Assembly (NCBI GenBank): GCA_013152815.1
Contig: JAADFO010000005.1
Span: forward strand, 1-35,583
Reading direction: 5' to 3'
From: Nanobdellati archaeon
GTDB taxonomy: Archaea > Nanobdellota > Nanobdellia > Woesearchaeales > JAADFO01
Length of the DNA stretch: 35,583 nt
Position 1 is the first letter of the stretch; every line of letters starts with the position of its first letter. The notes beneath the pieces were generated by a model. It saw only the letters and a list, made by a program, of their open reading frames with translations, was not told where the DNA came from and did no database searches. Shown piece after piece: positions 1 through 35,583 of this stretch. A program made the position numbers and the translations under genes.

Positions 1-104
1 TCACCGAGCTGCTGAAATATTTCCCGCTTGTCCTGGTGACCGACAAGGGACGGATCCGGGGGCTCGTGACCAAATCAGACATCATCCAGAAACTGTATCA
101 TTGA
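1..104 (+). CDS. CBS-domain protein, 3' end only
   Basis: The first 104 bases read open from the window edge to a TGA and give about 33 residues ending in LVTKSDIIQKLYH. A hydrophobic strand (PLVLVTDKGRIRGLVT) followed by a short helix with the pattern G-L-V-T-K-S-D-I is the usual end of a CBS domain, the adenosine-nucleotide-sensing module often found in pairs. The rest of the gene lies outside the window, so any catalytic partner domain (for example IMP dehydrogenase, a transporter or a peptidase) cannot be seen. It converges on the phosphoesterase gene with 47 nt between the two stop codons. The frame is secure; the domain call rests on a short fragment. Confidence 0.6.
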   Translation, partial: TELLKYFPLVLVTDKGRIRGLVTKSDIIQKLYH

Positions 105-151
105 GTGGGCCGAATTCCCTTTCTCTTCCGCTTCTCCTGTCGCTGCCTGTC

Positions 152-862
152 TCATCCCATCCGTCTCTTCAGCTCGCCTACCTTTCCGAACAGGAGGGGC
201 TGGTCGCCCGCGACGAAGACCTCGAAATCGCTGATGTCGTCGAGAAGCGGACTGAGACGCTCTCTCCGAAGGATGTCCTGACCTTCCATGAGAAGATTGA
301 ACGAAGGGAGTACGATGAGGTTCTGTTTCTTGTATGTCCCTTTGAGGAAGCACTTGAAGGTCTCCTTCCTGCCGTTGTCTCTCAGCGTGAGTGCAGGATG
401 TTCATGGCCGATGATGATGACCTTCTTCTTCGTGGGCAATGCCCGGTCTCCGTGCATGAAGCAATAGTTTCCCTGCTCGTATTTCTCGAACACCGGCACG
501 TCGAACTTCTTCGCGATGGGCGGAAGGAACGTGTCGTGGTTCCCTTTGATGAGGATAAGATTGTTCACTTTCGTGTCTAGGAATTCGAACAGTCTCTTGA
601 GATCTCTCCATTCAGAATCTGTTATTTCGCTGAAATCGTCCTTGATGTCGCCGTCGATGATGATGGTCTCGACCGTCCCTGCATGGGCGAGGATGTTCTC
701 CAGACGTGCGAGGGTGAGCTGCATCTGCTGGCCCGGGACCATGATGCCCTGCTTCTGGAGCGACGCCTCATAGCCGATGTGGGTGTCGGCTATGACGAGG
801 ATATGCTCCTTCTCGATGTAGAGGGCGAGGTCGATGATGCGGAGGCCGGGAAGGATATCCAT
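152..862 (-). CDS. SbcD-related archaeal metallophosphoesterase
   Basis: A 236-residue calcineurin-like phosphoesterase. The metal-binding motifs appear in order: DTHIG (Asp26, His28), GDIKDDF near residue 71, GNHD near 106, and GHEHP near 152. This order and length fit the archaeal SbcD-related family (TIGR00024 type), whose members commonly sit beside an Lhr-type helicase, as here. In bacteria a related phosphoesterase travels with Lhr and an ATP-dependent DNA ligase, so a role in DNA repair or end-processing is the usual inference; the substrate is unknown. Transcription follows lhr after a 63-nt gap, but an own TATA-like box lies about 28 nt before the ATG, so it may be expressed independently. 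There is no Mre11/SbcD capping domain, so it is unlikely to be the Rad50 partner itself. Confidence 0.85.
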   Translation of the reverse strand: MDILPGLRIIDLALYIEKEHILVIADTHIGYEASLQKQGIMVPGQQMQLTLARLENILAHAGTVETIIIDGDIKDDFSEITDSEWRDLKRLFEFLDTKVNNLILIKGNHDTFLPPIAKKFDVPVFEKYEQGNYCFMHGDRALPTKKKVIIIGHEHPALTLRDNGRKETFKCFLKGTYKKQNLIVLPSFNLLMEGQDILRRERLSPLLDDISDFEVFVAGDQPLLFGKVGELKRRMG

Positions 863-885
863 GTCGTGATGATGGGAACGCTGCT

Positions 886-895
886 CTTTTATATC
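886..895 (-). promoter_or_regulatory. TATA-like box for the phosphoesterase
   Basis: On the minus strand this reads GATATAAAAG. Its centre is about 28 nt before the ATG at 862, the spacing expected for an archaeal TATA box driving an almost leaderless transcript. It lies inside the short lhr-phosphoesterase spacer. Confidence 0.5.
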
Positions 896-925
896 TTCTG
901 CCCGGTCTCTTCTGCTTGCTTCTTT

Positions 926-3598
926 CTACTTCCTTCTTTTCATCTTCTGTTTTCCTTTCTCCAGTGATATCTTGGCCTGGATCATGCTGTGCATGCGCCG
1001 GAGGAAGTCCATGCGGTCCTCCATGCGGAGCAGGTCGGTGTGGCCCTGGAGGATCAGGTGGAAGGCGAAGGGCGACGGGATGGTCGTGCTGATCTCCCTG
1101 GTCTGTATCTTCCTGTCGTCGATGGCCTGGATGATCTCTCTGGTGTGGTCGATGTCCATGAGGTCCTCAAGGACCTCCCGTCGGGCCTCCTTGAGGATGG
1201 AGAAGTCCTTGCTGATGCGCTTCAGAGCGTTGATGAGGATCTGGGACGATATCTGCTGTCTGCCGACCCTCTTGGTCCTTCCTTTGTAGTTCCGCAGGAT
1301 CATCAGGGAGCGGGTTGCACAATGACGGAACCGTCGTCTCAGCACCTCGCTGCGGTCGATGGCGAACTCCATGAGCAGGTCGAGCTTCTCTGCCTTGAGG
1401 ACCTTCATGGCACCCTTCACCGAGACGGATTTCGGGCTTGCGAGGTAGAACCCGTTGTCCGATATGCCGACCTCCACGTCACGATGCTCAAGGCGGGAGA
1501 ACGCATAGGCCACCGCCCTGCTGAGGCAGTCGTTGACCCGTCTGCCGTAGAGGCTGTGGAAGATGCAGTAGTATCTGCCCTCGTCCCGGTAATGCTCGAT
1601 GATGATCCTCCGGTGGTTGGGTATCTTCGCGTAGTCGTACTGTTCCCTGAAATAGCCGTGGATGGCCTTTGCTCCATTGTCGTCCACCCGGAGATACGAG
1701 TGGATGAACCGGACGATCTCCTCTTCCGGCTCCTCTGCCTTCAGTTTCGCGTCCATGAGCTTCCGGAACTTTCCGATGTCCTGGGCCAGGTCGAAGGAGA
1801 GAGGGAGCATCTCTGAGAACCAGGCAGGGATGGTGGGAGGCCTTCCTGCGCTGGCGACGACCTGGATGGTCATCCCTCTGGAGAACCTGAACTCGTAGCT
1901 TGCCCCTCCGAGCACGAAGACGTCTCCCCGATGCAGCCGTTCCAGGAATCCCTCGTCCAGGGTGCCGATGAGCCGGTCCCCTATCTTCACCCGGACCCTG
2001 GTCTCGTCGGGGATGGTGCCGATGTTGGTCATGTAGATGACCCTGGCCATCTTCCCTCTCCTGCCGATCATCCCGGTCTCCTCGTCCACCCAGATCTTGG
2101 CGTAGATATGCCTCGATTCGAGGGAGGCGTACTCCCCTGACAGGTAGCGGAGCACCTCAAGGAAATCGTGGTAGGGCAGGTCGGCATAGCAGTGGCTGCT
2201 CGTGACCAGTCGGAAGAGGTCGTCCCGGTGGATGGGAGCGGCTATGGCGATCCCATAGATCTGCTGGGCCAGGACGTCCAGGGCATTCTTCGGGATGTGG
2301 ATGCGGTCGATCTTCTTCTCGACGGCGTTCTTCTGGAGGATGGCACATTCCACCAGGTCGTCCTGGTTGGTCACGATGATCCTCGCCTTGACCGTCTCAT
2401 GGAGACGGTGGCCGGCCCTGCCTGCACGCTGGAGGAACCGGGCGACGGATTTGGGAGAGCCGATGCAGATGACCAGGTCGATGTAGCCGATGTCGATGCC
2501 CAGCTCCAAAGAGGTGGAGGTGACGACGGCTTTGAGCTTTCCCTGGCGCAACCCTTCTTCGATGCGGAAGCGGTGTTCCTTGGACAAGGATCCATGATGG
2601 GCGCCGATGGCCCTGGTCTTACCTGCCGGGGCAGGGTCTGGTTCATCTTCGATGTCCACCGGCTCGGTGTAGTTTTTGGGGAAATGGTTCCGCAGATAGT
2701 CCACCACCCGTTCTGTGGCTGCCCTGGTGTTGGTGAAGATGAGCGTCGTCCGGTGCTGCTGGATCAGGTCGTCGATGATCTCATAGCGTTTCCGGTAGGC
2801 TTCCTCATAGGGCGTGTTGATGAGGTCAGGGACAGGGCATATGACCTGGAGGTCCATGTCCTTGATGAACTGGACGTCGATGATGCTGCAGTCTCTCGGC
2901 TGTCCATCCTCGTGGCCGACGAGGAACTTGGCGATCTCTTCGAGCGGCGCGACCGTGGCAGAGAGTCCTACCCTGGTCAGGTGAGGGCAGAGGCGGTGGA
3001 GCCGTTCCACGCTCAGGGACAGGTGGACCCCTCTCTTGTTCTCCGCCAGTGCGTGGATCTCGTCGATGATGAGCCAGTCTGCCTCCTTGAGATGGTCGAT
3101 GAACTTGATGGAAGAGAGTACGATGGCGAGGCTTTCAGGGGTGGTGATGAGGATGTGCGGGGGCTTCTTGAGCATCCGGGTCTTCTCTGCAGGGGTGGTG
3201 TCCCCTGTCCTCACCCCCACCCTGATGCCGAGCTTCTTCCCGGCGATGGCTTCCATCTCCCTGAGCGGCTCCACCAGGTTCTTCTCGATGTCGTTGGATA
3301 ACGCCCGCAGCGGGCTCACATAGATGCAGTAGGTCCGGTCCTGGAGGATGCCCTTGTCGGCAGAGTCGATGAGCTCGTTGAGGATGGAGAGGAAGGCTGT
3401 CAGGGTCTTGGTGGCCCCGGTGGGCGCAGAGACCAGGATGTTCTTCCTGCTGTGTATCTCCATGACCCCGAAGCGCTGGGGGAGCGAGAACTCCTTGAAT
3501 CGGGAGAAGAACCACTTCTTCACGATGGGGTGCAGGATCCGCTCGATCTCTTCTGGCTTGTTGGGCGTCTCTTTGTAGGTTATTCCGGTATTGATCAC
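926..3598 (-). CDS. lhr: Lhr-type superfamily 2 DNA helicase
   Basis: An 890-residue SF2 helicase of the Lhr type. Visible motifs are motif I APTGATKT near residue 60, motif II DEIH near 178, motif III SAT near 212, a second RecA domain with TLIFTNTR, motif V STSLELGIDIG and motif VI QRAGRAGHR near 392. A winged-helix and Lhr-specific C-terminal region follow. Lhr proteins are ATP-dependent 3'-5' helicases that unwind or anneal nucleic acid in repair. Length is normal for the archaeal Lhr core family. The start is GTG (ORF track prints M); no ATG occurs before motif I except at about residue 46, and a TATA box 30 nt upstream supports the GTG. Motif I is odd: the glycine normally before the catalytic lysine (GSGKT) is a threonine (GATKT). 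It probably forms a unit with the downstream phosphoesterase. Confidence 0.93.
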   Translation of the reverse strand: MINTGITYKETPNKPEEIERILHPIVKKWFFSRFKEFSLPQRFGVMEIHSRKNILVSAPTGATKTLTAFLSILNELIDSADKGILQDRTYCIYVSPLRALSNDIEKNLVEPLREMEAIAGKKLGIRVGVRTGDTTPAEKTRMLKKPPHILITTPESLAIVLSSIKFIDHLKEADWLIIDEIHALAENKRGVHLSLSVERLHRLCPHLTRVGLSATVAPLEEIAKFLVGHEDGQPRDCSIIDVQFIKDMDLQVICPVPDLINTPYEEAYRKRYEIIDDLIQQHRTTLIFTNTRAATERVVDYLRNHFPKNYTEPVDIEDEPDPAPAGKTRAIGAHHGSLSKEHRFRIEEGLRQGKLKAVVTSTSLELGIDIGYIDLVICIGSPKSVARFLQRAGRAGHRLHETVKARIIVTNQDDLVECAILQKNAVEKKIDRIHIPKNALDVLAQQIYGIAIAAPIHRDDLFRLVTSSHCYADLPYHDFLEVLRYLSGEYASLESRHIYAKIWVDEETGMIGRRGKMARVIYMTNIGTIPDETRVRVKIGDRLIGTLDEGFLERLHRGDVFVLGGASYEFRFSRGMTIQVVASAGRPPTIPAWFSEMLPLSFDLAQDIGKFRKLMDAKLKAEEPEEEIVRFIHSYLRVDDNGAKAIHGYFREQYDYAKIPNHRRIIIEHYRDEGRYYCIFHSLYGRRVNDCLSRAVAYAFSRLEHRDVEVGISDNGFYLASPKSVSVKGAMKVLKAEKLDLLMEFAIDRSEVLRRRFRHCATRSLMILRNYKGRTKRVGRQQISSQILINALKRISKDFSILKEARREVLEDLMDIDHTREIIQAIDDRKIQTREISTTIPSPFAFHLILQGHTDLLRMEDRMDFLRRMHSMIQAKISLEKGKQKMKRRK

Positions 3599-3624
3599 CC
3601 TGGCCTGCTCTGTAACTTATAACG

Positions 3625-3632
3625 CTTTAAAA
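3625..3632 (-). promoter_or_regulatory. TATA box of lhr
   Basis: On the minus strand this reads TTTTAAAG, centred about 30 nt before the GTG at 3598. The 23-bp dispersed repeat copy R1 lies directly upstream of it, on the BRE side, leaving only a few bases between. Confidence 0.55.
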
Positions 3633-3635
3633 GCC

Positions 3636-3658
3636 TTATGCACGCCATGTCCAGTGGG
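3636..3658. repeat. 23-bp dispersed repeat, copy R1
   Basis: Plus-strand sequence begins TTATGCACGCCATG and ends TCCAGTGGG. It is identical over all 23 bases to copy R3 and differs from copy R2 at two central bases. Identity with R2 continues 6 bases to the left (AAAGCC). It sits just upstream of the lhr TATA box and marks the left edge of the AT-rich island. The core shows an imperfect dyad, TGCAC-N5-GTCCA. Confidence 0.85.
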
Positions 3659-3693
3659 GTGTGCCGGGTTTTGCTCTGTGTTCAAAGAAATAG

Positions 3694-4119
3694 CTATCTG
3701 CCTGCTCTTGATGAGGTGGGAGATAAGATGAACTTTTTTTCATTTTGCTGGAACTTGATGTTGAATTTATCGAAGAATACTTCCCTTCCGAGAAGCGGAT
3801 TATTGTTGAAGTCATCCAGCACCCAGACGGGCATCTGGAAGACGACACGATCATGGCCTTTCTCAATCTTTACAGACACTTTTGATAAGGTCCCTTTGAC
3901 TGTTCCTCCAATACCTGCAACATCCTGCTTTTTTCCACGAAGATCAAGTTCTAGAAGTTCAGCAAAATCTCTTGAGATGACAGGGGTGTCTGCTCCTGAG
4001 TCGATAAGGGCAACTGAAGTGAGTTTCTGTTTACCCGAGAAGGTGAGAGGTATGCATGGTGCATAGACGTTCCCATGATTCTTACGTTCCTGTAGCTTAT
4101 ATCGAAAGTGCATTGTCAT
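3694..4119 (-). CDS. Retropepsin-like aspartyl protease
   Basis: A 141-residue single-domain protein with the aspartyl protease signature ALIDSGADTP (catalytic Asp40, Ser, Gly), a flap-side glycine-rich segment GIGGTVKG, and the second-half signature PLLGREVFFDKFNIKF. These are hallmarks of the retropepsin fold, where two copies must dimerise to form an active site. No signal peptide or membrane segment is visible, so it is probably cytoplasmic. It starts 8 nt after the stop of the DUF5678 gene on the same strand, so the two are almost certainly co-transcribed. Small retropepsin-like genes paired with a DUF5678 gene recur in archaea and bacteria as I recall, but no function is established to my knowledge. 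ATG at 4119 and at 4113 are both possible starts. Composition is more AT-rich than the flanking genes. Confidence 0.82.
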   Translation of the reverse strand: MTMHFRYKLQERKNHGNVYAPCIPLTFSGKQKLTSVALIDSGADTPVISRDFAELLELDLRGKKQDVAGIGGTVKGTLSKVSVKIEKGHDRVVFQMPVWVLDDFNNNPLLGREVFFDKFNIKFQQNEKKFILSPTSSRAGR

Positions 4120-4127
4120 CTTAACAG

Positions 4128-4322
4128 CTAGAATAGCATCGCTTCATTACCTCGTACTTTGGTAATGAACGGGGTGGTCTTGGGTTGCTGTTTTTTTGCT
4201 TTGTTGAAAACTTCTTTTGCTGTCTTTCCAGAGGCAATGACTTTGTTTTGAGATATTGCTACCCATTCGTCTTTGTACTGGCTAAAATCCTCTTTCATGA
4301 AGAACTTGAATTCTTGTTCCAT
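4128..4322 (-). CDS. DUF5678-family small protein
   Basis: The conserved part reads YKDEWVAISQNKVIASGKTA and then a Lys-rich helix and PFITKVRGNEAMLF at the C-terminus, the hallmark of DUF5678 proteins (about 60 residues). The ORF track starts at 4412 (94 aa), but the ATG at 4322 is preferred: it gives the family's usual length (64 aa), has a TATA-like box 35 nt upstream, and the extra 30 residues resemble translated promoter sequence. It is followed after 8 nt of spacer by the retropepsin-like gene. The function is unknown. The small size, tight coupling and presence in an accessory island would fit an antitoxin-like or adaptor role, but nothing in the sequence shows this. Confidence 0.75.
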   Translation of the reverse strand: MEQEFKFFMKEDFSQYKDEWVAISQNKVIASGKTAKEVFNKAKKQQPKTTPFITKVRGNEAMLF

Positions 4323-4353
4323 CTTTTCTCTTTTCAAGAAGAGTCTTTTCACG

Positions 4354-4360
4354 TATATAT
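4354..4360 (-). promoter_or_regulatory. TATA-like box of the DUF5678/protease pair
   Basis: Minus strand ATATATA, centred 35 nt before the ATG at 4322. A second TATA-like box (CTTTATAAAC) lies directly before the alternative ATG at 4412, too close to serve that start, but it could give a longer leader for the 4322 start. Confidence 0.4.
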
Positions 4361-4425
4361 GGTTTTTCGTTGAAAACCCGGAAGAAATCCACTCAATATG
4401 TAACCATTCCATTGTTTATAAAGCC

Positions 4426-4448
4426 TTATGCACGCAGTGTCCAGTGGG
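4426..4448. repeat. 23-bp dispersed repeat, copy R2
   Basis: Same orientation as R1 and R3. It matches R1 at 21 of 23 positions. The two differences fall in the 5-base spacer between the dyad arms (GCAGT instead of GCCAT), while the arms TGCAC and GTCCA are unchanged. It lies in the divergent promoter region between the DUF5678 pair and the 375-aa gene. Confidence 0.8.
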
Positions 4449-4491
4449 TGTTTTGTTTCTGTATAAACTATCGAGTAGTCAACTGCGAAAT

Positions 4492-4500
4492 CTTTATAAA
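4492..4500 (+). promoter_or_regulatory. TATA box of the 375-aa gene
   Basis: CTTTATAAA centred 28 nt before the ATG at 4524, giving a near-leaderless start. Repeat copy R2 ends 43 nt upstream. Confidence 0.6.
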
Positions 4501-4523
4501 TGTAAGATATACTCTCTGTATAT

Positions 4524-5651
4524 ATGTCTGAGCGAATTTTTCAAGCAATGGATGAAGTTGCTTCACAAGGACTAGACGCCATGTTAAAAGAAATTGTGCG
4601 GACAGGCTCTGATGAACACGATTATTCTAAAGTGTGCCAAGCAAAATATCATCTAAAAAGATTAGAATTGGGTTTGCCTGAGATTGTTGATTCAGGAAAA
4701 GATATTGAAGACAGAAAAGATTCTCTGCAACCGTTGAATGACGTAATGAGGCAGTGTAGGGCAGAGGTAGCAGCGCATTACAAAGCAGATGGAATTTTTT
4801 TAGAGGCAGCTCTTAATTTTATTGAAGCTGGAAGACCTAAAGATGCAATTGATATGTTTATTAAGGAAGGTTCTGAGAGATCTTTAGCTGATGCTGCGTT
4901 TTGGGCAGTCGAATCCGGTGTTGATTATAAATTTGGTTTTGACTATAGAATACAAAAAGGAGAAATACGGACAGCTTTTGATGAGTTACATAGAGTAAGC
5001 GACTCTCATGGTATCGGAACAGAAGAAAAACAGCGATGGGGAGAATACCTAACAAGAGCTGCTTACCATGCAGTTGTAGATGGAATAAAAGCTGAAATAG
5101 AAGAACAGGAAGGTCAAAAACCTAAAGGCGAAACAATCTCCCAATTACTTGATGGGAGAGATGCTAAGCTTATTTTTGTATCTGATGGCCATATTGATAA
5201 GAATTTTGTAAACTCGTTAAGGTATGTGAGCGAATCAAGTGACCCTGAAATAATTCAATTGGGAATTGAACTATATGCGTTTCTGGTAAGACATGAAGAA
5301 GAAAAACACATGAAAGAATATTATGAAATAACGGAAATGTATCTGAAAGGAAAATTAACAGGCAGTGATGAATATATTCAATATTTAATTAAAAAAACTG
5401 AAGAAAATCAAACAAATGATGAACTTGATTTTGGTAAGTTTATTGCTGAAAGAGCAGTTGACGTTTTACAATTTCATAAGAAATATGATGCTGCTTTAAA
5501 GGTTGCAGAAAGATTCTTGTCTCCGGAACATAAGACGAGGTTTGCATTGCTTGAAAAATTGGGAGATACTCAAAAGTTGGCCCTTGCCTATAGAGACATT
5601 GATGACCCCATCAGCTATGCTATGGTGGTGTCTGGAAGAACGGGCCAATAA
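4524..5651 (+). CDS. Unrecognised alpha-helical protein (TPR-like), AT-rich
   Basis: I do not recognise this 375-residue protein. It is soluble and charged, without a signal peptide or membrane segment, and nearly all of it looks helical. Segments such as EAALNFIEAGRPKDAIDMFI and YDAALKVAERF resemble single TPR-like helical hairpins, so an alpha-solenoid scaffold is a fair guess. Codons are strongly A/T-ending, unlike the GC-rich housekeeping genes on either side, which suggests recent acquisition. The start is supported by a TATA box 28 nt upstream. Near the 3' end another frame stays open beyond the stop (about 19 residues ending VQGLFLD), so a frameshift may have shortened the C-terminus. 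Confidence 0.75.
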   Translation: MSERIFQAMDEVASQGLDAMLKEIVRTGSDEHDYSKVCQAKYHLKRLELGLPEIVDSGKDIEDRKDSLQPLNDVMRQCRAEVAAHYKADGIFLEAALNFIEAGRPKDAIDMFIKEGSERSLADAAFWAVESGVDYKFGFDYRIQKGEIRTAFDELHRVSDSHGIGTEEKQRWGEYLTRAAYHAVVDGIKAEIEEQEGQKPKGETISQLLDGRDAKLIFVSDGHIDKNFVNSLRYVSESSDPEIIQLGIELYAFLVRHEEEKHMKEYYEITEMYLKGKLTGSDEYIQYLIKKTEENQTNDELDFGKFIAERAVDVLQFHKKYDAALKVAERFLSPEHKTRFALLEKLGDTQKLALAYRDIDDPISYAMVVSGRTGQ

Positions 5652-5787
5652 GAACATCCTGCCTTTCTACGTTCAAGGCCTTTTTCTCGATTGAAACGAA
5701 TCCCTGTTGAATTTCATGGATGTGTAAACGCTTTATCTTGGAGAGACTAAAGCTTTCGAGTAAACGTTCAGGTCTCGCGTTTAGTAT

Positions 5788-5797
5788 CTTTTAAATA
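5788..5797 (+). promoter_or_regulatory. TATA box of the 92-aa gene
   Basis: CTTTTAAATA centred 27 nt before the ATG at 5820. The 168-nt spacer before this gene otherwise holds only a weak inverted repeat, TAAACG at 5761-5766 with CGTTTA about 11 nt further on, which might be an operator or nothing. Confidence 0.55.
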
Positions 5798-5819
5798 TTC
5801 TTCTTGATTTGCTTCTTTC

Positions 5820-6098
5820 ATGAAAGTATGGTATAGGTTACAAGTGTATAAAATGAAAAAAGAATTTGAATATCTTTCTAATGTTTATGCTGCGTTGGAT
5901 GAGACGATTTTAAAACGAGCTCATAAGAAGGAATTAAATCGAATATTTGAGCGATTATCTACAGATTTTCCTGTATTAGAAGAATTGGTTAAAGAGAATA
6001 CCCGTGAAGGATATTTCACTCTTTCAGCAGGTGGAACTGTTTATGACCTTGAAAGCGCCAAAAAACTCTTATCCAGATATCTTGTTCTTGCGGCCTAA
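5820..6098 (+). CDS. Unrecognised 92-aa protein, AT-rich
   Basis: A small basic protein that I do not recognise. Residues 12-60 look helical (KEFEYLSNVYAALDETILK), and the last 30 residues contain a short strand-like stretch (GYFTLSAGGTVYDL) before a final helix. There is no signal peptide or membrane segment. Composition matches the preceding 375-aa gene, so both probably arrived together, but each has its own TATA box. ATG at 5820 fits a near-leaderless mRNA; an internal ATG at 5853 is an alternative. Its stop is 16 nt before repeat copy R3, so this is the last gene of the AT-rich island. Confidence 0.65.
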   Translation: MKVWYRLQVYKMKKEFEYLSNVYAALDETILKRAHKKELNRIFERLSTDFPVLEELVKENTREGYFTLSAGGTVYDLESAKKLLSRYLVLAA

Positions 6099-6114
6099 AC
6101 ATGTATTGCACATA

Positions 6115-6137
6115 TTATGCACGCCATGTCCAGTGGG
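6115..6137. repeat. 23-bp dispersed repeat, copy R3
   Basis: Identical over 23 bases to R1, 2.48 kb away and in the same orientation. It lies between the 92-aa gene and the S19e promoter (TATA box 25 nt downstream) and marks the right edge of the AT-rich island. Confidence 0.85.
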
Positions 6138-6162
6138 ATCTGCTATGTGCATTACCGCAACA

Positions 6163-6170
6163 CTTATAAA
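6163..6170 (+). promoter_or_regulatory. TATA box of the S19e operon
   Basis: CTTATAAA. Transcription would begin near 6190, leaving a leader of about 90 nt before the S19e ATG. That is unusual in this window, where most TATA boxes sit 26-30 nt from the start codon. Confidence 0.6.
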
Positions 6171-6194
6171 CGCTCCCCTGTTCTCAGGATGTAA

Positions 6195-6233
6195 AGCTAC
6201 GATTCATGTAGCTGGTCTAGCGCCGAGAGGCGT
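6195..6233 (+). promoter_or_regulatory. Two hairpins in the S19e leader
   Basis: AGCTAC and GTAGCT pair around a 7-nt loop (6195-6213). Next, CGCC and GGCG pair around a GAGA loop, a GNRA tetraloop (6221-6232, extendable by a G-U pair). Both lie at the predicted 5' end of the operon mRNA. They could form an autoregulatory ribosomal-protein site or a small structured RNA. No box C/D motifs are evident and the segment does not fold as a tRNA. Confidence 0.45.
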
Positions 6234-6281
6234 GACACGATAGATACAACTCACATTCAAAGACCTATTCAAGGTGAAACA

Positions 6282-6884
6282 ATGGCATCAATCTATGACG
6301 TGCCCACTGACCGACTCATACAGCAGACTGCAGAGGAATTGAAGAAGGTCGAGTCCATACGGCCTCCGGTGTGGTCTCCCTATGTCAAGACCGGTGCGCA
6401 TAAGGAACGGCCGCCGGTCCAGAAGGACTGGTGGTATGTCCGGGCAGCGTCGGTCCTGCGGAAGGTGTCTATCCTGGGTCCCATCGGCACGTCAAAGCTC
6501 AAGGCGAAATATGGCGGCAAGAAGAACCGGGGCATGAAGAAGGAGCGTCACTATGACGGTTCGGGTTCCATCACGCGAAAGATCCTCCAGCAGCTGGAAG
6601 CGGCAGGTTTCCTTGCGAAGGAGGAGAAACAGGTCCATCGGGGAAGGAAACTCTCTCCCAAAGGCCATTCTTTCATCGACAAGGTCGCATCATCATTATA
6701 TGTTCCTCCTGTCAAGAAGAAGAAGCAGGTCAAGACGCCTGCAAAATCAGAGGCTCCGAAGGAGGATGTTCCTAAGGATGTTCCTAAGGATGTTCCTAAG
6801 GATGTTCCAGGGGCCACAGACAAGGCTGCTGCTGGAGCAGATGGTGCTTCAGAGAGCAAGCCGGTGAATGATAAGAAAGCGTAA
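6282..6884 (+). CDS. rps19e: Ribosomal protein S19e with a long basic/acidic tail
   Basis: Small-subunit ribosomal protein eS19. Residues 1-145 carry the family features: a start of the type MASIYDVPTDRLI, then KDWWYVRAASVLRKV, the KYGGKKNRG segment, and GSGSITRKILQQLEAAGF, which forms the winged-helix recognition part. Normal archaeal S19e has about 150 residues; this one has 200. The extra 50 residues are low-complexity (KKKKQVKTPAKSEAPKED, then KDVP repeats, then Ala/Asp/Lys), encoded partly by a 12-bp tandem repeat. It is the first gene of a ribosomal operon with PDCD5, L39e and L31e, a gene order typical of archaea. Expression probably starts at the TATA box near 6163, with a structured leader. 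Confidence 0.95.
   Translation: MASIYDVPTDRLIQQTAEELKKVESIRPPVWSPYVKTGAHKERPPVQKDWWYVRAASVLRKVSILGPIGTSKLKAKYGGKKNRGMKKERHYDGSGSITRKILQQLEAAGFLAKEEKQVHRGRKLSPKGHSFIDKVASSLYVPPVKKKKQVKTPAKSEAPKEDVPKDVPKDVPKDVPGATDKAAAGADGASESKPVNDKKA
6762..6809 (+). repeat. 12-bp tandem repeat inside S19e
   Basis: Four units of AAGGATGTTCCT, the first starting GAG and the last ending CCA. They encode the (K/E)DVP repeats of the S19e tail and are in frame, so copy-number change would alter tail length without a frameshift. Confidence 0.9.
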
Positions 6885-6885
6885 G

Positions 6886-7215
6886 ATGGATGAGCTTGAG
6901 GCATTGCGGCAGAAGAAGCTGGCAGAGATGCAGCAACAGGCAGAGATGCAGTCCCAGGCCCAGCAGGAGGCTTCCCAGCTCCAGGCGCAGATAGAACAGC
7001 TGGAGCAGTTGGCCCGGACGGTCCTGTCCCCTGAGGCCATGCAGCGCTATGCTGCCCTGAAGCTTGCCCATCCAGAGACTGCTGTCCAATCGTTGCTGGT
7101 CATCGCCCAGCTCGTCCAGGCAAAACGGCTGAAGCATCTCGACGATGCAGGGTTCAAGGACATCCTCCGGACCCTCGGCACCAGCAAGAAGGACATCACC
7201 ATAACCAGGAGATAA
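6886..7215 (+). CDS. PDCD5-family DNA-binding protein
   Basis: A 109-residue archaeal PDCD5/TFAR19 homologue: a start MDELEALRQKKLAEMQQQ, a Gln/Glu-rich helix, then LARTVLSPEAMQRYAALKLAHPE and a C-terminal KKDITITRR. The family is a three-helix nucleic-acid-binding protein of uncertain role, commonly encoded between S19e and L39e in archaea, as here. The ORF track begins at 6868, inside S19e. The ATG at 6886, one base after the S19e stop, gives the family's normal N-terminus and is preferred. It is translated as part of the ribosomal operon. Confidence 0.92.
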   Translation: MDELEALRQKKLAEMQQQAEMQSQAQQEASQLQAQIEQLEQLARTVLSPEAMQRYAALKLAHPETAVQSLLVIAQLVQAKRLKHLDDAGFKDILRTLGTSKKDITITRR

Positions 7216-7247
7216 GGACCGAAGAAGTAATCCGAGGAAATAATAAG

Positions 7248-7421
7248 ATGGCACGATTCATCCACCTGTCGAGGAAACTGAGGCTCGCCAAGAAAGGGCG
7301 GCAGACACGCTGGGCCCCTTTCTGGACAGTCCCGAAGATCTATGGCACCAACAGGAAGGTGCATCCAGGCAGGCATACTGTTGTTAAGCGGAGCTGGAGA
7401 CGCTCCAAGACCAAGGCATGA
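7248..7421 (+). CDS. rpl39e: Ribosomal protein L39e
   Basis: A 57-residue, very basic protein, too short for the ORF track. It reads MARFIHLSRKLRLAKKGRQT and then WAPFWTVPKIYGTNRKVHPG and ends RRSKTKA. The KLRLAKKGRQ segment and the C-terminal RSWRRSKTK pattern are those of eL39, which lines the ribosomal exit tunnel. The usual length is about 50, so this copy is slightly long. It lies 32 nt after PDCD5, and its stop overlaps or nearly abuts the L31e start (ATGATCATG), suggesting coupled translation. Confidence 0.9.
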   Translation: MARFIHLSRKLRLAKKGRQTRWAPFWTVPKIYGTNRKVHPGRHTVVKRSWRRSKTKA

Positions 7422-7423
7422 TC

Positions 7424-8074
7424 ATGGCAGATGACAAGGATGTCGATGTTTCGTACAATGTCCCTCTGAGGAAATCCTTCCTCAGGACCCCGAAGTACAA
7501 GCGGGCGAAGAAGGCCATAGCCGCACTTAAAGAATTCATCCGACGCCACCAGAAGGTGGAAGAGGTCAAGATCGGGAAGCATGCCAACGAGAAGATCTGG
7601 GCCAACGGCATCAAGAATCCTCCTCATCATATCAAGGTCCACGCGGTCAAGGAAGACAATATCGCTCTGGTGGAGCTTGAAGGCAAGGTCTATGCGAAGC
7701 CCAAGGTGAAGGAAGAGAAGAAAGAGGGCGGCCTGAAAGGGAAGATCCAGGATATGGTCGGCGGCGGAAAGAAGAAGTCGCCCCGGAAGAAGGAAGAGGC
7801 AAAGCCAGAGGAGAAGAAATCCGAACCTGTGTCTGAAGAGAAGAAGACGTCCGGAGCTGCTCCTGCTCAGACAAAGGATGCTGCCGTCGCTCCTGTCAAG
7901 CCTGCTCCTGTGGAGCCGAAGAAAGAGGATGTCCCTGCTGCTGAACCTTCTGAGAAGGCTGCTCCTGTCAAGCCTGCTCCTGTGGAGCCGAAGAAAGAGG
8001 ATGTCCCTGCGAAGCCCGCCGTGCCTGCCGGGAAGAAGCCAGAAGCAAAGCCTGCTGATAAACCTTCTGCATAA
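7424..8074 (+). CDS. rpl31e: Ribosomal protein L31e with a 130-residue tail
   Basis: Residues 1-85 are eL31: SYNVPLRKSFLRTPKYKRAK, then AIAALKEFIRRHQKVEEVKIG, KIWANGIKNPPHHIKVHAVK and VELEG. This protein sits at the exit of the ribosomal tunnel. Archaeal L31e is usually about 90 residues; here about 130 more follow, rich in Lys, Glu, Pro and Ala. The tail includes a perfectly duplicated block (APVKPAPVEPKKEDVPA, twice). ATG at 7418 overlaps the L39e stop and ATG at 7424 follows; the second is preferred because an AAGG lies at better spacing. The usual archaeal followers (IF6, L18a) are absent: the next gene is convergent. Confidence 0.92.
   Translation: MADDKDVDVSYNVPLRKSFLRTPKYKRAKKAIAALKEFIRRHQKVEEVKIGKHANEKIWANGIKNPPHHIKVHAVKEDNIALVELEGKVYAKPKVKEEKKEGGLKGKIQDMVGGGKKKSPRKKEEAKPEEKKSEPVSEEKKTSGAAPAQTKDAAVAPVKPAPVEPKKEDVPAAEPSEKAAPVKPAPVEPKKEDVPAKPAVPAGKKPEAKPADKPSA
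7889..7938 (+). repeat. 50-bp direct repeat in the L31e tail, copy 1
   Basis: An exact 50-bp repeat starting GCTCCTGTCAAGCCTGCTCC; the second copy is at 7961-8010, 72 bp further on and in the same frame. Identity includes third codon positions, so the duplication is recent or kept identical by recombination. Confidence 0.92.
7961..8010 (+). repeat. 50-bp direct repeat in the L31e tail, copy 2
   Basis: Second copy of the exact 50-bp repeat that begins at 7889. It encodes APVKPAPVEPKKEDVPA. Confidence 0.92.
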
Positions 8075-8086
8075 TCTTGTTTCCTT

Positions 8087-9145
8087 CTATGTCTTTTCTG
8101 TTATGGCATATCTCTGTCCTGTTCCGAAGACGTGCAATGTCCTCTTGCCCGGCAGAAGCCTGCTCTCAAGTTCCTTCCGTTCTTTCCAATACTGTTCCGG
8201 CGCGATGGGATACCTGATGACGACCCTGTCCCCTTTCATCCTGCTGAGCACCTTTTGGAGCTCCTCTCTGTCCTTTGCGGTCTTCAGCACCCGATAACAG
8301 CAGAGGAACGGGCTTGCCTGCCGCTTCTCCGACGTCAGCAATGTCCTGTTGGTTCTGTCGAGCTTCTCTGCATCGACAGGCAACGAATCGATAAGTCCGG
8401 CTTTCTCCACAGCCGCATCAATCTCATACAGGTATTTCTTTGCCTGCTTTCCTTCAGCCAATCGTTTGCCCTTCTGTTCGGCCAGAACTTCACCTTCCGG
8501 AAGGAGCACGACGCCTGTCGTGCCTTTGCTGGCCGAACCAGGAGTGTGGTATAGTTGCAGTCTGTTGAGCTTATGATGCAGTGAGATGTATTCCCTGTCA
8601 TACTCCTTGGGGATGTTCTGGAGCTGAGGCGGCACCTCGAAGCAGAACTTTCTGGCAGCTTCTTTGTAGGCATCCCTGATCTGTCTTGGCGAGGGCCGTA
8701 GCCTGTCAAGTGAGCGTTCCTTTTCTTCAGGCAGCCGTTCCGGATCGCAGAACAGCCACTCTGCCTTGTCGATCGATGCTATGACCTCATCGGCAAGCGC
8801 ATCCCCCTGGATGACCCGGACATTGGTGATGCCTGTCTTCTCCAGGTTCTTCCTGAGCATGTCGCATCGTTTCCTGTCCAGCTCGATGGCTGTCACCCTT
8901 TTGCAGGTCCTGGCGAAGGCGATGGTCTGGAAGCCGATGCCTGCGCCTATCTCGATGAGGTGATTGCAGGCGAGCCGCTCTGCCCTGTATCTTGCGACCT
9001 GTTCGTTGGTGGCGAAGCGCAGGTTTTCAGGGTCTGATACCAGTCCTGCATACTCCGGCGAAGAGAACTTCTTTGATGCCATCTTCTTCAGCTCTGTGGT
9101 TTGTGATAGTATTAATGTGCTCTGTTTGGACTCCTTATTTTCCAT
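8087..9145 (-). CDS. SAM-dependent methyltransferase with THUMP-like C-terminus
   Basis: A 352-residue class I methyltransferase. Residues 60-135 form the SAM-binding core: HLIEIGAGIGFQTIAFAR (motif I), VTAIELDRKR (motif II) and a FCDPERL motif where a DPxR element is expected. The C-terminal half (about 250-350) contains paired strands such as VIRYPIAPEQYW and RTLHVFGTGQRYAI, matching the THUMP-like domain found in a family of putative RNA methyltransferases. The substrate is unknown; RNA is the most likely guess. It converges on L31e with 12 nt between the genes, and a TATA-like box lies about 23 nt before the ATG. Confidence 0.78.
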   Translation of the reverse strand: MENKESKQSTLILSQTTELKKMASKKFSSPEYAGLVSDPENLRFATNEQVARYRAERLACNHLIEIGAGIGFQTIAFARTCKRVTAIELDRKRCDMLRKNLEKTGITNVRVIQGDALADEVIASIDKAEWLFCDPERLPEEKERSLDRLRPSPRQIRDAYKEAARKFCFEVPPQLQNIPKEYDREYISLHHKLNRLQLYHTPGSASKGTTGVVLLPEGEVLAEQKGKRLAEGKQAKKYLYEIDAAVEKAGLIDSLPVDAEKLDRTNRTLLTSEKRQASPFLCCYRVLKTAKDREELQKVLSRMKGDRVVIRYPIAPEQYWKERKELESRLLPGKRTLHVFGTGQRYAITEKT

Positions 9146-9163
9146 ATAGAAAATTTATAGAAA

Positions 9164-9172
9164 CTTTATAGG
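9164..9172 (-). promoter_or_regulatory. TATA-like box of the methyltransferase
   Basis: Minus strand CCTATAAAG, centred about 23 nt before the ATG at 9145. A second AT-rich box lies closer to the ATG and would be too near. Confidence 0.45.
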
Positions 9173-9266
9173 AAACTCGAATACGGTAATTTAATCACTC
9201 ATTGGTAGTCATAATGGGAAAGCTTTTAAACTCTTCATCAATCACATAAGGACTCTGGTCAAGAGC

Positions 9267-9371
9267 ATGTTTCCGGATGTCAATGATCCAAAGGCGATCA
9301 AGGCCTTCCCGGACCCATGGTCAAATGACAAGTTTTATAAGACGACGATCCTACTGACGAAAAAATGTTAA
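9267..9371 (+). CDS. Possible 34-aa small ORF before MoxR
   Basis: An ATG-started frame encoding MFPDVNDPKAIKAFPDPWSN and ending TILLTKKC. A TATA-like box (AGCTTTTAAA, 9221-9230) lies about 40 nt upstream. Codons end in G or C as in host genes, and its stop (TGTTAA) overlaps the MoxR ATG by a few bases, which would allow coupling. Against it: MoxR has its own TATA box at 9333-9340 inside this frame, and I recognise no family. It may be a real small protein, a decayed gene end, or chance. Confidence 0.3.
   Translation: MFPDVNDPKAIKAFPDPWSNDKFYKTTILLTKKC
9333..9340 (+). promoter_or_regulatory. TATA box of the MoxR/VWA operon
   Basis: TTTTATAA centred 28 nt before the ATG at 9365, the near-leaderless arrangement seen across this window. 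Confidence 0.55.
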
Positions 9372-10309
9372 ACGTCCAGACACTCAACAAAGACGGTTCC
9401 TTCGCGGCTGTGCTGGGGCAGGAGACTGCCAAGCAGGGCCTCAGGTCAGCGCTCCTGTCGCAGAGGAACGTCCTGATCATCGGCCCTCCGGGGATAGGCA
9501 AGACCACCCTCGCGAAGGAGGTGGCCCTTCTTCTGCCGCCCATCGAGAAAGACGGAAAGAAGCAGAGCGGCGCGAGCCGTTTCATCCGTGTCCAGGGAAG
9601 TCCTGACCTGACAGTCGAGGACCTCATCGGCGATATCGACCCCATCAAGGCCTTGAAATTCGGTCCCCAGAGCATCGAGGCCTTCACCCCGGGGAAGATC
9701 TTCCGCGCCGACAAGGGCGTGCTGTTCTTCGACGAGATCAACCGATGTCCTGAGAAGGTGCAGAACGCCCTGCTCCAGGTCCTGGAAGAGAAGAAGGCCA
9801 CCATCGGATCCTATAAGCTCGACTTCGACGCCGACTTCATCCTCATAGCGACCATGAACCCTGAGGATTCCTCCACCGAGAAGCTCTCCGACGTCTTCCT
9901 CGACCGCTTCGACTGCATCTACATGGGCTATCCGGAAAGCCTGGACATCGAGAAGGCCATCGTCCTCTCCAAACACCATCATGATGACATCGCCATGCCC
10001 GGAAAGCTCCTCGACCTGGCCATCGGGTTCGTGCGGCTGCTGCGGGAAAGTCCGAAGCTCGAGAAGAGACCCTCGGTTCGGGCATCCCTCGGTCTTGTGG
10101 AACGGGCAAAGGCCAACGCCCTGCTCAGAGGATCCTCTGCCGCTGATTTTGACGATCTCAAGTCAGTGGTGGTGTCGGTCATCGCCCATCGCATACGGCT
10201 CAAGCCGAGCCACCGTTTCACCACGTCCCTCGCTGATTTCATCGAGAAAGAATTCTCTCAGCATGCAGAAGACTATGCTGATGAAGAGGAGAAAGGTGAT
10301 GGCCTTTGA
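9365..10309 (+). CDS. MoxR-family AAA+ ATPase
   Basis: A 314-residue AAA+ ATPase of the MoxR/ChlI clade: Walker A GPPGIGKTTLAKEVA near residue 40, the helix-2 insert region DLIGDIDPIKALKFG, Walker B VLFFDEINRCPEKVQNALLQ near residue 120, sensor 1 IATMNPED, and an arginine-finger region FLDRFD. MoxR ATPases work as chaperones that load metals or assemble protein complexes, almost always with a von Willebrand A partner encoded next door. That partner follows here with an 11-nt overlap. The client of this pair cannot be read from the sequence. Confidence 0.93.
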   Translation: MLNVQTLNKDGSFAAVLGQETAKQGLRSALLSQRNVLIIGPPGIGKTTLAKEVALLLPPIEKDGKKQSGASRFIRVQGSPDLTVEDLIGDIDPIKALKFGPQSIEAFTPGKIFRADKGVLFFDEINRCPEKVQNALLQVLEEKKATIGSYKLDFDADFILIATMNPEDSSTEKLSDVFLDRFDCIYMGYPESLDIEKAIVLSKHHHDDIAMPGKLLDLAIGFVRLLRESPKLEKRPSVRASLGLVERAKANALLRGSSAADFDDLKSVVVSVIAHRIRLKPSHRFTTSLADFIEKEFSQHAEDYADEEEKGDGL

Positions 10310-11483
10310 CACAAGCATCCCGGTCTCCAGGCTCAGGTCCATCGAAGAGCTCCAGGGGAAACTCTCCATCTCTGACGAAGACGACAAGCTGATGCACTCG
10401 GTCATGGAGAACGACCAGCAGGCGGTGGACGACGGCAACCTCATCGAAGAGTCCATCAACCAGGGACTCGGAGGATTCACCCCAAACATGTTCTATGAGC
10501 AGCTGGTCAAGAACTACCGGAATGCTGAACACCTCTATGGGAAACGGCTGCTCCAGATAGTCACCGGCTATGATCCCCGTTACCTGAAGAAGAACCTGAA
10601 GATCCCTGAGTTCCAGCGCCAGGTCAGACAGGTCATGGAGGACCGGTTTCGCCAGTTGAAGAACGACGGCCTGCTCAACAAGGACGGCGCCATAACAGAC
10701 AAGGGATTCGCCCACACTTCCTGGATCGTGGTGCTCCAGGAGCTCGACAACCTGCTTCCCCGGGGCTATTTCGGCGAGAAGATCAGGAAACGGCCATTCG
10801 CCTATGGCCTGCGGGATGAGATCCATGACTATAGGAAAGGCGACCTGTACAAGGACCTCGATGTCCGCAGGAGCGTCAGGAAGGCCTTGCTTCGCCATCA
10901 CGGTTCTCTGGTTCCCGAAGACCTCCAGATGTATCGGCGCAAGGCCAAGGGCAAGGTCACCATCATCTTCGCCCTGGACGCTTCTTCCTCGATGCGGGGC
11001 GCGAAGCTTCGGACATGCAAACGTGCAGGCATCTCCCTGGCCTTCAATGCGACCCAGAACAAGGATGAGGTGGGCATCATCGTGTTCGGCTCGGACGTGA
11101 AGACATCGCTTGAGCCCACCGATGATTTCTCCCGTCTGCTCCATGAGATCATCAGGATACGGGCGACGACCCAGACCAACATCAGGGCGACCATAGACAA
11201 GGCGATCACCCTGTTCCCCCATGAGAACACCACCAAGCATCTCGTGCTGCTGACCGACACCCAGCCGACCACCGGCAACAAGCCCCGGGACGACACCCTC
11301 CAGGCCATCGGACAGGCACGGGCTGCAGGCATCACGGTCTCCCTCGTCGGCATCTCCCTGGACAAGGAGGCAGAGGAGCTGGCGCAGAAGATGGTGGAAC
11401 TGGGCCAGGGACGGCTCTACTCGGTATCAAATCTCGATGATGTCGGCCAGGTGGTGCTCGAGGATTACTATGCCGAGAGCTGA
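10299..11483 (+). CDS. VWA-domain partner of the MoxR ATPase
   Basis: A 394-residue protein whose C-terminal half is a von Willebrand A domain with an intact MIDAS: FALDASSSM (DxSxS near residue 227), a TTQTNIRA threonine loop, and LLTDTQP. The N-terminal half is helical and charged, typical of MoxR-linked VWA proteins, and probably contacts the ATPase. The ORF track begins at 9981 inside MoxR; the ATG at 10299 (or GTG at 10296) is preferred because it follows a GGAGAAAGGTG Shine-Dalgarno-like stretch and overlaps the MoxR stop by only 11 nt. There is no membrane segment, so it is likely cytoplasmic, unlike BatA/BatB-type relatives. Confidence 0.88.
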   Translation: MAFDTSIPVSRLRSIEELQGKLSISDEDDKLMHSVMENDQQAVDDGNLIEESINQGLGGFTPNMFYEQLVKNYRNAEHLYGKRLLQIVTGYDPRYLKKNLKIPEFQRQVRQVMEDRFRQLKNDGLLNKDGAITDKGFAHTSWIVVLQELDNLLPRGYFGEKIRKRPFAYGLRDEIHDYRKGDLYKDLDVRRSVRKALLRHHGSLVPEDLQMYRRKAKGKVTIIFALDASSSMRGAKLRTCKRAGISLAFNATQNKDEVGIIVFGSDVKTSLEPTDDFSRLLHEIIRIRATTQTNIRATIDKAITLFPHENTTKHLVLLTDTQPTTGNKPRDDTLQAIGQARAAGITVSLVGISLDKEAEELAQKMVELGQGRLYSVSNLDDVGQVVLEDYYAES

Positions 11484-11522
11484 TATGCCCCGAGCTGATC
11501 AGGTGGGCTGTCCGTCGCGTCG

Positions 11523-11556
11523 GCGATGTTTAACAAGCTGCGATGTTTAACAAGCT
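11523..11556. repeat. 17-bp perfect tandem duplication at a promoter
   Basis: GCGATGTTTAACAAGCT occurs twice with no gap, ending at the TATA box of the following phosphoesterase gene. Its position over the BRE region could affect promoter strength or bind a regulator. Confidence 0.9.
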
Positions 11557-11564
11557 TTTTATAG
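11555..11564 (+). promoter_or_regulatory. TATA box of the second phosphoesterase
   Basis: CTTTTTATAG centred 26 nt before the ATG at 11586. Confidence 0.55.
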
Positions 11565-11585
11565 CGGTTCTGGCTGCTCTCTCCC

Positions 11586-12176
11586 ATGCGTATCCTGGCC
11601 TTCACCGACACCCATGCGAGCCTGCGTGCCCATGAGACCCTCAAGAAAAAGGCGAAGAACGTCGATATCATCATCTGCGCAGGGGACATCTCCATCTTTG
11701 AGAACGAGATAGAGAGCATCATGTCCTTCCTCGATTCTTTAGGGAAGAAGGTCTACATCATCCACGGCAACCACGAGGAGCCAGGCGTCCTCAGGCTCCT
11801 TGCAAAGGAATCGAAGAACATCATCTTCATCCACCGGAAGATCGTCCAGCTTCCGGGCCTGCAGATCATCGGTTATGGCGGTGATGGATTCTCGAGGACC
11901 AACAAGGACTTCACAGCCTTTGCCAAAGGGCTGAAGAAGCGCCTGCGGAAGACCAAACCGGCCATCATGGTGACCCATCAGCCACCCTACGACACCATAT
12001 GCGATCGGATCATGGGTGAGAAGACCGGCAACCGTTCCTACACCGCCCTTCTCAGGAAAGGGCTCTTCACCCATTGGATCTGCGGCCACATCCATGAGAA
12101 CAACAACAAGAGCGAGACGCTCAAAGGGACACTGCTCCTCAATCCAGGCCCCAGAGGAAGGGTGCTCAGGATCTGA
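11586..12176 (+). CDS. Small calcineurin-like metallophosphoesterase
   Basis: A 196-residue single-domain phosphoesterase. The metal ligands are visible in order: FTDTHAS (Asp8, His10), AGDIS near residue 33, HGNHEE near 60, VTHQPPYD near 135 and CGHIHEN near 165. The family hydrolyses phosphomono- or diesters with two metal ions; the substrate cannot be inferred. It is not closely similar to the phosphoesterase at 152-862. It has its own promoter and stands alone between the MoxR/VWA pair and the isoprenoid cluster. No signal peptide is present. Confidence 0.88.
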   Translation: MRILAFTDTHASLRAHETLKKKAKNVDIIICAGDISIFENEIESIMSFLDSLGKKVYIIHGNHEEPGVLRLLAKESKNIIFIHRKIVQLPGLQIIGYGGDGFSRTNKDFTAFAKGLKKRLRKTKPAIMVTHQPPYDTICDRIMGEKTGNRSYTALLRKGLFTHWICGHIHENNNKSETLKGTLLLNPGPRGRVLRI

Positions 12177-12274
12177 CCGAGATATCCAAGATATGGTCTG
12201 TGCCGGGGGGTCATCTTCCCTATCGGTCTTCCCTGTTGGGAACGCTTCTTCCTGCGCAGAGGGCCGGAGTAAGA

Positions 12275-12282
12275 TTTATATA
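12275..12282 (+). promoter_or_regulatory. TATA box of the cis-prenyltransferase
   Basis: TTTATATA. It overlaps the upstream ATG at 12282, so transcription probably starts near 12302. This favours the ATG at 12306 as the true start. Confidence 0.6.
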
Positions 12283-12305
12283 TGAACAGGGTTTTTTCAA
12301 CTTCC

Positions 12306-13022
12306 ATGCCGGGCATGAACAGCAACTCGACCGTTCCCAAGCATATCGCCGTCATATTAGATGGGAACCGGCGGTTCTCGAGACGTCTCATGATGAAACC
12401 CTTCAAGGGCCATGAATGGGGTGCCCGTAAGATCCACGACCTCTTCGACTGGTGCAAGGAATATGCCATCAGGGAACTGACCCTCTATAGCTTCTCGGTG
12501 GAGAACTTCAACCGGCCGAAGAAGGAGTTCGATTACCTCATGGACCTCTTCAGGAAAGAGTTCGACGCGTTGAAGGACGACCCAAAGCTTGCTGCAGAAG
12601 GCATCCGCATCAATGTCATCGGCCGCCTGTGGATGTTCCCTCAGGATATCCAGGACCGGCTTCATGCCATCATGGAGCAGACCAGGATGAACAGGAACTA
12701 CATCGTCAATTTTGCCATGGCCTACGGAGGCCGCACCGAGGTCGTGGATGCGACCCGGAAGATTGCTGAACAGGTGAAGGCAGGGACCCTTGATATCAGT
12801 CAGATCAATGAGGAGACCTTCTCCAGAAATCTTTACACCGAGGATGAACCCGACCTCATCATACGCACCGGCGGTGAGAAAAGGACCTCGAATTTCCTGC
12901 CTTTCCAGGGAGCCTATGCAGAATGGATATTCCTCGAGAAGATGTGGCCTGAGTTCGGGAAGGATGATTTTGTCGCCTGTCTCAATGAATACGCCTTCAG
13001 GCATCGTCGTTTCGGCAGATAG
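12306..13022 (+). CDS. uppS: cis-Prenyltransferase (undecaprenyl/dolichyl diphosphate synthase type)
   Basis: A 238-residue Z-type prenyltransferase that adds isopentenyl units in cis to a short trans-prenyl diphosphate, making the long lipid carrier for glycan transfer at the membrane. Motifs: HIAVILDGNRRF (catalytic Asp19), LTLYSFSVENFNRPKKE, and RTGGEKRTSNFLPFQGAYAE near the C-terminus, the region that binds IPP. The ORF track starts at 12282, but that ATG lies in the TATA box; ATG at 12306 is preferred. It heads the isoprenoid cluster, whose last two genes supply its substrates. Chain length cannot be read reliably. It has its own promoter. Confidence 0.92.
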   Translation: MPGMNSNSTVPKHIAVILDGNRRFSRRLMMKPFKGHEWGARKIHDLFDWCKEYAIRELTLYSFSVENFNRPKKEFDYLMDLFRKEFDALKDDPKLAAEGIRINVIGRLWMFPQDIQDRLHAIMEQTRMNRNYIVNFAMAYGGRTEVVDATRKIAEQVKAGTLDISQINEETFSRNLYTEDEPDLIIRTGGEKRTSNFLPFQGAYAEWIFLEKMWPEFGKDDFVACLNEYAFRHRRFGR

Positions 13023-13096
13023 CTTGCAGACAGTCAGATGCTCTTCCTGCCTGTTTCTTTCCGCTTCTTTCTTTTCTTCGTCGCCTTCTTCGCTAC

Positions 13097-13105
13097 CTTT
13101 AAATA
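13097..13105 (+). promoter_or_regulatory. TATA box of the mevalonate decarboxylase gene
   Basis: CTTTAAATA centred 27 nt before the ATG at 13128. It supports that start over the ATG at 13110 used by the ORF track. Confidence 0.6.
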
Positions 13106-13127
13106 ATTCTTGTTTTTCATCTTTGAC

Positions 13128-14096
13128 ATGAAAGCAACCGCACGCGCTTCATCGAACATCGCCTTCCTCAAGTACTGGGGAAAGAAGGATGCCCATCTGA
13201 ACCTTCCGCTCAACCCTTCCATCTCCATGACCCTTGATGAGACCGTCTCCACCCTGACGACCGTGGAGTTCGGCCTGGACATCAACCATGATGTGTTTAT
13301 CCTCAATGAAGAAGAGCAGACCGGAGAGAAGCTGATGCGTGTATCCGGGTTCCTTGACATCCTGCGGAAGCAGGCGAACACGATGATGAAGGCCATGGTG
13401 GTGTCTTTGAACACCTTTCCCACGGGGTCAGGCATGGCTTCATCTGCATCGGGGTTTGCCGCCCTGGCAGGCGCCGGCGCGAAGGCGTTGGACCTCTCCC
13501 TCGACCTTGATCAGCTCTCTTCATTGGCGCGGCTGGGGTCGGGTTCTGCATGCAGGTCGATCCATGGCGGCTTTGTGGAATGGCGGGATGACCATGCGGT
13601 CCAGCTCCATGACGAGCACCACTGGGACCATCTGCGCGACCTCATCATCATCACTTCAGAGGAAGAGAAGGCCATCAGCTCACGGGAGGCCATGAGCCTG
13701 ACCGTCGCGACATCGGCCCGTTTCCAGGACCGCATGACAAGGATCCTCCAACGTGCCGAGGCGATGAAAGAGGCCATCAGGAAGCGGGATTTCCAGCGTC
13801 TCGCGCCTCTCATCATGGAGGATTCCGATGATCTGCAGGCCTGCCTGAAGGATACCACGCCTTCCATCGACTATCTCAACAAGACCTCTGAACAGGTCAA
13901 GGGGCTCGTCCGAAGCCTCAATCAGGACGGCTTTGTGGCTGCCTACAGCTTCGATGCCGGACCCAATGCCCACATCATCTGCGACAGCCATGACCTCAAA
14001 GCGGTCCAGGAGGCGCTTCTGCCTCTGCAGGGAGTGAAGCGGGTCGTTGCAGGGGTCGGTCCAGGCATGCGCTATACCCGACATCATCTGATGTGA
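13128..14096 (+). CDS. mvaD: Diphosphomevalonate decarboxylase
   Basis: A 322-residue GHMP enzyme that converts mevalonate 5-diphosphate to isopentenyl diphosphate with ATP. Features: ASSNIAFLKYWGKKD at the N-terminus (Lys15, Lys19), LNLPLNPSISMTL, the phosphate loop FPTGSGMASSASGFAALA, GSGSACRSIHGGFVEW with the family arginine, and DAGPNAHI with the catalytic aspartate. The Asp-Lys-Arg set needed for decarboxylation is visible, which argues against mevalonate-3-kinase. A phosphomevalonate decarboxylase of the haloarchaeal kind cannot be excluded from sequence alone, but the phosphomevalonate kinase gene next door supports the classical substrate. The gene has its own TATA box, and the PMK gene follows after a 186-nt spacer with a tandem repeat. 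Confidence 0.93.
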   Translation: MKATARASSNIAFLKYWGKKDAHLNLPLNPSISMTLDETVSTLTTVEFGLDINHDVFILNEEEQTGEKLMRVSGFLDILRKQANTMMKAMVVSLNTFPTGSGMASSASGFAALAGAGAKALDLSLDLDQLSSLARLGSGSACRSIHGGFVEWRDDHAVQLHDEHHWDHLRDLIIITSEEEKAISSREAMSLTVATSARFQDRMTRILQRAEAMKEAIRKRDFQRLAPLIMEDSDDLQACLKDTTPSIDYLNKTSEQVKGLVRSLNQDGFVAAYSFDAGPNAHIICDSHDLKAVQEALLPLQGVKRVVAGVGPGMRYTRHHLM

Positions 14097-14170
14097 CAAG
14101 AGTATCGATGCGGGCATCCTCTTTGAAGGATGAACACCTTTCTGCAATGGACAGAGAGCAGGAACAAGGG

Positions 14171-14240
14171 CAGTCAAGGGCAGTCAAGGGCAGTCAAGGG
14201 CAGTCAAGGGCAGTCAAGGGCAGTCAAGGGCAGTCAAGGG
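14171..14240. repeat. 10-bp tandem repeat, seven exact units
   Basis: CAGTCAAGGG repeats seven times without interruption, flanked by degenerate part-units. It lies in the spacer between mvaD and the phosphomevalonate kinase gene, 42 nt before the preferred PMK start. There are no spacers between units, so it is not a CRISPR. It is probably length-variable. Confidence 0.95.
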
Positions 14241-14282
14241 CAGTAAGGACAATCAATGGCAATCAGTGGCAAGGTGAATACG

Positions 14283-15371
14283 ATGGACAGCCAGGGACAG
14301 GTGCAGGTGAAAGCGTTCGGCAAGGTGCTGGTCTTCGGAGGCTATGCCATCCTCGAGGAGGGCAACATCGGCCTGGTCGTCAACGTGGACAAAGGCACCG
14401 AAGTGACGGTCAGGGACAATCCCGAGGGCCGGTTCTCAGCAGCGATCCCTCAATATGACCTTCACACATCCGGTTCTTTTGAGGAAGGAAAACTCGTCCT
14501 GGACCAGGGTGACACGCGTCTCTCTTTCCTGGTCAATGCCGTGACCTATGCCCGGCAGTACCTTGAGGCCCAGCACGTCCCTTTCAGGGATGTCGGCATC
14601 ATCACCCGGAACGATGCAGAGCTCATAGGCAGCAAGGGAAAGAAGACCGGTCTTGGAAGCTCTGCCTCATCGACCGTCGCCATCGTCGCAGCGATCCTGA
14701 AGTTCCACGGCGTGGATGACCGTGACGTGGTCTACAAGATCTCCTGCTACAGCCATCACCTTACCCAGGACCGCTTCGGCAGCAACTATGATGTCTATGC
14801 CGCCTGCTACGGTTCCCATTTCTTCACCGGCTCGAAGATGAAACTTGATGAGCATTTCATGCGCTGCATCTCAGCGGGATGGAACATCAGCCGGGACAGC
14901 TATACCTGGCCCGAGGAGCTGCTGCCGGTGCTGGTCTTCACCGGCCATGTCGCGTCTACCCGGCATCTGGTGGAGAAGGTCCTTCAGTATCGGAAGAAGC
15001 ATCGGAAAGACTATGAAGCGTTGATGTCAGAGTACAACGGCATCGACATCAAGCTCAGAGAGGCTTTCATAGGCCATGATCTCGATCTCATTCCAGGGCT
15101 TCTGGAACGTTCCTGGGAGAAAAGAAGAGAGCTCGGTGAGCGTTCCGGGGCCAACATCGAGCCGCAATCATTTACCGAGTTGATGCAGGAGATGAAAGCG
15201 CATGGAGCGTTGGCCGCAGGGCTTGTGGGCGCGGGCGGCGGAGATTCCATCCTCGCCCTCTGCAGGGACAAGCAGGAGCAGGACAAGCTCATCGCATTCG
15301 CCAAGAGAAAAAGGTATCTTGTCCTGGAGAACCTCAACGTCATCGATTCAGGGTATGTGTTCTTAGAGTGA
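14283..15371 (+). CDS. Phosphomevalonate kinase (GHMP family)
   Basis: A 362-residue GHMP kinase that phosphorylates mevalonate 5-phosphate. It begins VKAFGKVLVFGGYAILEEGN, as in PMK (APGKVLVFGEYAVLEG type), has the ATP loop KTGLGSSASSTVA near residue 122, a DRFGSNYDVYAACYG motif, and a C-terminal GLVGAGGGDSILAL. The ending and the GSNYDVYAA segment fit the Erg8-like PMK family rather than mevalonate or galactokinase. ATG at 14283 is preferred over 14256 because AAGGTGA sits 5-6 nt before it. No clear TATA box precedes it, so it may be read through from mvaD across the 10-bp repeat array. PMK of this kind is absent from most archaea; Sulfolobales are a known exception. Confidence 0.88.
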   Translation: MDSQGQVQVKAFGKVLVFGGYAILEEGNIGLVVNVDKGTEVTVRDNPEGRFSAAIPQYDLHTSGSFEEGKLVLDQGDTRLSFLVNAVTYARQYLEAQHVPFRDVGIITRNDAELIGSKGKKTGLGSSASSTVAIVAAILKFHGVDDRDVVYKISCYSHHLTQDRFGSNYDVYAACYGSHFFTGSKMKLDEHFMRCISAGWNISRDSYTWPEELLPVLVFTGHVASTRHLVEKVLQYRKKHRKDYEALMSEYNGIDIKLREAFIGHDLDLIPGLLERSWEKRRELGERSGANIEPQSFTELMQEMKAHGALAAGLVGAGGGDSILALCRDKQEQDKLIAFAKRKRYLVLENLNVIDSGYVFLE

Positions 15372-15384
15372 CGAGTAACATAAG

Positions 15385-15394
15385 CTTTAAAAAG
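15385..15394 (+). promoter_or_regulatory. TATA box of the HMG-CoA synthase operon
   Basis: CTTTAAAAAG. The predicted transcription start is near 15415, leaving a leader of about 22 nt with a G-rich run (AGGGGGAT) before the ATG at 15438. It probably drives HMGS, thiolase, DUF35 and HMG-CoA reductase together. Confidence 0.55.
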
Positions 15395-15437
15395 ACGCCT
15401 GGACCCTTGATTTTTCAGGGGGATTTGTGATTGCATC

Positions 15438-16565
15438 ATGGCAGGTATCATCAGCTGGGGGAGCTATGTGCCCCGTTACCGTATCAAGGTCGAAGAGATC
15501 GCATCAGTCTGGGGAATGGATCCCGAGAAGGTCAAGGCAGGACTCAGGATACAGGAGAAGGCTGTCCCTGATATCGATGAGGATGCGGCGACCATTGCCG
15601 TGGAATGCGCAAGGAACGCCCTGGCAGTGGATGTTCCCTCTGACCCTGCTTCAGCCGATTCTTCTTCCTCTTCTTTCCCATCTTCCTCTGTCTCTTCTTC
15701 GTCTTCTTCATCTCTCCCTTCTCCTCTGGCAGAGCACATCCACGCTATCTATATCGGCAGCGAGAGCCATCCCTATGCTGTGAAGCCGACAGGCACCATC
15801 GTCGGCGAGGCCATCGGTGTGGGAAACGACTACACGACAGCAGACTTCGAGTTCGCCTGCAAGGCAGGCACCGCAGCCATGCAGGCAGCGTTGGCCATGG
15901 TGAGATCGGGCATGGCGACCTTTGCTCTCGCAGGCGGCGCAGACACTGCCCAGGCAGCCCCTGGCGATCCTCTTGAATACACTGCTGCGGCAGGCGGCGC
16001 TGTATTCATCATCGGCAAAGACCATGCAGTCGCAGAGATCAACCACACGCTCTCCTTCACCTCTGACACGCCGGATTTCTGGAGACGGGCCCACGAGCGT
16101 TACCCTTCCCACGGCGGGCCGTTCACCGGTGAGCCGGCCTATTTCCGGCATGTGATCGCATCAACCAAGAAGCTTATGCATGTGGCCGGAACAACACCCT
16201 CTGACTATGACCATGTCGTCCTGCACCAGCCCAACGGCAAGTTCCCTGCGCGGGCTGCAGCACGGTTGGGCTTCACCAGGGAACAGATGGCCCTGGGCAT
16301 GCTCGTCCCGCTCATCGGCAACACCTACTCAGGAGCAGCCATCCTTGGCCTTGCCAACGTGCTTGATAATGCAAGACCCGGCCAGCGTGTGTTGTTGACC
16401 TCCTATGGATCCGGAGCCGGCAGCGACAGCTTCGACATCACCATCACCGACAGGATCGTTCCTGTCCAGAAACAGATACGTCCTCTGCAGTCCTACATCG
16501 GCAGGAAGACCTATCTCGACTACCCTGCATACCTCCAGAAGGTGCGGGCCATCCAGCATACCTGA
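15438..16565 (+). CDS. Hydroxymethylglutaryl-CoA synthase, archaeal type
   Basis: A 375-residue HMG-CoA synthase, which condenses acetyl-CoA with acetoacetyl-CoA. Motifs: [19 protein letters not shown] at the start, [20 protein letters not shown], the nucleophile in [11 protein letters not shown] (Cys141), and HQPNGKFP with the catalytic histidine. The archaeal enzyme is known to form a channelling complex with thiolase and a DUF35 protein, and both genes follow directly. One oddity: residues about 68-97 hold a Ser-rich insert ([14 protein letters not shown] and more Ser) between a core helix and the [10 protein letters not shown] strand, where relatives have a short loop. It is first in an operon with its own promoter. 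Confidence 0.94.
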
Positions 16566-16620
16566 GCTGCCTGAGTTGCCTGAGTTGCCTGAGTTGCCTG
16601 AGTTGCCTGAGCTGCCTGAG
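16561..16620. repeat. 9-bp tandem repeat starting at the HMGS stop codon
   Basis: CCTGAGTTG-type units (TTG or CTG) repeat six times and a seventh is degenerate. In the HMGS frame every unit holds a TGA, the first being the actual HMGS stop. In the thiolase frame the array is open and would read PELPELPEL. It fills most of the spacer before thiolase. Confidence 0.93.
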
Positions 16621-16647
16621 ATACCGGAGAACAACGAGGTTATCAAG

Positions 16648-17802
16648 ATGAGAAAAGTTGCCATCATCGGAGTGGGCATGACCCCGTTCGGTCAGCTCTG
16701 GGACCGTTCCCTGATATCCCTGGCTGTGGAAGCAGGGGCAAAGGCAATCCACGATGCTGGGATCACCCACAAAGACGTCGGAGTGCTCTACGGCGGCACC
16801 ATGTCTTCCGGCCTGTTTTCCGGCCAGGAACACCTGGCAAGCATGTTCGCTGACCATTCAGGCTTTGACCACATCCCCAGCGTCCGGGTCGAGGCTGCCT
16901 GCGCATCCGGCGGTCTGGCGCTGCGCCAGGCGTATATTGACGTGGCCTCTGGTGCCCATGATATCGCCGTTGTCGGCGGGGTGGAGAAGATGACCGACCT
17001 CGGGATCTACCCGGTGACCAAAGTCCTATCGACGGCTGCCGATGCTGAGCGGGAATCTTCCCTCGGCGTCACCTTCCCGGGAATCTATGCCATGATGGCA
17101 CGCCTCCACATGCACAAGTATCATACCACCGAAGAGCAGCTTGCGATGGTCGCGGTGAAGAACCATGCCCATGCCATCCATAATCCCCACGCCCAGTTCC
17201 GCCGGGCCATCACTGTCGACCAGGTCATGGGGTCGGTGAAGATAGCCGACCCGCTCAAGCTCCTGGATGCCTCTCCGGTCTCTGACGGCGGCGCTGCCCT
17301 GGTCCTTGCCGACGAGAAGACCGCTCGCAGCCAAAGTGACACTCCTGTCTGGATAGCAGGCAGCGGCCATGCCACCGATACCATCGCGCTCCATGACCGG
17401 GAAGACATGCTGAGCATGAGATCGACGGTCTATGCCGCAAGAGACGCCTTCAGGCAGGCAGGCCTCTCTCCAAAGGACATCGGCATGGCCGAGCTTCACG
17501 ACTGTTTTACCATCGCCGAACTCCTGGCCCTCGAAGACCTCGGGTTTGTCGACAGGGGGGCATCAGGCAGCTTCATCGAACAGGGCCAGGCTCATATCGG
17601 CGGAAGCCTCCCCATCAACCCTTCGGGCGGGCTCAAGGCTAAAGGACATCCGGTCGGCGCCTCAGGCATCGCCCAGGCCATCGAGTCGGTCCTGCAGCTG
17701 CGGGGGGATGCAGGGTTGCGCAACACCGGGGCTGAGATCGCCCTGACCCAGAACGTCGGCGGTTCAGGAGGGACCGCAGTGGTCCACATATTCAGGAGAT
17801 GA
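16648..17802 (+). CDS. Acetyl-CoA C-acetyltransferase (archaeal thiolase)
   Basis: A 384-residue thiolase that makes acetoacetyl-CoA from two acetyl-CoA. Features: VAIIGVGMTPFGQLWDRS, the nucleophilic Cys85 in VEAACASGGLAL, ELHDCFTIAELLALED, PINPSGGLKAKGHPVGASG with the catalytic histidine, and TQNVGGSGGTAVVHIF at the end. The SCP-x-like form without the usual second C-terminal cysteine motif is typical of the archaeal complex with HMGS and DUF35. The ORF track runs back to 16405 across HMGS; the ATG at 16648 is preferred because it begins MRKVAIIGVG like relatives and has GAGGT 7 nt upstream. DUF35 follows 7 nt after the stop. Confidence 0.93.
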   Translation: MRKVAIIGVGMTPFGQLWDRSLISLAVEAGAKAIHDAGITHKDVGVLYGGTMSSGLFSGQEHLASMFADHSGFDHIPSVRVEAACASGGLALRQAYIDVASGAHDIAVVGGVEKMTDLGIYPVTKVLSTAADAERESSLGVTFPGIYAMMARLHMHKYHTTEEQLAMVAVKNHAHAIHNPHAQFRRAITVDQVMGSVKIADPLKLLDASPVSDGGAALVLADEKTARSQSDTPVWIAGSGHATDTIALHDREDMLSMRSTVYAARDAFRQAGLSPKDIGMAELHDCFTIAELLALEDLGFVDRGASGSFIEQGQAHIGGSLPINPSGGLKAKGHPVGASGIAQAIESVLQLRGDAGLRNTGAEIALTQNVGGSGGTAVVHIFRR

Positions 17803-17809
17803 ACACACG

Positions 17810-18220
17810 ATGGCTGTACCGAAATTCTGGCGGCAGATACCGGCGCTCTACAATCTCGAGGGCAGCGTCTGCGGATGTGGTGCGTTGGCCTTCCCTCCCC
17901 GGGAGGTCTGTCCGAAATGTCATGCTGTCGGCCTGAAGCCCCATCGCTTCAGGGGGAAAGGGACGGTCGAGACGTTCACCATCATCCGCACTCCGACAAC
18001 AGATCCTGAGGGAGAGAATATAGAGGTTCCGGCACGAAGCATACCCTATGTCATGGGCATCATCCGTCTTGAGGAAGGCCCTCGTCTCACAGCGCAGATT
18101 GTCGATGCCCGACCTGAGGATGTGAGGATCGGTGACCGGGTCGAGCTGGTCTTCCGCAAGCTATTGGAGAAAGGACCGAAGGGGGTTATCCAATATGGAT
18201 ACAAGTTCCGGCCTGTCTGA
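17810..18220 (+). CDS. DUF35 zinc-ribbon/OB-fold scaffold of the thiolase-HMGS complex
   Basis: A 136-residue protein. The N-terminal helix (MAVPKFWRQIPALYNLEGSV) leads into a rubredoxin-like zinc ribbon CGCG...CPKCH, then an OB fold (GKGTVETFTIIRTPT, YVMGIIRLEEGPRLTAQIVD, VELVFRKL). In the known archaeal complex this protein bridges thiolase and HMG-CoA synthase and shares a CoA-binding site so that acetoacetyl-CoA is not released. The gene lies right after those two. It overlaps the HMG-CoA reductase start by 26 nt, so the two are translationally linked. Confidence 0.93.
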   Translation: MAVPKFWRQIPALYNLEGSVCGCGALAFPPREVCPKCHAVGLKPHRFRGKGTVETFTIIRTPTTDPEGENIEVPARSIPYVMGIIRLEEGPRLTAQIVDARPEDVRIGDRVELVFRKLLEKGPKGVIQYGYKFRPV

Positions 18221-19460
18221 CAGAGACGCCCTTGAACGCTTTGTCGCAGATGTCAGAGAAGGGAAGCGGTCGCTGCGTGACCTTGACCAGGAAGGGAAGC
18301 CTGCTGCGGTCTCCCTGAGGAGGCATGTCCTGGGCACGCTCACCCATACTGATCTCACCCCGCTCACCGCAACCCATGTGGATGCAGAACATACCCTGTC
18401 AAACATCGAGAACATGTTCGGTTCCATAGAGATCCCTCTCGGCGCAGCAGGTCCGCTCCTGGTGAAAGGCCAGCATGCTCGCGGCCTGTTCTTCTTGCCT
18501 CTGGCGACCACCGAGGGCGCGTTGGTGGCTTCGGTCAACCGGGGCTGCAGGGCGCTCACCGCTGCAGGAGGCGCCATCACCGAGACGCTGCAGGATGCCC
18601 AGGCACGCTCGTTGCTCTTCGAGACAGCGGACGCGGAAAGCGCCCGTTCCTTCGTCTCCTGGCTGGAGCAGGAAGAGAACCGCCAGGTCATCTTCACCGT
18701 CGGACAGAAAGGGAGCAGGCATCTGCAGCTCGTCGGTCTGGAACCCTTTGTCCGGGAGAACCATGTCTGGCTCAGGATCACCGCGAAGACCGGCGATGCC
18801 ATGGGCATGAACATGATCACCATCGCAGGGAAGCAGATCGGCGACTATCTGGAGAAGAAGCATCCTGCGGTCACGTTCCTCTCAGAATCAGGCAATCTCT
18901 GCGTCGACAAGAAAGCGTCCTCCCTGAACCAGGAGAAAGGACGGGGGAAACGGGTCAGGGCCTGGGCAGTGTTGTCGTCATCCATCGTCGAGGAGGTCCT
19001 GAAGACCACTCCCGAAGCCATGGTCCGTCTCAACCGTCTCAAGAACCAGGAGGGCAGCAGGCTTTCCGGCTCGCTGGGAGAGAATGCGCATCATGCCAAC
19101 ATGGTGGCAGCACTCTTCATCGCGCTGGGCCAGGATGTCGCCCACACGGTGGACGGCAGCGTCGGCTGGACCAGGATGACGCAGGAAAAAGACAGCCTCA
19201 GGGTCGAGGTGGAGCTTCCTGCCTTGCAGGTCGGCACGGTCGGCGGGGGGACCGGGCTTCCAGGACAGCATGCCTGTCTGGAGATGCTCGGTGTCGCAGG
19301 AGGCGGCCATCCTGAGGGCAGCAACGGCCGCAAGCTCGGCGAGATCATAGCTGCAGGCGTCCTGGCAGGTGAGATATCCCTGATGGCAGCCCTTTCAACC
19401 CGGATGCTCGCAGCGGCCCATCAGAGGCTCAACAGAAACCCTGTGCAGCCGGCACCTTGA
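18195..19460 (+). CDS. hmgA: Hydroxymethylglutaryl-CoA reductase, class I
   Basis: A 421-residue NADPH-dependent HMG-CoA reductase, the committing step to mevalonate. Motifs: ENMFGSIEIPLGAAGPLLV, TTEGALVASVNRGC with catalytic Glu107, DAMGMNM for cofactor binding near residue 201, SGNLCVDKKASSLN with the catalytic lysine, GQDVAHTVDGS with the aspartate, and AAHQRLNRN with the C-terminal histidine. The soluble catalytic domain only is present; there is no membrane anchor, as in other archaea. The ORF track starts at 18132; ATG at 18195 is preferred, as it starts the alignable N-terminus and is preceded by a GGGGG run. It overlaps DUF35 by 26 nt, and its stop lies inside a 15-bp tandem duplication. 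Confidence 0.95.
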   Translation: MDTSSGLSDRDALERFVADVREGKRSLRDLDQEGKPAAVSLRRHVLGTLTHTDLTPLTATHVDAEHTLSNIENMFGSIEIPLGAAGPLLVKGQHARGLFFLPLATTEGALVASVNRGCRALTAAGGAITETLQDAQARSLLFETADAESARSFVSWLEQEENRQVIFTVGQKGSRHLQLVGLEPFVRENHVWLRITAKTGDAMGMNMITIAGKQIGDYLEKKHPAVTFLSESGNLCVDKKASSLNQEKGRGKRVRAWAVLSSSIVEEVLKTTPEAMVRLNRLKNQEGSRLSGSLGENAHHANMVAALFIALGQDVAHTVDGSVGWTRMTQEKDSLRVEVELPALQVGTVGGGTGLPGQHACLEMLGVAGGGHPEGSNGRKLGEIIAAGVLAGEISLMAALSTRMLAAAHQRLNRNPVQPAP

Positions 19461-19485
19461 GGAATCATCACTTGAGGAATCATCA
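19456..19485. repeat. 15-bp perfect tandem duplication at the HMGR stop codon
   Basis: CTTGAGGAATCATCA occurs twice with no gap. The first unit contains the TGA stop of HMG-CoA reductase. Confidence 0.92.
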
Positions 19486-19531
19486 GGATCGTCCAGGGCA
19501 TCATCACAGAGGTCATTGAAGGCTCATCGCG

Positions 19532-20551
19532 ATGATTGCGATGGGAAGTGGAGCGATGCAGACCATGGGGTATGGAACGGCAGGAACGGCAGGAACAGCC
19601 AAGGTACAGCAATCCATCGTGGCAGAGGCATGTGCAAAGGTCATCCTCTTCGGCGAGCATGGCGTGGTCTATGGAACAGAAGGCATCGCTGCCCCTGTCC
19701 GGTCGCTCAAGACCCGGATCATGATAGAGCCGGGTCAAGGACTTCAGGTGTTCTTCGATGGCGCTCCCGATTCCTCTGCCGATGAGCGGCATGAGCGACC
19801 TGGGCAGCAGGAGAAGGACCGCAGCATCATCGTCGAACTGGTCCTCTTCGCAGCCAGGAAACTGCGTATTGATGCTCTTGACGCCAGGGTCCATGTCTCT
19901 TCCACCATCCCCTTCAGTGCAGGACTCGGTTCCAGCGCTTCCCTTTCCGTGGCCATCCTTCGGGCACTGGCGGCCTTCGGCGGAAAAGACATATCCGACG
20001 ACATGATGGATGCGTTGGCCTTCTCCTGCGAGAGTCGCTTCCATGCGAAGCCGAGCGGCATCGACAATACGGTCATTGTGAGAGAGCAGGTCATCTCCTT
20101 CCAGGACAAGGCTTCTGTTCCCCTGTCTCTGGGGAAGCCCCTGACCCTGCTGATCGCGGATTCAGGCATCAGGGCAGATACCAAAGCTGTCCAGAAGACG
20201 CTTTCCCGGCAGTATCGGCAGCACAGCGCAGAGATGGAGGGCATCTTCAAGGTCATGGACGAGGTGGTGCAGAATGCGAAAGTCGCCCTCGTCGCCGGCG
20301 ACCTCAAAGAGGTGGGGAGTCTCATGAACCAGAACCATGGTCTTCTGCAGGACCTGGGCGTCTCGTCAGAGCCACTGGACACCCTGGTAAAGATAGCACG
20401 CGAGGAGGGGGCATCGGGGGCAAAGCTGTCCGGCGCAGGCAAAGGCGGCATCATCATAGCGTCGGTCCCGGATGACGCACAACAGAGTGACCGGATCAAA
20501 GGGGCGCTGGAAAAGCAGGGCGCCAAGGTCCATCGGGTGGTGATCGCATGA
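19532..20551 (+). CDS. mvk: Mevalonate kinase
   Basis: A GHMP kinase of up to 339 residues that phosphorylates mevalonate at C5. Motifs: ACAKVILFGEHGVVYG (catalytic-site lysine and the N-terminal strand), the phosphate loop IPFSAGLGSSASLSVAIL, KPSGIDNTV with the catalytic aspartate, and the C-terminal GAKLSGAGKGGI. The first about 29 residues are low-complexity (GYGTAGTAGTAK) and encoded by a short repeat. They look like extra sequence, so the true start may be the GTG at 19619 (MAEACAKVILFGEH, about 310 residues). The ATG at 19532 has GAAGG upstream, so both stay open. The 3' end overlaps the prenyl synthase by ATGA. Confidence 0.92.
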   Translation: MIAMGSGAMQTMGYGTAGTAGTAKVQQSIVAEACAKVILFGEHGVVYGTEGIAAPVRSLKTRIMIEPGQGLQVFFDGAPDSSADERHERPGQQEKDRSIIVELVLFAARKLRIDALDARVHVSSTIPFSAGLGSSASLSVAILRALAAFGGKDISDDMMDALAFSCESRFHAKPSGIDNTVIVREQVISFQDKASVPLSLGKPLTLLIADSGIRADTKAVQKTLSRQYRQHSAEMEGIFKVMDEVVQNAKVALVAGDLKEVGSLMNQNHGLLQDLGVSSEPLDTLVKIAREEGASGAKLSGAGKGGIIIASVPDDAQQSDRIKGALEKQGAKVHRVVIA

Positions 20552-21696
20552 GCAGGCAGACCATCCCGTCGCTCAGACGCAGGATAGACGATGCTCTGGC
20601 CACGTTCCTCGACGAGCAGATTGAGCAGATTGTCCGTGTCCAGGATGATCCCCTCGCTTCCTCTGTCATGCCCTCTGTCAGGGAATGCTATGATATCATC
20701 AGAGCATACACCCTTCGCGGAGGAAAGCGATTGCGTCCTCTTGCCTTGCTCCTTTCTTACAGGGCGGCAGGAGGGACCGACATCGAGAAGGCATTGCTGC
20801 CTGCAGTGGGCATCGAACTCCTGCATACCTATTCGCTCATCCTCGACGACCTCATGGATGAGGACGACCTTAGAAGGTCTCATCCCTCGGTGCATGCTGT
20901 CCTGCTGCGCCTGTTCGACGGGCGTCCTGTCAAGAAAGATATCCATCCTGCCGATCCTCCCTTGCTTCATGGGCCGGCGGGTACCTCGCCGGGTATCCGG
21001 CTCTTCGCAGGGCAACCTGAACGCTTCGCAGCATCGTTCTCCATCATGATGGCCAATGTCACCATGCTGCTCTCTCGCAAGGCCTTCCTGGTCTCTTCCT
21101 CTTCGCCAGGGCAGCGGCTTGCCATGCTCCAGCTGGTCAACAGGGCAGATGAGCTGCTCTATCATGGCCAGATGATGGACATGGCTGGCGAGCAGGAAGC
21201 GTCCCTCAGCAGGGAATGGTATCTTAAGATGATACAGAACAAGACAGGGACCCTGTTCGGGCTGGCGTTCCAGCTGGGAAGCCTCCTTGCAGGGAACGAT
21301 CAGGGCACCCAAGGAACCTATTGGCAGACCGGCATGGAACTGGCCCGCGGCTTCCAGATAAGAGACGACCTCAAGGATGTCAAAGGAACCAAGGGACGGA
21401 AGAAAGGGACCGACATCATCAAGAGGAAAAAGACGCTGCTCTTCATCGAGGCCATGGACAGGGCAGATAAGGGGCAACAGCAGGTTCTGAAGTCCATATT
21501 CTCCAAGCCCGCCGTGACTGACAGGCAGGTGAAAGAAGTCATTGCCATCATGGAGCAGACCGGCGCGGTCGAGGCGTGCAGAAGCATGGTCCGACGTTCT
21601 TTGACGGAGGCCCGTTCCCTGGTCGAAGATATCGCCTTCTCCCATGATGATCTCCTGAAATCATTTCTCTCACAGATGGTCGAGGATGCGTCATGA
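20548..21696 (+). CDS. trans-Prenyl diphosphate synthase (GGPP/FPP synthase type)
   Basis: A 382-residue polyprenyl synthetase that joins IPP to allylic diphosphates for archaeal lipids. Motifs: LRGGKRLRPLALLL, the first aspartate-rich motif LILDDLMDEDDLRR near residue 100, and the second, QIRDDLKDVKG, near 270. The tyrosine five residues before the first motif resembles the bulky residue that limits chain length in archaeal GGPP synthases, so a C20 product is the best guess. It is longer than usual: after DLRRSHPSVHAVLLRLF there is a segment of about 45 residues (DGRPVKKDIHPADPPLL and more), and the following helix has SIMMANVTMLL where a GD pair is normally found. ATGA overlaps join it to mevalonate kinase before and to the isomerase after. 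Confidence 0.9.
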   Translation: MSRQTIPSLRRRIDDALATFLDEQIEQIVRVQDDPLASSVMPSVRECYDIIRAYTLRGGKRLRPLALLLSYRAAGGTDIEKALLPAVGIELLHTYSLILDDLMDEDDLRRSHPSVHAVLLRLFDGRPVKKDIHPADPPLLHGPAGTSPGIRLFAGQPERFAASFSIMMANVTMLLSRKAFLVSSSSPGQRLAMLQLVNRADELLYHGQMMDMAGEQEASLSREWYLKMIQNKTGTLFGLAFQLGSLLAGNDQGTQGTYWQTGMELARGFQIRDDLKDVKGTKGRKKGTDIIKRKKTLLFIEAMDRADKGQQQVLKSIFSKPAVTDRQVKEVIAIMEQTGAVEACRSMVRRSLTEARSLVEDIAFSHDDLLKSFLSQMVEDAS

Positions 21697-22742
21697 ACGG
21701 CAGAGGAGACACCATGAGCAGGATACACCAGCGCAAGCAGAGCCATGTGGACGTGGCCCTGAACAAGGACATCTCTTATCATAGGTCTTCCGGGCTGGAG
21801 CGTTACGCCTTCATCCATAATGCGTTGCCTGACCTGGACTTTAAGGAGATCGATACCTCTGCTGTCTTCCTCGGGAAGAAGATACAGCTCCCGCTCATCA
21901 TCTCTGGCATGACCGGCGGCCATGCTCTGGGCGCCCGCATCAACAGGAACCTGGCCATGGCAGCAGAGAAGACGGGCATCGCCATGGGCATCGGTTCCCA
22001 GCGCATCGCCCTTGAACATGAAGATATGCATGATATGGTGAGCAGCTCCTTCGATGTCCGAAAATACGCTCCCAGCATACCGCTGCTCGCCAATCTTGGT
22101 GCGGCTCAGCTCAACAAGGGCTATGGCCTGAAGGAATGCAGGCAGGTCGTCGAGCAGATAAATGCCGATGCTCTGGTCTTCCATCTCAACCCTCTGCAGG
22201 AGGTCATCCAGGGAGGGGATGTGGACTGGAAGGGCATCCTTCCGAAGATAGGACGGATAGTCAAGGCGCTCGATGTGCCGGTGATCGTCAAGGAGGTCGG
22301 CTTCGGCATCTCGGACGAGGTCGGCCGTAGGCTGGATTCTGTCGGTGTCCATGCCATCGATGTCTCTGGCTCTGGTGGCACGTCCTGGGCTGCCATCGAG
22401 AGCAGGCAGGGAAGCATGCGGCGACGCATGTTAGGCAGAAGGTTCTGGGACTGGGGCATTCCCACCGCAGAGGCATTGCAGATGAACAAGGGGCGTAGGA
22501 CGAAGCTCATCGCAGGCGGCGGCATCCGGAGCGGCCAGGACATGGCGAAATCCATCGCGTTGGGTGCCGACTACTGCACCATGGCCTCCCCTTTTCTCAA
22601 GGCAGCTGCCGATTCTCCGCGAAAGGTCATGGAACTCATCCTGTTCCTGGAGCTCGAGCTCAGGACAGCCATGTTCGGCATAGGAGTAAAAGACCTGAAG
22701 ATGCTGAAAGGAACACCTTCCCTCCGCAGGCTCACTCCCTGA
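21693..22742 (+). CDS. fni: Isopentenyl-diphosphate delta-isomerase, type 2 (FMN)
   Basis: A 349-residue TIM-barrel FMN enzyme that interconverts IPP and DMAPP. Motifs: RKQSHVDVAL at the start, LIISGMTGGHALG, GIGSQRIAL, LLANLGAAQL, FHLNPLQE (substrate and metal site), VIVKEVGFGIS, DVSGSGGTSWA and IAGGGIRSGQD (flavin phosphate site). This fits archaeal IDI-2. The start at 21693 overlaps the previous stop by ATGA; ATG at 21714 (MSRIHQRKQSH) with GGAG upstream is an alternative. It ends the isoprenoid cluster, converging on cutA with a 20-nt gap. It supplies DMAPP for the synthase directly upstream. Confidence 0.95.
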   Translation: MNGRGDTMSRIHQRKQSHVDVALNKDISYHRSSGLERYAFIHNALPDLDFKEIDTSAVFLGKKIQLPLIISGMTGGHALGARINRNLAMAAEKTGIAMGIGSQRIALEHEDMHDMVSSSFDVRKYAPSIPLLANLGAAQLNKGYGLKECRQVVEQINADALVFHLNPLQEVIQGGDVDWKGILPKIGRIVKALDVPVIVKEVGFGISDEVGRRLDSVGVHAIDVSGSGGTSWAAIESRQGSMRRRMLGRRFWDWGIPTAEALQMNKGRRTKLIAGGGIRSGQDMAKSIALGADYCTMASPFLKAAADSPRKVMELILFLELELRTAMFGIGVKDLKMLKGTPSLRRLTP

Positions 22743-22762
22743 GAAGAAGGGTCATGGTCTCT

Positions 22763-23152
22763 CTATGGTTCTTCCTGGTCTCCCTGGTCATCCGCTCCCA
22801 GGCAGGATTCCAGCCATGACCGGTATGTCCTGTCCATCTCTTCTATCCTGACCGACTCTATGAGCGGGGTGGTGTAGCTGTGCAGCCTCTTTATGGCTGC
22901 TGCTATCCTGTCGTACTGTGCGGAGATGCTCTTGAGGATGAGCATGACCTCATCCTCGTCTTCCACCTTGCCCTCCCAGCGGTAGAGGCTTCTGATGGGC
23001 AGCAGGTTGGCGCAGCCGATGAGCCTATGGTCGAGGAGCGTCCTTGCCATGCGCTCTGCTTCCTGCTCGTCCTTGCAGGTCGTGATGATCATCACCGGCG
23101 TGTCCTTCTTCCTGTTCCCTTGTCCTGCGTCTCTTTCTATCGTGTCCTTCAT
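22763..23152 (-). CDS. cutA: CutA1 divalent-cation tolerance-type protein
   Basis: A 129-residue CutA1-like protein: MIITTCKDEQEAERMARTLL, RLIGCANLLPIRSLYRWEGK, DEVMLILKS, and LHSYTTPLIESV with YRSWLE near the end, the family's ferredoxin-like trimer. CutA1 has been linked to metal tolerance in bacteria, but its true role is unsettled. The first 20 residues (RDAGQGNRKKDTP) go beyond the usual start, so translation may begin at the internal ATG at 23092 (MIITTC). The upstream ATG overlaps the glycerate kinase stop by ATGA, which favours coupled translation of the pair and hence the longer form. Confidence 0.9.
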   Translation of the reverse strand: MKDTIERDAGQGNRKKDTPVMIITTCKDEQEAERMARTLLDHRLIGCANLLPIRSLYRWEGKVEDEDEVMLILKSISAQYDRIAAAIKRLHSYTTPLIESVRIEEMDRTYRSWLESCLGADDQGDQEEP

Positions 23153-24351
23153 TGGCGATCACCGACGAAGACGGTCTTTCCCTTCAGGGGAGCGATGCCG
23201 TCCTTCTTGGAGATGCTCAGGAGCTGGCTGAGCAGCCGTTCCAGCAGGGCAGGGGTCTCCTCCTTCACCCGGGCAGGGTCGAAGGGTGTATCAGGATGGT
23301 GAAGATACCCGATGCAGCTGATCCCTTTCTCGAACAGTCTCTCATAGCCTTCTCCTATGGTTCCTGCGATGGCGATGACCGGTTTTCCTCCTGCTGACTT
23401 TCCGAGGCCAGCGATGGCCTTGCCCATGGCCGACTGTCCATCGATCCTGCCTTCGCCGGTCAGGATAAGGTCTGCCTGCCCTATCTTCTCCTGCAGGTGG
23501 ATAAGTTTTGCGACCACGCCGAATCCTGGCTCGACCGTCGCATGGCAAAGGGCGAGCAGTCCGAAACCGACCCCTCCTGCAGCTCCTGCTCCTGGAACAT
23601 TCCTGTACTCTTCTTGGCAGTGTCGCTCCACGATGGTCGCGCAGTGTTCCAGCCAGCGCTCTAGGCGGTGCAGTGTCTCTTCATCCCCTCCTTTCTGCGG
23701 GCCATAGATGGCTGTCGCGCCGTTCTGGCCAAGAAGCGGATTGTCAACATCGCTCGCGATGATGATCTTTCTTCCCTCCAGTAGCCTGTCCGATGTCGTC
23801 GTATCGATGCTTCTCACTCTGGGAAGGTCTTCTGCAGCGAGGAAGCCGCCGTCGGGCGGCATGATGTCTTTCCCATCATCGTCCAGGAACCGCACTCCTA
23901 ACGCTTGAGCCATGCCTATGCCGCAATCATTGGTGGCAGAACCGCCGACACCGACATAGATCCTTTCCAGGCCCAGGTCTATTGCCGCCTTGATGAGCTG
24001 GCCAAGGCCGTAGGAGGTGGCTTCCCTGAGGTTGCGCTCGTTCTCTTCGGTGAGCGCAAGTCCAGAGGAGAGGGCCATCTCGACAAGACCGCTGGTCGCG
24101 TCAAGTCTGAGGAAGTGGGATGCGATCACCTTGCGATAGGGGCCGATGACCTTGCAGGGGATGAGTTCTCCGTCTGCTCCCTGATGGACCGCTTCAATGG
24201 TCGAATCCCCCCCGTCTGCGATGGGGCTGATCATGCAGGTTGTCTCAGGAAGGACATTCCTGACCGACGATGCCATGAGCTGTCCGATCTCTCCGGCAGA
24301 GAAGGTCTCCTTGAAAGCGTTCGGAGCGATGAGGATGTGACGAAGTTCCAT
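23149..24351 (-). CDS. Glycerate 2-kinase (GarK/GlxK family)
   Basis: A 400-residue glycerate kinase of the PF02595 family: HILIAPNAFKETFSA at the start, ISPIADGGDSTIEA, VGVGGSATNDCGIGMAQALG, ASDVDNPLLG, GAAGGVGFGLLA and LILTGEGRIDGQSAMGKA. Members phosphorylate D-glycerate, usually to 2-phosphoglycerate, feeding glycolysis. The ORF track starts at 24408; ATG at 24351 is preferred because it begins MELRHILIAPN as in relatives and a TATA box lies 25 nt upstream. This class is mostly bacterial, whereas many archaea use the unrelated MOFRL-type kinase, so bacterial origin by transfer is possible. It is translated with cutA. Confidence 0.9.
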   Translation of the reverse strand: MELRHILIAPNAFKETFSAGEIGQLMASSVRNVLPETTCMISPIADGGDSTIEAVHQGADGELIPCKVIGPYRKVIASHFLRLDATSGLVEMALSSGLALTEENERNLREATSYGLGQLIKAAIDLGLERIYVGVGGSATNDCGIGMAQALGVRFLDDDGKDIMPPDGGFLAAEDLPRVRSIDTTTSDRLLEGRKIIIASDVDNPLLGQNGATAIYGPQKGGDEETLHRLERWLEHCATIVERHCQEEYRNVPGAGAAGGVGFGLLALCHATVEPGFGVVAKLIHLQEKIGQADLILTGEGRIDGQSAMGKAIAGLGKSAGGKPVIAIAGTIGEGYERLFEKGISCIGYLHHPDTPFDPARVKEETPALLERLLSQLLSISKKDGIAPLKGKTVFVGDRQ

Positions 24352-24371
24352 GCTGTTACAGGAAACCACAG

Positions 24372-24380
24372 GATATATAT
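24372..24380 (-). promoter_or_regulatory. TATA box of glycerate kinase/cutA
   Basis: ATATATATC on the minus strand, centred 25 nt before the ATG at 24351. It lies in a 95-nt divergent promoter region shared with NOP5. Confidence 0.6.
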
Positions 24381-24389
24381 GCTTTTCTT

Positions 24390-24413
24390 CAGCCATGAGT
24401 TCAGCCATGAGTA
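24390..24413. repeat. 12-bp near-perfect tandem duplication
   Basis: CAGCCATGAGTT is followed at once by CAGCCATGAGTA. It lies between the two divergent TATA boxes, directly upstream of the NOP5 one. Confidence 0.85.
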
Positions 24414-24414
24414 A

Positions 24415-24423
24415 CTTTAAATA
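24415..24423 (+). promoter_or_regulatory. TATA box of NOP5/fibrillarin
   Basis: CTTTAAATA centred 28 nt before the ATG at 24447. It supports that start over 24426, which the ORF track uses. Confidence 0.6.
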
Positions 24424-24446
24424 GGATGTGGGCCCTCGAAGGTGCT

Positions 24447-25541
24447 ATGACAACCATACAGTACCAGAACTGTCTCGGTACCTTCATCTTCACGAAGGAC
24501 CTCAAGCTCATCAAGCATGATGCGGAAGGAAGGGACCTTGCTTCAGAGTATGGCGCTGTCCCTCCTGATAAGACGCTCATCCCCCCGATCCTTGAATTCT
24601 TCAGGGATCCTCAGTGGCTTCGTGCCTTCCACGCCAAAGGCATCGCTCTTGCCAAGGCATCTATCCTCGCCGATTTCTCACGCGACCAGCTCATCATCAC
24701 GACCATCGCCTACCTCGATGACCTCAGCAAGGTCTCCAACATGCTCACCAAACGGCTTCGCGACGCCTACTATGAGGTCTTTCCTGAACCGGCCATGCGC
24801 ATCCGGGACAACGGGAAGTTCGTCGAACTGGTCGCGACCAAGTCCCCTGCAGAACTGCGGGACGATCTCAGGCTTTCGAAGGACGAGGTGATGGAGGCTC
24901 CGCTGAGGAAAGGAGATTGGGAACGGCTCCACGGGCTCGCCGTCCGGGTCCACGGCCTCTACGCAGAGAAAGAGGCGAGCGAACGCTACCTTGATGCGCT
25001 CATGACCGAGCTCTGTCCGAACATGCTCGCCTTGACCGGTTCCACGATAGGTGCGAGATTGCTCCAGCTTGCGGGTTCCCTGAAGAAGCTCTCGATCATG
25101 CCTGCGACGACTGTCCAGGTTCTTGGTGCCGAGACCGCCATGTTCCGGCACATGCGGAACAAGCGCTACCTTCCGCCGAAATACGGAATCCTCCATGAGC
25201 ATCCTGCCTTCGCATCGACGCCCAGATACATCCATGGCAAGATCGCCCGTGCCCTGGCCGACAGGATAGCCATCGCCGCTAAGGTGGATTACTTCAAAGG
25301 GAAGCCTGTCGGAGAAGAGCTGAAAGAGCAGTTCGAGAAGAGGCTGGCCATGATCATCCGCCAGAAGAGAGCGCGGCCGATGCCTGTTCGCTCGTCTGCT
25401 GAGGCAGGCAGGAAAGACGACAGGGATGGCCGTCCCCGAAGACAACACCATCCTTCCCAGAATCCTCCCCGGACGTCCCAGAAGGAGAAGGGGCAGCGGT
25501 GGAAGCCCTCGCGTCAGATGAAGCCCAGGAGGTACCGATGA
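24447..25541 (+). CDS. nop5: NOP5/NOP56 core protein of box C/D sRNPs
   Basis: A 364-residue NOP5 (Nop56/58-like) protein. The N-terminal third is the fibrillarin-binding domain, a coiled-coil middle follows, and the NOP domain is clear: GARLLQLAGSLKKLSIMPAT, TVQVLGAETAMFRHMRN and PPKYGILHEHP. It bridges fibrillarin and the L7Ae-bound guide RNA in the archaeal 2'-O-methylation complex. The last about 40 residues are basic and disordered (KDDRDGRPRRQHHPSQ), like the KKE/D tails of relatives. Its stop overlaps the fibrillarin start (ATGATG), so the two partners are made from one mRNA. L7Ae is not encoded in the window. Confidence 0.95.
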   Translation: MTTIQYQNCLGTFIFTKDLKLIKHDAEGRDLASEYGAVPPDKTLIPPILEFFRDPQWLRAFHAKGIALAKASILADFSRDQLIITTIAYLDDLSKVSNMLTKRLRDAYYEVFPEPAMRIRDNGKFVELVATKSPAELRDDLRLSKDEVMEAPLRKGDWERLHGLAVRVHGLYAEKEASERYLDALMTELCPNMLALTGSTIGARLLQLAGSLKKLSIMPATTVQVLGAETAMFRHMRNKRYLPPKYGILHEHPAFASTPRYIHGKIARALADRIAIAAKVDYFKGKPVGEELKEQFEKRLAMIIRQKRARPMPVRSSAEAGRKDDRDGRPRRQHHPSQNPPRTSQKEKGQRWKPSRQMKPRRYR

Positions 25542-26200
25542 TGGAGCCGGCGAGGTTCGACAACATCTTCTTCGCAAGGGGAAAGCGTGAGCTCTTCACC
25601 CGTTCCAAAGGGGACGCGCTCTTCGATGAGAAGATTGTCGTCATGGACGGCGTCTCCTGCCGCTCCTGGGACCCGAAACGCAGCAAGTTGGGCGCAGCCA
25701 TCATGAAGGGAGCTTCTCAGATAGGCATAAGGGAAGGGTCCATCGTCCTCTATCTGGGCGCTGCCCACGGCTATACCCCTTCCTTCGTCTCTGACATCAT
25801 CGGAGAGGCAGGGATGGTGTTTGCGCTGGACTTCGCTCCCCGGGTGGTCAAGGACCTCATCCATGTCTGCGAACAGCGGCAGAACATGGTCCCGCTCCTG
25901 GGAGATGCATCGAATCCCCGCTCCTATCTGGACAGGCTCTGTCTCGTCGATGTGGTCTATCAGGACATCGCCCAGCGGCTGCAGACACGTATCTTCCTGG
26001 ACAACTGCAGGCTGTTCCTGAAACCCGACGGCTACGGCCTGTTCGCGGTCAAGGCGCGGTCCATCGACGTGGCCAGGAATCCTGATGCCATCTTCAAGGA
26101 AGTTGCCCTGGAACTTGCGAAAGAACTGGTCATCGTCGACCAGCGAAGGCTTGATCCCTTCGAGAAGGACCACATCATGTTCATCTGCAAGAAGAGATAA
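25538..26200 (+). CDS. flpA: Fibrillarin, rRNA/tRNA 2'-O-methyltransferase
   Basis: A 220-residue fibrillarin-like methyltransferase that uses box C/D guides to methylate ribose 2'-OH. Features: DNIFFARGKRELFTRSKG, SWDPKRSKLGAAIMKG, SAM loop VLYLGAAHGYTPSFVSDIIG, VFALDFAPR, LLGDASNPRSY, VDVVYQDIAQ, LFAVKARSID, and PFEKDHIMFICKK at the end. In motif I, GAAHGYT stands where GAASGTT is common, a mild change. ATG at 25538 overlaps the NOP5 stop; ATG at 25541 follows directly. The gene converges on the giant Cys-rich gene with 36 nt between them. Confidence 0.95.
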   Translation: MMEPARFDNIFFARGKRELFTRSKGDALFDEKIVVMDGVSCRSWDPKRSKLGAAIMKGASQIGIREGSIVLYLGAAHGYTPSFVSDIIGEAGMVFALDFAPRVVKDLIHVCEQRQNMVPLLGDASNPRSYLDRLCLVDVVYQDIAQRLQTRIFLDNCRLFLKPDGYGLFAVKARSIDVARNPDAIFKEVALELAKELVIVDQRRLDPFEKDHIMFICKKR

Positions 26201-26236
26201 GAGCTGAAAGAACAGGTTTTCTTGCCTCGCTGTCGA

Positions 26237-29200
26237 CTACGTGTCGAAGACCATGACCACCATGTTGACGACCTCTCCGTTGAGGAGCACGACCTTTCTC
26301 GTCGTCACGACGTTCTTCGCGTCCACATTGATCCTTGCCCTGATGCCCGGAGCGGTGATGTAGGGCCCTGATTCTCCGCAGCAGGTGATGACATGGGTGC
26401 TGTTGTAGGGGATGGTGAACCCGGGAAGTCGTCCTTCGCACTCGTCCCTGGCCTGTTCGTTGTAGTAATAGCAGCCGAACTGGCCGTCGCAGGAAGGTTC
26501 GCAGATGCCGCCGAGGGTGCAGTCGCTCTGGCAGACGCTCCCGGAGACCGCGAGGGTGAAGTTGACGTTCACGGTCGCCAACGATTCCAGGTACTGGTCG
26601 AACACGGTCTTGGGCGTGTAATCGGTGGAGGATGCCACCAGGTCATAGGTGATCTTTGACTTGGCGAAGGAGCCGTACCAGCCGGTCCCGTCGGTATAGG
26701 TGTCTGTCGTCCTGTAGCCGATGAACTCGACCTTGGCTCCTGCTATGGGCGTTCCCATGCTGTCGAAGACATAGCCTGTGAAGTAGCCGTCGCAGTCCGG
26801 GTCGTCTGCGTCGATGAGCAGGTCCCCGTCATCGTCGATGCCGTTGAAGCAGTTTTCCACCGTCTCGTTCCAGGCGTCGCAGTATTCGGTGATGCTGTCA
26901 TCGTCGGCGTTGCCGTGGTATCCCTGGATATAGCAGACTCCCTGGTCGACGCAGTCGTCGGGACGGGTGCAGTAGGCGATGTCAGAGGTGTTGGTCTGGC
27001 AGGCATAGAACTGGCCGTTGTCGTAGGAGTCGTCCCACTCGGTCGCAGAGATGTTGACCGTCTCTCCGTCGTGGGTGTAGCAGTCATCGCATACTTCTGG
27101 CGACGCTCCATCGTCAGGCGGTCCGCTGTCTTCATGCATGTAACAGTCGGGGTCATCGTTGTCGATGAGATGGTCTCCGTCATCGTCCTGCTGGTTGTTG
27201 CAGATCTCCTGTTCCTGGCCTTCCCTGTGCTTGCCGTAGCAGTCCGGGTCCTGCATGTCCTTTGCCCCGTCATTGTCGTCGTCCAATCCGTTGTCGCACT
27301 CGGTCTCCCATTGGTCGCTCTGGTTGGACTCCGTGTCGGTGTGGGGCTCTGCAGCAGGATCGTTCTTGATATCTTCCCATTCGTCGTCGTGGTTGGCGAA
27401 CCAGACATCGTCGGGGATGACCTCGCACTCTTTATAACGCTTGTAGAGGCAGACTTCCTCTCCTGGCTGGCCGCAGACCGATGAGCCGACGCAGGAATCG
27501 GTATTGTCGAGGCAGTCCGAACATTCACATCCTTCTCCCGGGTCGCAGGTGCCGTTGTAATCGCAGAGGAAATGGCTGTCGCAGGTCTCTTTGCAGCTTC
27601 CGTCATCGCAGAGGGTCAGTCCGATGTCGCAGAGGGTCGTGTTGGTGCACTGGCCTCCTCCCGCAGGATCGCAGATGAGACCGTCAAGGCAGGTGTCCGG
27701 CTCTCCGTAGCAGTCAGCGCAGAGGCAGCTCTCTCCTGTGTTGCATGTGCCGTCGTTGTCGCAGGAGGTCTCGTTGGTACACACTGCCAGGCATTGTCCG
27801 TCATCGCAGAGGTGGGTTCCATCTGGGCAGCCTTCATAGCCGCACAGCCCGGTGTCAGAGAGACAGATCTCGCCTGTGTCGCAGTGGTCTGTCTGGTTGA
27901 AGCAGTCTGCGCAGTTGCAGGTCTCTCCGAGGAACCAGTCGCATTTTGAGTTGTTGTTGCATTCCGGCTCGGGGTTGCAGTTCGCCCTGCAGACGCCGTC
28001 CGGGCAGAGATAGGTATCTGCCGGGCATCTTGGATAGGTGCAGTTTCCTGCTCCGTCGGGGTCGCAGATGAGGCCGACGTCGCAGCTGTCGTGCCAGCCG
28101 TAGCAGTCTGAGCATTCGCAGTTCTCTCCTGGTTCGCAGCTGTTGTCATTGTCGCAGAGCGGCTCGCCGCAGGGAGGTGTCTTGCAGACATTGCCAGGAC
28201 AGAGGGTTGTCCCTTCCGGGCAGCCGATGAGTTCGCATTTCTCGGTGTCTGCATCGCAGAGGTGTCCTGCTGCGCAGGTGTCCTGCTTGCCGTAGCAGTC
28301 TGAGCATTCGCAGTTCTCTCCCGGGTCGCAGACCGCATCGTTGTTGCAGAGTCCGCAGGAGCTTGAGCTGAAACAGTCTGAGCATTCGCAGTTCTCGTTG
28401 GCATCACAGGTACTGTCATAGTTGCAGGTGCCGCAGGAGGTGAAGCAGTCGTCGCAGGCACAGGTCTCCCCTGCGTCGCAGACGCTGTCATAGTTGCATC
28501 CTGGTGCTGGCTTCACGCAGTCAGAGCCGTTGAACAGTTCTCCGTCGCCGCAGCCGGGCCAGAACATGACCGAACCGGTGGGCGTGGTGAAGTAGAGGGC
28601 CTCTGCGCCTGCATCTCCTGGATAGCCGTCCTTGTAGAGTCCTGCATAGGTCGCGTCGGCGGTCTCGCCGAGGCAGTCTGAGGAGATGTCAGGGACTGTC
28701 CATGCCTGGCAGTTGCCTGGTGCAGAGCAGGTCCCGTAGATGCCGGACATCTCGTTGTTGTTATGGGTGATGGCGCATTTCGCGCTTGCAGCGTCCACCT
28801 GCACATAGGCGGTCGCAGGGCAGTTCCCATGATAGACGGCGTTGATGGAGACCGTATCCCCTTTCCTGCATCCGTCGGGTCCGCAGTTGGGGCTGATGCT
28901 GACCGAGTCAAGATAACAGCAGGGCGTGTTGTCCCAGCCGGATGCTGTGCAGACCGATTGGGCGCAGTTCTGGTTGTAGTCGATGGTGGCGTTGACATAG
29001 CCTCCTGCTGAGCAGCTCTCGCCGTAGTAGCAGGCGCCGTCCATTCCATTGTTGTAGCCGTCGTCGAAGCAGGAATCGGTCCCGGTCGCGCAGGAGGTCG
29101 TCTGTTGGTATGTGCAGGAGGCAGCCTCAGAGCTGGCATCGCATCCTGCGTTGCACACGCCTCCGGTGGCGGTGAAGTCGTTCTCTGTGAGACAGGTCTG

Positions 29201-32200
29201 GCCGCATTCTCCGCTTGTGCACTGCTGGTTGCACGTCCCCTGCAGGACGCAGAAGGTTGTGCCTGTTGAGTATAATCCTCCTTCGCAGGTCGGGCACCAG
29301 TCGCATCCGGTGCTTGCGCCGCAGCTGGGTTCGTCCTGGAATGCCATGCATTCAGGGCAGAGGGTGTTGTCCCAGCCAGAGGTGGTGCAGATGGCAGCAT
29401 CGCATTTTCGGTCGGTGTCGACCGAGCCAGCGACATAACCTGATGAGGAACAGGACTCGCCGAAGTAGCAGTTGTCGCCCTCTGCATAGGGGTTGTCGAA
29501 GCAGCTGGGGCTTCCCTGGGCGCTGCAGTCGACTGAATTCTGGTACTGGCAGTTGTTCCCTGCATCACAGCTTGAGACGCAGGACGTTCCTTCCACCTTC
29601 CAGTCTGACGGATTCTCGCAGGTGGCGCCGCAGGATTGGTCGGTGCATTGGTAGAGGCTGCTGCACGTCCCCTTTGCTGTGCACCGGTCAGGGCCCTGCG
29701 AATAGCTGTTGTTGACATCGCAGGATGTGCACCATTCGCAGTTGTTGTCTGCTCCGCAGGTTCCTGCATCGCCATAGGAGTCGCATCCGTTGCTGCAGGC
29801 TCCGTTGTCCCATCCCATGTTGGTGCAGATGGATGCGCTGCATTGCTTTGCTGTCGTGTCTCTGACGCAGTTCTGCTGGCTCCAGCCGGTCGTGGTGCAG
29901 CTGACATCGCAGCTGTACCAGCAGTCCTGGCCGCTCTCGTAGAAGGTCTCTGGCCGGGGTGTCGATTCAGAGGCAGGGGACAGTCCTGTCTGGCTGCAGC
30001 TCTCGCCGTAGTAGCAGGAGTCCACGCCGACGATGGCGCCGTTGTCGTAGCAGCTTGAGGTGCCGGCAGCACAGCTCTCGTTGGTGGCGAACTGGCAGGT
30101 GGGATCGCAGTTGGCGAGGCACGACCCACCGTTCTCGATATAGGACAGGGAACTGTCGCACTCGGCCAGGCACTCGCCGGCGACACATTGGTAATTGCAG
30201 TTTCCGGCAGCTACGCACCTGTTCAGGCCGCCGGAATACCTGTTGTTGGAGCAGGCCTGGCACCAGTCGCACTGGTTGTCGCCTTCACAGGTGGAAGAGC
30301 TGCTGTATACTGAGCAGGCGCAGTCCTGGTTGTCCCATCCTGAGCTGGTGCAGACCGAAGAACCACACTGCTTGCTGAAGTCGGTGCTGCATCCGCTCTC
30401 GGTCCAGCCAGCGGAAGTGCACTGGACGTTGCAGCCGTAGTAGCAGGCGTTGCCCTCGTCATGGTATGCCCTGGGCCTGGACGCGTTCGCGGTGGGCGGC
30501 GTGTACCCTGCAGCGGTGCAGTCCTCGCCGGTGTAGCAGATGTTCGCGACCTCCACCCCGTCATCATGACAGCTTGCGGTGCCCTGGGAACAGGAGACCG
30601 TGCCGAGATACTCGCAGATGCCGCCGTCGCAGTTGGACTGGCAGACCCCTCCGGTGTCGTCGAAGTCGCTCGCCTGGTCGCAGCTCGCGCCGCAGGCAGG
30701 GGTGGAACAGGTTGCTGCGGCGCAGGATCCTGCGTTGACGCAGGATGAGACATCGCCTGAATATTTGTGGTTGGCGTCGCACTGTTCGCACCATTCGCAG
30801 TTCGTGTCGGTGCCGCAGGAATAGGAGTTGGTGTAGCTGGTGCAGACAGGGCAGGAGGAGGCGTCCCAGCCGGTGGAGGTGCAGGTCGCGGTGGGGCAGG
30901 GCTTGACCGAGGCGTCCTGGGATGAGGGTGCGTGATAGCCGGTGGCGTCGCAGCTCTCTCCGAAGTAGCAGACATCATTGACCGTATCTTCATAGCCGTC
31001 GTCGAAGCAGTCGCCGCTTCCCTGGGAGCAGCTTGCTGTTTGGGTGTAGGAGCAGCTGGTGGTGTCATCGCAGCTCCAGCTGCAGGTGTCGGCAGGGCTT
31101 CCTGCAATGACATCGAAGCCTCCTGGCGTGTCACAGGTGGCGCCGCAGTTGCCAGCGACGCAGCTGTAGCAGTTGCCGGCGAGGACGCAGCTGTTGGGGG
31201 TGGCTGACTGGCGGTTGCCGCTGACCTCGCAGTTCTGGCACCAGTCGCACAGGCTGTCATTCTCGCAGGTTAGCTCGTCTCCATGGGGTGCGCAGGGGTT
31301 GGAAGGGTCGATGCAATTGCCGTTGCCATCACATTGACAGTCTGAGCCGCTGCAGCCGGTGGAGCCGAAGCAGGACTCGTCGGTCTGTCCGGACGGGACG
31401 TTCTCAAGTCCGCAGTTTCCGTCGCAGGTGGGTTCCTGGCAGACAGGATCGTTGCAGGGTGTCAGGTCGACCTGCGCGCAGTAGCCGCTGTTGCAGACAT
31501 AGCATTCTGAACATGCTGCGCCTTCATTCGCCGTCTGGTAGGACCAGCCATCGGCAGTGTCGCAGCTCGGCCCGGAACGGCAGGTATCGTCGTAGAAGGA
31601 ATTCGCAGGTGGTGGCGCGTCACAGGCGCTGTTGCAGCAGTTGCCTGACCCTGCGCAGGTGGCGCCGTCTCCGCAGGACGCGGTATCCTGGCAGTCGACG
31701 AGGTTGTTGGCGTTGTCGTCTATCTCGTTGGTGCAGATCTCTCCGCAGAACGATGAGCAGTCCGGGTCGGTGCAGTCGGCGTTCCCGTCGCAGTCGTTGT
31801 CATAGCCGTCCTGGCATCGTGCCTGGGTGTTCTCAGCGACCGATGATTGGGTGGTGGATACCTGATGGCCTCCGTCATAGATGCAGTAATAGGGTGTGCC
31901 TTCGATGGAGAAGCTTCCGCCGCAGCCGTTGTTCGTCACATAGAAGTTGTCGCTGGTCAGGGTGTCGCAGGTCTTGGTGTCGACCTGGCAGCAGTCCTGT
32001 CCTGAGCAGCTGCTGGAACAGGTGGATGCGGTCGGCTCTGATTCGCTGATGGTCGGGCCGGTCGTGTCATCATAGCTGTCGCAGGCTATCCTGGTCGCCG
32101 GGGTGTATCCCGTTGCCTGGCAGTCCTCGTTGATCAGGCAGTCCGAGCCCGAGAGATAGCCGTCGTCGAAGCAGGAGCTGCTCGTCCCGTCGGCGGTGCA

Positions 32201-35200
32201 GTCTGACGCGTCTTCCCACTGGCAGGTGTCGGCAGTGTCGCAGGAGTTCCGGCAATATCCTCCCGAGGCATCGACGTTTGTTGTCGTGTCGCAGACAGCG
32301 CCGCATTGTCCCTCGGCGCATTGGTAATCGTTCGGGCAGCTGCCTGTATCGTAGCAGCCGTCGATGGCGGTCTGGTACTTGTTTCCTGAACAGGTGGATG
32401 CGGTGCAGTATTCGCAGCTGGAATCGGCGTTGCATGATGTGGTGTCCGTGCCGTAGACCGAGCAGGGACACGCGCTGTTGTCCCATCCCGATGTCGTGCA
32501 GCTGGCGCTTGCGCAGGCCTTGTTCGAGTCGGCGACGCAGTTGTTGCGGTCCCATCCCGTTGCCGTGCAGGTGACATCGCAGGAGAAGAGGCAATCGTTG
32601 CCGCTTGCGTAATAGGTGGTGGGCTTTGCCGTGTCTACGCTGGCCGGCGTGTAGCCCGTCGCATCGCAGCCCTCGCCGTAGTAGCAGGTGTTGCCGTTCT
32701 CAAAGCCGTTGTCATAGCAGGAGGAGGAGCTTCCGTCGGCAGCGCAGTCGTCCACCTGGGTGTAGGAGCAGGCGTTGGCCGCATCGCAATTGCTGCTGCA
32801 GCTTCCGCCGGTGGCGTCATAGTCTGCCGGGCTGTCACAGGTGGCTCCGCATTGTCCTTCTGTGCACTGATAGTTTGCTGTGCAGCTTTCTGTTCCGTCG
32901 ATGCACCATTCCTGCGGAGTCGTGTATTGGGCGCCGCTGCACTGTGCAGTGGTGCAGTAGTTGCATTGGCTGTCGGCCTGGCACTCGCTGGAGCCGAGGC
33001 CCGGGCACGTCCCTGAGCAGGCGCTGTTGTCCCATCCCGATGCGGTGCAGGTGGCCTGGGCGCATCCCTGGTCCGTGTCTTCGGTGCAGCTGCTCTGCTG
33101 CCATCCTGCTGTCGTGCACTGGGTCGTGCAGCCGTAGAAGCAGCTGCTTCCCTGCCCATAGTAGTCCGCAGGCCGCGGTCCGTCGTCCGAAGGGGGAGTA
33201 TATCCTGATGTGCTGCAGCTCTCGCCGTAGTAGCAGACGTTGCCTACCTCTGCGGGGTCGTCGAAGCAGCTTGATGATCCGCTGGCGCAGCTTGCGCTGT
33301 TCTGGTAGCTGCAGGTCGACGCGCTGTCGCAGCCCCAGGAGCAGGTCCCGCCGCTGGAGGAGAAGTCGTTCCCGTTGCACTCGGCGCCGCACTGCGGTTC
33401 CTGGCATTGGTATAATGATGAGCACGTCCCTGCATTGACACACCTGTTCACATCTCCTGAATATTTGTTGCCGTCGCAGTCGTTGCACCATTCGCAGGAA
33501 GATTGTGCATCGCAGCTCCCCGGTTCAACGTAGGCAGAGCATTGGCAGGGAGAATTGTCCCAGCCGGTCGTGGTGCAGGTGGAGGAGCCGCACATCTTGT
33601 TGGTGTCGAAGGAGCATCCGTTCCTCTGCCATCCTGATGAGGTGCATTGGATGTTGCATCCGTAGTAGCAGGTGTCTCCTGAACTGTAGCCGGTCGATGG
33701 TTTTGAGGTGTCTTCGGTCGGAGGGATGTATCCTGATGAGGCTGTGCAGCTTTCTCCGTAGAAGCAGCTGTTCCCTATCTCCAGGGCGTCATCTGAGCAG
33801 CTGGATGTCCCTGCAGAACAGCTGGCGAGCGAGTTGGTGCATCCTGATGCTGAGCATGATCCTTCGTTGTTGGCGCACTGGGTCCCGCCGATGATGTCTC
33901 CGCGGTCGTAGCAGGCGCTCGATGAGAGCTGCCATCCTGATCCTGTGCAGGCGTCGCTTTCCTTGTGATAACAGGTGTCGCTGCTGTCGTCGTAGCAGTA
34001 GGCGTTGGTATCGGTCGCAGAATAGCCTCCTTCGCAGCTGCTCCAGGCGATGGAATCCGGTCCGTCATCGCTGTCTGAATAGTATCCTGTCCCTGTGCAT
34101 TGCTCGTTGTAGTAGCAGAGCTCTCCGCTCACCTGGCCGCCGGAGCCGGTGGTGCAGCCAGAGCTGACGCAGGAACTGTAGGTGAGCGGTAAGATGTAGC
34201 CGGAGGATGAGCTGCAGTCCTCGTTCCAGTAGCAGACATGGCTGTTCGCATAACCATCGTCAGTGCAGATGCTGCTTCCGCTGGAGCAGCTCACCAGGTT
34301 GTCGGAGCATCCTGATGTGCCGCAGCTTGAGTCGCTGTCAGCGCATTGGTCGTTGTTGACGATGGTCCCTGTGGACAACAATGTGCAGGTCGTGGGGCTG
34401 CTGTAGCCAGAGGATGGGCTGCAGGATTCGTCGTAGTAGCAGGTGGTTCCCGTGGCATAGCCGTCGTCGGTGCATCTGTCTGATCCCTGCTGGCAGCTCA
34501 CCAGGTGATTGTTGCATCCTGTCGAGGCGCAGCCGGAATCGCTGTCTGCGCAGTTGTCTGGTTGTCCCTGGCTGCTCCTGTCCTGGACATCTCCTGTGCT
34601 GTAGAGATGGCATGTATCCGGCGCTTTGTATCCTGATGATGAGCTGCAGACCTCGTTGTAGTAGCAGGTGCTGCCGAGGGTTGCGCCGCTGTCGGTGCAG
34701 CTTGCTGTTCCCCTGTCCGGATTTTGGCAGTCCTCCAGATGGTTGGTGCATCCGCTCCCTGAACAGCCGGTCGTCTGGTTCACGCAGCGGTTGGGGCCGG
34801 TGAGCTGTTCTCCTGTGCTGTAGATATGGCAGCTCTGGACGCTATATTCTGCTGAGGAGGAGCAGATCTCATTATAATAGCAGGTCGAGCCGGATGTCTG
34901 GCCGTCATAGTTGCAGTTGGTGGATCCCGGCGCGCAATCTGTGATGTTGCTGCTTCCGTCGCAGCATTGTGCAGCATGTGCAGTCCCCTTGCCGTCGCAC
35001 TGGTCAGTGTTGGTGAACCAGCAGTCAGGTACTCTGCAGCAGTCGATGTCATCCGGTGAACAGGTCCCGGTGCTGTAGTCCTGGGGGCATCGTCCGTCAG
35101 AGACCGGTGAGCAGTCGTAGGGGATCTCGCAGATATCCACTCCGCCGATGCCCTCTGCGGTCTCCGCATGCTGGGAAAGGTAGAATAAGAACAGGATACC

Positions 35201-35245
35201 TAGCAGCAGGATGATGTTCACAGCGGTTCGTGCAGATTTGTTCAT
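26237..35245 (-). CDS. Giant secreted Cys-rich modular repeat protein (3002 aa)
   Basis: One uninterrupted frame. A signal peptide (AVNIILLLGILFLFYLSQHAETA) implies export; no C-terminal membrane anchor is seen. Modules by approximate residue: 110-470, short units with TCYYNEICSSSSGY and NHLVSCQ motifs; 470-2100, units of roughly 150-180 residues, eight with a GWDN/GWDA motif and eight with a YYGESC-like motif, plus CEWC and QCGATCD elements; 1140-1190, an aspartate-rich stretch DGYDNDCDGNADCTDPDC; 2100-2245, an Ig-like stretch; 2245-2590, seven EGF-like units with CDPGENCECSDC; 2645-2830, three more Ca-binding-type DDDNDG/DDDGD repeats; 2820-2895, a carboxypeptidase-regulatory-like domain (GTPIAGAKVEFIGYRTTD). 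About one residue in eight is Cys, mostly in close pairs, suggesting many disulfides. A surface fibre or adhesin is the best guess; I know no named homologue. Confidence 0.85.
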   Translation of the reverse strand: MNKSARTAVNIILLLGILFLFYLSQHAETAEGIGGVDICEIPYDCSPVSDGRCPQDYSTGTCSPDDIDCCRVPDCWFTNTDQCDGKGTAHAAQCCDGSSNITDCAPGSTNCNYDGQTSGSTCYYNEICSSSAEYSVQSCHIYSTGEQLTGPNRCVNQTTGCSGSGCTNHLEDCQNPDRGTASCTDSGATLGSTCYYNEVCSSSSGYKAPDTCHLYSTGDVQDRSSQGQPDNCADSDSGCASTGCNNHLVSCQQGSDRCTDDGYATGTTCYYDESCSPSSGYSSPTTCTLLSTGTIVNNDQCADSDSSCGTSGCSDNLVSCSSGSSICTDDGYANSHVCYWNEDCSSSSGYILPLTYSSCVSSGCTTGSGGQVSGELCYYNEQCTGTGYYSDSDDGPDSIAWSSCEGGYSATDTNAYCYDDSSDTCYHKESDACTGSGWQLSSSACYDRGDIIGGTQCANNEGSCSASGCTNSLASCSAGTSSCSDDALEIGNSCFYGESCTASSGYIPPTEDTSKPSTGYSSGDTCYYGCNIQCTSSGWQRNGCSFDTNKMCGSSTCTTTGWDNSPCQCSAYVEPGSCDAQSSCEWCNDCDGNKYSGDVNRCVNAGTCSSLYQCQEPQCGAECNGNDFSSSGGTCSWGCDSASTCSYQNSASCASGSSSCFDDPAEVGNVCYYGESCSTSGYTPPSDDGPRPADYYGQGSSCFYGCTTQCTTAGWQQSSCTEDTDQGCAQATCTASGWDNSACSGTCPGLGSSECQADSQCNYCTTAQCSGAQYTTPQEWCIDGTESCTANYQCTEGQCGATCDSPADYDATGGSCSSNCDAANACSYTQVDDCAADGSSSSCYDNGFENGNTCYYGEGCDATGYTPASVDTAKPTTYYASGNDCLFSCDVTCTATGWDRNNCVADSNKACASASCTTSGWDNSACPCSVYGTDTTSCNADSSCEYCTASTCSGNKYQTAIDGCYDTGSCPNDYQCAEGQCGAVCDTTTNVDASGGYCRNSCDTADTCQWEDASDCTADGTSSSCFDDGYLSGSDCLINEDCQATGYTPATRIACDSYDDTTGPTISESEPTASTCSSSCSGQDCCQVDTKTCDTLTSDNFYVTNNGCGGSFSIEGTPYYCIYDGGHQVSTTQSSVAENTQARCQDGYDNDCDGNADCTDPDCSSFCGEICTNEIDDNANNLVDCQDTASCGDGATCAGSGNCCNSACDAPPPANSFYDDTCRSGPSCDTADGWSYQTANEGAACSECYVCNSGYCAQVDLTPCNDPVCQEPTCDGNCGLENVPSGQTDESCFGSTGCSGSDCQCDGNGNCIDPSNPCAPHGDELTCENDSLCDWCQNCEVSGNRQSATPNSCVLAGNCYSCVAGNCGATCDTPGGFDVIAGSPADTCSWSCDDTTSCSYTQTASCSQGSGDCFDDGYEDTVNDVCYFGESCDATGYHAPSSQDASVKPCPTATCTSTGWDASSCPVCTSYTNSYSCGTDTNCEWCEQCDANHKYSGDVSSCVNAGSCAAATCSTPACGASCDQASDFDDTGGVCQSNCDGGICEYLGTVSCSQGTASCHDDGVEVANICYTGEDCTAAGYTPPTANASRPRAYHDEGNACYYGCNVQCTSAGWTESGCSTDFSKQCGSSVCTSSGWDNQDCACSVYSSSSTCEGDNQCDWCQACSNNRYSGGLNRCVAAGNCNYQCVAGECLAECDSSLSYIENGGSCLANCDPTCQFATNESCAAGTSSCYDNGAIVGVDSCYYGESCSQTGLSPASESTPRPETFYESGQDCWYSCDVSCTTTGWSQQNCVRDTTAKQCSASICTNMGWDNGACSNGCDSYGDAGTCGADNNCEWCTSCDVNNSYSQGPDRCTAKGTCSSLYQCTDQSCGATCENPSDWKVEGTSCVSSCDAGNNCQYQNSVDCSAQGSPSCFDNPYAEGDNCYFGESCSSSGYVAGSVDTDRKCDAAICTTSGWDNTLCPECMAFQDEPSCGASTGCDWCPTCEGGLYSTGTTFCVLQGTCNQQCTSGECGQTCLTENDFTATGGVCNAGCDASSEAASCTYQQTTSCATGTDSCFDDGYNNGMDGACYYGESCSAGGYVNATIDYNQNCAQSVCTASGWDNTPCCYLDSVSISPNCGPDGCRKGDTVSINAVYHGNCPATAYVQVDAASAKCAITHNNNEMSGIYGTCSAPGNCQAWTVPDISSDCLGETADATYAGLYKDGYPGDAGAEALYFTTPTGSVMFWPGCGDGELFNGSDCVKPAPGCNYDSVCDAGETCACDDCFTSCGTCNYDSTCDANENCECSDCFSSSSCGLCNNDAVCDPGENCECSDCYGKQDTCAAGHLCDADTEKCELIGCPEGTTLCPGNVCKTPPCGEPLCDNDNSCEPGENCECSDCYGWHDSCDVGLICDPDGAGNCTYPRCPADTYLCPDGVCRANCNPEPECNNNSKCDWFLGETCNCADCFNQTDHCDTGEICLSDTGLCGYEGCPDGTHLCDDGQCLAVCTNETSCDNDGTCNTGESCLCADCYGEPDTCLDGLICDPAGGGQCTNTTLCDIGLTLCDDGSCKETCDSHFLCDYNGTCDPGEGCECSDCLDNTDSCVGSSVCGQPGEEVCLYKRYKECEVIPDDVWFANHDDEWEDIKNDPAAEPHTDTESNQSDQWETECDNGLDDDNDGAKDMQDPDCYGKHREGQEQEICNNQQDDDGDHLIDNDDPDCYMHEDSGPPDDGASPEVCDDCYTHDGETVNISATEWDDSYDNGQFYACQTNTSDIAYCTRPDDCVDQGVCYIQGYHGNADDDSITEYCDAWNETVENCFNGIDDDGDLLIDADDPDCDGYFTGYVFDSMGTPIAGAKVEFIGYRTTDTYTDGTGWYGSFAKSKITYDLVASSTDYTPKTVFDQYLESLATVNVNFTLAVSGSVCQSDCTLGGICEPSCDGQFGCYYYNEQARDECEGRLPGFTIPYNSTHVITCCGESGPYITAPGIRARINVDAKNVVTTRKVVLLNGEVVNMVVMVFDT

Positions 35246-35299
35246 CTTGGGATCTTGGAAGTCGCTGATGTTCTGTTCTTATTACGCTCTTTTTAGTAT

Positions 35300-35583
35300 T
35301 CAGCTCAGGAAGCGCTCTTTGCAGAGCCCCCTGAGAGTCTCCTCTGTTATGTGGTCGCAGAGTCCGGGTTCTTTCTCGTTGACAGCCCTGTTGGCATAGA
35401 CGTTGTTCCTGCAGCTTTCGACCCGTGCCGGGATAGAGATGGCTTCGCAGGTCTTGACATCGCCTTCCTGGATGGCATTGTTCTGGTAGACATTGTCCTT
35501 GCAGCTGGTCTTCATGGCCTCATCCCTGATCTGGTCGCAGAGGAGCGCATCTCCCTGGTCCAAAGCCTTTGTCTTGGTGGAGA
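35300..35583 (-). CDS. Cys-containing helical repeat protein, 3' end only
   Basis: The frame is open to the window edge and ends at a TGA 54 nt before the giant gene's ATG. The visible 94 residues hold at least two and a half units of about 31 residues with the pattern CDQIRDEAMKTSCKDNVYQN, then CEAISIPARVESCRNNVYAN, then CDHITEETLRGLC. Each unit has two Cys about 12 apart and an NVYxNxA helix, so paired helices joined by a disulfide are likely. No ATG is visible; the ORF-track start is a TTG and is probably internal. I do not recognise a named family. It may be co-transcribed with the giant gene, and both being Cys-rich suggests a shared place outside the cell. Confidence 0.6.
   Translation of the reverse strand, partial: STKTKALDQGDALLCDQIRDEAMKTSCKDNVYQNNAIQEGDVKTCEAISIPARVESCRNNVYANRAVNEKEPGLCDHITEETLRGLCKERFLS

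Follow-up and report, generated by a model that had tools for sequence, protein, structure and literature searches.

A giant cysteine-rich secreted protein of the Woesearchaeales with a conserved C-terminal domain linked to type IV pilus genes

A 3,002-codon gene at the end of a contig

The window, by which we mean the whole stretch of 35,583 nucleotides that was analyzed, is contig C5 of a 1.49-Mb Woesearchaeales genome. The gene considered here, P0001, is a single 3,002-codon ORF running from 35245 to 26237, ATG to stop. The original prediction had placed this frame exactly, leaving the strand unstated; it is the minus strand, and the plus strand across the span is interrupted by stops. A convergent methyltransferase-like gene lies downstream, while upstream the contig ends after 338 nt and the context is cut off. 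The parts of the protein and its truncated neighbor are listed in Table 1.

Table 1. Parts of P0001 and the adjacent upstream gene (positions in the window; aa, residues of P0001)
Feature	Positions	Strand	Basis
Whole gene P0001, 3002 aa	26237..35245	-	ORF listing; codon-position GC
N-terminal signal segment, aa 1-30	35156..35245	-	hydropathy 2.47
N-terminal region, aa 31-482: CEIPYDC...DGRCP...DIDC motif (common with orthologue), then short CYY[ND]E units	33800..35155	-	
Long unit, aa 483-659, 24 Cys; first ~80 residues confidently modelled as successive beta-hairpins	33269..33799	-	
Long unit, aa 660-842, 24 Cys	32720..33268	-	
Long unit, aa 843-1024, 24 Cys	32174..32719	-	
Interlude, aa 1025-1412: partial units and other Cys-rich sequence	31010..32173	-	
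Shortened long unit, aa 1413-1558, 20 Cys; without internal four-Cys segment	30572..31009	-	
Long unit, aa 1559-1731, 24 Cys	30053..30571	-	
Long unit, aa 1732-1914, 24 Cys	29504..30052	-	
Shortened long unit, aa 1915-2058, 20 Cys	29072..29503	-	
Region first called Ig-like, aa 2112-2240; kept in sister-genus orthologue	28526..28912	-	
Six CDPGENCECSDC-type units (GENCECSDC-type), aa 2241-2640; three in orthologue	27326..28525	-	
Asp-rich linker, aa 2641-2821, with two DNG.DDD.D-type motifs	26783..27325	-	
CarboxypepD_reg (transthyretin-like) domain, aa 2823-2898	26552..26779	-	Pfam; model
Conserved C-terminal tail, aa 2902-3002, 8 Cys and terminal predicted beta-hairpin; proposed pilus-docking domain	26240..26542	-	
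3' part of same-strand Cys/Ile-repeat gene, cut by contig end	35300..35583	-	ends 54 nt before P0001 start

The expectation of hundreds of cysteines in an exported archaeal protein was borne out: P0001 contains 369 (12.3%), together with 446 aspartate and glutamate residues against 75 lysine and arginine residues. Its N-terminus is signal-like, as anticipated (17-residue hydropathy of 2.47 from residue 7), and hydropathy detects no transmembrane segment in the rest of the protein, in agreement with the earlier remark that no anchor is visible; the N-terminal segment is itself possibly an uncleaved signal anchor.

P0001 is known from a single MAG contig and several antisense frames overlap it, which raises the question of whether it is a chimeric contig or a chance antisense frame. 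We regard such an artefact as scarcely credible and as already contradicted by the data. GC by codon position (48/57/76%) is coding-like along the whole gene, and third-position GC is 73-78% in each third, the same as in neighboring genes. Moreover, the cysteine number per long unit is constant, in many genomes of the order homologues of the tail occupy the same end of the protein, and an orthologue in a sister genus keeps the same order of parts; misassembly, the outcome that would have undone the original prediction, is contradicted by this collinear orthologue. Long near-identical DNA repeats able to collapse in assembly are absent from the gene, and most repeat copies, being 60-83% alike, are too diverged for such a collapse.

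Repeat modules and an orthologue in a sister genus

Three classes of cysteine-rich repeat had been predicted, and all three are present: short CYYNE units, long units marked by GWD./C[DE]WC/CGA.C motifs, and six GENCECSDC-type units. The EGF label attached to the last of these was not confirmed, since Pfam profiles gave no match in P0001 to EGF, nor to PSI/plexin or Ig domains. The stretch first called Ig-like has PEGA as its best match (E=0.073), and the aspartate-rich motifs exist as described, with no Pfam match for the calcium binding ascribed to them. A resemblance of the CEWC motif to PSI/plexin domains was also considered, and was discarded for want of Pfam support.

The seven alignable long units span 144-183 aa and share 45-50% identity. 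Five of them contain exactly 24 cysteines and both shortened ones exactly 20, the missing internal segment accounting for the four. A constant count of this kind is what disulfide-closed modules would show, and it is from this that we infer the bonds. AlphaFold modelling of one unit, a check proposed with the original prediction, was successful in part: the first ~80 residues form successive beta-hairpins (pLDDT about 80-94), and the remainder of the unit fails. A PDB sequence search with a long unit returned no match up to E=1, and Foldseek with the model, in which only those first ~80 residues are well built, found nothing below E=0.001. More distant long units occur in three other genomes of the same order (G019, G091 and G097), whereas viral contigs and phage records gave no match.

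The orthologue, a protein of 1390 aa, comes from G001, the only genome of the same family that was sampled. It has in common with P0001 the N-terminal motif, CDPGENC repeats and aspartate-rich motifs, with 37% identity in the central region and 35% at the C-terminus; the total number of cysteines is odd in both proteins. The long units of P0001 have no match in the orthologue, so that the array represents either an expansion in the lineage of P0001 or a loss in the other. The gene of the orthologue is followed by one for a small membrane protein and then by two more for cysteine-rich secreted proteins; pilin genes do not adjoin it.

A C-terminal domain family of the Woesearchaeales

The last ~180 residues of P0001 make up a transthyretin-like domain followed by an eight-cysteine tail that is new to Pfam and NCBIfam, which recognize the transthyretin-like part alone and nothing in the tail. 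The carboxypeptidase-regulatory-like domain of the original prediction is thus upheld: scanned alone, CarboxypepD_reg (PF13620) scores 33.3 bits against a gathering cut-off of 32.3 (28.7 bits in the whole-protein scan), and its predicted fold is transthyretin-like (5aq0, TMt 0.82). The tail cysteines are at positions 2905, 2909, 2915, 2919, 2925, 2936, 2955 and 2956; the structure model of this part has a pLDDT below 45.

A search with the last 181 residues found a match in 70 of 288 genomes of the order, that is, about a quarter. When a profile built from the final ~100 residues was run against 371 genomes of the phylum, 74 were positive; 73 of these are Woesearchaeales, and the single match outside is partial. 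In a collection of named genomes, scanned with a four-sequence subset of the whole-domain alignment, all matches belonged to Candidatus Woesearchaeota. Text searches of the literature, most subscription journals being outside their reach, returned no account of this family.

Across 41 tail proteins that were inspected, the tail runs to the stop codon at the extreme C-terminus; most have a signal-like N-terminus and almost none a further membrane segment. All eight cysteines are present in 34 members, while the other seven lack two, in every case those aligned with C2915 and C2956; this joint loss suggests that C2915 and C2956 are bonded to each other, and it may correspond to one event in one clade. 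P0001 belongs to the family by its conserved cysteine pattern ending at the stop codon. Two further candidate features were set aside: an even cysteine total as proof of full pairing is uninformative across the family (19 even and 12 odd among signal-bearing members), and a CY motif upstream of the transthyretin-like domain is conserved in just 13 of 41 members. At one locus (L114, 1587-2576), a large cysteine-rich insertion separates the CC pair of the tail domain from its final hairpin.

Conceivably, the tail serves surface proteins in general as a C-terminal signal for sorting or anchoring, read by a dedicated machine in the manner of type IX secretion C-terminal domains. This would suit its extreme C-terminal position on otherwise different proteins, as well as the situation in G157 and G276, where pairs of contigs (L115, L116, L118, L119) begin with an identical 141-bp tail-gene end and then diverge; these identical 3' ends of 137-141 bp at different loci suggest that tails are copied between loci, as a cassette. 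We nevertheless hold a sorting signal to be improbable, because such signals mark many proteins, whereas tail copies are usually one and at most three per genome, and because the frequent gene neighbors of the tail are pilus genes. Far less probable still is that P0001 is a secreted effector or inhibitor acting on neighbors, an idea that stems from a weak local likeness of the tail to plant type II proteinase inhibitors (profile E=0.05 to PDB 1fyb; 9 of 26 tail members match PF02428, best E=0.011). The match is not significant, covers about 30 residues and probably reflects shared cysteine spacing, and an effector would leave the linkage to pili unexplained.

Variable heads and linkage to type IV pilus genes

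The heads fused to the tail vary: they are disulfide-type arrays, and in some members von Willebrand A or laminin-G domains. Within pilus operons, the 441-aa tail protein of G007 has a von Willebrand A domain (3e-11) and that of G091 laminin-G (1.4e-24) with NHL repeats; the tail protein of G017 has three laminin-G stretches (2.4e-49). Such heads are as would be expected of adhesins. P0001 has neither domain, its head being the cysteine-rich array.

The genes directly 3' of tail genes often encode small proteins in which a single N-terminal hydrophobic segment follows KRG/KKG or KAQ, and which by their sequence resemble archaeal prepilins. In several cases the wider neighborhood includes further pilin-like genes, a T2SSE ATPase (6.6e-39) and T2SSF platform proteins (1.7e-11). 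One of the small-protein families, A6, was searched in the 288 genomes of the order with an alignment characterized by K[RK]GYFF.LDA; its members are called pilin-like by N-terminal pattern and gene context alone. It was present in 69 of 70 tail-positive genomes and in 124 of 218 tail-negative ones, and is therefore also common without the tail; the Fisher test of co-occurrence (p=2e-13) ignores kinship and MAG incompleteness. The two genes are neighbors in 31 genomes from 11 families, on one strand with the tail gene 5' of A6 and, counted between domains, 9-2012 nt apart (median 234). In the tail tree, pilus-linked members are scattered, which forces at least three changes, and P0001 groups with G001 (91/89) on an unresolved backbone. 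Taken as a whole, the genomic evidence that the tail family is linked to pili is strong, and we consider the link likely. A second class of A6 matches was seen in G133, G158, G011 and others, where positions 1-154 of the family are covered in frames of ~600-1500 aa, that is, as pilin-like N-termini on large proteins.

The locus and genome of P0001

P0001 does not adjoin pilin genes at its own locus. The product of the Cys/Ile-repeat gene upstream has lipoprotein relatives in G001 and G065, encoded in each case right beside a tail gene; in G065 the lipoprotein gene overlaps the tail gene, pilin-like genes follow at once, and the pairwise E-value with the protein upstream of P0001 is 2e-13. Cys/Ile repeats may be common in DPANN, so this neighbor link is supporting and not decisive.

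Type IV pilus machinery (T2SSE, T2SSF and pilin-like genes) is present in the genome of P0001, on another contig. Contig C44 contains an A6 gene, a second pilin-like gene, T2SSE (8.4e-38), two T2SSF genes and divergent pilins, as well as a 904-aa cytoplasmic-type protein of a kind seen in other clusters; no large secreted protein is encoded within this cluster.

A candidate pilus adhesin

By homology, there is in our judgement an even chance that P0001 acts as a giant secreted adhesin on a type IV pilus of this Woesearchaeal archaeon, a reading weakened by the detachment of its own locus from pilus genes. In the mechanism that we infer, the N-terminal signal would direct the protein out of the cell, and its modules would be closed by disulfide bonds, probably formed by a DsbA-like thiol oxidase system. 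The protein would be held by its conserved C-terminal tail, comprising the transthyretin-like domain, the eight-cysteine motif and the terminal beta-hairpin, which would dock on the minor pilin-like proteins responsible for priming or capping the pilus. Facing outward, the long cysteine-rich N-terminal array would then be the variable part that makes contact, enlarged in this lineage, and the pilus with P0001 at its tip would be used to touch other cells or surfaces.

The same detachment from pilus genes, found for both P0001 and its orthologue, would also suit an adhesin or sheath protein of the cell surface that has nothing to do with pili and is kept in place by an uncleaved signal anchor or by cysteine-rich self-assembly; the pilus linkage of its relatives would in this case reflect shared regulation or be inapplicable here. 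The N-terminal hydrophobic segment could indeed stay uncleaved, and the two additional cysteine-rich secreted proteins encoded after the small membrane protein in G001 point the same way. We consider this alternative unlikely, if worth serious attention, since the tail family co-occurs with pilin-like genes and often abuts them, and since adhesion-type domains are found on other tail proteins in pilus operons.

The pilus adhesin reading can be set beside the original interpretation, of which the exported cysteine-rich mosaic stands, cell or host contact is plausible and retention by a partner is possible, while the Ig, EGF and calcium-binding parts have no support from profile searches. That interpretation had overlooked the strand, as well as the existence of a conserved C-terminal domain, the recurrence of this domain across the order, the head fusions and the linkage to pilus genes; together these make the pilus a concrete candidate for the missing anchor.

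For the order as a whole, we tentatively propose, a little short of an even chance, that Woesearchaeales possess an adhesin family, so far undescribed, for the tips of type IV pili, with one conserved docking domain and exchangeable heads, an archaeal counterpart of PilY1 made of different domains and with P0001 as its largest member here. The exchangeable heads would be, with similar reserve, von Willebrand A, laminin-G or giant cysteine-rich arrays of up to ~1600 residues. Little is known of how DPANN archaea recognize other cells and keep hold of them, and the Woesearchaeota form a large, mostly uncultured group. With the tail profile as a sequence handle, candidate contact proteins can be listed throughout the order, and specific partner candidates are at hand in the A6 family and its neighbors. 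If true, this would provide a clear example, in archaea, of a pilus adhesin that is organized like PilY1 and built from other domains.

Comparison with known systems

Bacterial PilY1 has a signal peptide, a poorly conserved N-terminus (with vWFA in some), a well-conserved C-terminal domain and a gene accompanied by minor pilins (PMC7541494). PilY1/PilC1 and the tail family, P0001 included, thus have in common a secretion signal, a variable N-terminal head and a conserved C-terminus, and need no membrane anchor. PilY1/PilC1 genes lie beside minor pilins and many tail genes beside pilin-like genes, but the gene of P0001 does not. The conserved C-terminus also differs, being in the tail family a transthyretin-like domain with an eight-cysteine tail, and the PilY1 beta-propeller domain has no Pfam match in P0001 up to E=10. 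By analogy, the chances seem evenly divided that P0001, which is not itself a PilY1 member, works like PilY1.

Among archaea, DUF2341 'PilY-like' adhesins have been predicted at methanococcal type IV pilus loci (Makarova 2016, PMC4858521). These are likewise predicted pilus-tip adhesins encoded with pilus genes, but they have a different domain, not found by Pfam in P0001, and come from a different lineage; the term DPANN is absent from the text of that paper. In cluster 2 DPANN, conserved type IV pilus loci with coiled-coil proteins have been proposed to serve host contact (Hamm 2024, PMC11291902). The machinery is the same (CpaF-type ATPase, TadC) and Woesearchaeota are included among others, but the attachment proteins named there are coiled-coil and sigma-1-like, and the section consulted mentions no cysteine-rich tail protein.

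Large, partly cysteine-rich surface proteins of Ca. Huberiarchaeum crystalense have also been proposed to contact the host (PMC6792436). They are large and cysteine-rich like P0001, a likeness drawn from their description, but one of them is described as membrane-anchored with predicted calcium binding (PMC6792436). The SPEARE proteins are giant DPANN surface proteins of Nanohaloarchaeota (PMC6642349), and laminin-G domains are also found on some tail proteins; the SPEARE proteins, however, carry serine protease and restriction-enzyme domains and a membrane segment at the C-terminus, none of which Pfam and hydropathy detect in P0001.

Oxidative folding and other genes of the genome

A strong oxidative folding system had been predicted to accompany so many cysteines. 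The genome of P0001 encodes two DsbA-like proteins, one with CPYC and one with CPYT, and two DsbD/CcdA-like proteins, so that membrane thiol-redox machinery exists; this fits the prediction, of which the VKOR-like component was not found in the genome (90.8% complete). The CPYC DsbA-like gene (contig C60, L036, 1192-2037, minus strand) has a frame that breaks near 1507 and continues in another frame, which is either a sequencing error or a real frameshift. On contig C66 (L069, 2323-3513, minus strand), adjoining a CcdA/DsbD-like gene, we noticed by eye a gene whose 396-aa product combines thioredoxin-like segments containing CxxC with a cupredoxin-like stretch at its C-terminus and may belong to the extracellular redox system.

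A second giant surface-type protein is encoded in this genome by a 6210-codon open frame on contig C30 (from about 3971 onward; L030/L031), with several CarboxypepD_reg copies and a low cysteine content. Finally, the window itself contains on its plus strand (12282-22742) what appears by eye to be a mevalonate/isoprenoid cluster, with prenyl synthases, kinases, HMG-CoA enzymes and a type 2 IPP isomerase, and the organism's genome probably provides for its own isoprenoids.
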